This document shows, piece by piece, positions 1-64,000 of a stretch of DNA of 64,000 nucleotides; within the stretch, counting starts at the first letter, position 1; each line of letters starts with the position of its first letter. The notes beneath the pieces were generated by a model. That model saw only the letters and a program-made list of their open reading frames with translations. It searched no databases and had not been told where the DNA came from. Source of the stretch: Permianibacter fluminis (GTDB lineage Bacteria > Pseudomonadota > Gammaproteobacteria > Enterobacterales > Permianibacteraceae); the NCBI RefSeq assembly GCF_013179735.1, contig NZ_JABMEG010000002.1, positions 1 to 64,000 on the forward strand, written 5' to 3'. Position numbers and translations under genes: made by a program.

Positions 1-115
1 TTGGCGACCATAGCGAGTGGGAACCACCCGATCCCTTTCCGAACTCGGAAGTGAAAACACTCAGCGCCGATGATAGTGTGGGCTTGTCTCATGCGAAAGT
101 AGGTCATCGCCAAGC
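1..115 (+). rRNA. rrf: 5S ribosomal RNA (5' end at or just outside window edge)
   Basis: The terminal stem is formed by TTGGCGAC at the start and GTCATCGCCAAG near 104-115. The conserved 5S core CCGAACTCGGAAGTGAAA lies at about 39-56. The reverse arm suggests one more C before base 1, so the gene may lack its first base or two. It is the last gene of an rRNA operon, followed directly by an intrinsic terminator. Confidence 0.95.
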
Positions 116-124
116 TCTTAATGC

Positions 125-168
125 AAAGCACAAAACCCCGGTCCACAAGGCCGGGGTTTTGTGCTTTT
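125..168 (+). terminator. Intrinsic terminator of the rRNA operon
   Basis: A 17-base left arm (125-141) pairs perfectly with 151-167 around a 9-base loop, with a CCCCGG/CCGGGG core flanked by A/T tracts that give the U-run. It lies ten bases after the 5S gene. Confidence 0.93.
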
Positions 169-350
169 ACGGCTGGAATTTGCCGTGCGGTGGAAGTGAT
201 TTCTGCGTGATTCGATGCCGATGCACGTTCGGCGGCGACAAATTTTGCGATGGACCGAATGATGGTCGTGCATGGTGCCGGGTGTTTTTGATTGGCTGAT
301 CCGGCCATAATGACGCGCCATCCATGCCTCAAATGCGGAAAGCCAGTGCA

Positions 351-1397
351 ATGATTCTGCCCAACGCGGCACTGACCAATACCTTCGGACTGCAGGTTCG
401 CGCAAAGCAGTTTGTGCAGGCACACAGTCTTGACTCTTTGCGCACCGCGCTGGTGGAAGCGCAGCGCTCGAACTTGCCGCTGCTTATTCTCGGTGGCGGC
501 TCCAACTTTTTGTTTGTCGCGCCGCAACTCGATGCGTTTGTCATTCAGCCTGCGTTGACTGGAATTCGCTATACCGCCATTGCTGATAACGACGTACTGG
601 TCACTGCTGGTGCCGGTGAGGTCTGGCATCAGCTGGTGCTGGCGAGCCTTGAGCAGGGTTTGTGCGGTCTGGAAAATCTGGCGTTGATCCCGGGCTCGGT
701 GGGTGCCGCGCCGATTCAGAACATCGGCGCCTATGGCGTCGAACTGGCTGACTGTCTGGTGTCGGTGCAGGCGATGGAGATCGCGAGCGGTAATTTGCGT
801 CATTTCCACAAAACGGAATTGCAGCTCGGGTATCGCGACTCAGTGTTCAAGCGCGCACTCAAGGACCAATACCTCATCACCGAGATCACTTTGCTGCTGC
901 ACCGGCAGGCGCCGCTGAAAACCGACTACGATAGTCTGGCCAAGGAGCTTGCCAAGCAGGCCGCCGCGCCAACTTCCGCGCAGCCGAAATCCGGGTTGAC
1001 TGCGCGCCAGGTGGCCGACGCGGTGATGGCGGTGCGGCGGGCGCGTTTGCCGGATCCGGCGGTGCTGGGCAATGCCGGCAGCTTTTTTAAAAATCCGGTG
1101 GTGTCGAACGCAACCGCCAATGCGTTGTTGCAGCGCTATCCCGCCATGCCGCATTACCCGCAACCGGATGGCTCGGTGAAGCTCGCGGCCGGCTGGCTGA
1201 TCGAGCAAGCCGGCATGAAAGGCATTCGTCGCGGCCAAGCTGGCACCCATGAAAGCCAGGCGCTGGTCATTGTCAATCTCGGTGCGGCCACCGGTGCCGA
1301 CTTGCTGGCGGTGGCCCGGGAAGTGCGTGACACAGTCCAGCAACAATTCGGTGTAACGCTGGAGCCGGAAGTCTGGATTATCGGCGCTACGCTGTAA
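351..1397 (+). CDS. murB: UDP-N-acetylenolpyruvoylglucosamine reductase
   Basis: MurB is an FAD enzyme that reduces UDP-GlcNAc-enolpyruvate to UDP-MurNAc with NADPH, in the cytosolic part of peptidoglycan synthesis. Seen here: the FAD-binding GGGSN segment, LENLALIPGSVGAAPIQNIG, YRDSVFK (family catalytic Arg), GNAGSFFKNP (catalytic Ser) and EPEVWIIG (catalytic Glu). The reading frame is open from an ATG at 324. I prefer the ATG at 351 because GGAAAG sits about 9 bases upstream and the protein then starts close to where E. coli MurB does. An Ala/Lys/Pro-rich stretch of about 15 residues in the middle is longer than in E. coli. It is the first gene of the murB-birA-coaX-SPOR group, and its own promoter is not evident. 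Confidence 0.95.
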   Translation: MILPNAALTNTFGLQVRAKQFVQAHSLDSLRTALVEAQRSNLPLLILGGGSNFLFVAPQLDAFVIQPALTGIRYTAIADNDVLVTAGAGEVWHQLVLASLEQGLCGLENLALIPGSVGAAPIQNIGAYGVELADCLVSVQAMEIASGNLRHFHKTELQLGYRDSVFKRALKDQYLITEITLLLHRQAPLKTDYDSLAKELAKQAAAPTSAQPKSGLTARQVADAVMAVRRARLPDPAVLGNAGSFFKNPVVSNATANALLQRYPAMPHYPQPDGSVKLAAGWLIEQAGMKGIRRGQAGTHESQALVIVNLGAATGADLLAVAREVRDTVQQQFGVTLEPEVWIIGATL

Positions 1398-1474
1398 GTC
1401 GCTGCGATCTCGATGAGCGAATCACTTGCCCTGTTGATATCGGATTTTCTGTTTCGTGTTGCCAAGGATTTGCC

Positions 1475-2470
1475 GTGACATTGTCATCTGCCCACGCCGC
1501 GCCTATTCCCACCGCCTTGCTGCAATTGCTCGCCGATGGTCGCGAACATTCCGGCACCGAGTTGGGTGAACGGCTGGGTATTTCCCGGGCCGCTATCTGG
1601 AAGCAATTGCAGGCGCTGGACGAACTCGGCATCGCACTGGAAGCGGTCCCCGGACGCGGTTATCGCCTGCGCGAGCCGCTTGATCTGCTCGATGCCGCGG
1701 CGATTCATGCCGCACTGGCCGGGCAGCTTGAACTGGCCTCCCTAGAGGTGTTTTCCCGCATCGATTCCACCAATGCGTTCTTTTTGAGTGATGACCGCCC
1801 GACCGAATCGAACTTGCGCGTTGCGCTGGCGGAACAGCAAACCGCCGGCCGTGGTCGCCGTGGCCGCGCTTGGGTTTCGCCGTTTGCCGGCAATATTTAT
1901 TGTTCGATCAAACGCCAATTTCCCTGCGGTCTCGAAGGCTTGTCCGGGCTGAGTCTGGTGGTGGGCCTGGCGATCGCACAAGCGCTGGAAGCGCTTGGCA
2001 TTGCCGGCGTGCAATTGAAATGGCCAAACGATTTGCGCGCCGATGGCCACAAGCTCGGTGGTGTCCTGATCGAGTTGGCCGGTGATGCTGGCGGCCCGTG
2101 CACCGCAGTGGTCGGTTTTGGCATCAATGTCAAAATGCCGAGCGATTCGGCGCAGACAATTGATCAGTTGTGGACCGATTTGCGCCAGTTGCATTCACAG
2201 CTGCCGTCGCGCAACACCATTGTCGCCGGCATTCTGTTGCGGCTGGCGCAGGCGTTGGCGCAGTTTGCCGAGGAAGGATTCGCGCCGTTCGCCGCGGCGT
2301 GGTCAGCGCGCGATGAGTTTCGTGGCCGGCCGGTGCAGATCACCGGCGTCAATGTGCAGCAAAGTGGCATCGCTGTCGGGGTTGATGAGCGTGGCGCGCT
2401 GTTGCTTGATACCGACAGCGGTCGACGTGCCATTGTTGCTGGTGAAGTGTCGCTGCGCGGGTCGGCTTAG
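1475..2470 (+). CDS. birA: Bifunctional biotin-protein ligase / biotin operon repressor
   Basis: BirA activates biotin to biotinyl-AMP and transfers it to the biotin carboxyl carrier protein; the adenylate-bound form represses biotin genes. Residues 15-65 form a winged helix (GTELGERLGISRAAIWKQL). The catalytic domain shows GRGRRGR at 125-131, KWPNDL at 182-187 and the following K193. The C-terminal SH3-like cap is present. At 331 residues it is slightly longer than E. coli BirA (321). The GTG start is chosen for AAGGAT eight bases upstream and for alignment of the helix-turn-helix. It lies 77 bases after murB, as in Pseudomonas. Confidence 0.96.
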   Translation: MTLSSAHAAPIPTALLQLLADGREHSGTELGERLGISRAAIWKQLQALDELGIALEAVPGRGYRLREPLDLLDAAAIHAALAGQLELASLEVFSRIDSTNAFFLSDDRPTESNLRVALAEQQTAGRGRRGRAWVSPFAGNIYCSIKRQFPCGLEGLSGLSLVVGLAIAQALEALGIAGVQLKWPNDLRADGHKLGGVLIELAGDAGGPCTAVVGFGINVKMPSDSAQTIDQLWTDLRQLHSQLPSRNTIVAGILLRLAQALAQFAEEGFAPFAAAWSARDEFRGRPVQITGVNVQQSGIAVGVDERGALLLDTDSGRRAIVAGEVSLRGSA

Positions 2471-2576
2471 CGCAGCAATCGATGCCGGATTTGTCGCGGC
2501 GTTACTCACGGTCCTTGCCTGCTTTCTGGTAAAACAGGGCCTTTTCCTCAGTCTGCTCCGCAAGAGATCCGCACCC

Positions 2577-3320
2577 ATGTTGTGGCTGGATGTCGGCAAT
2601 ACCCGAATCAAATGGCAGCTGGACAGCGCCGATGGCGTGATTGCCGGTGCCGCCTTGCATGGCAGCGGCGACACGCTGGCGGCCGCGCCGATTTGGGCGG
2701 AGCTGCCGGCTCGCACCGAGGTTTGGGTCGCAAGTGTCGCCAGCGCAACGTTGCGGGCGCAAATTGATGCTCTCTGTGCTCAGGCCGGTTGTGCCAGCGT
2801 GCATTGGGCGGTCAGTGCCGCGCACATGGGCGGTTTGCACAACAGCTATGCCGAGCCGGCGCGGTTGGGCGTGGATCGCTGGTTGGCGATGTTGGCGGCA
2901 TGGCGGGAAGCGTGCGGCCCGGTTGTGGTGATCGATGCCGGTTCCGCGATCACGGTGGACTGGGTTGACGAGCATGGTCGTCATCGTGGCGGTCATATCG
3001 TGCCCGGCGTCAGCTTGCTGGAACAGGCGCTGCGGCGCGGCACGGCCGCCGTGCGCGCCGAGCCCCAGACCAGTCGGTCGGTGTCGCCGGGCGTCAGTAC
3101 CGATCAAGCGGTCAATCAGGGCGTTTTGGCCATGGCCGCCGGTTACCTGCGCTACGTGCTGACAGAGGCCTGGCCTGGCTGTGCTTCGGCGAGGTTGCTG
3201 CTCTGTGGCGGCGATGGTCCGCTGCTGGAGCCGTTTTTGCCGCGACCGGCCAGTTGGCGGGCGCAGCTGGTCTTGGATGGGCTGCGCGAGTATGCCCGTC
3301 TGCATGAACATCGGGAGTAA
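2577..3320 (+). CDS. coaX: Type III pantothenate kinase
   Basis: CoaX phosphorylates pantothenate with ATP, the first step of coenzyme A synthesis. Unlike CoaA it belongs to the ASKHA (actin-like) fold and is not feedback-inhibited by CoA. Seen: DVGNTR at residues 5-10 (phosphate loop), RLGVDRWLA (pantothenate region), VVVIDAGSAITVDW (second ATPase motif) and a GGxGP segment near the end. The frame is open far upstream and overlaps birA, but homology begins at ATG 2577, giving 247 residues, normal for the family. The downstream SPOR gene starts five bases after its stop. Confidence 0.95.
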   Translation: MLWLDVGNTRIKWQLDSADGVIAGAALHGSGDTLAAAPIWAELPARTEVWVASVASATLRAQIDALCAQAGCASVHWAVSAAHMGGLHNSYAEPARLGVDRWLAMLAAWREACGPVVVIDAGSAITVDWVDEHGRHRGGHIVPGVSLLEQALRRGTAAVRAEPQTSRSVSPGVSTDQAVNQGVLAMAAGYLRYVLTEAWPGCASARLLLCGGDGPLLEPFLPRPASWRAQLVLDGLREYARLHEHRE

Positions 3321-3325
3321 GGTCG

Positions 3326-4240
3326 GTGCGCTGGATCGTCATCAGCCTGGTGCTGATAAACGTGCTGATTTTTGGCTGGCGCTGGTGGGCCAGCGAGCCG
3401 GAGGTGCCGGCCGTGGTGGCGAAGCCGCCGGCTACGGAAAACCATGCCATCGAATTGCTGGATGAGGACTCGATAACTCCGGTAGCGGCATCAGACGATT
3501 CCGCGGTCGAGCCGGTCTCCGAGTCCGCAACGTCCGCCGAAGTGAGCGCTAGCACCGCTGCCGTTGCCACAGAATTGCCCGCTAGCGAGCCAGTAACGCC
3601 TGCCGACCCGGCGGCGGCAGTGACCACTACCTCAGCCGGCAGCGCCGCAAATGGCAACAGCGCGAACGGCAACAACAGCATCGCTGCCAGCGCTATAACC
3701 CCCGTCTCCACCGGTACCGCAGCAAACGGCGCCGGGGCGGTGCCGGGCGCCTCTGCAACTATGCAACCGATCGCCGCTGCGCCGGTGCCGTTCTGTGCCT
3801 GGACCGACTGGCAGCCTGCCCCGGCAAAGCCAGACACCGCCACACCGGATGCCGCAGCGTTGGTGGTCAAAACCGAAACCCGCGAACAGGAAACGGGCCG
3901 CAGCTACTTGGTCTACATCCCCGGCAAGGCCAGTCGGGAACAGACCTTGGCGCGTCTGGCCGAGCTCAAGGCCGCAGGGCTGGAGGCGGCGTTCCTGAAC
4001 AAGGGGCCGCAGGTCGGCGGAGTTTCGCTCGGCTTGTTCAGCAAGGAAGAGTCGCTGCAGACCAAGCTGGCCGAGCTGAAGGCGGCCGGGATTGGCGATG
4101 CTCGCGGTATCGAGCGCATCCGTACCGAAAGCCAGCAACGCCAGTTATGGCGCTGGACTGGCGAAAAAACGCCCAGCCCCGTGATAAATCAGCAACTTGT
4201 TTCGTGTAATGACGTTGCGCCGGCGGCTTCAGGACAGTAG
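3326..4240 (+). CDS. SPOR-domain inner-membrane protein
   Basis: The 304-residue protein has one N-terminal membrane helix (residues 4-20), then an Ala/Ser/Thr/Pro-rich linker of about 130 residues that is probably periplasmic and disordered. It ends in a SPOR-like domain (about 190-285: SYLVYIPGKASREQTL ... GLEAAFLNKGPQVGGVSLGLFSKEES). SPOR domains bind denuded septal glycan strands, so a role at division sites is an inference. It starts with GTG five bases after coaX and is surely cotranscribed. The same coaX-SPOR-tRNA order occurs in Pseudomonas. The stop codon overlaps the -10 box of the tRNA-tuf promoter. Confidence 0.85.
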   Translation: MRWIVISLVLINVLIFGWRWWASEPEVPAVVAKPPATENHAIELLDEDSITPVAASDDSAVEPVSESATSAEVSASTAAVATELPASEPVTPADPAAAVTTTSAGSAANGNSANGNNSIAASAITPVSTGTAANGAGAVPGASATMQPIAAAPVPFCAWTDWQPAPAKPDTATPDAAALVVKTETREQETGRSYLVYIPGKASREQTLARLAELKAAGLEAAFLNKGPQVGGVSLGLFSKEESLQTKLAELKAAGIGDARGIERIRTESQQRQLWRWTGEKTPSPVINQQLVSCNDVAPAASGQ

Positions 4241-4243
4241 AAT
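4215..4243 (+). promoter_or_regulatory. Sigma70 promoter of the tRNA-tuf unit
   Basis: TTGCGC (4215-4220), a 17-base spacer and TAGAAT (4238-4243). The -10 matches consensus at five of six positions; the -35 keeps the TTG. A GC-rich stretch follows the -10, as in stringently controlled stable-RNA promoters. Its position about 90 bases before the first tRNA fits. Confidence 0.65.
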
Positions 4244-4334
4244 TTGCGCCCCTTTGCGGGAAGCAAGCTGTTGGGTGTGTCAGTCGGTGTGGCTCGGAAT
4301 GAGCAGCGCAGTCAGGCAAATTCAAGAGCCCAAT

Positions 4335-4410
<76 letters not shown>

Positions 4411-4551
4411 TCATTTCGCAAAGGACGCCCCGTCCGGGACGACAGCAAGCGGCTGACGCAGCTTGCAAAACCCCGGCCAGGTTGGCAGAATGCGCGGCCT
4501 TTGCGGCCGGGCTCAGCCAACCGCAAGGTGAGTAAATAATAAGGAGTACCC

Positions 4552-4636
<85 letters not shown>

Positions 4637-4720
4637 GATTTTGGTGTTGCAGCAACGAGTTGATGGGAGCACGCGCCGGCTTGGCTGGCGCGGGTTCGAC
4701 GAAGCAAGGCTTCGGAACGC

Positions 4721-4794
4721 GCGGGTATAGTTCAATGGTAGAACTCCAGCCTTCCAAGCTGGTAGCGCGGGTTCGATTCCCGCTACCCGCTCCA
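4721..4794 (+). tRNA. glyT: tRNA-Gly (anticodon TCC)
   Basis: A 74-base cloverleaf with acceptor GCGGGTA/TACCCGC, anticodon TCC at 4753-4755, T-loop GTTCGATTC and encoded CCA. Confidence 0.96.
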
Positions 4795-4832
4795 CACTCC
4801 AGCAACACTGGCTCGCAAGAGCGCAGGATGTT

Positions 4833-4908
<76 letters not shown>

Positions 4909-5030
4909 GGATTCGGGTCGAATGGCCCGGCTGAGGGCTGCCGCACGTTTGCGGCGGCCCGTTTGTGTTAATGCCCAAATGGGCACATTTTTAACGGCGT
5001 AGTTCTAGTTACGCGCTCGCGGAGGCAGCC

Positions 5031-6221
5031 ATGTCGAAGGAAAAGTTTGAACGTACAAAGCCCCACGTGAACGTGGGCACCATCGGTCACGTTGACCATG
5101 GCAAGACCTCGCTGACGGCAGCGCTGACCATTGTCACCGCGCGCAAGTACGGCGGCGAAGTCAAGAACTACGCGGACATCGACGCGGCGCCGGAAGAGCG
5201 CGCGCGCGGTATCACCATCAACACCGCTCACGTCGAATACGAATCGGCCAACCGCCACTACGCGCACGTTGACTGCCCGGGCCACGCTGACTACGTCAAA
5301 AACATGATCACCGGTGCTGCCCAGATGGACGGCGCGGTGCTGGTCGTGTCGGCTGCCGACGGTCCGATGCCGCAAACCCGCGAACACATCCTGCTGTCGC
5401 GCCAAGTCGGCGTGCCGTACATCGTCGTGTTCCTGAACAAGTGCGACATGGTCGACGACGCCGAGCTGCTCGAGCTGGTCGAAATGGAAGTGCGCGAACT
5501 GCTGAGCGCCTATGACTTCCCGGGCGACGACACCCCGATCATCCGCGGTTCGGCCAAGCTCGCCATCGAAGGCGACCAAGGCGAATTCGGCGAACAAGCG
5601 ATCATGAAGCTGCTGGAAGCGCTGGACACCTACATCCCGCAACCGGAGCGCGCGATTGACAAGCCGTTCCTGCTGCCGGTCGAAGACGTGTTCTCGATCT
5701 CGGGTCGCGGTACCGTCGTGACTGGTCGTGTTGAGCGCGGCATCGTCAAAGTCGGCGAAGAAATCGAAATCGTCGGCCTGAAAGACACCGTCAAGACCAC
5801 CGTCACCGGCGTCGAAATGTTCCGCAAGCTGCTCGACGAAGGTCGTGCGGGCGACAACGTTGGCGTGCTGCTGCGCGGCACCAAGCGTGAAGACGTCGAG
5901 CGTGGTCAAGTGCTGGCCAAGCCGGGCTCGATCAAGCCGCACACCAAGTTCGAATCGGAAGTGTACGTGTTGTCGAAAGAAGAAGGCGGTCGTCACACCC
6001 CGTTCTTCAAAGGCTACCGTCCGCAATTCTACTTCCGTACGACCGACGTGACGGGCGCCATCGAACTGCCGGAAGGCGTCGAGATGGTGATGCCGGGCGA
6101 CAACATCAAGATGGTGGTGACCCTGATCGCCCCGATCGCGATGGACGACGGTCTGCGTTTCGCGATTCGCGAAGGCGGCCGTACCGTTGGCGCCGGCGTT
6201 GTTGCCAAGATCATTGCCTAA
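5031..6221 (+). CDS. tuf: Elongation factor Tu, first copy
   Basis: EF-Tu delivers aminoacyl-tRNA to the ribosomal A site and hydrolyses GTP. The 396-residue protein shows G1 GHVDHGKTS, the G2 region [13 protein letters not shown]3 DCPGHADY, G4 NKCD and G5 GSAKL, followed by beta-barrel domains II and III. GGAGG lies just before the start. It is cotranscribed with the four tRNAs upstream, the tufB position. The protein is identical to the copy at 22113. By eye the two genes differ at only about seven silent sites, while flanking DNA is unrelated, which points to gene conversion. Confidence 0.98.
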
Positions 6222-6238
6222 TTTGCAGTTGCAGTAGT

Positions 6239-6263
6239 CGGCGGGAGCTAACCCCTCCCGCCG
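6239..6263 (+). terminator. Hairpin after tuf, weak terminator or processing site
   Basis: CGGCGGGAG (6239-6247) pairs with CTCCCGCCG (6255-6263) around a seven-base loop. No clear U-run follows, so partial termination, or read-through into tRNA-Trp and secE, is likely. Confidence 0.45.
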
Positions 6264-6334
6264 CTTCCTCAAAAAGGAAGACAGCTTGACGGGAAACGGC
6301 GTCAAGTTGGCAAGCCAAACCGTTTCACGATTTT

Positions 6335-6410
6335 AGGTCAGTAGCTCAATTGGCAGAGCGTCGGTCTCCAAAACCGAAGGTTGGGGGTTCGAGGCCCTCC
6401 TGGCCTGCCA
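6335..6410 (+). tRNA. trpT: tRNA-Trp (anticodon CCA)
   Basis: A 76-base cloverleaf with acceptor AGGTCAG/CTGGCCT (one G-U pair), anticodon CCA in GGTCTCCAAAACC, T-loop GTTCGAGGC and encoded CCA. The tuf-trpT-secE order is typical of gammaproteobacteria. Confidence 0.95.
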
Positions 6411-6414
6411 TTTT

Positions 6415-6449
6415 CTTGTTTGCCCGCGCCACTGGCGCGGCCAGACAAG
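6415..6449 (+). promoter_or_regulatory. Long hairpin between tRNA-Trp and secE
   Basis: A 16-base arm (6415-6430) pairs with 6434-6449 at 15 of 16 positions (one C-C mismatch) around a three-base ACT loop. An A-run, not a U-run, follows, so it looks more like an RNA-processing or stabilising hairpin than a terminator. Confidence 0.5.
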
Positions 6450-6503
6450 CGGTAAAAAAACGCGCTGATGCGCGCTATGCCTCCGGGCACGAGACGACAG
6501 GAC

Positions 6504-6872
6504 ATGACGACCAACGTTGAACAGACTCCGACTCGCCTGGACTCCTTGAAGTGGATTCTGGTGGCCTTCTTGATTGCTGTGGCAGTCGTGGGCAACCAGT
6601 ACTTCGTCGAGCAGGCTTGGTACTTCCGCGCGATTGGTGTGATCGTTGCGCTGGCAGTGGCCGCGGTAGTCGCCTTGCAAACCCAGAAAGGCCGTGATGC
6701 CTTGGAGTTTGCCAAAGAAGCGCGCACTGAAATTCGCAAGGTCGTTTGGCCGACTCGCCAGGAAACCGTGCAGACCACCATCATCGTTGCGATTTTCGTG
6801 GTTGTGATTGCGCTGTTCCTGTGGCTGGTTGACTGGCTGCTGGTGTGGGCGCTCGGCTTCATCATCGCCTAA
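6504..6872 (+). CDS. secE: Preprotein translocase subunit SecE
   Basis: SecE is the small essential clamp of the SecYEG channel. The 122-residue protein has three hydrophobic segments (about 18-36, 42-60 and 91-117), as in E. coli SecE (127 residues). It carries the conserved amphipathic stretch [21 protein letters not shown] before the last membrane helix. The frame is open from ATG 6468, but homology favours ATG 6504; the ribosome-binding site there is weak. Paired with nusG, as usual. Confidence 0.95.
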
Positions 6873-6885
6873 AAGGAGAACGACA

Positions 6886-7419
6886 ATGGCGATGCGGTGG
6901 TATGTGGTGCAAGCCTATTCCGGTTTTGAAAACCGGGTGAAAAAAGGTCTGGAAGAGCGCATTCAAATGCACAGTCTCCAGCACCTGTTTGGCAAAGTGC
7001 TGGTGCCAACCGAAGAAGTCGTTGAGCTTCGCGGTGGCAGCAAACGCAAAAGCGAACGCAAATTTTTCCCGGGTTATGTCCTGGTGCAGATGGATCTCAA
7101 CGAAGAGAGCTGGCACTTGGTCAAGGAAACCCCGCGCGTGCTCGGTTTCATCGGTGGCACGCCAGAAAAGCCGGCACCGATTTCCGACAAAGAAGCCGAT
7201 GCGATTCTGCATCGGGTCGAAGAAGGTTCGGAAAAGCCGCGGCCGAAAGTATTGTTCGAACCGGGCGAAATGGTCCGGGTCACCGATGGTCCGTTCGCGG
7301 ATTTCAACGGTGTGGTCGAGACGGTCGATTACGAAAAGAACCGTCTGAAAGTTTCGGTCCTGATCTTTGGCCGCTCCACTCCGGTGGAACTGGACTTTGG
7401 TCAGGTCGAGAAGGGCTGA
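6886..7419 (+). CDS. nusG: Transcription termination/antitermination protein NusG
   Basis: NusG binds RNA polymerase and couples it to Rho or to the ribosome through S10. The 177-residue protein has the NGN domain (residues 1-120: [25 protein letters not shown]) and the C-terminal KOW domain (about 125-177: [19 protein letters not shown]). The ATG follows AAAGGAG at ideal spacing, 13 bases after secE; an in-frame upstream extension overlaps secE and is rejected. Confidence 0.97.
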
Positions 7420-7557
7420 TTGCGTAGGCAATCGGCCTGATGCCGTTTCTGCTGGTCAAGTGGCCGTAGAAGCGAACATCGAAAGGGGAGCCTCCCCGTA
7501 TCGGATGTGAATCTTGATATCGGTGGGCGCGTTCGAACCCAATGAGGATTTTCACTC
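7420..7557 (+). promoter_or_regulatory. rplK leader, candidate L1 autoregulatory site
   Basis: The 138-base gap holds a small hairpin, GGGGA-gcc-TCCCC at 7485-7497. In E. coli, L1 represses translation of L11-L1 mRNA at the leader. That this leader works the same way is inference, and I see no clear promoter in it. Confidence 0.3.
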
Positions 7558-7986
7558 ATGGCAAAGAAAGTACAAGCTTACGTCAAGCTGCAAGTCAAGG
7601 CCGGTATGGCCAACCCAAGTCCGCCGATCGGCCCAGCGCTCGGTCAGCAGGGCGTCAACATCATGGAGTTCTGCAAACAGTTCAACGCTCAGACCGACAA
7701 GGTCGAGAAAGGACTGCCGCTGCCGGTCGTTATCACCGTGTACAGCGATCGCAGCTTCACATTCATCACCAAGACGCCGCCAGCTTCTGTTCTGATCAAG
7801 AAATCGCTTGGTCTGGAAAGTGGCTCGTCGCGTCCGAACACCCAGAAAGTCGGCAAGATTTCCCGCGCCAAGCTGGAAGAAATTGCCAAGATCAAGCAAC
7901 CGGATTTGACCGCTGCTGATCTGGAAGCGGCCGTGCGCACTGTCGCCGGTACCGCGCGTTCCATGGGCGTCGAGGTGGAGGTTTAA
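7558..7986 (+). CDS. rplK: 50S ribosomal protein L11
   Basis: L11 forms the GTPase-associated region on 23S rRNA and is needed for RelA activation. The 142 residues match the family length. N-terminal [24 protein letters not shown] carries the Pro-rich switch; the C-terminal rRNA-binding domain has [15 protein letters not shown]. It is two bases from rplA, so translation is likely coupled. Confidence 0.98.
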
Positions 7987-7988
7987 TC

Positions 7989-8690
7989 ATGGCCAAGCTT
8001 ACCAAGCGCGCCAAAGCCATTCGTGCCGCCGTTGACCGCAGCAAAGTGTATGCGGCTGACGATGCGCTGAACCTGCTGAAGTCAGTCAGCAAAGTGAAGT
8101 TCGTTGAGAGCGTTGACGTTGCCGTCAACCTCGGTGTGGATCCGCGGAAATCGGATCAAGTCGTGCGCGGCGCCACCGTGTTGCCGAACGGCACCGGTAA
8201 AACCGTTCGTGTGGCCGTGTTCACCCAGGGTGCAAATGCCGAAGCTGCGAAAGCCGCTGGCGCTGACATCATTGGTATGGACGACCTGGCTGCCAGCATC
8301 AAAGCCGGCAAAATGGATTTCGATCTCGTTATCGCCTCTCCGGATGCGATGCGCGTGGTCGGTACCCTCGGCCAGATCCTCGGCCCACGTGGTTTGATGC
8401 CGAACCCGAAAGTCGGCACCGTGACTGCTGATGTGGCTCAGGCCGTGAAAAACGCCAAAGCCGGTCAGGTCCAGTACCGTACCGACAAGGCCGGTATCAT
8501 TCACGCCACCATCGGCAAGTCGAGCTTCGAAGTGAACGCCCTGCGCGAAAACCTCGAAGCCCTGCTGACCGCCCTGCGTCGCGCCAAGCCGGCGACCGCA
8601 AAAGGTCAGTACATGAAGAAAATTTCCCTGTCGACCACCATGGGCCCTGGCGTCCAGGTCGACGCGGGCAGCCTGAACATCGGCGAGTAA
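7989..8690 (+). CDS. rplA: 50S ribosomal protein L1
   Basis: L1 forms the mobile L1 stalk near the ribosomal exit site and represses its own L11-L1 mRNA in E. coli. At 233 residues it matches the E. coli protein (234). Conserved segments are [24 protein letters not shown] and [15 protein letters not shown]. The gene starts two bases after rplK. Confidence 0.98.
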
Positions 8691-8986
8691 TCGCCGGTTT
8701 AGGTAGTAACTGATTTGCGGGTGCGTACGCGCACCCGAACGTTCTTTGGGTTGCCGTGCGGCGCCGCGTTCTTCACCGAATGCAGTGCCGGATACGGCAA
8801 CCGTCAAAGACCGCAGGGGTTGCTGAGCAGGTGGCGGCAACTTAATACGACACCCTGCGCAGACGGTGATACCCGACTCATTCTCTGAGAGGGTCCACCG
8901 TGGGGGAGTCACTCTCCGGGTTTCGGCCTGAGGTGATTCAAACATGGCGGTTCCGTTGCAAGACGGAACATGTGGAGGTGAATCAA
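8691..8986 (+). promoter_or_regulatory. rplJ leader, probable L10-L7/L12 autoregulatory RNA
   Basis: A 296-base untranslated gap separates rplA from rplJ. A perfect eight-base-pair hairpin with a tetraloop lies at 8718-8737 (CGGGTGCG/CGCACCCG). In gammaproteobacteria the complex of L10 with L7/L12 binds this leader and represses rplJL. The position and length fit, but I did not fold the whole leader. No open reading frame in it looks real. Confidence 0.55.
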
Positions 8987-9481
8987 GTGGCACTTGGTCT
9001 CGAAGGCAAAAAGGCCATTGTTGACGAAGTCGCGGTCATTGCGGCCAAAGCGACGTCAGCAGTGTTGGCCGAATACCGTGGTCTCACGGTCGCCGAACTG
9101 ACCTCGCTGCGCGTGAAAGCTCGTCAACAAGGCGTGTACATCAAAGTTGTACGCAACACGTTGGCGCGTCGCGCAGTAGAAGGCACCGATTTCGCCTGCC
9201 TGCAACCAGCGTTGGTTGGCCCGGTCATTTGCGCTTTCTCCCTGAACGAGCCGGCAACTGCCGCGCGCGTGCTCAAGGAAATCAGCAAGGGCAATGACAA
9301 ATTCAAGGTCACCGCACTGGCGTTCGAAGGCAAGTTGATGGATGGCAAGCAGCTGGACTTTTTGGCCAGCCTGCCGACCAAAGACGAAGCCTACGCAATG
9401 CTGGCCCGCACCCTGCTCGAAATCCCGTCCAAAGTGGCGCGGGTTCTGCAGGCTGTTGCCGACCAGAAGCAAGCAGCGTAA
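8987..9481 (+). CDS. rplJ: 50S ribosomal protein L10
   Basis: L10 anchors the L7/L12 dimers at the ribosomal stalk. At 164 residues it equals the E. coli length. Conserved segments are YRGLTVAELTSLRVKAR and VVRNTLARRAVEGT, and the C-terminal helix binds L7/L12. The start is GTG 8987, preceded by a strong GGAGGTGA at 8974-8981; an ATG-type extension upstream has no homology and would lie in the regulatory leader. Confidence 0.96.
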   Translation: MALGLEGKKAIVDEVAVIAAKATSAVLAEYRGLTVAELTSLRVKARQQGVYIKVVRNTLARRAVEGTDFACLQPALVGPVICAFSLNEPATAARVLKEISKGNDKFKVTALAFEGKLMDGKQLDFLASLPTKDEAYAMLARTLLEIPSKVARVLQAVADQKQAA

Positions 9482-9522
9482 CCGTAATCATCCTTTTAGA
9501 ATTGTTTGCAGGAGAATGAGCA

Positions 9523-9891
9523 ATGGCTCTGTCGAAAGACGATATCGTTAACGCCGTCGCCGCGATGAGCGTCAGCGAAGTGGTCGAGCTGGTCAAGGCG
9601 ATCGAAGAGAAGTTTGGCGTGTCGGCTGCTGCCGCCGTTGTTGCTGCTGGCCCGGCCGCTGCTGCTGCCGTGGAAGAGCAGACCGAATTCACGGTCAAGC
9701 TGACCGATTTCGGCGCCAACAAGGTCAACGTCATCAAAGTGATTCGCGAAATCACTGGCCTGGGTCTGAAAGAAGCCAAAGACCTGGTCGAAGGCGTGCC
9801 GAGCACCGTCAAAGAAGGTGTCTCGAAGGCCGATGCCGATGGCATCAAGAAGAAGCTGGAAGAAGCCGGCGCCAAGGTCGAAATCAAGTAA
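9523..9891 (+). CDS. rplL: 50S ribosomal protein L7/L12
   Basis: The stalk protein that recruits and activates translational GTPases, present as several dimers per ribosome. The 122-residue protein has an N-terminal dimer helix, an Ala-rich hinge (about 37-52) and the C-terminal factor-binding domain with [21 protein letters not shown]. The gene is followed by an attenuator that lowers transcription into rpoB. Confidence 0.98.
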
Positions 9892-9935
9892 GGTTTCGCT
9901 TGGGCGATCTGGACCATTCCAGTCGCTGTGCATTG

Positions 9936-9964
9936 GGCTGGTGGCAAAACGCCACCGGCCTTTT
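9936..9964 (+). terminator. rplL-rpoB attenuator
   Basis: A ten-base-pair stem (9936-9945 with 9951-9960, one G-U pair) with loop AAAAC is followed by TTTT. This is a short-U-run terminator where E. coli has a partial terminator that sets the ribosomal protein to polymerase ratio. The rest of the 260-base gap to rpoB shows no promoter. Confidence 0.75.
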
Positions 9965-10151
9965 GCCGCTTGCGAGAACCCGCGTTTGTGCGGGCGCTTG
10001 GCAGGCGTGTTGAGCAGGTTGCGTTTTGATACGGCCTTGCGGTCTGACGGGGAGCAAACCCGGCGGTCCAGGGTTGGCGCAGCACGGGGATAGTCGGTAG
10101 CACCGTATCAAGTACCGATTGTCGGTGGGTTTAGTCGAGTGAGGACGTGAG

Positions 10152-14270
<4,119 letters not shown>

Positions 14271-14336
14271 TAGGGCGAGTGTGGATGGCAGCGGCGCTGC
14301 CATCCACACCAGTGCAACTTAAGAAACGGGGAAGCC

Positions 14337-17300
14337 ATGAAAGACCTGTTGAACCTGTTCAAGCAGCAGACCACGCTTAGCGAATTCGATCGCATCCGCA
14401 TCGGTCTTGCCTCGCCCGACATGATCCGCTCCTGGTCGTTCGGCGAAGTCAAGAAGCCGGAAACCATCAACTACCGCACGTTCAAGCCGGAACGTGATGG
14501 CTTGTTCTGCGCCAAGATCTTTGGCCCGATCAAGGATTACGAGTGCTTGTGCGGCAAGTACAAGCGGCTGAAGCACCGCGGCGTCATCTGCGAGAAGTGC
14601 GGCGTCGAAGTCGCGCTGGCAAAAGTTCGCCGTGATCGCATGGGTCACATCGAACTGGCCTCGCCGGTTGCCCACATCTGGTTCCTGAAGTCGCTGCCAA
14701 GCCGTATCGGTTTGATCCTCGACATGACGCTGCGCGATATCGAGCGGGTGCTCTATTTCGAAGCGTTTGTCGTGATCGAGCCGGGCATGACCACGCTGGA
14801 GCGTGGCCAGCTGCTGGGCGAAGAGGAATACCTGAACGCGCTGGAAGAATTCGGTGACGAGTTCGATGCCAAGATGGGTGCCGAAGCGATTCGGGCGCTG
14901 CTCGAAGGTCTCGACCTGCCGAAAGAAGTCGAAACCATTCGCGAAGAAATTCCGCAAACCAGCTCGGAAACCAAGCTGAAGAAGCTGACCAAGCGGCTGA
15001 AGCTGCTGGAAGCCTTCCTTGAGTCGGGTAATTCGCCGAACTGGATGATCATGACCGTGCTGCCGGTGTTGCCGCCGGATCTGCGCCCGCTGGTGCCACT
15101 GGATGGCGGTCGCTTTGCGACCTCGGATCTGAACGATCTGTACCGCCGCGTGATCAACCGTAACAACCGTTTGAAGCGTCTGCTCGATCTGAACGCGCCG
15201 GACATCATCATCCGCAACGAAAAGCGGATGCTGCAAGAAGCGGTCGATGCGCTGCTCGACAACGGTCGTCGCGGTCGCGCGATCACCGGTTCGAACAAGC
15301 GCCCGCTGAAGTCGCTGGCCGACATGATCAAGGGCAAGCAAGGCCGGTTCCGGCAGAACTTGCTCGGCAAGCGCGTCGACTACTCGGGCCGTTCGGTCAT
15401 CGTGGTCGGCCCGACGCTGCGTCTGCACCAATGCGGTCTGCCGAAGAAAATGGCGCTCGAACTGTTCAAGCCGTTCATTTTTGGCAAGCTGGAAACGCGT
15501 GGCCTCGCCACGACGATCAAAGCCGCCAAGAAAATGGTCGAGCGCGAAGAGCCGGTGGTCTGGGACATTCTCGAAGAAGTCATTCGCGAACACCCGGTCA
15601 TGCTGAACCGCGCGCCGACGCTGCACCGTCTCGGTATCCAGGCGTTTGAGCCGGTGCTGGTGGAAGGCAAAGCGATTCAACTGCACCCGCTGGTTACGAC
15701 CGCATTCAACGCCGACTTCGACGGTGACCAGATGGCGGTGCACGTACCGCTGACCTTGGAAGCCCAGCTCGAAGCGCGCGCACTGATGATGTCGACCAAC
15801 AACATTCTGTCGCCGGCCAACGGTGAACCGATTGTGGTGCCGTCGCAGGACGTCGTGCTCGGTCTGTACTACATGACCCGTGACAAAGTGAATGGCATGG
15901 GCGAAGGCATGGTGTTTGCGGACACCGCTGAAGTTCATCGTGCCTTCCGTACCGGTCAGGTTGACCTGCATGCGCGCGTCAAAGTGCGGCTGTACGAAAA
16001 AGTGATTGATAAAGAAGGCAAGGTTACCGAGTCGACCAAGGTGCATGACACCACGGTTGGCCGCGCCATGCTGTGGGATGTGGTGCCGAAGGGCTTGCCG
16101 TTTGAGCTCATCAACACGCCGCTGACCAAGAAAGCGATTTCGAAACTGCTGAACACCTGCTATCGCGTGCTCGGTCTGAAAGCGACCGTCATTTTCGCCG
16201 ATCAGGTGATGTACACCGGCTTTGCTTACGCAACGCGTTCGGGTACCTCGGTCGGTATCGATGACATGACCATTCCGGACGAGAAGAAGAAGATTCTTGC
16301 CGAGTCGGAAGCGGAAGTGAAAGAGATCGAGCAACAGTACGGTGCTGGTCTCGTTACCGCCGGTGAGCGTTACAACAAAGTCGTCGACATCTGGTCACGT
16401 GCCAACGAGCGGGTCTCGAAAGCGCTGATGGATAACCTGACCTTCGTTGATGTGATCAACGCCAAGGGCGAGAAAGAAAAGCAGAAGTCGTTCAACCCGA
16501 TTTACATGATGGCCGATTCGGGCGCGCGCGGTAGCGCGGCGCAGATTCGTCAGCTGGCCGGTATGCGGGGCCTGATGGCCAAGCCGGACGGTTCGATTAT
16601 CGAAACTCCGATCACGGCGAACTTCCGTGAAGGTCTGAACGTTCTGCAGTACTTTATTTCGACTCACGGTGCCCGTAAGGGTCTGGCCGACACCGCGCTG
16701 AAGACTGCGAACTCCGGTTACCTGACCCGTCGTCTGGTTGACGTCGCGCAGGATCTGGTGGTCACCGAAAGCGATTGCGGCACGGTCAACGGTCTGCACA
16801 TGACGCCGCTGATTCAAGGTGGCGACGTGGTCGAGCCGCTGCGTGAGCGCGTGCTCGGTCGCGTACTGGCCGAGGCCGTTTATGTTCCGGGTACCGACAA
16901 GCTGTTGGCGGATGCTGGCACGCTGCTGAACGAGCGCTGGGTCGAGAAGCTGGAAGAAAGCAACATCGATCACGTGGTCGTGCGTTCGCCGATCACCTGC
17001 GAAACCCGTTTCGGTGTCTGCGCTGCCTGCTATGGTCGCGATCTGGCCCGTGGCCATATCGTCAACGCCGGCGAAGCGGTTGGTGTTATCGCCGCGCAGT
17101 CGATCGGTGAGCCGGGCACTCAGCTGACCATGCGTACCTTCCACATCGGTGGTGCGGCATCGCGTGCGTCGGCCGAAAACAAGGTGCAGGTCAAGAACAA
17201 CGGTACGGTTCGTCTGGCCAACCCGAAATTGGTGCAGAAGAAAGACGGCACCTATGTCACCGTGTCGCGTTCGACCGAAATCACCGTGTTCGACGAACAC

Positions 17301-18536
17301 AATCGCGAGAAAGAGCGGTACAAGGTTCCGTACGGTGCGGTGCTGTCGGTCAAAGACGGCAGCAAGATCAATCGTGGCGACATCGTCGCGAACTGGGATC
17401 CGCATACCCACCCGATCGTGACCGAAGTGGCCGGTAAGATTAAGTTTGTCGATTTGGTTGAAGGCGTGACCTTCACCCGCAAGACCGACGAACTGACCGG
17501 TCTGTCGAGCATTGAAGTGACCGATCCGAAACAGCGTGGCGCGAAAGAAATGCGTCCGGCGATTCGTCTGGTCGATGAGAAGGGCAAGGATCTGCAGCTG
17601 AAGGGCACCGATATCGTCGCCCAGTATTCGCTGCCGGCCGGCGCCATCATCAACCTTGAAGACGGCTCGGCCGTGGGCGAGGGCGATGCGATTGCCCGTA
17701 TCCCGCAGGAAGGTTCGAAGACCCGTGACATCACCGGTGGTCTGCCGCGCGTCGCCGACTTGTTCGAAGCCCGGAAACCGAAAGAGCCGGCCATTCTGGC
17801 CGAAATCTCCGGTACCGTTTCGTTCGGGAAAGAAACCAAGGGCAAGCGCCGCCTGATCATTACGCCGCATGATGGTTCGCAGACGTATGAAGAGTTGATT
17901 CCGAAGTGGCGCAACATCGGCGTGTTCGAAGGCGAAAACGTTGAAATGGGTGACGTGATTTCCGAAGGTCCGGAAAATCCGCACGACATCCTGCGCCTGA
18001 AAGGCATTTCGCACCTGGCGAACTACATCGTCAACGAAGTGCAGGACGTTTACCGTCTGCAGGGCGTGAAGATCAACGACAAGCACATCGAAGTCATCGT
18101 GCGGCAGATGCTGCGCAAGGGCGTCGTGGCCGAGACCGGCGACAGCAAGCTGCTGAAAGGCGAGCAACTGGACGCGGTGCGGATTCTGGAAGAGAACGAT
18201 CGTCTCATTGCCGCCGGCAAAGTCGTCGCGACTTTCGAGCGTCAGCTGCTCGGTATCACCAAGGCCTCGCTGCAAACCGAGTCGTTCATTTCGGCCGCGT
18301 CGTTCCAGGAAACCACCCGCGTCCTTACGGAAGCAGCGGTCAGTGGCAAGTTCGACGATCTGCGCGGTTTGAAAGAAAACGTCATCGTCGGTCGTCTGAT
18401 CCCGGCCGGTACCGGTCTGGCGTACCACAAAGAACGTCGTCGTCGTCGTCTGGAAGGCAAGGTCATCGAGCCGACCGTCACCGCGACCGATGCCGAGAAA
18501 GAACTGCGCGATGCGCTCAGCTCCTCCGCGGAGTAA
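14337..18536 (+). CDS. rpoC: DNA-directed RNA polymerase subunit beta'
   Basis: The 1399-residue subunit (E. coli 1407) holds the active-site magnesium in [14 protein letters not shown]. The N-terminal zinc finger is [19 protein letters not shown] and the second zinc site is [13 protein letters not shown]. The trigger loop [16 protein letters not shown] is intact. A GGGGAAG ribosome-binding site precedes the ATG. It ends the rif transcription unit and is followed by a strong hairpin. Confidence 0.99.
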
Positions 18537-18572
18537 GCGCTTCGGTCAGCAGTTGATTGAAGTCGTTAGTAC

Positions 18573-18602
18573 CAGAAAGGCCAGCACCCGCTGGCCTTTC
18601 TG
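18573..18602 (+). terminator. Terminator after rpoC
   Basis: A 13-base-pair stem, CAGAAAGGCCAGC (18573-18585) with GCTGGCCTTTCTG (18590-18602), has a four-base loop. The T-run is short and partly inside the stem. It separates the rpoBC unit from the str promoter that follows. Confidence 0.8.
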
Positions 18603-18646
18603 TCTAACTGGTCAGTGGAAACCTTGGACTGGGAGCACGGGCTTTC

Positions 18647-18675
18647 TTGACGCCCCTTGCGCTCATCTCTACAAT
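18647..18675 (+). promoter_or_regulatory. Sigma70 promoter of the str operon
   Basis: TTGACG (18647-18652), exactly 17 bases, then TACAAT (18670-18675): five of six matches in each hexamer. Transcription would start near 18682, giving a leader of about 64 bases before rpsL. Confidence 0.85.
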
Positions 18676-18745
18676 TCCGCACCCCTTTACAAGCCGGTTT
18701 TCCGGCCGAAGGGCTTTTGCTCTCATTTTTGGAGTTCAGTTTTCA

Positions 18746-19120
18746 ATGGCGACCGTAAACCAGCTCGTGCGCAGTCCCCGCAAGGAGATCAAGCGCAAGA
18801 CCCCGTCACCGGCCCTGCAGAACTGCCCGCAAAAACGCGGCGTCTGCACCCGTGTGTACACCACCACCCCGAAGAAGCCGAACTCGGCCCTTCGTAAAGT
18901 CTGCAAAGTGCGTCTGACCAACGGTTACGAAGTCATTTCGTACATCGGCGGTGAAGGCCACAACCTGCAAGAACACTCAGTCGTGCTGATTCGCGGCGGC
19001 CGGGTAAAGGACTTGCCAGGTGTGCGTTACCACACCGTTCGTGGTTCGCTCGACACTGCCGGTGTTAAAGACCGTAAGCAGAGCCGTTCGAAGTACGGTG
19101 CAAAGCGTCCGAAGAAATAA
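18746..19120 (+). CDS. rpsL: 30S ribosomal protein S12
   Basis: S12 sits in the decoding centre and shapes accuracy. The 124 residues match E. coli. The streptomycin-linked segments [11 protein letters not shown] and [12 protein letters not shown] carry the wild-type Lys residues, so no rpsL-type resistance is predicted. The frame is open upstream, but ATG 18746 begins the conserved ATVNQLVR and lies after GGAG. First gene of the str operon. Confidence 0.98.
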
Positions 19121-19815
<695 letters not shown>

Positions 19816-19934
19816 GCGGGAGCTCGCCGGCAAGGCGAGTGCGTGGTGTTTGCCACGCCGGTTGGTAATCGCATTCGCTGACGCATTGGTCACTCTGGTG
19901 CGTCAGCGACAATCCAAATAGTTTGGAGCAAGCA

Positions 19935-22034
19935 ATGGCTCGTACGACTCCTATCGAGCGCTACCGTAACATCGGTATCAGCGCTCACATTGACGCCGGT
20001 AAAACCACCACGACTGAACGCGTGCTGTTTTACACCGGTAAAAGCCACAAGATCGGTGAAGTGCACGATGGTGCCGCTACCACCGACTGGATGGTGCAAG
20101 AACAAGAACGGGGTATCACCATTACCTCGGCGGCGGTGACTGCCTTCTGGAAAGGCATGGGCAACAACTTTGCCGAACACCGCATCAACATCATCGACAC
20201 CCCCGGGCACGTGGACTTCACCATTGAAGTCGAACGCTCGATGCGCGTACTCGACGGCGCCTGCATGGTTTACTGTGCGGTCGGCGGCGTTCAGCCGCAG
20301 TCGGAAACCGTGTGGCGTCAGGCCAACAAATACAAAGTGCCGCGTCTGGCCTTCGTCAACAAGATGGACCGTACCGGTGCCAACTTCTTGCGCGTGGTCG
20401 GCCAGATGAAAGAGCGTCTTGCCGCCAACGTCGTTGTGCTGCAATTGCCGATCGGCCAGGAAGAACACTTCAAGGGCGTGGTTGACCTCGTTTCGATGAA
20501 AGCTGTCTGGTGGGACGAAGAGTCGCAGGGCATGAAGTTCACCCTGAAAGACGTCCCGGCGGACATGCTGGACGAGTGCAAGAAGTGGCGCGAGCAGTTG
20601 GTCGAAAGCGCCGCCGAAGCCTCGGAAGAGCTGATGAACAAGTACCTGGAAGAAGGCGAGCTGAGCGAAGAAGAAATTCACGCCGGCATTCGCAAGCGTA
20701 CTGTTGCCAGCGAAATCGTTCCGGCCCTGTGCGGTTCGGCGTTCAAGAACAAGGGCGTGCAAGCGATGCTGGACGCCGTGGTTCGCTACCTGCCGTCGCC
20801 GGTCGACATTCCGCCGGTCAAGGGCGAAGACGACCGTGGCAACATGGTTGAACGTCCGGCTACCGATGACGCGCCGTTCTCGGCGTTGGCATTCAAGATC
20901 GCCACCGACCCGTTCGTCGGTTCGCTAACCTTCATCCGGGTTTACTCGGGCGTGCTGGAAAGCGGCTCGGGCGTGTACAACACGGTCAAGGATCGCAAAG
21001 AGCGTATTGGTCGTCTGGTGCAGATGCACGCCAACCAGCGCGAAGAAATCAAAGAAGTGCGCGCTGGCGACATCGCCGCTTGCGTCGGTCTGAAAGACGT
21101 CACCACCGGTGACACCATTTGTGATCCGGATCATCCGGTCATTTTGGAACGGATGGAATTCCCGGAGCCGGTTATCGCCGTCGCCGTCGAGCCGAAGACC
21201 AAAGCCGACCAGGAAAAGATGGGTATCGCACTGGGCCGTCTGGCGCAGGAAGATCCGTCGTTCCGCGTGCACACTGACGAAGAGTCGGGCCAGACCATTA
21301 TTTCGGGTATGGGTGAACTGCACCTCGAAATCATCGTCGACCGCATGAAGCGTGAATTCAAAGTCGAAGCCAATGTCGGCAAGCCGCAGGTCGCCTACCG
21401 CGAAACCATTCGCGCCAAGGTCGAGCAGGAAGGCAAGTTCGTACGTCAATCCGGCGGTCGTGGCCAGTACGGTCATTGCTGGTTGCGCATCGAGCCGAAC
21501 GAAACCGGCAAGGGCTATGAGTTCATCAACGAAGTCGTTGGTGGTGTTGTGCCGAAGGAATACATTCCGGCGGTCGACAAGGGCGTTCAGGAACAGATCA
21601 AGAACGGTATCATCGCCGGCTTCCCGGTCGTTGACGTCAAAGTCACGATTTTCGACGGTTCGTACCATGACGTCGACTCGAACGAAATGGCGTTCAAGAT
21701 CGCCGGCTCGATGGGCTTCAAGGAAGGTTGCTTGAAAGCCAAGCCGGTGCTGCTTGAGCCGATCATGAAAGTCGAAGTCGAAACCCCGGAAAACTACATG
21801 GGTGACGTCATTGGCGACTTGAACCGTCGTCGCGGTATCGTTCAGGGTATGGACGATCTGCCGGGTGCCATCAAGGCAATCAAGGCTCAGGTGCCGCTGT
21901 CCGAAATGTTCGGTTATGCGACTGACCTGCGTTCCGCGACCCAGGGTCGTGCGACTTACTCGATGGAGTTTGCGCACTATTCGGAAGCGCCGAATAACGT
22001 TGCTGAAGCCGTTGTTGCTGCTCGCAAAAAATAA
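19935..22034 (+). CDS. fusA: Elongation factor G
   Basis: EF-G catalyses ribosomal translocation with GTP and, with RRF, ribosome recycling. The 699-residue protein has G1 [12 protein letters not shown], the G2 region [10 protein letters not shown]3 DTPGHVDF and G4 NKMD, then domains II-V ending in [16 protein letters not shown] four codons upstream is in frame, but GGAG overlaps it, so ATG 19935 is the start. Third gene of the str operon, 78 bases before tuf. Confidence 0.98.
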
Positions 22035-22112
22035 CCACTGGGGCGACCGGTCACTGCCGTGACCGGTCAACCAATACAAACGTCAAAACCTGAAAATAGA
22101 AGGCAGATCGCT

Positions 22113-23303
22113 ATGTCGAAGGAAAAGTTTGAACGTACAAAGCCCCACGTGAACGTGGGCACCATCGGTCACGTTGACCATGGCAAGACCTCGCTGACGG
22201 CAGCGCTGACCATTGTCACCGCGCGCAAGTACGGCGGCGAAGTCAAGAACTACGCGGACATCGACGCGGCGCCGGAAGAGCGCGCGCGCGGTATCACCAT
22301 CAACACCGCTCACGTCGAATACGAATCGGCCAACCGCCACTACGCGCACGTTGACTGCCCGGGCCACGCTGACTACGTCAAAAACATGATCACCGGTGCC
22401 GCCCAGATGGACGGCGCGGTGCTGGTCGTGTCGGCTGCTGACGGTCCGATGCCGCAAACCCGCGAACACATCCTGCTGTCGCGCCAAGTCGGCGTGCCGT
22501 ACATCGTCGTGTTCCTGAACAAGTGCGACATGGTCGACGACGCCGAGCTGCTCGAGCTGGTCGAAATGGAAGTGCGCGAACTGCTGAGCGCCTATGACTT
22601 CCCGGGCGACGACACCCCGATCATCCGCGGTTCAGCCAAGCTCGCCATCGAAGGCGACCAAGGCGAATTCGGCGAACAAGCGATCATGAAGCTGCTGGAA
22701 GCGCTGGACACCTACATCCCGCAACCGGAGCGCGCGATTGACAAGCCGTTCCTGCTGCCGGTCGAAGACGTGTTCTCGATCTCGGGTCGCGGCACCGTGG
22801 TGACCGGTCGTGTTGAGCGCGGCATCGTCAAAGTCGGCGAAGAAATCGAAATCGTCGGCCTGAAAGACACCGTCAAGACCACCGTCACCGGCGTCGAAAT
22901 GTTCCGCAAGCTGCTCGACGAAGGTCGTGCGGGCGACAACGTTGGCGTGCTGCTGCGCGGCACCAAGCGTGAAGACGTCGAGCGTGGTCAAGTGCTGGCC
23001 AAGCCGGGCTCGATCAAGCCGCACACCAAGTTCGAATCGGAAGTGTACGTGTTGTCGAAAGAAGAAGGCGGTCGTCACACCCCGTTCTTCAAAGGCTACC
23101 GTCCGCAGTTCTACTTCCGTACGACCGACGTGACGGGCGCCATCGAACTGCCGGAAGGCGTCGAGATGGTGATGCCGGGCGACAACATCAAGATGGTGGT
23201 GACCCTGATCGCCCCGATCGCGATGGACGACGGTCTGCGTTTCGCGATTCGCGAAGGCGGCCGTACCGTTGGCGCCGGCGTTGTTGCCAAGATCATTGCC
23301 TAA
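22113..23303 (+). CDS. tuf: Elongation factor Tu, second copy
   Basis: Same 396-residue protein as the copy at 5031, with all GTPase motifs ([26 protein letters not shown]). It holds the tufA position at the end of the str operon. An upstream extension in frame is rejected because conservation with the first copy starts exactly at this ATG. The near-identity ends at the coding borders. AGAAGGCAG upstream is the ribosome-binding site. Confidence 0.98.
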
Positions 23304-23313
23304 TCAGTAAAAC

Positions 23314-23353
23314 GTCAGTACCGGGTCTGGCTCAGGCCCGGCCCGGTACTGAC
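23314..23353 (+). terminator. Hairpin ending the str operon
   Basis: GTCAGTACCGGG (23314-23325) pairs with CCCGGTACTGAC (23342-23353) over 12 base pairs; an inner GC-rich stem can form in competition. There is no U-run, so termination may be partial. Confidence 0.6.
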
Positions 23354-23381
23354 GAAATCCGGTTCGCCGCGCAAGTTTTGC

Positions 23382-23410
23382 GTGACAAGCCGGCAAAGCG
23401 CCGTTATTAT
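23382..23410 (+). promoter_or_regulatory. Sigma70 promoter of the S10 operon
   Basis: GTGACA (23382-23387), a 17-base spacer and TATTAT (23405-23410): five of six matches in each hexamer. It starts a leader of about 230 bases before rpsJ. Confidence 0.8.
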
Positions 23411-23569
23411 CCCGCGGCCTTTGAGAAGTGCTCTTTAGGTAGTTCCCCCGGACAGGCCTGTTCTTGCCTCGGCAAGCAGTGCGACTGACCGGAGTTGGTG
23501 ACGGTTGACCAGTATCTTGGCATCGCCGTCCCTGACAACGGGCTCAATTGGAGTCCGACTGAACTTAAG

Positions 23570-23620
23570 GAATACCGCCCCCCGGACGAAGCGGAAGGGA
23601 GTGCGGTGTTCTTCTTTTTT
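23570..23620 (+). promoter_or_regulatory. S10 leader attenuator, probable L4 target
   Basis: GAATACCGC (23570-23578) pairs with GCGGTGTTC (23603-23611), and a run of six T follows at 23615-23620, 27 bases before rpsJ. In E. coli, L4 with NusA stops transcription at the U-run of a leader hairpin just upstream of the S10 gene. Here rplD is the third gene of the operon, so the same feedback is plausible. The L4 role itself is inferred. Confidence 0.7.
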
Positions 23621-23647
23621 CGCTCTTTATATTGGAGTGCCATCGCG

Positions 23648-23959
23648 ATGGCAAAGCAACGTATCCGTATTCGTCTGAAGGCTTTCGATCACCGTTTGAT
23701 CGACCAGTCGACGATGGAAATTGTGAACACGGCCAAGCGGACCGGCGCGCAAGTGCGCGGCCCGATCCCGCTGCCGACCAAGCAAGAACGTTACACCATC
23801 CTGACCTCGCCACACGCGAACAAGGATGCCCGTGACCAGTACGAAATTCGCACGCACAAGCGTCTGGTAGACATCATCGAGCCGACCGACAAAACGGTTG
23901 ACGCGCTGATGAAGCTGGACCTGGCCGCTGGCGTGGACGTTCAGATCAGCCTTAGCTGA
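23648..23959 (+). CDS. rpsJ: 30S ribosomal protein S10
   Basis: S10 is a 30S head protein and, as NusE, part of transcription antitermination complexes; it also contacts the NusG KOW domain. The 103 residues equal E. coli. [15 protein letters not shown] and [19 protein letters not shown] are conserved. GGAG precedes the ATG. First gene of the S10 operon. Confidence 0.98.
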
Positions 23960-23997
23960 TCTGAGTCCCGCGAATCATCCTTGTAGAGGAATACGTC

Positions 23998-24630
23998 ATG
24001 GCAATCGGACTAGTGGGTCGCAAAGTCGGTATGACCCGCGTCTTCAATGACGACGGTGTGTCGGTTCCGGTGACCGTCATCGAGGTCGAGCCGAACCGCA
24101 TTACCCAAGTCAAAGCCGTCGAAACTGATGGTTATGTCGCTGTCCAGGTTACGACCGGCAGCAAAAAGGCAAGCCGCCTGAACAAGCCGGAAGCCGGCCA
24201 CTTTGCCAAGAGCGGCGTTGCCGCTGGCCGTGGTCTGTGGGAATTCCGTGCTGCTGCTGACCACGGTTTGGCCGTGGGCGGTGAGCTGAAGGTGGACCTG
24301 TTCCAGGTTGACCAAATGGTCGACGTCACTGGCGTGACCAAGGGCCGTGGTTTCTCCGGCACCATCCGCCGCTGGAACTTCCGTGGTCAGGACAATACGC
24401 ACGGTAACTCGGTTTCGCACCGGGTGCCGGGCTCGATCGGCCAACGCCAGACCCCGGGTCGCGTGTTCAAAGGCATGAAAATGTACGGTCACTACGGCGT
24501 CGAACAGGTCACTGTCGAATGCCTGAAAGTCGTGCGTGTCGATGCTGAACGCAACCTGCTGCTGGTCAAGGGCGCAGTCCCGGGTTTCGACGGCGCTGAC
24601 GTAATCGTCAAGCCGGCGGCCAAGGCCTGA
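23998..24630 (+). CDS. rplC: 50S ribosomal protein L3
   Basis: L3 initiates 50S assembly and reaches the peptidyl-transferase centre. The 210-residue protein has [27 protein letters not shown] and the loop [18 protein letters not shown], which holds the Gln methylated by PrmB in E. coli. Second gene of the S10 operon; GAGGA precedes the start. Confidence 0.98.
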
Positions 24631-24646
24631 GCGTAGGAGCGTAACG

Positions 24647-25255
24647 ATGCAATTGACTCTGACAGGCGGCAACGGCGGCACGATCAACGTGTCGGAAGTT
24701 GCGTTCGGCCGTGAATTCAACGAAGCGCTGGTGCACCAGGTTGTGACTGCCTATTTGGCAGGCGGCCGTGCTGGCACCGTGCAACAAAAGACCCGCGCCG
24801 AAGTTTCCGGCGGTGGCAAGAAGCCGTGGAAACAGAAAGGCACCGGTCGTGCCCGCGCTGGTTCCATTCGCTCGCCGCTGTGGCGTGGTGGTGGTAAGAC
24901 TTTCGCAGCCCGTCCGCAAGACTGGACGCAGAAAGTGAACAAGAAAATGTACCGCGGCGCGATCTGCGCGATTCTGTCGGAACTGGTACGCCAGGGCCGT
25001 CTGATCGTCGTCGACAGCTTCGCCGTTGACGCCCCGAAAACCAAGCTGTTGGCTGACAAGCTGAACGGCATGGACGCGGCTGATGCGCTGATCGTCACCG
25101 ATAACGTCGATGAAAACCTGTACCTCGCGGCGCGCAACCTGCACACCGTCGATGTGGTCGACCCGAACGCGGTCAACCCGGTCAGCTTGCTCACCTTCGC
25201 GAAGGTGATCATGACTGTCGGTGCGGTCAAGCAGTTCGAGGAGATGCTGGCATGA
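24647..25255 (+). CDS. rplD: 50S ribosomal protein L4
   Basis: L4 lines the nascent-peptide tunnel and in E. coli regulates its own S10 operon. The 202-residue protein has the tunnel loop segment [25 protein letters not shown]. The stop overlaps the rplW start (ATGA), so the two are translationally coupled. The leader hairpin at 23570 is its likely regulatory site. Confidence 0.98.
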
Positions 25256-25551
25256 ACCAGGAACGTCTGATGCGGGTGCTGCTGGCACCGCACGTCTCCG
25301 AAAAGGCCAACCTGTGCACTGAACAGAACAACACGGTTGTGTTCAAGGTGCTGCGTGACGCCGAGAAGCACGAAATCAAAACTGCCGTCGAAAAACTGTT
25401 CGACGTCAAAGTTGAGCGTGTGACCACCGTCAACGTGAAAGGCAAGCAGAAGGGCCAGGGCCTGAAAAAAGGTCGTCGGTCTGACTGGAAGAAAGCCTAC
25501 ATCAAGCTTGCTGCTGGCAATGCCATCAGCGTGTTTGGCGACCAGGCCTAA
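25252..25551 (+). CDS. rplW: 50S ribosomal protein L23
   Basis: L23 surrounds the tunnel exit and docks trigger factor and SRP. The 99 residues match E. coli (100). Conserved segments are [10 protein letters not shown] and [25 protein letters not shown]. Starts four bases inside rplD. Confidence 0.97.
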
Positions 25552-25563
25552 GGGGTAGCGACA

Positions 25564-26388
25564 ATGGCACTTATCAAGATGAAGCCGACCTCCCCGGGTC
25601 GCCGTTTCGTAGTGAAGGTGAAGACCGACGGCCTGTACAAAGGCGGTCCGGTTGAAGCTCTCGTCGAACGCAAGAACAAAACCGGTGGCCGTAACAACAA
25701 CGGTCACATCACCACCCGTCACATCGGTGGTGGTCATCGTCAGCATTACCGCCTGGTTGACTTCAAGCGCAACAAGGACGGTATTCCGGCGAAAGTTGAA
25801 CGGATCGAATACGACCCGAACCGCACCGCTCACATTGCCCTGCTGTGCTACGCCGATGGCGAGCGCCGCTACATCATTGCGCCGAAAGGTCTGCAAGTGG
25901 GTGATGTGCTGCAGAACGGTGATGCTGCGCCGATCAAGGCCGGTAACACCCTGCCGCTGCGCAACATTCCGGTCGGTCTGACGATTCACTGCATTGAAAT
26001 GAAGCCGGGCAAGGGCGCGCAGTTGGCGCGTTCGGCTGGCGCCGCTGTGCAATTGGTCGCCCGTGAAGGCGAGTACTGCACCGTGCGTCTGCGCTCGGGT
26101 GAAATGCGCAAGATCCACACCGAATGCCGTGCCACCGTTGGTGAAGTCGGTAACTCCGAGCACATGCTCGAGAGCTTCGGTAAAGCCGGTGCCAAGCGTT
26201 GGCTCGGTATTCGCCCGACCGTTCGCGGCGTCGCCATGAACCCGGTCGACCACCCGATGGGTGGTGGTGAAGGTCGCAGCTCCGGTGGTCGTCACCCGAC
26301 GTCGCCGTGGGGTTGGAAGACCAAGGGCAAGAAGACGCGCAAGAACAAGCGCACCGACAAGTTCATCGTGCGCCGTCGCGGCAAGTAA
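25564..26388 (+). CDS. rplB: 50S ribosomal protein L2
   Basis: L2 supports subunit joining and the peptidyl-transferase centre. The 274-residue protein has [35 protein letters not shown] and the C-terminal [24 protein letters not shown], which includes the conserved functional His. It lies 12 bases after rplW. Confidence 0.98.
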
Positions 26389-26403
26389 TGTGAGGGTATT
26401 CCT

Positions 26404-26682
26404 GTGCCACGTTCACTGAAAAAAGGCCCGTTCATTGACCTGCATCTGTTGAAGAAGGTCGAAGCAGCGGTTGCCAAAGGCGAGAAGCGCCCGATCAAGA
26501 CTTGGTCGCGTCGCTCGATGGTCAGCCCGGAAATGGTTGGCCTGACCATTGCGGTACATAACGGCAAGCTGCACGTGCCGGTGTATGTCTCCGACGAAAT
26601 GGTCGGTCACAAACTTGGCGAGTTCGCGCCGACCCGTACGTTCAAGGGTCACGCTGCGGACAAGAAAGCCGGCAAGAAGTAA
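26404..26682 (+). CDS. rpsS: 30S ribosomal protein S19
   Basis: S19 is a 30S head protein near the A-site finger. The 92-residue protein starts with a GTG and reads [18 protein letters not shown], then [25 protein letters not shown] and [17 protein letters not shown]. It lies 15 bases after rplB. Confidence 0.97.
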
Positions 26683-26693
26683 GGGGTTGAGTG

Positions 26694-27038
26694 ATGGAAA
26701 CGCAAGCCATTCATCGCGGTGCCCGCAGCTCGGCGCAGAAAGTGCGCCTGGTAGCGGATCAAATCCGCGGCCTGTCCGTTGACAAGGCCCTGAATGTTCT
26801 CGCTTACAGCGAGCGCAAGGCCGCCGGCCTGGTGAAGAAAGTGCTGGAATCGGCCATTGCCAACGCCGAACACAATGATGGTGCTGACATTGACGCACTG
26901 CGCGTGTCGGCGGTGATGGTTGACGAAGGTCCGAGCTTCAAGCGGATGAGCCCGCGCGCCAAAGGCCGTGGTGATCGCATCGTCAAGCGCACCTGCCACA
27001 TTCTGGTGAAGGTCTCGGATCGCCGGGGGAGCAAGTAA
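26694..27038 (+). CDS. rplV: 50S ribosomal protein L22
   Basis: L22 lines the exit tunnel, and its beta-hairpin is a macrolide-resistance site. The 114-residue protein has [22 protein letters not shown] and the hairpin region [22 protein letters not shown], without visible deletion. ATG 26694 is preferred over the GTG one codon earlier, with AAGGGG upstream. The stop overlaps the rpsC start by one base. Confidence 0.97.
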
Positions 27039-27853
27039 TGGGTCAGAAAGTTAATCCGGTTGGTATCCGTCTCGGAATCACCCAACCGTGGCGCTCGACC
27101 TGGTTCGCCGAGCGGAAAGAATTTGCCAAGTATTTGGCCGCCGATCATCAGGTTCGCACCTGGTTGAACAAAGAGTTGGCGCAGGCGCAGATTTCGCGTA
27201 TCGACATCGAGCGTCCGGCCAAGACCATGAAGGTCACCATTCACACTGCTCGTCCGGGCATCGTGATTGGCAAGAAAGGCGAAGACATCGACAAGCTGCG
27301 CGCCAAGGTTTCGGCCTTGAGCGGCATGCCGACCACGCTGAACATCGAACAAGTCCGCAAGCCGGAAATGGATGCCAAGCTGGTTGCCGATTCGGTTGCC
27401 CAACAGCTCGAACGCCGTGTCATGTTCCGTCGCGCCATGAAGCGTGCGGTGCAGAACGCACTGCGTGCCGGCGCCAAGGGCATCAAGATCATGGTTGCCG
27501 GTCGTCTGGGTGGCGCTGAAATCGCCCGTACCGAGTGGTACCGCGAAGGCCGTGTGCCGCTGCACACCCTGCGCGCCGACATCGACTATGCGACCGGCGA
27601 AGCTCACACCACTTACGGTGTGATCGGCGTCAAGGTCTGGATTTTCAAAGGCGAAGTGCTGGGTGACGGCCGTCCGGTCGAAACCGGTGCTCCGGCCCGT
27701 GAGCGTGAAGAGCAGCCGAAGCGTAAAGCTGGCGAGCGTCGTCCTGGTGGCGAACGCAAAGCCGGTGATCGCAAGCCGGCTGGTGATCGCAAGCCGGCCA
27801 GCCGCGACGGCAAACCAGCCGGTCGTGGCGCGCCCAAGGCCGAAAAGAGCTGA
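27038..27853 (+). CDS. rpsC: 30S ribosomal protein S3 with basic C-terminal tail
   Basis: S3 is at the mRNA entry site and helps unwind mRNA. The body (about residues 1-220) is normal: [12 protein letters not shown], the KH-domain segment [16 protein letters not shown] and [21 protein letters not shown]. At 271 residues it is longer than E. coli S3 (233). The extra 40-50 residues form a Lys/Arg/Gly/Pro tail with repeated [11 protein letters not shown]-like units. TAATG overlap with rplV. Confidence 0.97.
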
Positions 27854-27865
27854 GGAACTTAAGCC

Positions 27866-28279
27866 ATGTTGCAACCGAAACGTACCAAGTTCCGCAAGCA
27901 GATGAAGGGCCGGAATACTGGCGTTGCCACCAACGGTAACAAAGTCAGCTTCGGCGAATTCGGCCTCAAGGCAACCAGCCGTGGCCGCCTCACTGCGCGT
28001 CAGATTGAAGCCGCCCGTCGTGCCATGGCCCGTGCCATGAAACGTGCCGGTCGGATTTACATCCGGATTTTCCCGGACAAGCCGATCACCCAGAAGCCGC
28101 TGGAAGTGCGTATGGGTAGCGGTAAGGGCAGCGTCGAGTACTGGGTGGCCAACATCCAACCGGGCAAGATGCTGTACGAAGTGGAAGGCATTCCGTTTGA
28201 AGTGGTCAAAGAGGCCTTCGAATTGGCAGCCGCCAAGTTGCCGCTGAAGACCACGATCGTGACGCGGACGGTGATGTGA
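27866..28279 (+). CDS. rplP: 50S ribosomal protein L16
   Basis: L16 positions the A-site tRNA elbow. The 137-residue protein (E. coli 136) has [31 protein letters not shown] and [18 protein letters not shown], which includes the Arg region hydroxylated by RoxA in E. coli. The stop TGA shares its last base with the rpmC ATG. Confidence 0.98.
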
Positions 28280-28470
28280 TGAAAGCGAACGAATTTGTGA
28301 ACAAGAGCGAAGCCGAGCTCAACACCGAGCTGACTGCATTGCAGCGTGAACAGTTCAACCTGCGCATGCAGGCCACGACTGGTCAACTGAAGCAGTCGCA
28401 CCTGCTCAAGGTGGTCCGTCGCAATATTGCCCGGGTTAAAACCGTGCTGAAGCAGAAGGCAGGTGCCTAA
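28279..28470 (+). CDS. rpmC: 50S ribosomal protein L29
   Basis: L29 lies at the tunnel exit beside L23. The 63 residues equal E. coli; the core LREQxFNLRMQ appears as [22 protein letters not shown] 28279 overlaps the rplP stop by one base and is preferred over the in-frame GTG just before it. Its own stop overlaps rpsQ by one base. Confidence 0.97.
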
Positions 28471-28727
28471 TGAGCGAAGAAGCTATCAAGCGTACGCTGG
28501 TCGGCAAAGTCGTCAGCAACAAGATGGACAAGTCCATCACTGTGGCCGTGGAGCGCCAGGTGCAGCACCCCAAGTACGGCAAGTACTTGAAGCGCACCAC
28601 CAAGCTGCACGTTCATGATGAACAAAATGAATGCCGTGCCGGCGATGTCGTCCGCATTCAAGAGACCCGCCCGCTGTCCAAGACCAAGTTCTGGACGCTG
28701 GTGGAAATCGTTGAACGCGCAAGCTAA
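28470..28727 (+). CDS. rpsQ: 30S ribosomal protein S17
   Basis: S17 is an early 30S assembly protein with an OB fold. The 85 residues match E. coli (84): [38 protein letters not shown] and [18 protein letters not shown]. It is the last gene of the S10 operon and overlaps rpmC by one base. Confidence 0.98.
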
Positions 28728-28742
28728 GGCGGGACGTAAACC

Positions 28743-29111
28743 ATGATCCAGATGCAAACCATCCTGGACGTCGCTGACAACAGCGGCGCCAAGAAAGTGA
28801 TGTGCATCAAGGTGCTGGGCGGCTCTAAGCGCCGCTATGCCGGCATCGGCGATGTCATCAAGGTCTCGGTGAAGGAAGCAATTCCGCGCGCCAAGATCAA
28901 GAAAGGCGAAGTACTGAACGCCGTCGTTGTGCGCACTGCGCATGGCGTCCGTCGTCAGGACGGCTCGCTGATCCGCTTTGATACCAACGCGGCCGTGCTG
29001 CTGAATAACCAAATGCAGCCGATAGGTACGCGTATTTTCGGACCCGTGACACGCGAACTGCGCACTGAGCAGTTCATGAAGATTGTGTCGCTGGCGCCGG
29101 AAGTGCTGTAA
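28743..29111 (+). CDS. rplN: 50S ribosomal protein L14
   Basis: L14 forms an intersubunit bridge and binds RsfS. The 122-residue protein begins [19 protein letters not shown] and ends [20 protein letters not shown]. First gene of the spc operon, only 15 bases after rpsQ, so the S10 and spc operons are probably one transcript here. I see no promoter between them. Confidence 0.98.
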
Positions 29112-29122
29112 GGGTGACCACA

Positions 29123-29434
29123 ATGGCAAAGATCAAATCTGGCGATGAAGTGATCGTCCTGACTGGCAAAGACAAGGGTCAGCGCGGCAAGGTTAGCGCA
29201 GTGCTTGGCGAAAAAATTCGCGTCGAAGGCGTGAACAAAGTCAAAAAGCACCAGAAGCCGAATCCGTTGACTCAGGCGCCGGGCGGCATCGTGGAAATGG
29301 AAGCTCCCATCCACGTGTCGAATGTGGCGATTTTCAATCCGGCGACCGGCAAAGCCGATCGTATCGGTTACAAAGTTGAAGGCGACAAGAAGGTGCGTGT
29401 GTTCAAATCGAACGGCGCCCGGATTGACGTGTAA
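29123..29434 (+). CDS. rplX: 50S ribosomal protein L24
   Basis: L24 starts 50S assembly at the 5' end of 23S rRNA. The 103 residues carry the KOW motif [21 protein letters not shown] 29123 gives the family N-terminus; an in-frame GTG three codons earlier is rejected. AAGGG from the rplN stop region serves as ribosome-binding site. Confidence 0.97.
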
Positions 29435-29446
29435 TCGGTGAGAGAA

Positions 29447-29986
29447 ATGGCGAAACTGCAAGGCTATTATCGTGACACCGTCGTCAAACAGCTCCAAGAG
29501 AAGTTTGGCTACCAGTCAGTCATGCAAGTCCCACGTATCACCAAGATCACCTTGAACATGGGTGTTGGTGAAGCGGTCGGCGACAAGAAAATTTTGGATA
29601 ACGCGGTGGCCGATATGACCGCCATCTCCGGGCAAAAGCCGGTGATGACCAAGGCCCGCAAGTCGATCGCGAACTTCAAACTTCGTGATGGCATGCCGAT
29701 CGGCTGCAAGGTGACCCTGCGCGGTGAGCGCATGTGGGAATTCCTCGAGCGTCTGGTTTCGATTGCGCTGCCGCGCGTTCGTGACTTCCGTGGTGTCAGT
29801 GGCAAGTCGTTTGACGGCCGTGGCAACTACTCGCTCGGTCTCAAGGAACAGATCATGTTCCCCGAGATTGATTACGACAAGGTTGACGCTGTGCGCGGTA
29901 TGGACATCACCATCACCACCACTGCTGCAACTGACGAAGAAGGCCGTGCTCTGCTGGCCGCCTTCCAGTTCCCGTTCCGCAATTAA
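29447..29986 (+). CDS. rplE: 50S ribosomal protein L5
   Basis: L5 binds 5S rRNA and contacts P-site tRNA. The 179 residues equal E. coli. [33 protein letters not shown] and [21 protein letters not shown] are conserved. ATG 29447 is preferred over the GTG at 29438, which is in frame but lacks homology. Confidence 0.97.
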
Positions 29987-29999
29987 GGGGCTTTGACAA

Positions 30000-30305
30000 A
30001 TGGCAAAAACCTCGATGATTGAGCGCGAAAAGCGTCGCGCTGCGCTGGTCAAGAAGTACGCGACCAAGCGTGCGGAACTGAAGGCCACAATCGTTAACCC
30101 GGCTACTTCTGACGAAGACCGCTGGGCTGCCTTGGTAGCTCTGCAAAAGCTGCCGCGTGACTCCGCCGCGACTCGTCAAAAGAATCGCTGCAGCATCACC
30201 GGTCGTCCGCACGGCTTCCTGCGCAAGTTCGGTCTTTCCCGTATCAAGCTGCGTGAAGCGGCGATGCGTGGTGAAGTTCCTGGTCTCACCAAGGCCAGCT
30301 GGTAA
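30000..30305 (+). CDS. rpsN: 30S ribosomal protein S14 (zinc-independent type)
   Basis: S14 completes the 30S head. The 101-residue long form has no CxxC pairs, so it is the zinc-free type. Conserved segments are [28 protein letters not shown] and [21 protein letters not shown]. It lies 13 bases after rplE. Confidence 0.98.
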
Positions 30306-30327
30306 GGTTGGCGCGGAGTTTTAGACG

Positions 30328-30723
30328 ATGAGCATGCAAGATCCCATCGCCGATATGCTGACGCGCGTCCGCAATGCGCAATCAGCCGGCAAAAAAGTGG
30401 TGACCATGCCTGGTTCCAAGCTGAAGACAGCAATCGCGAAAGTGCTGCTGGATGAAGGCTATGTGGCGGGTATGGAACAGAGTTCGGTGGACGGCAAGAA
30501 CACGCTGACCATCAGCCTGAAATATTTCGAAGGCAAGCCGGTTATCGTGCGTCTGGACCGCGTTTCGCGTCCTGGCCTGCGCGTGTACAAGAGCTTGTCG
30601 GATCTGCCCAAAGTACTGGGTGGCCTCGGCATCGCGATTGTCTCCACCTCCAAGGGTGTGATGAGCGATCGCGCCGCACGCGCTGCCGGTCACGGCGGTG
30701 AAGTGCTGGCCTACGTAGCTTAA
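30328..30723 (+). CDS. rpsH: 30S ribosomal protein S8
   Basis: S8 binds the central 16S domain and in E. coli represses the spc operon by binding near rplE. The 131 residues match the family: [18 protein letters not shown], then [22 protein letters not shown] and the C-terminal [11 protein letters not shown]. Confidence 0.98.
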
Positions 30724-30735
30724 GGAGTAGCGAAG

Positions 30736-31269
30736 ATGTCGCGTGTCGGTAAGAAGCCGATTGAACTCCCGAAGGGCGTAGAGCTGTCGGTGAAGGCAAA
30801 TGTCGTCACGGTCAAAGGCGCGAAGGGCTCGCTGAGCCATACGCTGCACGACGCCGTGGAAGTGAAAGTTGAAGGCAATGTCATCACGTTTGCCCCGCGC
30901 GCTGGTTTTGAAAAAGCCAATGTGCAAGCCGGTACGGCTCGGGCGCTGGTGAACAACCTGGTCACTGGTGTCAGCCAAGGTTTCACGCGCAAGCTGAACC
31001 TGGTTGGCGTGGGTTTCCGTGCGGCGGTTCAAGGCAAAAACCTGAACCTGACGCTCGGTTTCTCGCACCCGGTGGTGTTTGAGATTCCGGACGGTCTGAC
31101 TGTGACCTGCCCGACCCAGACCGAAATTTTGGTCGCCGGTACGGACAAGCAAATGGTCGGCCAAGCCGCCGCTAACATCCGTGGTTTCCGTCCGCCGGAG
31201 CCGTATCAAGGCAAAGGCGTGCGCTACGACAACGAAGTCGTAGTGCTGAAAGAAGCCAAGAAGAAGTAA
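30736..31269 (+). CDS. rplF: 50S ribosomal protein L6
   Basis: L6 lies near the sarcin-ricin loop and factor-binding site. The 177 residues equal E. coli. [17 protein letters not shown] and the C-terminal [13 protein letters not shown] are conserved. AAGGAG precedes the ATG, 12 bases after rpsH. Confidence 0.98.
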
Positions 31270-31278
31270 GGTGTAGAT

Positions 31279-31632
31279 ATGGACAAGAAAGTAACTCGTC
31301 TCCGTCGCGCCGCTGCCACTCGTCGTCGCATTGCCGACCTGGGTGCCAACCGGCTGGTGGTGCATCGTACCCCGCGTCATATCTATGCCCAGCTGATCTC
31401 CGGCGAAACCGGTCAGGTCGTCTGCGCAGCATCGACTGTCGAAGAGGCAGTTCGTGGCGCGGTCAAATACACCGGCAATGTCGAAGCGGCAAGCAAGATT
31501 GGCGAACTGATCGCCGAGCGGGCGCTGGCCAAGGGCGTGACTACGGTCGCGTTCGATCGCTCCGGCTTCCAGTATCACGGTCGGGTCAAGGCATTGGCGG
31601 ACGCCGCTCGTGCCAAAGGCCTCCAGTTCTAA
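31279..31632 (+). CDS. rplR: 50S ribosomal protein L18
   Basis: L18 binds 5S rRNA with L5. The 117 residues equal E. coli. Conserved: [28 protein letters not shown] and [21 protein letters not shown]. It lies nine bases after rplF. Confidence 0.98.
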
Positions 31633-31642
31633 GGGTTTGAAG

Positions 31643-32155
31643 ATGGCTATGAAAGAGCAGCAACAAACCAGCGCCGACGGTATGGTCGAGAAACTGGTTG
31701 CCGTTAACCGCGTTGCCAAGGTTGTCAAAGGTGGTCGGATTTTCTCGTTCACCGCGCTGACCGTGGTTGGCGATGGCCAGGGCCGTATCGGCTATGGCCG
31801 CGGCAAGGCCCGTGAAGTCCCGGCTGCCATCGCGAAAGCGATGGAGCAAGCCAAGCGCAACATGGTCCGTGTTGAACTGAAAGACGGTCACACGCTGCAG
31901 CATCCGGTCAAAGCCGCCCATGGCGCTTCGACTGTGTTCATGCAGCCGGCCTCGCAAGGTACCGGCATCATCGCCGGTGGTGCGATGCGCGCCGTGTTCG
32001 AAGTGCTGGGCGTCAAAAACGTTCTGGCCAAGAGCTACGGTTCAACCAACTCCGTCAACGTCGTGCGCGCCACTGTGCGGGCGCTGACCGAAATGTCTTC
32101 TGCTGAAGCCATTGCGGCCAAGCGCGGCAAGACTGTTGAACAGATTCTGGGTTAA
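31643..32155 (+). CDS. rpsE: 30S ribosomal protein S5
   Basis: S5 acts at the mRNA entry and in decoding accuracy. The 170-residue protein (E. coli 167) has the double-stranded RNA-binding segment [19 protein letters not shown] and [18 protein letters not shown]. The spectinomycin loop is intact. ATG 31643 is chosen for homology; the frame is open 11 codons upstream into rplR. Confidence 0.97.
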
Positions 32156-32160
32156 TCGCC

Positions 32161-32340
32161 ATGGCTAAAACGATCAAAGTTACGCAAGTGCGTTCGCAAT
32201 TTCACAAGCTGCCCAAGCATCGCGCGACGATGCTCGGCCTCGGCCTGAAGCGGATGCATCAAACGGTTGAACTGATCGACACGCCGGCAGTACGCGGCAT
32301 GATCAATCAGGTCTATTACATGGTGAAGGTCGAGGAGTAA
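32161..32340 (+). CDS. rpmD: 50S ribosomal protein L30
   Basis: A short 59-residue gene between rpsE and rplO, the expected spc-operon position. It reads [20 protein letters not shown], then [20 protein letters not shown] and [14 protein letters not shown]. coli L30 has 59 residues. The start is five bases after the rpsE stop, and GAGGAG at its end serves the next gene. Confidence 0.97.
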
Positions 32341-32343
32341 TCC

Positions 32344-32793
32344 ATGCGCCTTAACGATATTTCCCCGGCCTTCGGCAGCAAGAAGAAGCCGAAGCGTCTG
32401 GGTCGCGGCATTGGCTCGACCGACGGTAAGACTTCGGGCAAGGGCCACAAAGGCCAGCACGCTCGTAAGAGCCCGCAGCACATGATCGGCTTCGAAGGCG
32501 GTCAGATGCCGATGGCGCGTCGTTTGCCGAAGTTCGGCTTCGTCTCGCTGAAGAAGCTCAAGCACGCGGAAGTGCGTTTGAGCGAGCTGGCGCTGGTCCC
32601 GGGCAACACGATTGATCTGGTCAGCCTGAAAGCGGCCAATGTCATCGCGATTGATTCCGACTCGGCCAAGATTGTGTTGTCGGGTGCGATTTCGCGCGCT
32701 GTCACCGTCAAAGGTGTTCGTGTGACCGAAGGTGCTCGCAATGCCATCGTCGCTGCTGGCGGCAAGGTTGAAGACGCTGAGGTTGCTCAGTAA
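32344..32793 (+). CDS. rplO: 50S ribosomal protein L15
   Basis: L15 is a late 50S assembly protein. The 149-residue protein (E. coli 144) has a Gly/Lys-rich N-terminal extension ([21 protein letters not shown]) and [18 protein letters not shown]. The stop shares one base with the secY ATG. Confidence 0.97.
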
Positions 32794-34142
32794 TGGCGAA
32801 CGTCGGCGGCATGGCTAACAAGCTCAGCGGCGGCCTGACCGAACTGCGTAAGCGCATCCTGTTTCTGGTGGGTGCGCTGATCGTCTTTCGTGTCGGCGCT
32901 TATGTGCCGGTGCCAGGCGTCGACAGCAGTGTGCTGGCTGCCTTGATGCAGCAACAGAAAGGTACGCTGCTGGAGTTCTTCAACATGTTTTCCGGTGGTG
33001 CCTTGTCGCGAGCATCCGTGTTCGCACTGGGCATCATGCCGTACATCTCGGCCTCGATCATCATTCAGGTGATGGGCTTTGTGTACGAGCCGTTGAAAGC
33101 GTTGAAGAAGGAAGGTGAAGCCGGTCGGCGCAAGCTGATGCAGTACACCCGTTATGGCACGGTACTGTTGGCGACTTTCCAGGCGACGTCGATTGCGCTG
33201 AACTTCCCGCACTTTGCCCCGGGCCTCGTTCCGAACCCTGGCTTCGCGTTCTATTTTGGCGCGGTCGTCAGCTTGGTTACCGGTACGATGTTCCTGATGT
33301 GGCTGGGTGAACAAATCAACGAACGCGGTATCGGTAACGGTATCTCGATGCTGATTTTCGCCGGTATCGTTGCTGGTATGCCGACCGCGCTGGGTCAGAC
33401 GTTTGAAAACGTCCGCCAGGGCGAGTTGTCACCGGTGTCCCTGATCGTGCTGGTCACGATTGTGGTAGCGGTAACGGCAGTGGTGATTTTCATCGAGCGT
33501 GGCCAACGCCGGCTCGTGGTGAATTACGCCAAGCGTCAACAGGGTCGCAAGTTGTTCCAGGCCCAGCAGAGCCATCTGCCGCTGAAGATCAACATGGCGG
33601 GTGTGATTCCGGCGATTTTCGCCTCGTCCATCATCCTGTTCCCGGCCACGATTGTGCAGTGGTTCGGTGGCAAGGGTGACGGCATGGTGACCAGCTTCCT
33701 GCAGGATGTTGCTGCATCGCTGAGCCCGGGTCAGCCGCTGTACCTGATTCTGTATGCGGTTGGTATTGTGTTTTTCAGCTTCTTCTATACGGCCATCGTG
33801 TTTAACCCACGCGATATCGCCGAGAACTTGAAGAAGAGCGGGGCGTTTTTGCCGGCCATTCGGCCTGGTGAGCAGACTGCCCGGTACATTGACAAGGTCG
33901 TGACCCGGTTGACCCTGGTTGGCGCCCTGTACATGACCGCCGTCTGCCTGCTGCCGCAAGCGATGATTCAGATCTGGAACGTGCCTTTCTATTTTGGCGG
34001 CACCTCCCTGCTGATTATCGTGGTCGTGGTCATGGACTTCATGGCCCAGGTGCAGGCGCATCTGATGTCGCAGCAGTACGAATCACTGCTGAAGAAAGCG
34101 AATTTCCGCGGTATCGGTCCGGCTGGGCGTGTGACCCAATAA
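32793..34142 (+). CDS. secY: Preprotein translocase subunit SecY
   Basis: SecY is the channel of the Sec translocon in the inner membrane. The 449-residue protein has ten hydrophobic helices. Conserved segments are [25 protein letters not shown] (plug and TM2), [16 protein letters not shown] and the cytoplasmic loops [18 protein letters not shown] and [23 protein letters not shown]. Overlaps rplO by one base, so coupled. The SecE partner is at 6504. Confidence 0.98.
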
Positions 34143-34201
34143 GACTGGAACTGTGGTACACGCCGAGTATCGGTGAAAGTAGAGTTTCGAGGAGTGCCAA
34201 G

Positions 34202-34315
34202 ATGAAAGTTCGTGCATCGGTAAAGGCTATCTGCCGCAAGTGCAAGATCGTCCGCCGTGATGGCGTGGTCCGGGTGGTCTGCGAGACCGCCAAGCACAAG
34301 CAGCGTCAGGGCTAA
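34202..34315 (+). CDS. rpmJ: 50S ribosomal protein L36 (zinc-binding type)
   Basis: A 37-residue gene after sec[21 protein letters not shown], then [17 protein letters not shown]. It keeps the CxxC...C...H zinc ligands. GAGGAG before the ATG gives a strong ribosome-binding site. Last gene of the spc operon. Confidence 0.97.
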
Positions 34316-34337
34316 GCCTTCGATTTGGTTAGAAAAG

Positions 34338-34366
34338 TTGCAATCTGGCAGGAGCGCGGCTAAAAT
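34338..34366 (+). promoter_or_regulatory. Sigma70 promoter before rpsM (alpha operon)
   Basis: TTGCAA (34338-34343), 17 bases, then TAAAAT (34361-34366): four and five matches to consensus. Transcription would start near 34373, leaving about 38 bases of leader. It lies inside a longer inverted repeat (34345-34384) formed by CTGGCAG/CTGCCAG and GCGCGG/CCGCGC. Confidence 0.65.
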
Positions 34367-34410
34367 CCCGCGCCCTTCTGCCAGCCAACTCAGGTTAGGA
34401 GTTTTATTCC

Positions 34411-34767
34411 ATGGCTCGTATTGCCGGCGTCAACATCCCGGTCAACAAGCACACGGTGATCGCACTGACTGCCATTTATGGTATCGGTCGCACCCGTGCG
34501 CAAAGCATCTGCGCCTCGGCTGGCATTGCCCCGACCCTCAAGGTCAAGGAGCTCAATGAAGGCCAGGTTGAGTCGCTGCGTACCGAAGTGGCCAAGTTCA
34601 CGGTCGAGGGTGACCTGCGCCGGGAAGTGTCCATGAGCATCAAGCGTTTGATGGACCTCGGTTGCTACCGTGGCATTCGTCACCGCAAGGGCCTGCCGCT
34701 CCGCGGTCAGCGCACCAAGACCAATGCTCGCACCCGCAAGGGCCCGCGCAAGCCGATTAAAGTCTAA
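34411..34767 (+). CDS. rpsM: 30S ribosomal protein S13
   Basis: S13 bridges 30S head and 50S subunit. The 118 residues equal E. coli: [25 protein letters not shown], then [36 protein letters not shown] (in part). First gene of the alpha operon; TTAGGAG precedes the start. Confidence 0.98.
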
Positions 34768-34791
34768 GTTTGACATCCCGGGATTAATACG

Positions 34792-35187
34792 ATGGGTAAA
34801 GCACCTGCTGCTCGCACCGCGCGCAAGCGCGTTAAAAAGCACGTTGTCGATGGCATGGCTCATATCCATGCGTCGTTCAACAACACGATTGTGACGATCA
34901 CTGATCGCCAGGGTAACACCCTGAGCTGGGCCACTGCTGGTGGTTCAGGCTTCCGCGGTTCGCGTAAGAGCACGCCGTTTGCGGCTCAAGTCGCGGCGGA
35001 AAAGGCGGGTACTGCCGCCAAGGAATACGGCCTGAAGAACCTCGAAGTGTTCGTCAAGGGCCCTGGCCCGGGTCGTGAGTCCGCTGTGCGCGCGTTGAAC
35101 GCAGTGGGTTACAAGATTACCAATATCACTGACGTGACCCCGATTCCGCATAACGGCTGCCGTCCGCCGAAAAAGCGTCGCGTGTAA
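34792..35187 (+). CDS. rpsK: 30S ribosomal protein S11
   Basis: S11 lines the mRNA exit on the 30S platform. The 131 residues (E. coli 129) include [38 protein letters not shown] and the C-terminal [18 protein letters not shown]. Confidence 0.98.
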
Positions 35188-35222
35188 GCGTTTCAGCGCA
35201 AAGAATCTCGGAGTAGAGAATT

Positions 35223-35849
35223 ATGGCTCGTTATATCGGCCCGAAAGTTAAACTGTCGCGTCGCGAAGGTACCGATCTTGGTCTCAAGAGCGGCGTCCGC
35301 GCGATCGAAAGCAAATGCCGCGATCGTCTGAACAAGAAGCCCGGCCAGCACGGTGAGAAAGCTCAGCGTCTGTCCGACTACGGCGTTCAGCTGCGCGAAA
35401 AGCAAAAGGTCCGTCGTATTTACGGCATCCTGGAGCGTCAGTTCAGCAACTATTACAAGCAAGCTTCGGCTGGCAAAGGCAACACTGGCGAAGCCCTGTT
35501 GCAACTGCTGGAAAGCCGTCTTGACAACGTTGTCTACCGTGCTGGTTTTGGTGCTACCCGCGCCGAAGCCCGTCAGCTGGTGTCGCACCGTTCGATCGCG
35601 GTCAATGGCCGGGTCGTGAACTTCCCGAGCTACCAGATTCAGCCGGGCGATACCGTTGAAGTGCGTGAGAAGGCCAAAGGCCAGCTGCGCATCAAGGCCG
35701 CTCTGGAGCTGTCCGGTCAACGTGAAAAAGCGCATTGGGTCGAAGTCGACGAAGGCAAAATGGTCGCCACTTTCAAAGCGGTGCCTGAGCGTTCGGATCT
35801 GTCGTCCGAGATCAACGAAGCGCTGATCGTCGAACTGTACTCCAAGTAA
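35223..35849 (+). CDS. rpsD: 30S ribosomal protein S4
   Basis: S4 starts 30S assembly, affects accuracy and in E. coli represses the alpha operon. The 208-residue protein has [20 protein letters not shown] and the S4 RNA-binding domain [24 protein letters not shown]. The N-terminus has only one Cys, so it is the zinc-free form. Confidence 0.98.
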
Positions 35850-35912
35850 TCCTTGCCCTCGGTAAACCCGCGTTTACCGAGCGCGAAAACAGTCTTAGGA
35901 GACGCCTGAACC

Positions 35913-36905
35913 ATGCACGGCAACGTGACCGAATTGCTGAGACCGCGCCAGATCAAGATCGAGACCCAGGGCAGCGCGAGCGCCCGGATTGTTCTCGAGC
36001 CGTTCGAGCGTGGCTTCGGCCACACGCTGGGCAATGCGCTGCGTCGCATCCTGCTGTCTTCGATGCCGGGTTGTGCCGCCGTCGAAGCCGAGATCGACGG
36101 CGTACTGCACGAGTACTCCACGCTGGAAGGCGTGCAGGAAGATGTCATTGAAATCCTGTTGAACCTGAAAGGTTTGGCAGTGTTGCTGGAAGATCGCGAC
36201 GAAGCCACCGTCACCCTGCAAAAGAGCGGTGAAGGCGTGGTCAAGGCGGCCGACCTACAACTGGTCAACGGCGTCAAGATCCTGAACCCGGATCACGTCA
36301 TCGCCCACCTGACCAAAGGCGGTCGGTTGAGCATGACCATCAAGCTGGCACGCGGCCTTGGCTATCAGCCGGCCAGCAACCGCCGCTTGGTTGAAGAAAA
36401 CGAGCGTCCGATCGGTCGCCTGTTGCTGGATGCTTCGTTCAGCCCGGTCCGTCGTGTCGCTTACGTGGTCGAAGCCGCTCGTGTTGAGCAGCGCACCGAC
36501 CTCGACAAGCTGATTATCGATCTGGAAACCAACGGCACGATTCAGCCGGAAGAAGCGATCCGTCGCGCTGCCACCATTCTGCAGCAGCAACTGGCCGCCT
36601 TCGTCGAGCTGAAGGATGAGCGTACGGTCGAGACCAAGAAGTCCGAGCCGGCGTTTGATCCGATCCTGCTGCGTCCGGTCGATGATCTGGAGCTGACGGT
36701 TCGTTCGGCTAACTGCCTGAAGACCGAAAACATTCACTACATCGGTGATCTGGTTCAACGCACCGAAGTGGAGCTGCTCAAGACTCCGAATTTGGGCAAG
36801 AAGTCGCTCACCGAAATCAAAGACGTGCTGGCTGCGCACGGTTTGTCGCTCGGTATGCGTCTGGAAAACTGGCCGCCGGCCAGCTTGCTCAGCGAGCAGA
36901 ACTGA
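35913..36905 (+). CDS. rpoA: DNA-directed RNA polymerase subunit alpha
   Basis: The 330-residue alpha subunit has the N-terminal dimerisation domain ([22 protein letters not shown]) and a C-terminal domain for UP elements and activators (about 250-320, with [38 protein letters not shown], in part). TTAGGAG precedes the start. Fourth gene of the alpha operon, 63 bases after rpsD. Confidence 0.99.
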
Positions 36906-36952
36906 ACAGTTTGATACGGCCATAAGGCCAGCGAGATTAGAAGGAAAGTCCC

Positions 36953-37354
36953 ATGCGTCACCTTTGCAGCGGCCGCGCGTTTTCGCGCACCAGCGCTCAC
37001 CGCAGCGCCATGTTCCGCAACATGGCCAACTCGCTGGTCGAGCACGAAGTTATCCGTACCACCCTGCCGAAAGCCAAAGAGCTGCGTCGCGTTATCGAGC
37101 CGCTGATCACCTTGGCCAAGCAGGACAGCCATGCCAACCGCCGTCTGGCGTTTGACCGCACCCGTTCGAAAGAAACGGTGCAGAAGCTGTTTGCTGAACT
37201 CGGCAAGCGCTATGAAAAGCGCCCGGGCGGCTACATGCGCATTCTGCATGCCGGCTTCCGCACTGGCGACAAAGCGCCGATGGCGATTGTCGAGCTGGTT
37301 GACCGTCCGGCTGTTGATGTCGAGCCGGTAGAAGTCGAAGCGCAGGGCGAGTAA
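36953..37354 (+). CDS. rplQ: 50S ribosomal protein L17
   Basis: L17 lies near the tunnel exit. The 133-residue protein (E. coli 127) has [20 protein letters not shown] and [20 protein letters not shown]. Last gene of the alpha operon and directly followed by an intrinsic terminator. Confidence 0.98.
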
Positions 37355-37370
37355 TCGTTCCGTGCTGGTC

Positions 37371-37400
37371 GCAAAGAGCCGCTTTCGAGCGGCTTTTTGC
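37371..37400 (+). terminator. Intrinsic terminator of the alpha operon
   Basis: AGCCGCT (37377-37383) pairs with AGCGGCT (37388-37394) around a TTCG tetraloop, extended by GCAAAG/CTTTTTGC, with five T. A classical terminator that closes the ribosomal block. Confidence 0.93.
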
Positions 37401-37501
37401 ATTCTGGTCCCGCGTTCCCTGCCGCCGTCGCCGCGCTGGCGCCGGCCGGCGGAACTTCGTAATCTGTCGGCCACCTCACGGCCCCCACTGAGAGCAGAAC
37501 C

Positions 37502-39232
37502 ATGATCGTGCTCGGACTGTCCGGCGCCCTGCGCCATGACCCTTCGGCAGCGCTGTACATCGACGGCAAACTGGTTGCCGCAGCGGAAGAAGAACGCTTT
37601 ATCCGCGACAAGCACGCCAAGCAAAAATGGCCGCTGCAAGCCGCCAAATTCTGCCTCGACTTTGCCGGCATCAAGCCAGAGCAAGTCGACCGCATTGCCT
37701 TCCCGTTTGATGAAGTCGGCCTGTTTGGCAGCCCGGCGCGCTGGCATTACGCCAAGCGTTACTGGTATGCGCCGGACCGCGCGCTCGATGGCCTGCTCAA
37801 CGGCAACCGCCATTTCCGCCGCAACCGCGACGGCGTCATCGACATGTGCCAGCAGCTCGGCATTCCCAATCCGGCGGCCAAGTTCGTCAGCGTCGAGCAC
37901 CATCTGGCTCACGCCAGCTCGGCTTATCACCTGTCCGGTTTCAAAGAAAAAACCGCGATTCTCGGCATCGATGGCAAAGGCGAGTACGCCACCACGTTTT
38001 TCGGCTACGGCGAAAACGGCAAGATCCACAAGATCAAGGAATTCTACGATCCGGATTCCATCGGTGGCGTTTACGGCGCGCTGACCCAGTTCCTCGGTTT
38101 TGAAATGCTCGATGGCGAATTCAAAGTCATGGGCATGGCGCCGTACGGCAACCCCAAGCGTTTTGATTTCTCGCGGCTGATTTACTGCGACGGCAAAGAT
38201 CTGAAAGTCGATACCACGCTGGTCAACACCATTGGCCTGCGTCGCTACAAAGATGAGAAGGGCACCGGCTATTACTTCTCGCCGAAGCTGATCGAATGGC
38301 TCGGCAAGCCGCGCCATGGCGACGAAATTGACGACCCTTACATCGACTACGCTGCGGCCATGCAGCAGCTGCTGGAAGATGTCACGCTGAAGCTGGTCGA
38401 ACATTATCTCGGCGACATCCTGCGCGAAACCGGCAAGCTGGTGTTTGCCGGCGGCGTTGCGCTCAACGTCAAACTGAATCAGCGTTTGATCGAAATGCCG
38501 AACGTCAAAGAGCTGTTCGTGCAACCGGCCGCTTCCGATGCCGGCACCGCCATCGGCGCGGCCTCATTTGTGGCGCATGAACTCGGTGATCAAGTTGAGC
38601 CGCTGAAGCATGTTTACCTCGGCCCGAAATTCAGCACCGAAGAATGCGTCAAAGCCTGCGAGGCGCATCCGTCCAAGCCGAAATTCACCGTGCTGCCGAA
38701 CGCGATCGAGAAGACTGCGGAAATTCTGGCGCAAGGCAATCCGGTTGCCTGGTTCCAGGGCCGCATGGAGTTCGGTCCGCGCGCGCTCGGCTGCCGCTCG
38801 ATTCTCGGCGATCCGTCGCACCCGGGCATCGCCGAGCAGATCAATCTGCAGATCAAGTACCGCGAACGCTGGCGCCCGTTCTGTCCGTCCATGCTCGACC
38901 GGGCGGCAAAAGACATTTTGCAAACCGAACACCCGGCGCCGTACATGACCTTTGCCTTCAAGGTCGCTGACAAATGGAAAGACAAGATTCCGGAAGTCGT
39001 GCACGTGGACGGTACCGCGCGCGCCCAAGTGGTCAGCAAGGACACCAACCCGCGCTACTACGCGCTGATTGAGCAGCTGGAAAAACTGCGCGGTGTGCCA
39101 GTGATCCTCAACACCTCACTGAACCGCCGTGGCGAACCCATGGTCTGCTCACCGACCGATGCGCTGAACATGTTCTTCGGTTCCGAGCTGCAGTACCTGG
39201 TGATGGAAGACGTACTGGTCACCAAAGTCTGA
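37502..39232 (+). CDS. NodU/TobZ-family carbamoyltransferase
   Basis: Family members make carbamoyl-adenylate from carbamoyl phosphate and ATP and transfer the carbamoyl group to a sugar or antibiotic hydroxyl. The 576-residue protein has the full two-domain layout. The N-terminal Kae1-like domain has LGLSGALRHDPSAAL, SVEHHLAHASSAY with the HxxxH metal ligands (H133/H137), GIDGKGE and VFAGGVALNVKLN. The C-terminal domain has ASDAGTAIGAA, GRMEFGPRALGCRSIL and PVILNTSLNRRGEP. No Nod-factor, antibiotic or polysaccharide gene lies beside it, so its acceptor is unknown. It stands alone between two strong terminators. Confidence 0.88.
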   Translation: MIVLGLSGALRHDPSAALYIDGKLVAAAEEERFIRDKHAKQKWPLQAAKFCLDFAGIKPEQVDRIAFPFDEVGLFGSPARWHYAKRYWYAPDRALDGLLNGNRHFRRNRDGVIDMCQQLGIPNPAAKFVSVEHHLAHASSAYHLSGFKEKTAILGIDGKGEYATTFFGYGENGKIHKIKEFYDPDSIGGVYGALTQFLGFEMLDGEFKVMGMAPYGNPKRFDFSRLIYCDGKDLKVDTTLVNTIGLRRYKDEKGTGYYFSPKLIEWLGKPRHGDEIDDPYIDYAAAMQQLLEDVTLKLVEHYLGDILRETGKLVFAGGVALNVKLNQRLIEMPNVKELFVQPAASDAGTAIGAASFVAHELGDQVEPLKHVYLGPKFSTEECVKACEAHPSKPKFTVLPNAIEKTAEILAQGNPVAWFQGRMEFGPRALGCRSILGDPSHPGIAEQINLQIKYRERWRPFCPSMLDRAAKDILQTEHPAPYMTFAFKVADKWKDKIPEVVHVDGTARAQVVSKDTNPRYYALIEQLEKLRGVPVILNTSLNRRGEPMVCSPTDALNMFFGSELQYLVMEDVLVTKV

Positions 39233-39240
39233 ACACAGTG

Positions 39241-39280
39241 ACACAAAAAGAAACCCGCAACTGCGGGTTTCTTTTTGTGT
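39241..39280. terminator. Symmetric terminator after the carbamoyltransferase gene
   Basis: ACACAAAAAGAAACCCGCA (39241-39259) pairs with its complement at 39262-39280. A- and T-tracts on both sides allow termination in both directions. Confidence 0.92.
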
Positions 39281-39300
39281 GCTGAAAGCAAGGAATAAAA

Positions 39301-39663
39301 ATGCGCTGGTCCAACACCCTGCAAAAAACGCTGTTCTGGCTTGCCTGCGCCACCGTTGCCATCGGTTCGTTAACGCCGGGCGATTCGCTGCCGCCCATCG
39401 GCAGCAACGACAAACTGCTGCACCTGCTTGGCCACGGCGGCCTGGCCTTTCTCGGCGGCTTCGCCTATGCCCGGCGAGTTTGGCTCTTGGTGCCCGCGCT
39501 GGCCGCGTTCGGTGCGTTGCTGGAAGTGCTGCAACTCATGGTGCCCAACCGCTCGTTCGATTGGCTGGACATGGTCGCGAATGTCAGCGGCGTGCTGCTG
39601 GCAACCGCGTTGGTTCAGGCAATTCAGTGGTTCGCTCGACGCAGGGCGGCAAACATTTGCTAG
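39301..39663 (+). CDS. VanZ-like membrane protein
   Basis: The 120-residue protein has about four membrane helices (residues 9-26, 38-55, 60-78 and 92-110) and the VanZ-family pattern NDKLLHLLGHGGLAF ... ALLEVLQLMVPNRSFDWLDMVANVSGVLLG-like. VanZ gives low teicoplanin resistance in enterococci, but most chromosomal relatives have no known role. AAGGAAT precedes the ATG. Not linked to van genes here, so no resistance is inferred. Confidence 0.75.
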   Translation: MRWSNTLQKTLFWLACATVAIGSLTPGDSLPPIGSNDKLLHLLGHGGLAFLGGFAYARRVWLLVPALAAFGALLEVLQLMVPNRSFDWLDMVANVSGVLLATALVQAIQWFARRRAANIC

Positions 39664-39711
39664 CGTGATATTAAGACGGCCCAATCAAGCGATTGCGGAC
39701 TTGGAGCCAAT

Positions 39712-39789
39712 GTAGCCCGGATGCAGCGCAGCGAAATCCGGGATCGCTGAGAACATCCCCGGATTCCATTGCATTTCATCCTGGCTACG
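39712..39789. repeat. Palindromic interspersed repeat, GTAGCCCGGATG type
   Basis: GTAGCCCGGATGCAGCGCAG at the left is mirrored by CATCCTGGCTAC at the right, with an inner CCGGATT/AATCCGG pair. This CCGGAT-rich element type is common between genes in gammaproteobacteria (REP-like). No gene overlaps it. Confidence 0.7.
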
Positions 39790-39817
39790 TTTGCTATCGT
39801 CTGACGGGAGGGAATGG

Positions 39818-40249
39818 CTAGCCCATCGACTGGGCATGCAAAGCGAGAAACTCAATTGCTTGTTGCCTTTCTCTATCAGAGGCCTCTGGGTGACTGCTGG
39901 CGACCTTGAGCGCTTCGGTCAGTAATTTCCGTGTATTGACATCTATCTTTGCATTGAGGATGCGATTCGCCATCCAGAGCGTGTAGAAGACTGGGCGACG
40001 TCGAATCGATGCAACGAGTTGCGGGGTATAGCTCGGGAACGCCTTCTCTAGAAAGTGAACCAAAGGTCCGGGACTTCCAAGATCGTTAGTTGAATAGCGT
40101 TCCATATACTCAAATATGGCAGATGCGGTTTGGGGGTGACTGCGCACATCACCCGCTTCTTCAACAAACGCCGCCAGAGCGTCGATGTGAAATGCATCAT
40201 CAGAGGGGATGATCAAATTTAGTCGACCTTCAAATTCCGATGGATTCAA
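39818..40249 (-). CDS. Small unknown protein, possibly immunity-like
   Basis: A 143-residue soluble, mostly helical protein with no signal peptide or membrane segment. The start is TTG at 40249, with CGGAG six bases upstream; no ATG fits the frame upstream. The pattern LVASIRRRPVFYTLWMANRILN resembles a motif I recall from small immunity-type proteins of polymorphic toxin systems. That link is weak, and no toxin gene is visible nearby. Codon use is more AT-rich than neighbouring genes, and palindromic repeats flank both sides, which suggests a mobile or recently gained gene. Confidence 0.6.
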   Translation of the reverse strand: MNPSEFEGRLNLIIPSDDAFHIDALAAFVEEAGDVRSHPQTASAIFEYMERYSTNDLGSPGPLVHFLEKAFPSYTPQLVASIRRRPVFYTLWMANRILNAKIDVNTRKLLTEALKVASSHPEASDRERQQAIEFLALHAQSMG

Positions 40250-40626
40250 TAGCGGCTCCGAAAAAATGCTAATCCCGAGCTAAGAGGCATTGCGACGCGT
40301 AGCAAAGTCCCAGCTCGGTAGGTTGGGCTGATTAGCTCAACAATTTAGCATCAGCGCGAGAAACGGTCTTGGGCCTCGCTGTCCTTAGCCCAACCTACAA
40401 CTGACCTTCAACGAAGACTTTCGGCAGAAATCGGAAAGTCCTCCTCTGGCCGGAAGCTGCCACCCAGAGCCATGGCTGCCCCGGCCAGTTAGTTTGGGTG
40501 GCCGGCAGTCACCGGTCAATTAAACCTGTGGCTGCCGTGGTTCGGACGATGAACCAATCACCACTGATATGAAAAAGTAAAGGCCGCTGAGCAGCTTTTC
40601 CTTTTCAACCAACCAGCAACCCGATT
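40250..40626. other. Gene-free stretch between unknown gene and uvrA
   Basis: 377 bases without a supported gene. It holds a palindromic repeat (40318-40398), then a region with a loose inverted repeat (CTGCCACCCA near 40457 and TGGGTGG near 40496) that may be a decayed repeat, and finally an imperfect hairpin at 40569-40606 that could end uvrA transcription. Confidence 0.6.
40318..40398. repeat. Palindromic interspersed repeat, GTAGGTTGGGCT type
   Basis: Perfect 12-base inverted arms GTAGGTTGGGCT (40318-40329) and AGCCCAACCTAC (40387-40398) enclose 57 bases. This arm sequence is a known widespread intergenic repeat type in gammaproteobacteria. Confidence 0.75.
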
Positions 40627-43491
<2,865 letters not shown>

Positions 43492-43568
43492 GCGTATCGG
43501 TTCTGCCGGAAGCCTATGTGGAAAGGCGTGGGTGGGGAAACGCCGCGCCGGGGCGGCGCAGCAAAAGC

Positions 43569-43577
43569 TGGTACTAT
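43569..43577 (+). promoter_or_regulatory. Possible extended -10 promoter for the MFS gene
   Basis: TGGTACTAT has the TGn extension and a TACTAT -10, about 55 bases before the MFS start; no -35 is recognisable. Weak call. Confidence 0.3.
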
Positions 43578-43638
43578 AGCGGCCCGGTTGAATCCGCGCC
43601 CGGTTCCTAGTTTATCCGTAAATGCATGTAGATTCGGT

Positions 43639-44997
43639 ATGACTCCTGACACCCGTCTGACAGCAGTGGAACGTCGCGCCGCGTTTACGCTCGCCGCGAT
43701 CATTGCGTTCCGCATGCTCGGCCTTTTCATGTTGCTGCCGGTCATGACCACCTATGGCGCCAGCCTGCACGGGTATACCCCAACCCTGGCCGGGCTGGCC
43801 GTCGGGATTTACGGTTTCTCGCAGGCCTGTTTCCAGATTCCGCTCGGCCGGCTGTCCGATACGTGGGGCCGGCGCCGGGTGATCACCCTCGGCTTGCTGT
43901 TGTTCGCACTGGGCGCGCTGGTCGCCGCGCTGTCGGACTCCATTTACGGGGTCATTGTCGGCCGCGCCATTCAAGGCGCCGGAGCTGTCTCCAGTGCGGT
44001 GATGGCGCTGGCTGCCGACCTGACTGACGAACGCCGGCGCAGCAAGGTCATGGCAATCATTGGCATGACCATCGGTGCCGCCTTCATCCTGGCGTTTCTT
44101 GGCGGGCCGCTGCTGGCGAGTCTCGGCGGCCTTGCAGCCGTGTTCTGGGCGACTGTCGGGTTGGCGCTGATCGGCCTGTTGATCACCCACACCGCGTTGC
44201 CGACGGCGCAGACGGCGGTCGCTGCCGGCGACGGCCAAGCTCGCTGGGCGACGCTATGGCCGCTGCTGCGCGCGGGCGATCTGCCGCGTCTGGCCGTTGG
44301 CATCTTCGTGCTGCACTTTGTCATGACGGCAATGTTCATGGTGGTGCCGCAGAAACTGATCGGGTTTGGCATTGGCCGGGCCGACCATGCCCATATCTAT
44401 TTGCCCGTGTTGATAGCCGGTGCGCTGTTGATGGCGCCGCTGCTGCGGCTCGCCGAAAAACGCAGCTGGCACAAACCGATTCTGCTCGGTTGCGTGCTGC
44501 TGATGGCAATCGCGCTGGCCATGCTCGCGCTGCCGTCACTGCCGGTGCTGGTCGCCGGTCTGGCGCTGTATTTTCTGGCGTTCAACTGGCTGGAAGCGTC
44601 ATTGCCGTCCTGGCTGTCGCGCATTGTCCCGGCCGGTCACAAAGGAACCGCGATGGGGTTTTACGCCAGCGCGCAATTTCTCGGTGCGTTTGTCGGTGGC
44701 GCGTTCGGCGGCATCGTGCTGCAACACGCCGGTGCCGGCATGGTGCTGGCGCTGGCCGGTGCCGCCGCCTTGCTCTGGTGCCTGATCGCCATCTGGCAAC
44801 AACCGTTGCCGCATTGGCAGGCGCTGCAGTTGCGCGCGCCTGAAGAGAGCCTGGCCGAACTGGCAACGCGCATGCAGGCGCTGGATGGTGTGATTGACGT
44901 GATCCTGCGGCCCGAGCAACAAACCGTCGAGCTGCGCTATGACGCGCGTCGGCTCAGCGAGCGCGAACTGAAAGAATTGACGGCGCGGCCGTCCTGA
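43639..44997 (+). CDS. YajR-like major facilitator superfamily transporter
   Basis: The 452-residue protein has twelve predicted membrane helices with MFS motif A, GRLSDTWGRRRVI, between TM2 and TM3, and motif-C-like GPLLASLGG. The last about 60 residues (MQALDGVIDVILRPEQQTVELRYD) look like the soluble YAM domain of E. coli YajR, which has nearly the same length (454). Substrate unknown; proton-driven drug efflux is the usual guess. The uvrA-MFS-ssb order is common in gammaproteobacteria. An in-frame extension to 43456 overlaps uvrA and is rejected. Confidence 0.85.
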   Translation: MTPDTRLTAVERRAAFTLAAIIAFRMLGLFMLLPVMTTYGASLHGYTPTLAGLAVGIYGFSQACFQIPLGRLSDTWGRRRVITLGLLLFALGALVAALSDSIYGVIVGRAIQGAGAVSSAVMALAADLTDERRRSKVMAIIGMTIGAAFILAFLGGPLLASLGGLAAVFWATVGLALIGLLITHTALPTAQTAVAAGDGQARWATLWPLLRAGDLPRLAVGIFVLHFVMTAMFMVVPQKLIGFGIGRADHAHIYLPVLIAGALLMAPLLRLAEKRSWHKPILLGCVLLMAIALAMLALPSLPVLVAGLALYFLAFNWLEASLPSWLSRIVPAGHKGTAMGFYASAQFLGAFVGGAFGGIVLQHAGAGMVLALAGAAALLWCLIAIWQQPLPHWQALQLRAPEESLAELATRMQALDGVIDVILRPEQQTVELRYDARRLSERELKELTARPS

Positions 44998-45004
44998 CGG
45001 AAAC

Positions 45005-45026
45005 GTCACCGAGCGGCCTCGGTGAC
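45005..45026. terminator. Hairpin between convergent MFS and kinase genes
   Basis: GTCACCGAG (45005-45013) pairs perfectly with CTCGGTGAC (45018-45026) around CGGC. No U-run on either strand; it lies eight bases after the MFS stop. Confidence 0.5.
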
Positions 45027-45093
45027 ATAAGCACGAGCAACCCTCTTCGCGGCGTCATCTGACTGACGTTTACGGATTGGCCAGTTGTGATTT

Positions 45094-45149
45094 GCCTTTC
45101 ACAACAGCCTATTTACGACACGCTATTCACAACAAGCTATTCACAACAG
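45094..45149. repeat. Degenerate 14-bp tandem repeat at the kinase 3' end
   Basis: Two exact GCTATTCACAACA units (45122-45134 and 45136-45148) follow two degenerate ones (GCCTTTCACAACA and GCCTATTTACGACA). The last unit contains the stop codon of the kinase gene. Confidence 0.7.
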
Positions 45150-46676
45150 GCTCAGCGGCAACCGCACTTCAGCGATGCAGCCCGGCCCATCGTTTCGATT
45201 GCGCAATTGCAGCGTACCGTCATGGGCCTCGGCGATCTGCCGACTCAGCACCAAGCCAATGCCAGAACCGCCCGCCTTGGTCGAATAAAACGGCACAAAC
45301 AGGTTAGCGCTGTTGCCAAGGCCGGGGCCGTGATCACGAATTTGCAAACGCAACTGCTGGCGGTCGACATCGGCCAGCAGTTCGATCGGCGCCGGGGCAG
45401 CCGCCATGGCTTCGCGGGCATTTTTCAGCAAATTGATCAGCAGTTGTTCCAGTTGCACCGGGTCGGCAAACAGCGTTACCGCCGGTTCCGGCAACTGCAT
45501 CTGCAGCGGAGTTTCCGGCAGCAGCGCCGGTAGCCGGGCCAGCAAGTCCCGGACACTTATCGGGCGCTTGTTGGGTGGTGGCAACCGGGCCAGATCCGCG
45601 TAGCGGCGAATGAATTCCGTCAGGCTTTGCGCGCGCAGGTGTATCACCTGTAGACCTTCCTGCAAATCGTCACGGAGCGAGGCGAGCGCGTCGCCGCTGC
45701 TTGCCATTGCTTTTTCATGGGACGTATCGATTGCAAAGGACGTATCGGCTACACCGGAAGCGTCTGCTGTAACGGAAGAATCTGCTGTAGTGGAAAAGTC
45801 TGCTGCACGTGATGCGCTTGCTTTGCTGAACGCATTGGTGGCGCTATCTGACGTTGCGGGCGCGGTGCTCGACGTAGCGGCCAACAAACTTTGCAGGCTG
45901 GCGCTGACCGACGCGATCGGTGCCAACGAGTTGTTCACTTCATGGCTCAGCACCCGGATCAACCGTTTCCAGGCATTCAGCTCTTCGGCGCGCAGCACCC
46001 GCTTCAAATCGGTGACAAACAGCAGTTGCTGCGGCTGGCCCTGTTCCATGAAAATTTCCGACTGCACGCGCCAGATGCCAGTGGCGCCAGCGAACTCATG
46101 ATCCATTACTCGCTGGCCTGCTTCCGCCAGCAAGGGCAGCACACCCAATTCGCTCGCCGGGCGTTGCTGCAGCGCGGGCCAGTCGGCGCCGAGCAGCTGG
46201 CACGCCGCGGGATTGGCCAGGGTCAGCCGCTGCTGCGGATCAAACGCCAAAATGGCGACATCGATATCGCGGATCACTTTGTCGAGCAGGCGCTGGGTTT
46301 CTTCTGTGCGCAGCCGCTGATCGCGCAGACGCCGCGCCAGGCTGTTGATTTCCTGCACCAGCTCGCCGTAACCGCCGGCATCGCCTTGAACCCGGCCGCG
46401 CAAACTGAAATCGCCCAGCCGCACCGCCTCAACCAGATTGCTCAGCATGCGCCATTGGTTCGCCAGCCGTTGCCGTAACACCCAGGCACTGCCGAGCCAG
46501 AGCAAGGTCACCAGTACCGTCAGCAGCAAACGCGGATGCAGCGACAGCAGTGGCTGCGACCACAGCAGCCAACACAGTGCAGCAACCGCTGGCGCACCGG
46601 CGGCTAGCACCAGCAATGCCAGCCGGGTTTCCAGCGCCGAAAACCAGCGCGATTGCAACGCGGCGAGCGCTTTCAC
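45141..46676 (-). CDS. NtrY-like sensor histidine kinase
   Basis: A 511-residue membrane kinase. Two helices at residues 13-50 leave little or no periplasmic loop, so it probably senses at the membrane or in the cytosol. A HAMP-like segment (about 60-110) and a PAS domain (about 115-225) follow. The H-box RVLSHEVNNSLAPI puts the phosphorylated His at 245. The ATPase lobe has LLKNAREA (N box), DHGPGLG (G1) and GGSGIGLVLSRQI (G2). An odd insert of about 68 residues (266-333) splits the two dimerisation helices and holds five ADxSxx repeats. GTG 46676 overlaps the regulator stop (GTGA). Partner of the regulator upstream. Confidence 0.88.
   Translation of the reverse strand: MKALAALQSRWFSALETRLALLVLAAGAPAVAALCWLLWSQPLLSLHPRLLLTVLVTLLWLGSAWVLRQRLANQWRMLSNLVEAVRLGDFSLRGRVQGDAGGYGELVQEINSLARRLRDQRLRTEETQRLLDKVIRDIDVAILAFDPQQRLTLANPAACQLLGADWPALQQRPASELGVLPLLAEAGQRVMDHEFAGATGIWRVQSEIFMEQGQPQQLLFVTDLKRVLRAEELNAWKRLIRVLSHEVNNSLAPIASVSASLQSLLAATSSTAPATSDSATNAFSKASASRAADFSTTADSSVTADASGVADTSFAIDTSHEKAMASSGDALASLRDDLQEGLQVIHLRAQSLTEFIRRYADLARLPPPNKRPISVRDLLARLPALLPETPLQMQLPEPAVTLFADPVQLEQLLINLLKNAREAMAAAPAPIELLADVDRQQLRLQIRDHGPGLGNSANLFVPFYSTKAGGSGIGLVLSRQIAEAHDGTLQLRNRNDGPGCIAEVRLPLSLL
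45714..45803 (-). repeat. Five 18-bp units encoding ADxSxx hexapeptides
   Basis: Read on the minus strand, residues 292-321 of the kinase are ADFSTT, ADSSVT, ADASGV, ADTSFA and IDTSHE. The DNA units keep the GCAGAY...TCC framework every 18 bases. The repeat lies in the loop between the two dimerisation/phosphotransfer helices. Confidence 0.85.
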
Positions 46677-48073
46677 AGCTGAAATTTTTCCAGCCGGCGA
46701 TAAAACGCCGAACGGCTCAGCCCTAGGGCCTTGGCGGCGGCCATGGCATTGCCATCGTGTTTTTTCAGTGCGGCGGTCAGCAGCTGCCTTTCCACTTCGT
46801 CCAGCGTCAAACCGGACCAGTCCGGTGCGGCGGTTGCGGCGGCAGCGCCAGTGGCTGCCGCGTTTACGTGGCCGTGGCCTGCCGGTTCCGGCAGCGCCAA
46901 ATCGCTGCGCTGGATTTGCTGGCCGCGTGCCAGCAGCACTGCGCGTTCCAGACAATGGCGCAATTCGCGGACGTTGCCCGGCCAATAATGTTCGCGCAGC
47001 GCAGCACGGGCGTCGGTGGCAAGCGTGAGCTGGTCGCGCTGATACTTGTTGGCGTAAAGCTGACAGAAATGATCCGCCAGCAGATCGATGTCGCTGTCGC
47101 GCTCACGCAGTGCCGGCACGTGCAGCTCAATGCCGTTCAGCCGATACAACAAGTCCTGGCGAAACTTGCCATCGCGCACCAGCGCCGGCAAATCGGCGTT
47201 GGTCGCCGCAATGATGCGGACATCGACATGCTGACTGCGACTGCTGCCCACTTTCTCAAATTGGCCGCTCTCCAGCACGCGCAGCAACTTGGCCTGCTGC
47301 GGTAACGGCAGGTTGCCGACTTCATCGAGAAACAGGGTGCCACCATCGGCCAGCTCGAAGCGACCGAGCCGGGTTTCCTTGGCATCGGTGAAGGCGCCTT
47401 TTTGATGACCGAACAATTCGCTTTCAAACAAATTTTCCGGTATCGCACCCATGTTGACATTGACCAGGCTGCGGGCATGGCGGGCCGAATGCTGATGCAG
47501 CCACTGCGCCAACTGACTTTTGCCGGTGCCGTTTTCGCCGGTCAACAAAATATTGATGTCGGTGCCGGCCACACTGGCGGCTTTCTTCATCAGCTGCTGC
47601 ATCGGCGCCGATTGTCCGAGCCAGCTGTCGTGCTGGGCGGCCTGTTTCAGCAGCGCGTTTTCCTGGCTCAGCCGGGCGCTGCCGCGGCGCTCGCTACCGA
47701 GCTGAATCAGGTTGTGGATGATGGTGTTCAGCCGGGTGTTGTCCCACGGCTTTTCAATGAAGTCATTGGCGCCACTGCGCATCGCGCTGACCGCAATGTC
47801 GATGGTGCCCCAACCGGTCATGGCGACAATCGGCAGATCGGTATCCAGCGCGCGCACGGCGCGGATCAACGCCATGCCTTCATTGCCGGATGTGGTGTCA
47901 CGATCGTAATTCAGATCCATCAACAGCAAGGCGTAATCGGATTTTTTCAGCGCGGCCAATGCCTCGGCGGGCGTGCTGACGGTGTCGCAGCGATAGCCGG
48001 CCGCTTTCAGCTGCAGGCGCAGTGCGCTCAATACACTGCTGTCGTCATCGGCTATCAGGATCGTGGCAGTCAT
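46673..48073 (-). CDS. NtrC-family sigma54-dependent response regulator
   Basis: A 466-residue activator. The receiver (1-120) has acidic D9-D11, phospho-acceptor D53 in LLMDLNYD and K108. The AAA+ domain (about 150-370) has Walker A GENGTGKS at 179-186, Walker B GGTLFLD at 244-250 and the sigma54 contact loop GAFTDA at 226-231, in place of the classical GAFTGA. An Ala-rich linker (399-417) leads to a Fis-type helix-turn-helix (about 426-463). It should drive sigma54 promoters when phosphorylated by the kinase that overlaps its stop. The near-consensus sigma54 promoter at 53002 heads the same gene row, so autogenous control of the exporter is inferred. Confidence 0.92.
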   Translation of the reverse strand: MTATILIADDDSSVLSALRLQLKAAGYRCDTVSTPAEALAALKKSDYALLLMDLNYDRDTTSGNEGMALIRAVRALDTDLPIVAMTGWGTIDIAVSAMRSGANDFIEKPWDNTRLNTIIHNLIQLGSERRGSARLSQENALLKQAAQHDSWLGQSAPMQQLMKKAASVAGTDINILLTGENGTGKSQLAQWLHQHSARHARSLVNVNMGAIPENLFESELFGHQKGAFTDAKETRLGRFELADGGTLFLDEVGNLPLPQQAKLLRVLESGQFEKVGSSRSQHVDVRIIAATNADLPALVRDGKFRQDLLYRLNGIELHVPALRERDSDIDLLADHFCQLYANKYQRDQLTLATDARAALREHYWPGNVRELRHCLERAVLLARGQQIQRSDLALPEPAGHGHVNAAATGAAAATAAPDWSGLTLDEVERQLLTAALKKHDGNAMAAAKALGLSRSAFYRRLEKFQL

Positions 48074-48088
48074 GCGTATTCCAAAGAA

Positions 48089-48109
48089 ATCGGGCGCCGA
48101 GCGCCCGAT
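48089..48109 (-). promoter_or_regulatory. Hairpin 15 bases before the regulator start
   Basis: ATCGGGCGC (48089-48097) pairs perfectly with GCGCCCGAT (48101-48109). On the minus strand TTTCTTT follows, so it could attenuate transcription into the regulator or affect its weak ribosome-binding site. Confidence 0.5.
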
Positions 48110-48235
48110 GCGTTACCGTTTCTGATCACGGCAGCAATTCCGGCCACCGGATATTCCAGCAATTGGCACCGAGCAACCGGTCTGGCGATGTGTCATGCAG
48201 CGGTGATTAATTCACTGCGGCCGATTCATCTTACT

Positions 48236-48268
48236 ACCGGGCCGGCCCTCGCAACAGCCCGGCCCGGT
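48236..48268 (-). terminator. GC-rich hairpin right after the permease gene
   Basis: ACCGGGCCGG (48236-48245) pairs with CCGGCCCGGT (48259-48268) over ten base pairs, two bases from the permease stop. No U-run; may separate exporter genes from regulator genes by partial termination or RNA processing. Confidence 0.5.
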
Positions 48269-48270
48269 GC

Positions 48271-50691
48271 TCACTCATAGCGCAGGGCCGATGCCGGTGA
48301 CAGCCGAATGGCGCGCCACGCCGGTACCAACGTTGCGGTGGCAACCAAGGCGCCGACCAGCAGCAACACGGCGACGGTAATGAGCAGACGGGCGTCGTCG
48401 ACTGCGTACAGGATGGAGGCGACCGTTTGGGTCATCAGCAGCCCGAGGCAGACACCGATCACGCTGCCGATGACAAAACGCAGCCCGCCCTGACGCAGCA
48501 ACAGCAGCAGGATATGGTCTTCCGGTGCGCCAAGCGCGCGGCGAACGCCGAGCTCCTGCGTGCGCAGTGCCACCGCGCGGGCAATCACGCCGTACATGCC
48601 GCTGCCGGCCAGCAATATGCCCAGCGCCGCGAAAGCCAGGAACAAATTGGCGACAAAGCGCAGGCCGGCAACACTGCGATCCAGACGGGTCGAAAGGCTC
48701 ATGATGTCCTGCAACGGCAGATCGGCATCGATGCGCTGCACGGCACTGGTGAGCGGCAATGCCAGCGCCATCGGTTCGCCGTTGGTCGCCAGCGAAATCA
48801 TCATGTCTTCGTCGGGCAGTTGCCGGAACGACAGATAGAATTCTGGCAGCGTGGCCACATCGGATTGCGGGGCGCCGTAAATCACATCACCGACCACGCC
48901 GATCACCGTATACCATTTGCGCGCGTCGTCGGCGTGTTGATAGCCGAGATCGATGCGTTTACCGATGGCTTCCTGTCCTGGCCAATTGGTTTCAGCAAAG
49001 CGGGCACTGATAATCACGACGCGTTCGCTTTCAGCCTGATCGCGACTGTCGAACAAGCGACCATTGATCAAGCTGATGCCATACAGCCGGAAGTATTGGT
49101 CGCTGGTCACCACGCGAGTGGCGCTAGGGTAGTGCCGATCCGGCACGTCAACCCCTTCGACTTGATAGGTCCAGACCGGACCGTATCGACCGGGCACGTG
49201 ACAGGACAGGGCAAACGCCTCGATGCCGGGCGTATTCGCCAGATCATTTTCCAGCCGCTCGCTGAACCGGACCATGTTTTCTGGTTGATCATAAATGCCG
49301 CGATACAAGTCGAGCGATGCAGTCAGCACGCCATTGGTGCGGGCACCGTAATCAGCGGCGGCGATATTGCGCGATGAGGCGACCAGAGTCAGTGCGGCAA
49401 TCAGTAGCGCTACCGACAGCGCAATTTCGGTCACCACCAGGACATTCGTCATCCGGGTCAGCTGCAGACTTTGTGCGCCACGGCTGCCGTCGCGCAGGTA
49501 GCGATTCAAATCGCCGGCGCTGGCTTGCAGTGCCGGATACAAACCGATGCCGAGTGCGGTCAGCACGGTCAGCAGCAGCGCCAGCCACAAGGTTTGACTA
49601 TCGAAGCTGAACTGCCACCAGAACGGCAACACATTCGCCATCGTGTAGAACTGCTGTTTGCTCCAGAGCAAGGCCCAGCTGGCAAAGAACAGACCGATCA
49701 AACCGCCACCCAGCGCCAGCAGCAATGCTTCCCACAGCATCTCCCGCACCAAACGATGGCGCGGCGCACCGAGCGCAGCACGCATGGAAATTTCTTTTTT
49801 TCGCTCGGCGGCGCGCGCCAGCAACAGATTGCCGGCGTTCAGCACCACCAACAGCAGAATAAAGATGGCGGCACCGATCAGCAGCGCGATGATCACCATC
49901 GAACCGGCCATTTCCTGCTGAGTATGCGGCAGCAACTGAAAACTGAAATTGGCATTGGTTTCCGGTGATTGCTGCTCCAATCGTTTGGCAATGGTCTTCA
50001 ATTCGGCATCGGCAGCGCTGAGGCTGGAGTCGGCTTTCAATTTGCCGATCAGCCGGCCATAGGGGCCGCCACCGGGGCGCATGACGCCACTGCGCATCGG
50101 CACCCACATTTGCGCGGTATCCGGAAAGGCGTAATCGCGTGGCATGACGCCGACGACTGTCGCCGGTTCGTCATCGAGTTTGACCGCCCGACCGATCACG
50201 TTGGCATCGCCATTGAAATCGCTTTGCCAGACCTGCCAGGACAACACCGTCACCGGTGCGGCATTGGCGGTGAAGTCGTCCGGCTGCAGCGTCCGGCCGA
50301 GCAGTGCCGGCACGGCCGTTATCTCAAACGGACTGCTGTTGCTGTAGTTGTAAGTCATTATCTGCCGCGGCGCGGCGATGCCGGACAGCATGGTGTGGGT
50401 GTTGCGTGCCAGCGCTAGCTGTTCAAACTGGGTTTGGCTTTGGCTCAGCTGTTGAAAGTCATACCAGCCGACCGAGTTGCCGCCTTGTTCCTTGCCGTTG
50501 ATGAGACCGCCGGCCGAGACAATCCGATCGCTGTCCGGGTAGGGCAATTTGGCATAGGCCAGTGTTGTCACCAGCACGTACATGTAAATGGCCGTGCCCA
50601 ATCCTGCCGCCAGCACAAACAAAGTCAGGGCAGTAAAGCCCGGCGTTTTGCCAAGTAGACGCAGGGCATATTGAATTTCACGCCACATCAC
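48271..50691 (-). CDS. Duplicated FtsX/MacB-type ABC permease (ADOP-like)
   Basis: An 806-residue permease made of two repeats, each a large periplasmic MacB-like domain plus FtsX helices. It has a first helix at about 18-42, three helices in about 265-400 with the coupling segment RAAERKKEISMRAALGAPRHRLVREML, then helix 420-440, a second periplasmic domain (about 445-680) and three last helices with RTQELGVRRALGAPEDHILLLLLRQG. Such duplicated permeases do the work of a MacB dimer in one chain. Fed by the ATPase at 50784. Type VII ABC mechanotransmission (MacB-like, moving periplasmic substrates) is expected; substrate unknown. Confidence 0.9.
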   Translation of the reverse strand: MMWREIQYALRLLGKTPGFTALTLFVLAAGLGTAIYMYVLVTTLAYAKLPYPDSDRIVSAGGLINGKEQGGNSVGWYDFQQLSQSQTQFEQLALARNTHTMLSGIAAPRQIMTYNYSNSSPFEITAVPALLGRTLQPDDFTANAAPVTVLSWQVWQSDFNGDANVIGRAVKLDDEPATVVGVMPRDYAFPDTAQMWVPMRSGVMRPGGGPYGRLIGKLKADSSLSAADAELKTIAKRLEQQSPETNANFSFQLLPHTQQEMAGSMVIIALLIGAAIFILLLVVLNAGNLLLARAAERKKEISMRAALGAPRHRLVREMLWEALLLALGGGLIGLFFASWALLWSKQQFYTMANVLPFWWQFSFDSQTLWLALLLTVLTALGIGLYPALQASAGDLNRYLRDGSRGAQSLQLTRMTNVLVVTEIALSVALLIAALTLVASSRNIAAADYGARTNGVLTASLDLYRGIYDQPENMVRFSERLENDLANTPGIEAFALSCHVPGRYGPVWTYQVEGVDVPDRHYPSATRVVTSDQYFRLYGISLINGRLFDSRDQAESERVVIISARFAETNWPGQEAIGKRIDLGYQHADDARKWYTVIGVVGDVIYGAPQSDVATLPEFYLSFRQLPDEDMMISLATNGEPMALALPLTSAVQRIDADLPLQDIMSLSTRLDRSVAGLRFVANLFLAFAALGILLAGSGMYGVIARAVALRTQELGVRRALGAPEDHILLLLLRQGGLRFVIGSVIGVCLGLLMTQTVASILYAVDDARLLITVAVLLLVGALVATATLVPAWRAIRLSPASALRYE

Positions 50692-50783
50692 GGTGATTCC
50701 TTTTTCGGGCTGCCGAATGTGGCAGCAATAAAATGTTCAGCGCGCGCTGGTCGTAAACTGCAAACCGCGAACCACAACACGCA

Positions 50784-51521
50784 TTACGCCGCGACGGTAC
50801 GCTGGTGTGCGCTGGCATCGAGCGGGCTGTCACTGCGTAGACTGTCGTCGACAATGCGGCCATCAAACAGCGTGATTTGACGCTGGGCGGCCTGCGCGGA
50901 GCGTGGGTCGTGGGTGACCATGACAATGGTGGCGCCTTCGCGATGCAGGGCTTTCAGCAAATCCATCACCATTTCGGCGTTGCGCGAATCCAGATTGCCG
51001 GTCGGCTCGTCGGCGAGCAGCAACGACGGTTTCCCGGCCAGCGCCCGGGCAATGGCGACCCGCTGCTGTTGCCCGCCGGAAAGCTGGCTCGGGTAGTGAT
51101 GGCTGCGGTGACTCATGTCGACCTTGGCCAAGGCATCAATTGCCAGTTGGTGCCGCTCGGCTTTGCTCAGGTCGTCGCGATAGCTGAGCGGCAGCTCGAC
51201 GTTCTCCAGCACGTTCAGATCCGAGATCAGGTTGAACGCCTGAAAAATGAAACCGATTTCGCGGTTGCGCACCCGGGCGCGTTCGCGGTTGTTCAACTGG
51301 TCAACGCGCTGGCCGGCCAATTGGTATTCGCCTTCGGTGGCGGCATCGAGCAGGCCGAGCACCGACAGCAGGGTCGATTTGCCGCAACCGGACGGTCCGG
51401 AGATGGACACGTATTCGCCGCGGTTGATGTTCAGGTAAATGCTGTTCAGTGCCAGCGTTTCCACTTCGTCGGTGAGAAAGGATTTGCCGACATTGCTGAG
51501 ATGGATCACGGTCTGTTGCAT
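50784..51521 (-). CDS. MacB/LolD-type ABC transporter ATPase
   Basis: A 245-residue ATPase with Walker A GPSGCGKS (42-49), Q-loop FQAFN, signature LSGGQQQRVA (from 147), Walker B LLLADEP (167-173) and H-loop VTHD. TGNLDS is typical of the MacB/LolD/FtsE group. AAGGAGAACAAC precedes the ATG. Lies between the adaptor and permease genes, so all three form one tripartite pump with an outer-membrane channel supplied from elsewhere. Confidence 0.94.
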   Translation of the reverse strand: MQQTVIHLSNVGKSFLTDEVETLALNSIYLNINRGEYVSISGPSGCGKSTLLSVLGLLDAATEGEYQLAGQRVDQLNNRERARVRNREIGFIFQAFNLISDLNVLENVELPLSYRDDLSKAERHQLAIDALAKVDMSHRSHHYPSQLSGGQQQRVAIARALAGKPSLLLADEPTGNLDSRNAEMVMDLLKALHREGATIVMVTHDPRSAQAAQRQITLFDGRIVDDSLRSDSPLDASAHQRTVAA

Positions 51522-51578
51522 GTTGTTCTCCTTTGCGTTTGTTTCAATTTAAGGAAGCCTTGAACAAGTCGCCAACCA

Positions 51579-51663
51579 CCGTTCGTGGTGAGCTTGTCGA
51601 ACCACAGAAGGCTGATATGCCGCCGTAATTCAGGTCACCCTTCGACAGGCTCAGGGTGAACGG
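51579..51663. repeat. Palindromic interspersed repeat, TTCGACAAGCTCA type
   Basis: CCGTTCGTGGTGAGCTTGTC (from 51579) is mirrored by CACCCTTCGACAGGCTCAGG (51636-51655) ending GTGAACGG. This pair is a common intergenic repeat in many proteobacteria. It fills the adaptor-ATPase gap. Confidence 0.7.
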
Positions 51664-51687
51664 GGACTTAAACAGAGCCTCCGTCAT

Positions 51688-52959
51688 TCAGTTCAACTCA
51701 ATCCGCTCCGGGTCACCCCAGAGCGTGGTGTCGTTCAGCACAATCCGGTCGCCCGGCTGCAAGCCGGTTTTGATTTCAATGACGTTGACTGATGCTTGGC
51801 CAAACTGCACCGGAATGCGCTCGGCGTGATCGCCATCGGTCAGCCGGTAGACACGGGTTTGCTGGTTGGCTTGGCTCAATGCGGGCCGCGGCACAAACCG
51901 GGCGTTTGCCAGTGCAGCGATTTGCACTGTGCCATCGACACTCAGATCCGGCCGCGCGCCTTTGGGCAGCGCGTCGGTCAGCGTGACATCGACTTTGACC
52001 ATGCCATTGGCAACGGCGGGATCAATGCGGGTGACCGTGCCTGTTACCACGCCAATGCGGGTGTCGATGCTGGCGAGCTGGTTCAGCGCCAGATCGCGCG
52101 CCTGCTGTTCCGGAATTTTCAGCTCAGCGTACAGCGCGGCCGGGTCAGCCAATTTGGCAATGTTGCCGCCGATGATCAGCCGCTGGCCCGGCTCCAGTGG
52201 CAGCGCTTGGACAATGCCGGCTATCGGCGCCCGCACCGTCAGTGCCGCGACTTGTTCTTTGCTACGCAGATACTGTTTGCGCAGTTTCTCCACTTGCGCG
52301 TCTTTGGCGCTCAGCTGGGCGCGAACATTGTTGTCGAAATGGTGGAGCCGGTCTTGTTCAATGCGCAGGGTTTCGGCCAGTTGCTGCACGTTCAGCTGGG
52401 TGCGCTTGTGATCCAATGCGGAAATGACTTGGCCTTTGTCGGCAATCAGCCGCGCTTCGGCATCGAGCTGCAACTTGGCGCTGTTGTAGGCGAACTCCGC
52501 TTTGACCACGGTGGTTTGCTGATTCAGTTGCTCGCTGGCCAGCGCCACTTTCAATGCGCTGTATTCCGCCTGCATGGCTTCCAGTGACCAGCGGATTTCT
52601 TCCTCGGCCTGCTGCAGCGCCGGGTTGCTGAGCTCGACCAGCACATCGCCGGCGGCGACGGCGCTGCCAGCCTTGGCGTTCACCTGTTCAACCCGGCCTT
52701 CCACCTGGGCTGCGACCCAGCGTACCGTGACCGGCAGCAACAGGCCGGTGCCATGGACGCGGACATCAAACGCGCCCTCGCTGACCGTACCGAGCGTGAC
52801 GGCCGCCCGGGCAACCCGATAACCGGCCGGGTTCAATGCCATCTGGCTGTATGCCAGTGCCGCCGTGACGGTCAGGCCGGCGAGCAGCCAGAGCGCGTGG
52901 CGTTTGTGCCAGCGCGGTGTCGAGGCAGGGCGGAGGCGGTCCATTGCGTGGGCGGTCAT
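51688..52959 (-). CDS. HlyD/MacA-type periplasmic adaptor protein
   Basis: A 423-residue membrane-fusion protein. It has one N-terminal anchor helix (about 19-42) and barrel-sandwich halves (AAQVEGRVEQVNAKAGSAVAAGDVLVEL; TVRAPIAGIVQALPLEPGQ), split by a coiled-coil hairpin of about 110 residues. Beta-barrel and membrane-proximal domains follow (GDRIVLNDTTLWGDPERIEL). First gene of the exporter unit, 32 bases after the inferred sigma54 start site. ATG 52959 or 52944 could be used; neither has a strong ribosome-binding site. Confidence 0.9.
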   Translation of the reverse strand: MTAHAMDRLRPASTPRWHKRHALWLLAGLTVTAALAYSQMALNPAGYRVARAAVTLGTVSEGAFDVRVHGTGLLLPVTVRWVAAQVEGRVEQVNAKAGSAVAAGDVLVELSNPALQQAEEEIRWSLEAMQAEYSALKVALASEQLNQQTTVVKAEFAYNSAKLQLDAEARLIADKGQVISALDHKRTQLNVQQLAETLRIEQDRLHHFDNNVRAQLSAKDAQVEKLRKQYLRSKEQVAALTVRAPIAGIVQALPLEPGQRLIIGGNIAKLADPAALYAELKIPEQQARDLALNQLASIDTRIGVVTGTVTRIDPAVANGMVKVDVTLTDALPKGARPDLSVDGTVQIAALANARFVPRPALSQANQQTRVYRLTDGDHAERIPVQFGQASVNVIEIKTGLQPGDRIVLNDTTLWGDPERIELN

Positions 52960-53001
52960 GGTGTTGGCAGATGCACGTAGGGGGGCAGATGCCGGGAATA
53001 T

Positions 53002-53017
53002 CGCAAGCGCCGTGCCA
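53002..53017 (-). promoter_or_regulatory. Sigma54 promoter of the exporter unit
   Basis: Read on the minus strand: TGGCACG, GCGC, TTGCG. This matches the TGGCACG-N4-TTGCW consensus at all but the last base and keeps GG and GC at exact -24/-12 spacing. The start would be near 52991, 32 bases before the adaptor ATG. A sigma54 activator is encoded in the same gene row. Confidence 0.8.
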
Positions 53018-53051
53018 TATCGCTAACGTATTGAAATCATGGGGATTGTCT

Positions 53052-53123
53052 GATTTTCCCGGCGGCGCCGGACCGGCCGGGTTTCGAATCCGGGACGGCA
53101 GCAAACGGGAAAATCCCGAAACC
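53052..53123 (-). promoter_or_regulatory. Palindrome cluster, candidate activator-binding sites
   Basis: GATTTTCCCG (53052-53061) and CGGGAAAATC (53106-53115) form ten-base inverted arms. The second also belongs to CGGGAAAATCCCG (53106-53118) and overlaps ATCCCG-AAAC-CGGGAT (53113-53128 region). They lie about 60-135 bases upstream of the inferred sigma54 start, the usual distance for NtrC-type sites. Confidence 0.5.
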
Positions 53124-53168
53124 GGGATCAAATCCTGCGCCCGAAACGGCGAAAGCCATGCAATCGTG

Positions 53169-53197
53169 ATGACCGGCCCGGCCCGGCTCGCTACAAT
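53169..53197 (+). promoter_or_regulatory. Sigma70 promoter of ssb
   Basis: ATGACC (53169-53174), 17 bases, then TACAAT (53192-53197): four and five matches to consensus. Start near 53204. Confidence 0.6.
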
Positions 53198-53289
53198 CCG
53201 CCCCGGACCGGTCGCCAATGACCGGACCTCAGCCACCCGCGACCGGGACTCTCACTGATACGCCCGCCTCGCAAGCAAGGAGAATCACC

Positions 53290-53790
53290 ATGGCCAGCCG
53301 TGGTATCAACAAAGTCATTCTGATCGGCAATCTCGGCAAAGATCCGGAAATCCGTTACACCCCGTCCGGCGATGCCATTGCCAACCTGACGCTCGCCACC
53401 AGTGAAAGCTGGAAGGACAAGCAAAGCGGCGAACAAAAAGAACTGACCGAATGGCACCGCGTGGTGGCCTACGGCCGCTTGGCCCAAATCATGGGCGAGT
53501 ACCTGAAGAAAGGTTCCAAGGTTTACGTCGAAGGCAGCTTGCGCACCCGCAAGTGGCAAGACAAAGACGGCCAGGATCGCTACACCACTGAAATCCGCTG
53601 CAACGAAATGCAGATGCTCGATGGTCGCGGCGGTGGTGGCGGTGGCAGCGCCGGCTATGACGAAGGCGGCCAAAGCGGCGGCAGCTACGGCGGCGGCCAG
53701 CAAGGCGGCGGTCGTCAACAAGCGGCAAAACCGGCGATGGCCGATCAAGGCTTCAACGAGCCGGCCTTTGATGACGATATTCCGTTCTAA
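53290..53790 (+). CDS. ssb: Single-stranded DNA-binding protein
   Basis: The 166-residue SSB has an OB fold (1-110: [52 protein letters not shown]), a Gly/Gln-rich linker (about 117-150) and the acidic tip DDDIPF that recruits repair and replication proteins. ATG 53290 follows AAGGAG; the frame is open upstream without homology. Normally next to uvrA and the MFS gene; here the exporter unit lies between. Confidence 0.97.
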
Positions 53791-53798
53791 ACGGATGG

Positions 53799-53831
53799 AA
53801 AAAAAAGGCGCCGAATGGCGCCGTTTTTTTT
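53799..53831 (+). terminator. Intrinsic terminator of ssb
   Basis: GGCGCC (53807-53812), loop GAAT, GGCGCC (53817-53822), flanked by an A-run and eight T. Strong terminator. Confidence 0.92.
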
Positions 53832-53970
53832 CAATTTATGGTGCGCAAGCGATCCAAGAATTGACCTCCTGCTTGCTGAGGCTCCGCCAATGAGATCAAA
53901 CTGCGACAAACTGAAAGTCCGCTGGCGCCCCTGGATTGTTTGAACTTAGCATCGCCAGATGCACAGAGCC

Positions 53971-54001
53971 TTGGATGAAAAGAGTTCGGTGCGAGTATAA
54001 A
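53971..54001 (+). promoter_or_regulatory. Possible promoter before the 54088 gene
   Basis: TTGGAT and TATAAA with a 19-base spacer, about 85 bases before the gene. The spacer is longer than ideal, so this is a weak call. Confidence 0.25.
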
Positions 54002-54087
54002 GGTGTCTTGTTAACTTATCGAAAACGACAAGAATCGAAGCCCCAGGTAATCTTGCTTCGGCTATCACTAGCAGAGTTGAGTCACTT

Positions 54088-54474
54088 ATGTCTGAACTGA
54101 AGAAAGTTATCGCAGTGGCGTTTTCTACACCAAGCATTCTGGTCGTGCTTTCCCTTGTTGTTTTCGGTCTCGGATTTGCTCTGTGTAAGTTTCCAACTGA
54201 TAAAGGCTTACGCAAGAACATGATCGGACTTTTCTGGGCAATCTGCGTCGCCATTGAACTGGTTTGGGGGATGCAGCAACAGTACAACGTGCTGAGCGGT
54301 GCGACAGCCCCAACATCCGAGCAGCCTGTTGCCGTCACCATCAAAGGAGTGATTCGATATGTCTCAGAGGAGCAGGCTGTTCGCCATTCTCTGGCGACAT
54401 GGGTGTTCTGGCTAGCATTTTTGGCGCTTCTGGCAACTCATGTGTTTTTCTTTCGTGAGAAAAGCGATAAATAG
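54088..54474 (+). CDS. Unknown small membrane protein
   Basis: I do not recognise this 128-residue protein. It has three hydrophobic segments (about 12-33, 45-63 and 103-121), a polar stretch between the second and third (residues 66-100) and a charged C-terminal tail REKSDK. Base composition is more AT-rich than neighbours. It lies between the ssb terminator and a 39-bp repeat copy, with no obvious operon partner. Ribosome-binding site weak. Confidence 0.55.
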   Translation: MSELKKVIAVAFSTPSILVVLSLVVFGLGFALCKFPTDKGLRKNMIGLFWAICVAIELVWGMQQQYNVLSGATAPTSEQPVAVTIKGVIRYVSEEQAVRHSLATWVFWLAFLALLATHVFFFREKSDK

Positions 54475-54510
54475 ATTAACTCAATCTGAATTCGTTCTCC
54501 GTTTATCAGT

Positions 54511-54549
54511 TCTCGTAGCCTCGATTAGCGAAGCGTGATCGAGGTCAAA
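54511..54549 (+). repeat. 39-bp direct repeat, copy 1
   Basis: Starts TCTCGTAGCCTCGATTAGCG and contains the inner palindrome CCTCGATTA/TRATCGAGG. It differs from copy 2 (55105-55143) by one base (G at 54537 against A at 55131). Confidence 0.85.
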
Positions 54550-54603
54550 CAGACAAGACCTATTGGGGCTGTTCTTCTCTGCCTTACTGACACAGGAGGT
54601 CAT

Positions 54604-55095
54604 ATGGGCCCTATCGAAGTCGTTGCTGCAATCATCACTGCTGCTGGTGGCAGCGCCGTCATTGTTGCCGGACTTGCCGCCTGGCTTGGCAAGCTGTGGC
54701 TGGATCGCGCCGCCAATCTGAACAAGCTGCTGGGTGATGTCGATGTGGATTTGCGCAAGCGCCGCATCGAAGTCTATGGCGAGCTGTGGAAACTCACGGC
54801 CATTCTGCCGAAATGGCCGCGCGACCAAACCGTTACCTACGAGCAATTGCAGGCTTTCAGCCAGATGTTACGCGGCTGGTATTACGAGCGCGGCGGCATG
54901 TATCTGTCGCGGAGCACTCATAAGCAGGGCTACGGTCCGCTACAAGACCAATTGCAAACGCTGCTGTCCGCAGGCAAGAGTGGAAAAATAACGGATGTCG
55001 ATTACGATGTCGTGCGAGAAAAGTGCAGCTATTTGCGTAGCTGCCTGGCCAGCGATATCGAATCCCGGCGCGAGGGGCTGGACCCGAATAGCTAG
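54604..55095 (+). CDS. Unknown membrane-anchored protein
   Basis: A 163-residue protein with one N-terminal membrane helix (about 5-30, Ala/Gly/Val-rich) and a helical, charged cytosolic part. Patterns such as RRIEVYGELWKLTAILPKW, LRGWYYERGGMYLS and LRSCLASDIESR recur, as I recall, in unnamed bacterial proteins; no function is known to me. ATG 54604 follows a near-perfect AGGAGG at 54593-54598, which decides against the GTG at 54535. The gene is bracketed by the two 39-bp direct repeats. Confidence 0.65.
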   Translation: MGPIEVVAAIITAAGGSAVIVAGLAAWLGKLWLDRAANLNKLLGDVDVDLRKRRIEVYGELWKLTAILPKWPRDQTVTYEQLQAFSQMLRGWYYERGGMYLSRSTHKQGYGPLQDQLQTLLSAGKSGKITDVDYDVVREKCSYLRSCLASDIESRREGLDPNS

Positions 55096-55104
55096 TAAGC
55101 TGGC

Positions 55105-55143
55105 TCTCGTAGCCTCGATTAGCGAAGCGTAATCGAGGTCAAA
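55105..55143 (+). repeat. 39-bp direct repeat, copy 2
   Basis: Same orientation as copy 1, 594 bases downstream, 38 of 39 bases identical. The inner palindrome CCTCGATTA/TAATCGAGG is perfect here. The core resembles the widespread GATTAGCG-type intergenic repeats of gammaproteobacteria. Confidence 0.85.
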
Positions 55144-55236
55144 TGGGCGCAGCTCATTTGATGAGTGTTTTGCCGTGAGAGCAAAAGAATAGTGCCGTAG
55201 TCTGTCGCAACGTTACTGCCGGACATTCCCGACAAA

Positions 55237-55314
55237 GCCCCCAACCCTGGCCCGTCCATTGGGACGGTTTGTAATTCCTCGCTTCACCCCCCTTGCAGGG
55301 GAGGGCGTTGGGGC
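55237..55314. repeat. Degenerate C/G-rich inverted repeat
   Basis: GCCCCCAACCCT (55237-55248) faces AGGGCGTTGGGG (55302-55313) with inner CCCTTGCAGGG. Looks like a worn copy of a CCCCAACCC-type interspersed repeat. Confidence 0.5.
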
Positions 55315-55364
55315 TACTGATTGACGTGATGCGGACGCAGGCAATCGAACAGGAGCAGTCTTTC

Positions 55365-55790
55365 ATGATGCAAGGACACACCGGCGGCTGTTACTGCGGC
55401 AATCTTCACTTCACCATGCAGCTGGCGAACGGTGCGTCGAGCTACCAGCCGCGCGCCTGCGATTGCGATTTCTGCTGCAAGCATGGTGCGGCCTGGTTGT
55501 CGGACCCGGCCGGCTCGCTGTACATCACGGTTGAGGATTCCACGCAACTACGCCGGTTTCGACAAGGCTCGGAGCAGGCCGAATTTCTGCTCTGTGGCCA
55601 ATGTGGTGTGCTGATTGGCGTTTGCTATCAGCAAGCCGGACAACGGTTCGCGGCGGTCAATGTCCGCGCGGTGGCGAGTTCCAGCTTCGCTGCCGTGGTG
55701 CCTGCATCGCCCAAGCAGTTGTCTGCCAGCGAGAAAACCGCGCGCTGGCTTCGGCTCTGGTTTCCCAACGTGGTATTGAAAACTGTCTAG
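55365..55790 (+). CDS. GFA-family (CENP-V/GFA domain) zinc protein
   Basis: A 141-residue protein with the GFA zinc pattern: GGCYCG near the start, CDCDFC in the middle and CGQCG after it. The founder protein speeds addition of glutathione to formaldehyde, but most relatives have no tested activity. ATG 55365 is preferred over ATG 55368 and upstream codons because AGGAG sits nine bases before it. The stop overlaps the stop of the facing kinase gene (shared CTAG at 55787-55790). Confidence 0.8.
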   Translation: MMQGHTGGCYCGNLHFTMQLANGASSYQPRACDCDFCCKHGAAWLSDPAGSLYITVEDSTQLRRFRQGSEQAEFLLCGQCGVLIGVCYQQAGQRFAAVNVRAVASSSFAAVVPASPKQLSASEKTARWLRLWFPNVVLKTV

Positions 55791-58700
55791 CCAATATCTG
55801 AATCGATGTTTGATGCTAACGGTGATAAAACGGCCAAAGCCGTGGAAAAATCCAGATCTGTCATCGCTTTGTCCAGTCTTTGTAGCTCTTGGTCGCTTAG
55901 TTTGTCAGCAAAACTTCCACGCAAGGCTGGATAACGATTCGCGGCAGAAAGTTTGCGTTGTGTCAGTTGCTGCAAGAATTCATCAAACTCCGTCGCTGAT
56001 AACGCCTTCTCGCGCTGATTGCCCGGGGCAGAATCTTGCACGCCCAACACGCTTTTGAGGGAGGCTAGTAACTGTGCGAGTTCCTGCTCGAACTGTAAAA
56101 AGAGGCGCTCAACATCTGCAGTGTTGCCAGACTTAATTGCGACTTCAATGTGTTCGGTGCAGGTGATAAAGCTGCGCGAGCCGAACATGCCAATTGATCC
56201 CCGCAAGGAGTGAAAATGCCGTGCCACCGTATCGGTCTGTCCCGAACTCCACAGCGCGCGAGCGGTGGTGAGTGGCTCCATCCCGCGTTCCAATACTTTC
56301 CTTGCCAGCGCATTGAGAGCAAGACGGACTGCATTGTCCTTGCCCATTGATGCCAACTTATTTTCAAGCTCAGACACGTTTTGCTCCGCCTGTACTGTGG
56401 CCGATAAATCGGTTGCCAGCGGGGCCGAGGCAGTCATCGAGCCTTTCGAAATCGCCTGCCCAGTCAGCAGCGATTGAATGACCGCCATCATTTGCGGAAC
56501 TTCAATGGGCTTGCCAATAAAGCCATTCATGCCAGCGGCATTGCAGGCGGCGCGTTCTTCAGTCAATACCCCGGCACTCATTGCAATAATTGGCAGCGTG
56601 AGGTTCAATTCCGCTCGAATTCGTCGGGTTGCCGAAATGCCATCAAGAACCGGCATTTGAATATCCATCAGTACCAAATGAAATGAGGACGGTGCCGCGT
56701 TCAGAATCTCAAGGGCGATCGCGCCATTTGCGGCCATCGTGACTGTTGCCCCCGCCCCCTCCAATATCCCTCGTGCGACGACCTGATTGAACTCGTTGTC
56801 CTCCACTACAAGAATGGAAGTGCCTGCTAGAGCGGCGGTGTGATCTGGAGTGAGAAGCGCTGCAGAATTTGTGTGCCCCTGCACACCCTTATAGTCCAAT
56901 AGTTCCAGTGCAATGTCATAGAGCGTAGAGCCTGAAATTGGCTTGACCAGTATCGCCTCAGCGATCCCCGCTTCTTGTTGCCTCTTGGACAGCGCTTCCT
57001 GTCGATACGGGTTTGCCATCAGCGCAATCCGCAACGTACTGGGCTGTGCGAGTCGACGGAGCTCCTCAACCTTGTTCTCACCCTGTGCTTCGATCAGTTT
57101 CCAGTCGAGCAGTGCCAGGTCAAACGGACTGTCGGATTTGCTTGCCTTGTCAATCATGAGCTCCGCTGATTGAATAGAATCGGAGACGCACGGGGTCCAG
57201 CCCCACGCTGCGACCGTCTTGCCAAGATAGCTTCTGCTGGTTTCGCTATCGTCGACAATGAGCAGCAGCGGCCTGCGCGGTAGCGTAGAGCGTGGTTGTG
57301 TAGGCTCGGCCCTTGAATCCAATGCAAGCGGCAGCGTCACGCAAAACTCGCTGCCCTCACCAACGGCGCTGTTAACGGTGATTTGCCCCTGCATCATTCC
57401 GGTGAGGTGGCGACTGATGGCCAGTCCAAGGCCGGTACCACCGAAGCGTCGTGTTGTTGATGCGTCCGCCTGAGAAAAGGGCGCAAACAGTCTTTCTTGT
57501 TGCGCCTTTGTCATACCAATCCCCGTGTCGCGAACGTGGAATGCCAGTAGCGCACCTGTCTCGCTGGTTGAAATCAGCTTGACCAACACCGCCACTTCGC
57601 CCTTCTCGGTGAACTTCACGGCATTGCTGGTGAGGTTGACCAGTATTTGCTGAATCCGCAGCGAGTCACCGATGAGGTGCTGAGGCGTGTTGGGCTCCAC
57701 TGCTATCGCAAGCTCCAAATCCTTCTCTCTGGAATATACGGACATGATCGTTCCGACAGCGGTCAGTACATCATTCAGGCGGAATGGCTTCAGGTCCAGG
57801 TCGAGTTTGCCTGCCTCGATTTTTGAAAAATCCAGGATGTCATTCAATATTGCGAGTAAATTTTCCCCCGAGACACGGACCATCTCAAGATACTTTCGCT
57901 GGGTGGCGTCAAGCTTTGTGCTGGCCAGCAGTTGTGTCAGGCCGAGTACGGCATTCATCGGTGTGCGAATTTCATGACTCATGTTGGCGAGGAAGTAGGA
58001 TTTTGCTTTGCTTCCGGCATCCGCCTCGTCTTTTGCCGCCCTTAATCTGCCCTCCAACTCCATTTGATCGGTAATGTCGCGGTTGATGCCGGTAACGCGA
58101 ATGACGTTGTTGAATTTATCGCGCTCCAGCTGAGCTCCCGCTTGAATATATCGAGTGCTGCCATCGCGTCGGACAACGCGAAAGATGGGGTCATAAGGTG
58201 GGCCGCCTTGAACCGCAGCAAGCAACCTGCCTTCAGTCGCCTCAACATCATCGGGATGCACGCGGTCCCGCCAGTGCTCGTAGCGCAAGCCGCTGTCACG
58301 CAAGTTCAGCGGTTGGTCATAAATGCGGTACATGCGCTCGTTCCAGGTCAGCACGTTGCTCGCTATGTCCCAGGTCCATACGCCGAGGTCGGCGACCTCA
58401 GATGCCAGGAGCAATTGGTCACGTGCGGATAGAAGAGCATCGCGCTGCTGCTGCAATTCAGTAATGTCGCTAGCGATCCCCAAAAATCCGGTAATGTCAT
58501 TGTTATCGTCACGAATGGCCGTCACCGCGAGATTGACTGTTCGGTGCGAGCCATCGCGCCTCACATAGGTCCAGACCCGGGTTTCGGGACCTTCAGTTTT
58601 TGCTTTGTAGACAAAGACGTCAAATCCGGAGATCGGTCGCCCGTACAACTGGCTCAACTCTCCGGCTCTGGCGACCACCTCGGATTCTAGGTGGAAAGGG

Positions 58701-60322
58701 GCTGGTGTGGTCTTCTCGATGACGTCACTTGCAACATAGCCGAGCATACGCTCTGCGCCCGCATTGAATACGGTGATAACGCCGTCGATTCCGGTGGCGA
58801 TGATTGATACTTCCGTCGCTGAATTGAGTACGCCATTTAGCAGGCTGTTGGTGCGACCAAGCTCCTTGGTGCGCTCCCTGACCTGCTGCTCAAGTTGCTC
58901 ATTTAACTCACGAACTCGAATAGCGGCAGCCTTCTCACTGGTGATGTCGCGGATAATCTTTGAGGCGCCAATGACCTTGCCATTTGCGTCGAATAGGGGG
59001 GAAACGTTTACGGACACATCAATCAGTTCGCCGTTTTTGCGCTGCCTCCGCGTTTCAAAGTGGCCAATGCGTTCAGCCCGGCGAATACGAGACAAAATAT
59101 CCTGTTCCTCATGTTGCAAGTCGGCCGGCACAATGAGGTCGACCAACCGCCGACCGATGGCTTCTTCTGGTGTAAAGCCGAAAAGCAGTTCCGCACCCAC
59201 ATTCCAGCTGGTGACAGTGCCATCAATCGATTTCCCGATGATGCCATCGGATGAGCCGGCTACAATGCTCGCCAGTCGATATTGCTGTTCCGATATTTCT
59301 CGCCGCCGCTGCAAGTTGACTGCCAGAATATTGGCCGAGCCTGCGAGCAAGAGGCTGAGCAAAGACCCTGCGATGAGGACGAGAACGGGAGACAGCGTAT
59401 GCAGTTGCTCCTCGAAGGCGGGCAGAGCAATCAAGTGAATTCGCCAGTTTCGGCCAAAAACCGTACGGTCAGCGGTTGCCGAGCTAATTGCCACTGACGG
59501 GCTTTTCTGGCTATTGCCTGTAATGCGAAAAAACTCCTCAGGTTGCTCCGGCCGCGTGACATCAGTAAGGACCAGTTGCAGCTGATTGGCGTCAATCGAC
59601 AGATCCGACAGTACATCTTTCATCGTCAACGGAGCGTAGCTCCAGCCGATTGCTTCTGCTTCACGCTGTTGGGCCGACGCTGGCGTTTCTCCACTTTGAT
59701 AGACCGGCATCATGACGAGGAATGACTGCTGTGGGTTCCCACTGGCCTGAACAAGGGTAATGGGGCCACTCAGCCTGGTTTCGCCACTTTGTATTGCAGC
59801 ATCCGCCGCTTGCTTCCGAGTGGGTTCAGACGCTATGTCCAAACCTACTGCCTGAATGTTACGAATCACCGGCTCGATGTACTGAATGACGTAGCGCTCA
59901 CCGGAGTGCTGCTGAATCTGTCTAATCTGGAAGTCAGGCCAGTCATCGGCACGAGCCAGCGCCAGGAAGGCCTGCTCTTGTTCAGGGCGGACTTTGCGAA
60001 TAAAGCCGAACCCTCGCGCGCCGGGAAATTCCTTATCAATGTTTCGAGTCTTGCTGTATCGCGCGATAATGTCGCGACTGAGGTTTGAACCGGCCGTTAA
60101 AACGGCGCCACGCAGACCGCGCAATCCGTATTGGTAGAGATACAAGCGGTCTTCTATTTTGTGCGCGATTGCCTCTGTCTCTTGCCGAAGCGCAAAGTCA
60201 ATTTTCTGGTGATTGTTGCGGTTGACCTGCCAAGCCAGCAGCGCTGTCGCAAGCACGCTGACAAGCATCGTGAGAACGAACCAATGTGGGTGTCGCGGTC
60301 CGGTATAGTGATGTAAACGCAT
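55787..60322 (-). CDS. CHASE-PAS hybrid sensor kinase with two receivers and Hpt
   Basis: A 1511-residue inner-membrane phosphorelay protein. TM1 at about 14-33, a periplasmic CHASE ligand domain (about 65-270), TM2 (about 312-335) and three PAS domains with a coiled coil ELNEQLEQQVRERTKEL after the first. HisKA has MSHEIRTPMN with His783; the ATPase has DTGIGM and FGGTGLGLAIS. Receiver 1 carries Asp1073 (LALLDWKL), but the usual Thr/Ser is Ala in LMANPY. Receiver 2 is canonical (Asp1220 in LVLMDIQMP). The Hpt domain has His1371 in HSLRGSIG. It follows two cyclic-di-GMP genes on the same strand after a 210-base gap. Confidence 0.93.
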   Translation of the reverse strand: MRLHHYTGPRHPHWFVLTMLVSVLATALLAWQVNRNNHQKIDFALRQETEAIAHKIEDRLYLYQYGLRGLRGAVLTAGSNLSRDIIARYSKTRNIDKEFPGARGFGFIRKVRPEQEQAFLALARADDWPDFQIRQIQQHSGERYVIQYIEPVIRNIQAVGLDIASEPTRKQAADAAIQSGETRLSGPITLVQASGNPQQSFLVMMPVYQSGETPASAQQREAEAIGWSYAPLTMKDVLSDLSIDANQLQLVLTDVTRPEQPEEFFRITGNSQKSPSVAISSATADRTVFGRNWRIHLIALPAFEEQLHTLSPVLVLIAGSLLSLLLAGSANILAVNLQRRREISEQQYRLASIVAGSSDGIIGKSIDGTVTSWNVGAELLFGFTPEEAIGRRLVDLIVPADLQHEEQDILSRIRRAERIGHFETRRQRKNGELIDVSVNVSPLFDANGKVIGASKIIRDITSEKAAAIRVRELNEQLEQQVRERTKELGRTNSLLNGVLNSATEVSIIATGIDGVITVFNAGAERMLGYVASDVIEKTTPAPFHLESEVVARAGELSQLYGRPISGFDVFVYKAKTEGPETRVWTYVRRDGSHRTVNLAVTAIRDDNNDITGFLGIASDITELQQQRDALLSARDQLLLASEVADLGVWTWDIASNVLTWNERMYRIYDQPLNLRDSGLRYEHWRDRVHPDDVEATEGRLLAAVQGGPPYDPIFRVVRRDGSTRYIQAGAQLERDKFNNVIRVTGINRDITDQMELEGRLRAAKDEADAGSKAKSYFLANMSHEIRTPMNAVLGLTQLLASTKLDATQRKYLEMVRVSGENLLAILNDILDFSKIEAGKLDLDLKPFRLNDVLTAVGTIMSVYSREKDLELAIAVEPNTPQHLIGDSLRIQQILVNLTSNAVKFTEKGEVAVLVKLISTSETGALLAFHVRDTGIGMTKAQQERLFAPFSQADASTTRRFGGTGLGLAISRHLTGMMQGQITVNSAVGEGSEFCVTLPLALDSRAEPTQPRSTLPRRPLLLIVDDSETSRSYLGKTVAAWGWTPCVSDSIQSAELMIDKASKSDSPFDLALLDWKLIEAQGENKVEELRRLAQPSTLRIALMANPYRQEALSKRQQEAGIAEAILVKPISGSTLYDIALELLDYKGVQGHTNSAALLTPDHTAALAGTSILVVEDNEFNQVVARGILEGAGATVTMAANGAIALEILNAAPSSFHLVLMDIQMPVLDGISATRRIRAELNLTLPIIAMSAGVLTEERAACNAAGMNGFIGKPIEVPQMMAVIQSLLTGQAISKGSMTASAPLATDLSATVQAEQNVSELENKLASMGKDNAVRLALNALARKVLERGMEPLTTARALWSSGQTDTVARHFHSLRGSIGMFGSRSFITCTEHIEVAIKSGNTADVERLFLQFEQELAQLLASLKSVLGVQDSAPGNQREKALSATEFDEFLQQLTQRKLSAANRYPALRGSFADKLSDQELQRLDKAMTDLDFSTALAVLSPLASNIDSDIG

Positions 60323-60532
60323 GCCCGTGCTGACCTCGCATTAACCGCCATGGCCCGGCGCCCACAGATGAGGTGGCCGACTGCCGATAACAGAAAGGGC
60401 AGTGCGTCGTGCCAGCTCAATTGAGTCTAGCTGTTTCCCACCAACCTGAATGATGGGGAGCAAAAAAGTTGGCGGCGGCGGTGGCCAGCAGAAGCATTGA
60501 CCATGGTGTGCAGACTTTATGGACCGAGAAAC

Positions 60533-61453
60533 CTATCCGGTGAGCACGGCAACGGCCCGATTTCTGCCGGCGGATTTTGCTCGGTACAACGCTTGATCGG
60601 CGGCAGCAATCTGCGCCACGGCAGTATCAAGTGGGCCGGGAGTGCTGGTGGCAAGACCGACACTGACAGTGACGTGTTTGCCGGTTCCTGAATAGGCATG
60701 TGGCAGGTTGAGTTGTCCAATAAGCAAACACAAACGGCTGCCCAACGCTTGGGCTGCAACGAGGTCGGTATGAGGCAGTATGACGGCGAACTCCTCACCG
60801 CCATAACGCGCCACAGTTTCCCCTGGACGACGACATGACGCGTTGATGGCCAGAGCGACCTGCCGGAGTGTCTCATCCCCTTGCAAATGCCCGTATCCGT
60901 CATTGAACGCCTTGAAGTGGTCAATATCAATAAGTGCGATGGTAAGGGGTGTCCGCTGCCGACGGTGCCGCTCAAACTCTTCCGTCACCGTGCTATCAAA
61001 GTAGCGTCGGTTGTAAAGAGTGGTCAGGCTATCTTGATTGACGAGTTTGGCAAGGGCTGCTGATTGGTGGTGTAGCCGCAGCTGAGTTTTCACCCTTGCC
61101 TTGACCGAAGCCGGATTGAACGGCTTTGCGATAAAGTCGGAGGCACCAGATTCCAGCGACTTCGCTTCGCTTTCCATGTTGCTGCTGGCCGTCATCATGA
61201 TGATGGCGCAAGAGTGTGTTTTACCGGGCGATATTAGCTGTTTGCAAACTTCGTAGCCAGTGGCGTCCGGCAATTCGACATCAAGCAGGATGAGGTCTGG
61301 CGGAGCTAGCCGCACTTGTTCCAATGCTGTGGCGGCGTCTGACGCGAAGTACAGATTTGGATAATCACTCAGGATGTGGCTCAGCAAGTGAATCACATCG
61401 ATGCTGTCGTCAACAATCAAAATGGCGCTGTTTTTCTCCAGCTCACTCAACAT
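60533..61453 (-). CDS. Response regulator diguanylate cyclase (REC-GGDEF)
   Basis: A 306-residue protein that should make cyclic-di-GMP from two GTP when its receiver is phosphorylated. The receiver has D15/D16, acceptor D58 (LILLDVELP), T88 region MTAS and K110. The GGDEF domain has LTTLYNRRYF, DIDHFKAFND and the active GGEEF at 218-222. The product-inhibition RxxD site is not clean (RPGE). The ATG shares one base with the stop of the upstream EAL gene. PleD/WspR-like in layout; likely target of the hybrid kinase. Confidence 0.93.
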   Translation of the reverse strand: MLSELEKNSAILIVDDSIDVIHLLSHILSDYPNLYFASDAATALEQVRLAPPDLILLDVELPDATGYEVCKQLISPGKTHSCAIIMMTASSNMESEAKSLESGASDFIAKPFNPASVKARVKTQLRLHHQSAALAKLVNQDSLTTLYNRRYFDSTVTEEFERHRRQRTPLTIALIDIDHFKAFNDGYGHLQGDETLRQVALAINASCRRPGETVARYGGEEFAVILPHTDLVAAQALGSRLCLLIGQLNLPHAYSGTGKHVTVSVGLATSTPGPLDTAVAQIAAADQALYRAKSAGRNRAVAVLTG

Positions 61454-63915
61454 TACTCAGCACCTCCACTGTCATCACCATGCTGACCAAAGAGCTGGTC
61501 CGGTGGTGCTGGCCGGCAGTAAAGAAAGCCCTGCCCAAACAGGCAGCCCATCTCAATGAGGGCATCTGCTTGTTCTTGCGTTTCCACGCCTTCTGCGATC
61601 ATGCCAAGGCCCAAGGTCTCACTCAAAGTGATAATGGCCTTTACTATCGCCAAATCACTTTTGTCAGCCAGCATGTCGTGAATAAAGGATTTATCGATTT
61701 TTACCGTATCAACGCTGAATCTCTTGAGATAGGCGAGGCTGGAGTAGCCGGTCCCGAAGTCATCAATGGACAAGCAGACGCCGAGGGCCTTCAGTTCTGA
61801 CAAGCTTGTTTGCGCTGAGTCGATGTTTCCCATTAGGGAGCTTTCCGTGATCTCAAGCTCAAGCAAGGAGGGGGCGATACCTGTTCGCGTGAGCACGTCT
61901 GCCACCACATTGGGCAATAGCCCTGAGCCAAAATGCCGGGCGGAAATGTTGACAGAGACTTTTATGGCCTTTCCGGCCTCACTCCATTTGGCTATTTGTG
62001 AGCAGGCTTGTTCGAGTACCAATTTATCCAACGTTTCGATCAATCCGGTTTCTTCGGCCAGCGGAATAAATTGCGCCGGTGAAATGAGTTGCCCTCCGGC
62101 ATCGCGCATGCGAATAAGGGCCTCAGCTCCTACTATTTCGCCGGTTTTCATTTGCACTTTGGTTTGATAAAAAACTTCAAGGCGGTTATTCGTGAGCGCC
62201 TCGCGCAAATGCGCTTCAAGGCGCTGGCGAAGCAGTACCTGCTCCTCCAGATCGTGCGAGAAAAACCGGAAGCAGTCTCGACCTTCTTTCTTTGCTCGGT
62301 ACATCGCCACGTCGGCGTGGCGCATCATGGTTTCCGGGTCGGCCGCATCGTCGGGAAACAGACTGATGCCGATGCTGAGCGATAGGTTAATGGGGCCGCT
62401 TGGGCTGCTAAACGGAGGGCTCATGACTTGTTGCAGCTTCTTCGCGACCTCTTCGGCGTTTTGTGCAGAGCGAAGGTCTGGAATGAGTAGAATGAACTCG
62501 TCGCCGCCAAAGCGGCTGATCGTGTCGTTGCCGCGAAGCTGTTTTTGCAATCGTATGGCGGCCTGCTGTAACAGATCATCACCAACGGCATGGCCAACAG
62601 AGTCGTTGATATATTTGAAGTTGTCGAAATCCATCATGAGCATGGCGACTTTTGCGCCCGAGCGTCGAGCGGTATGCAGTGCTTGCGAGAGTCGGTCATG
62701 CAGCAGAACTCGGTTAGGCAAATCGGTCAGCGCGTCATGATTGGCAAGGTGACTCATTTTAAGGGCCATTGCTCGTGCTTCGCTGACATCATGGAAAACG
62801 ACGATGGCGCCGGAGAGTCGGCCTGAGTGGTCGATAATTGGTGCTGCCGAGTCTTCTATGTAGTGGTCCTGCTCACGCCCACGAAGCGTTGTATCCAATG
62901 CCATGCCGACTCGTCGGCGATCCTTGATTGCCATACGGACGGGGTTGCTGATTGGATTGCCATTTTCACCATCAATCAAGGGCATCACCGTTTCAATGGC
63001 TTGCCCCAATGCCTCCTGTAGCGACCAACCCGTCATCGCCTCGGCGATCGGATTCATCAGGGTGATTTTGCTGTCGATGTCTGTCGCAATAACGGCATCG
63101 CCAATGGAGTTCAGCGTGATGTGCAGTCGTTCTTTTTGTTCTTCCAGGGCCAGTTCGGCCCTCTTTTGCGAGGAAATATCGGTTAGCAACATCAGTACGC
63201 CATGATCCTGACGCGACACCAGAGATGCTTTCGCGTAACGTCGGCTGCCGGCCTTGTCAATGAAGCTGACATCAACTGCGCTTTGTCCATGCAGGGCGAC
63301 CTGTTGTAGCGGCATTTTCAGCTGTTCGTGCAGTTCCTTTCCAACAACCACGGACATGGCGAGACCGCGCATCTCGTCAGGTGATTTGCCAAACCAGGAG
63401 CCGAGACTGTCATTGCTGAATAGATTGGTCAGGTCCGTATTCCAATAGCCAATAAACGCAGGCAGGTGATCAACCAGCATGCGAAGTTCTGTATTGGCTT
63501 TGGCAAGATCTACTGCACGTTGACGAAGCAGCAGATGATTTTGTATGCGAACCCGGCAAATCGAGGGGTCGAGCGGCTTGGTAATGAAATCGACACCGCC
63601 TATGGCCAGTGACTGGAGCTCATAGTTGATGTTCGGACTGGCGGTAACAAATATGACGGCACAATTTGCGGTGAGTGGATCTGCAGTGAGGGCAGCGAAC
63701 AGCTCATAGCCGTCCATTTCCGGCATTTCGATATCGAGCAAGGCCAAGTCAGGTGGCTGTTGGCGGGCGAGTGCTAGAGCTTCTTTTCCGGATGTTGCAA
63801 ACATCAGCTCACCGAAACCCTCCAGAATCGCGCCCAGGATTCGAATGTTGTCGATCACGTCATCAACAATCAGGATTATGGGGGGGCGGCTGCTGGTCGC
63901 CTGCAACTCAAACAT
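61453..63915 (-). CDS. REC-PAS-PAS-GGDEF-EAL cyclic-di-GMP protein
   Basis: An 820-residue response regulator. Receiver (14-130) with D61 in LALLDIEMP and K113; PAS domains (about 140-250 and 262-380). GGDEF at 470-474 has an intact RxxD inhibition site (RGND, 461-464). The EAL domain (about 570-810) has AEALIR, ELEITES, DDFGTGYSS (718-726) and AEGVET, so phosphodiesterase activity is expected. Both enzymatic motifs are complete, so it may be bifunctional. GGAG precedes the ATG. First gene of the signalling unit; 85 bases of its upstream region are in the window, with no clear promoter. Confidence 0.94.
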   Translation of the reverse strand: MFELQATSSRPPIILIVDDVIDNIRILGAILEGFGELMFATSGKEALALARQQPPDLALLDIEMPEMDGYELFAALTADPLTANCAVIFVTASPNINYELQSLAIGGVDFITKPLDPSICRVRIQNHLLLRQRAVDLAKANTELRMLVDHLPAFIGYWNTDLTNLFSNDSLGSWFGKSPDEMRGLAMSVVVGKELHEQLKMPLQQVALHGQSAVDVSFIDKAGSRRYAKASLVSRQDHGVLMLLTDISSQKRAELALEEQKERLHITLNSIGDAVIATDIDSKITLMNPIAEAMTGWSLQEALGQAIETVMPLIDGENGNPISNPVRMAIKDRRRVGMALDTTLRGREQDHYIEDSAAPIIDHSGRLSGAIVVFHDVSEARAMALKMSHLANHDALTDLPNRVLLHDRLSQALHTARRSGAKVAMLMMDFDNFKYINDSVGHAVGDDLLQQAAIRLQKQLRGNDTISRFGGDEFILLIPDLRSAQNAEEVAKKLQQVMSPPFSSPSGPINLSLSIGISLFPDDAADPETMMRHADVAMYRAKKEGRDCFRFFSHDLEEQVLLRQRLEAHLREALTNNRLEVFYQTKVQMKTGEIVGAEALIRMRDAGGQLISPAQFIPLAEETGLIETLDKLVLEQACSQIAKWSEAGKAIKVSVNISARHFGSGLLPNVVADVLTRTGIAPSLLELEITESSLMGNIDSAQTSLSELKALGVCLSIDDFGTGYSSLAYLKRFSVDTVKIDKSFIHDMLADKSDLAIVKAIITLSETLGLGMIAEGVETQEQADALIEMGCLFGQGFLYCRPAPPDQLFGQHGDDSGGAE

Positions 63916-64000
63916 GCGGACTCCGTTGTCGTAAACGTGGGTCGCCCCTCGGCTACCTGTCTTGCTTGCGATGCGAGAGAAAAAGATATTGGCTGTCTGC

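Follow-up and report, generated by a model that had tools for sequence, protein, structure and literature searches.

Organization of the exporter locus

The window, meaning the whole 64,000-nt stretch of Permianibacter fluminis DNA that was analysed, contains a five-gene row on the minus strand (45141-52959) encoding, in order, a periplasmic adaptor, an ABC ATPase, a duplicated permease, an NtrC-type regulator, and a histidine kinase. The genes of this row, a terminator-like hairpin within it, and the divergent neighbour are located as follows.

53290..53790, plus strand: ssb, divergent from the adaptor gene (domain match)
51688..52959, minus strand: HlyD/MacA-type periplasmic adaptor (Pfam HlyD_D23 and HlyD_3; NCBIfam RND_mfp above cut-off)
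50784..51521, minus strand: LolD/MacB/DarD-like ABC ATPase (Pfam ABC_tran; best NCBIfam model DarD, below the DarD cut-off)
48271..50691, minus strand: duplicated MacB/FtsX-type ADOP-family permease (MacB_PCD and FtsX each match two stretches)
48089..48109, minus strand: terminator-like hairpin, with the regulator start about 16 nt further on (14 terminator-like sites found vs 9.5 expected, a weak excess)
46673..48073, minus strand: NtrC-type response regulator with the L1 loop GAFTDA (Response_reg, Sigma54_activat, and HTH_8; alignment)
45141..46676, minus strand: histidine kinase with a two-helix membrane hairpin, PAS, and HATPase (domains and hydropathy)

The permease scores above the curated cut-off of the ADOP permease family (TIGR03434, 674.7 vs 622.3 bits), and the GTG start codon of the kinase overlaps the stop codon of the regulator. 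The adaptor begins with the ATG at 52959, leaving a gap of 330 nt to ssb; an alternative start at ATG 52944 (MD...) is possible, because several related adaptors seem to open with ATGGA(C/T). The permease and regulator genes are separated by 197 nt containing the terminator-like hairpin, which might set the level of the regulator below that of the exporter; the gap before the regulator in a relative of the same genus (L032) is only about 60 nt.

Elsewhere in the window, ten ORFs were scanned, comprising rpoB, secY, rpoA, a carbamoyltransferase, uvrA, an MFS transporter, and four ORFs without a family. As far as scanned, the module is therefore surrounded mainly by housekeeping genes, and no biosynthetic module was seen among these ten ORFs. 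The genome holds a single copy of rpoN (one Sigma54_DBD match, E 8.2e-69) and gives 21 matches to outer-membrane factors (OEP) at other places, several proteins giving two each, with no OEP gene inside the exporter gene row. An Rfam scan of 44000-56000 returned nothing at gathering scores. Between rpoA and uvrA, the carbamoyltransferase gene occupies 37502-39232 (+) and matches Carbam_trans_N and C. A REP-like element occupies the adaptor-ATPase gap (51583-51656), consisting of CCCTGAGCCTGTCGAAGGG and an inverted partner recognized by eye, and 13 copies of CCCTGAGCCTGTCGAAGGG occur in the genome at no more than one mismatch (control, 0).

Sigma54-type promoter element upstream of the adaptor gene

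The ssb-adaptor gap contains the following element, with its implied transcript start.

53003..53017, minus strand: sigma54-type promoter element TGGCACGGCGCTTGC, exact -24/-12 core TGGCACG-GCGC-TTGC
52991 (about), minus strand: implied transcript start, predicted from the -12 element, 32 nt before the ATG at 52959

Standard sigma54 promoter geometry sets the start position relative to the -12 element. The GG and GC dinucleotides of the -24 and -12 regions are both present at consensus spacing (TGGCACG-N4-TTGC, exact), so that the sequence-only reading, which had placed an exact -24/-12 element on the minus strand 32 nt before the adaptor, was borne out. This is the sole zero-mismatch site in the window, and the 15-base core has exactly three exact copies in the 4.36 Mb genome; three exact sites per 8.7 Mb of strand correspond to about 8e-5 expected in any given 220-nt upstream stretch. 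Looser matches were rejected as evidence, their counts being near those of the controls both in the window (44 at no more than two mismatches vs 39.5 expected from shuffles) and in the genome (166 at no more than one mismatch on both strands vs 134 for the backwards control). Because the one-mismatch counts barely exceed the control, it is the exact match and its position that carry the weight within this genome. No sigma70-like match faces the adaptor in 44900-53350; the one match found, at 53169-53197 (+), lies on the opposite strand and points toward ssb.

Palindromes upstream of the promoter

Further upstream of the -24/-12 site, by 65-111 nt, stand the palindromes listed below.

53113..53128, minus strand: distal enhancer-like palindrome ATCCCGGTTTCGGGAT, with TCCCG-N4-CGGGA (TCCCGGTTTCGGGA) at 53114-53127, a class seen before related operons
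53082..53095, minus strand: degenerate, enhancer-like proximal site TCCCGGATTCGAAA, an imperfect repeat of the distal palindrome at a spacing of 32 bp
53106..53118, no strand assigned: palindrome CGGGAAAATCCCG of the sequence-only reading, exact, with five bases in common with the distal site

The distal palindrome is clean, and the proximal site, at a spacing of 32 bp, is degenerate on one side; their centres are 103 and 71 nt, respectively, upstream of the point where the -24 element begins. Short inverted repeats are plentiful in the region (18 pairs). The clean form TCCCG-N4-CGGGA occurs at three places in the genome, and among the -24/-12 matches listed, none is nearer than 30 kb to the other two.

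A cluster of palindromes before the gene had been claimed from the letters, with CGGGAAAATCCCG as its leading member. Palindromes do exist upstream, and the conserved one is TCCCGGTTTCGGGA; a genome search for CGGGAAAATCCCG was run and gave a single exact copy with 17 further copies at one mismatch (control, 1), and CGGGAAAATCCCG was rejected as the main operator, being absent from the upstream region of L032, in favour of the 5-4-5 palindrome. Composite searches for promoter and palindromes were less productive: a loose pattern gave a modest excess in this genome (25 matches vs 17 in the control), and a strict pattern was found in 1 of 148 genomes with the control also giving 1, which makes it uninformative in this order.

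Comparative survey of related loci

A regulator search of 59 genomes gave a match at E<=1e-60 in 50, paralogues included, and 20 longer stretches were taken from this set, two of them from the genome of the window itself. A further genome scan yielded at least 550 confirmed regulator relatives among at least 591 stretches, of which the best 80 were kept. In total, 101 loci were examined, namely the window and L032-L131. Among the groups named in the records of the relatives are Gammaproteobacteria, Burkholderiales, Acidobacteria, Verrucomicrobia, and Gemmatimonadales. Of the 80 best relatives, 68 have exporter genes (ATPase, permease, or adaptor) linked to the regulator and 75 have a kinase, some contigs being short.

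Promoter-like sites were counted in the 62 loci with a detected adaptor and main regulator, three with incomplete upstream DNA being kept in. The adaptor start was picked by a script rule, and the scan ran from 220 nt before the start to 60 nt beyond it (280 nt). Around the adaptor start, 47 of the 62 loci (46/61 without the window) have a -24/-12-like site with a score of 9.5 or more out of 11.5, compared with 2.3% of 2480 random windows from the same loci and 1.4% of 1092 regions upstream of other mechanical ORFs. After clustering of the regulators at 65% identity, a promoter-like site remains in 24/34. Three of the 15 loci below the cut are those with incomplete upstream DNA, and the signal weakens with distance from the proteobacteria, 5/11 loci from Acidobacteria, Verrucomicrobia, and unassigned bacteria passing. 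In L032, whose regulator and adaptor are 64% and 56% identical to those of the window, the -24/-12-like site is kept and the gap has otherwise diverged.

Among the 47 passing loci, the chosen start codon follows the site by 50-54 nt in 18 and by 27-29 nt in 9. In the latter class (L053, L055, L056, L058, L060, L061, L063, L102, and L131) the transcript start would fall at about the ATG, which suggests either leaderless messages or wrongly chosen start codons, the true ones lying later.

Palindromes were counted in the 55 loci with a promoter score of at least 8.5, the window included, so that these counts presuppose a promoter-like site. Perfect inverted repeats of five bases are overrepresented at spacers of 4, 6, 8, and 12 (26, 25, 27, and 21 of 55 loci, with about 11 expected each). 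An 18-mer model, TGTCCCR-N4-YGGGACA, scores at least 9 in 29/55 upstream regions, 2.3% of shuffles, and 2.9% of the 966 regions that precede other mechanical ORFs; the contrast with the controls outweighs the absolute fit, because the model was derived from these same sequences. Among 34 qualifying pairs, 21 are spaced 32-34 bp and 6 are spaced 21-23 bp (27/34 together), compared with 6 and 5 of 228 pairs in shuffles (11/228), and these spacings fit three and two helical turns. A pair search in 21 chosen loci also gives many low-scoring chance pairs, and strong pairs alone were used. In L032 the palindromes lie at -71 and -104, with the window centres at -71 and -103, and the position of the degenerate proximal site of the window is taken there by a complete palindrome.

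The class of site appears to shift with the residues of the recognition helix of the regulator, a covariation confounded by descent. The class A minus class B site score distinguishes regulators with SRSA helices from those with SRSG helices (p=2e-5, shared descent ignored), and SRQ/TRQ helices differ from SRSA helices in class C site preference (p=1e-4, shared descent likewise ignored); L073 and L082, with SRSAF helices, also show the other site class. A near-perfect GTGTCCG-type palindrome occurs in 3 of 9 loci with SRQ/TRQ helices.

The NtrC-type regulator and its L1 loop

The window regulator contains a receiver, an AAA+ sigma54-activation domain, and a Fis-type HTH. The receiver residues D9, D10, D53, T86, and K108 and residues within the Walker motifs are invariant in a six-sequence alignment, and we take them to have their usual functional roles. 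With variants allowed, the L1 loop belongs to the GAFTGA type; it reads GAFTDA, and the exact glycine is absent. The same loop prevails in the subfamily, with 86 GAFTDA, 5 GAYTDA, 4 GAYTGA, and 4 GAFTGA among 102 regulators and 3 unmatched by the motif.

Passages of a Desulfovibrio study place GAFTDA among the variants held to retain activation (PMC4641369). In the portions used here of a 2023 report on VfmH, the Dickeya relative of the window regulator, vfmE was found to need VfmH; the GAFTDA loop of VfmH and the absence of sigma54 from a pull-down led the authors to leave undecided whether VfmH still contacts sigma54 (PMC10714721). The recurrence of good sigma54-type promoters upstream of GAFTDA-subfamily operons and before the probable vfmE gene described below predicts that the change from G to D keeps the sigma54 contact.

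Topology of the histidine kinase

Hydropathy alone gives the window kinase two transmembrane helices with a loop of about 11 residues and no periplasmic sensor. A PAS_8 domain is present, and the best NCBIfam match is AtoS, far under the AtoS cut-off. Of 95 kinase matches, the 43 that scored 100 or more with the profile and showed an H-box pattern were used, and the hairpin loop has at most 15 residues in 38 of them, again by hydropathy; of the other five, two have long gaps, one of which (L120) shows a hairpin on separate analysis, and three fall under the hydropathy cut. The kinases of this group therefore seem to be without a periplasmic sensor domain, which makes the exporter a candidate receptor. 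Shortly behind the H-box, the window kinase also contains about 69 inserted residues with a high content of Ser, Ala, Thr, and Asp (45680-45887, minus strand), which are absent in the L032 and L052 kinases.

Comparison with known systems

Two Dickeya loci, L068 and L069, encode regulators of the same GAFTDA subfamily that share 53 and 52% identity, respectively, with that of the window. They are probably the vfm quorum-sensing loci, judging from gene content and the published vfmE primer: the divergent gene in L068 is of the AraC type, and the published reverse primer differs by eye at one base in L069 and at three in L068. They lie outside the 62 loci counted above because the adaptor profile found no adaptor there. 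As in the window, a VfmI/VfmH-type pair stands beside a MacB-like exporter with adjacent ATPase and permease genes, and the kinase has a short hairpin. The arrangement of the control region differs. In Vfm a -24/-12-like site and a palindrome lie in the gap before the ATPase, face the AraC-type gene with which that gap is shared, and belong to a locus that makes a signal, whereas the pair in the window faces the exporter and the divergent gene is ssb, with no AraC-type vfmE divergent from the exporter. The region upstream of the probable vfmE contains TGGCACACAATTTGCC, a good -24/-12 element, and a TCCCAT-type palindrome (GTCCCATTAATGGGAT in L068). The best listed exporter-facing -24/-12 site in Dickeya scores 8.5, in L069, and none is listed in L068.

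Three relatives from Rahnella and Pseudomonas, L075, L076, and L099, have a Dickeya-like arrangement, with an opposite-facing second -24/-12-like site in the gap common with the divergent gene (around 5100-5450 in each); this gene is of the AraC type in L075 and L076.

In the BceRS-BceAB antimicrobial peptide modules, a kinase without an extracytoplasmic sensor works with an ABC transporter of the MacB/FtsX superfamily, and the transporter is under co-encoded two-component control. The window shares these features with the Firmicutes modules, for which parts of two publications give some of the background (PMC3023708, PMC9306890). The kinase there has two transmembrane helices and no extracytoplasmic domain, as hydropathy indicates for the window. 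The differences lie in the regulator (OmpR-type there, NtrC-type with sigma54 here), in the permease (BceB with one large extracytoplasmic domain there, a duplicated ADOP permease here), and in the periplasmic adaptor, present in the window and absent from BceRSAB. MacAB and the darobactin exporter DarBCD share with the window an adaptor, an ATPase, and a MacB-like permease, and DarD is the best model for the window ATPase; the window scores under the curated cut-offs of the Dar and MacB models and differs in its separate ATPase, its duplicated permease, and its linked NtrC-type control.

The autoregulated two-component exporter is a known kind of system. A 2025 survey, in the part drawn on here, predicts sigma54 control of ABC systems with FtsX-like permeases and terms this the first evidence (PMC12316311); the target class is the same as ours, and for the exporters that part of the survey names neither an enhancer motif nor a cognate regulator subfamily nor a kinase topology. 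In the open-access full text searched, no description was found of the present exporter/regulator class together with its enhancer motif, nor of the combination of sigma54, a GAFTDA activator, a sensor-less kinase, and an ADOP exporter.

Proposed regulatory circuit and alternative explanations

An autoregulated, sigma54-dependent exporter circuit is the most likely explanation of the locus, and we hold it with good confidence on the strength of the comparison. The ssb-adaptor gap would comprise a sigma54-dependent promoter with two activator sites upstream of it. Once phosphorylated, the NtrC-type regulator, whose gene lies three places further down the row, would occupy the two TCCCG-N4-CGGGA sites as dimers separated by about three helical turns, loop the DNA to the sigma54-RNA polymerase at 53003-53017, and remodel it by ATP hydrolysis, so that the promoter opens and the adaptor-ATPase-permease operon is transcribed. 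Read-through, if it reached the regulator and kinase genes, would add positive feedback, an uncertain step because the terminator-like hairpin precedes the regulator gene. The input to the kinase is most likely relayed within the membrane, plausibly by the permease of the exporter, as suggested for VfmG of Dickeya and described for BceB of Bacillus, and the substrate may be a toxic or signalling small molecule or peptide. The earlier proposal that the exporter is driven through sigma54 by its co-encoded NtrC-type regulator is therefore supported at the level of predicted features: rpoN is present, the regulator domains are complete, and the promoter and palindromes recur above chance before related operons. 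Points that weigh against the circuit are the one-sided degeneracy of the proximal site, the GAFTDA loop together with the negative VfmH pull-down, the loci under the promoter cut, the short site-to-start distances in nine loci, and the weak exporter-facing site in Dickeya.

The exporter itself may sense, given the topology of the kinases, their frequent linkage to exporter genes, and the Vfm precedent, and a reading in which the kinase responds alone to a membrane or cytoplasmic cue, through its PAS domain or the bilayer, with the exporter merely as output, has a substantial though somewhat less than even chance of being right. Intramembrane kinases need not use a transporter, and the PAS_8 domain of the window kinase agrees with such a cue. 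Against it stands the presence of exporter genes in most of the best relatives, together with findings from Dickeya, as given in parts of one publication, where permease polymorphism tracks signal variants and kinase polymorphism does not, and where the permease VfmG is proposed as a co-sensor of VfmI/VfmH, likened to BceB, with VfmI having no predicted ligand-binding domain (PMC9306890).

The genome gives seven regulator matches at E<=1e-60, the window regulator included, hence at least six further enhancer-binding proteins (EBPs), any of which could be imagined to act at a genuine sigma54 promoter as the main ligand of the palindromes, with the co-encoded regulator working elsewhere; the degenerate proximal site would suit such an arrangement. 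We consider it improbable, because the same class of site recurs with the same regulator subfamily across several bacterial groups, the class shifts with the recognition helix of the co-encoded regulator, and the VfmH genetics, in the portion of the report consulted, agree with cognate control.

Chance occurrence of the -24/-12 element and palindromes in GC-rich DNA, with the operon using an ordinary promoter, might be argued from the near-control frequency of one-mismatch sites and the many inverted repeats of the region, yet it is very improbable in view of the exact site on the correct strand at the correct distance, the strong enrichment before homologous operons, and the absence of a sigma70-like match toward the adaptor in 44900-53350. 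Equally hard to credit is a role of the palindromes at ssb, for instance as repressor sites, for although ssb starts at 53290 (+) and the sole sigma70-like match faces it, an ssb match was found in L032 alone among the 20 longer stretches, yet others keep the palindromes before the adaptor.

The autoregulated sigma54 circuit may also be read more broadly, and more tentatively, as one member of a widespread class of transporter-coupled modules. In such modules, a MacB/ADOP exporter would sense its substrate and signal through a sensor-less kinase and a GAFTDA EBP to sigma54, by way of two TGTCCC-N6-GGGACA-type enhancers two or three turns apart. The class could then be the Gram-negative equivalent of need-based control by Bce modules, and its layout the ancestral one from which Vfm-type signalling arose, a generalization that we rate as possible, at a little under an even chance. 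The paired-palindrome motif offers a means of finding targets of GAFTDA-subfamily regulators and turns a guess about one promoter into a testable regulatory code at the level of a family.

A group of sister operons with two permease matches each was also recorded (L041-L043 and L045-L049), whose regulators carry GAFTGA or GAYTGA loops where the motif matched (5/8).
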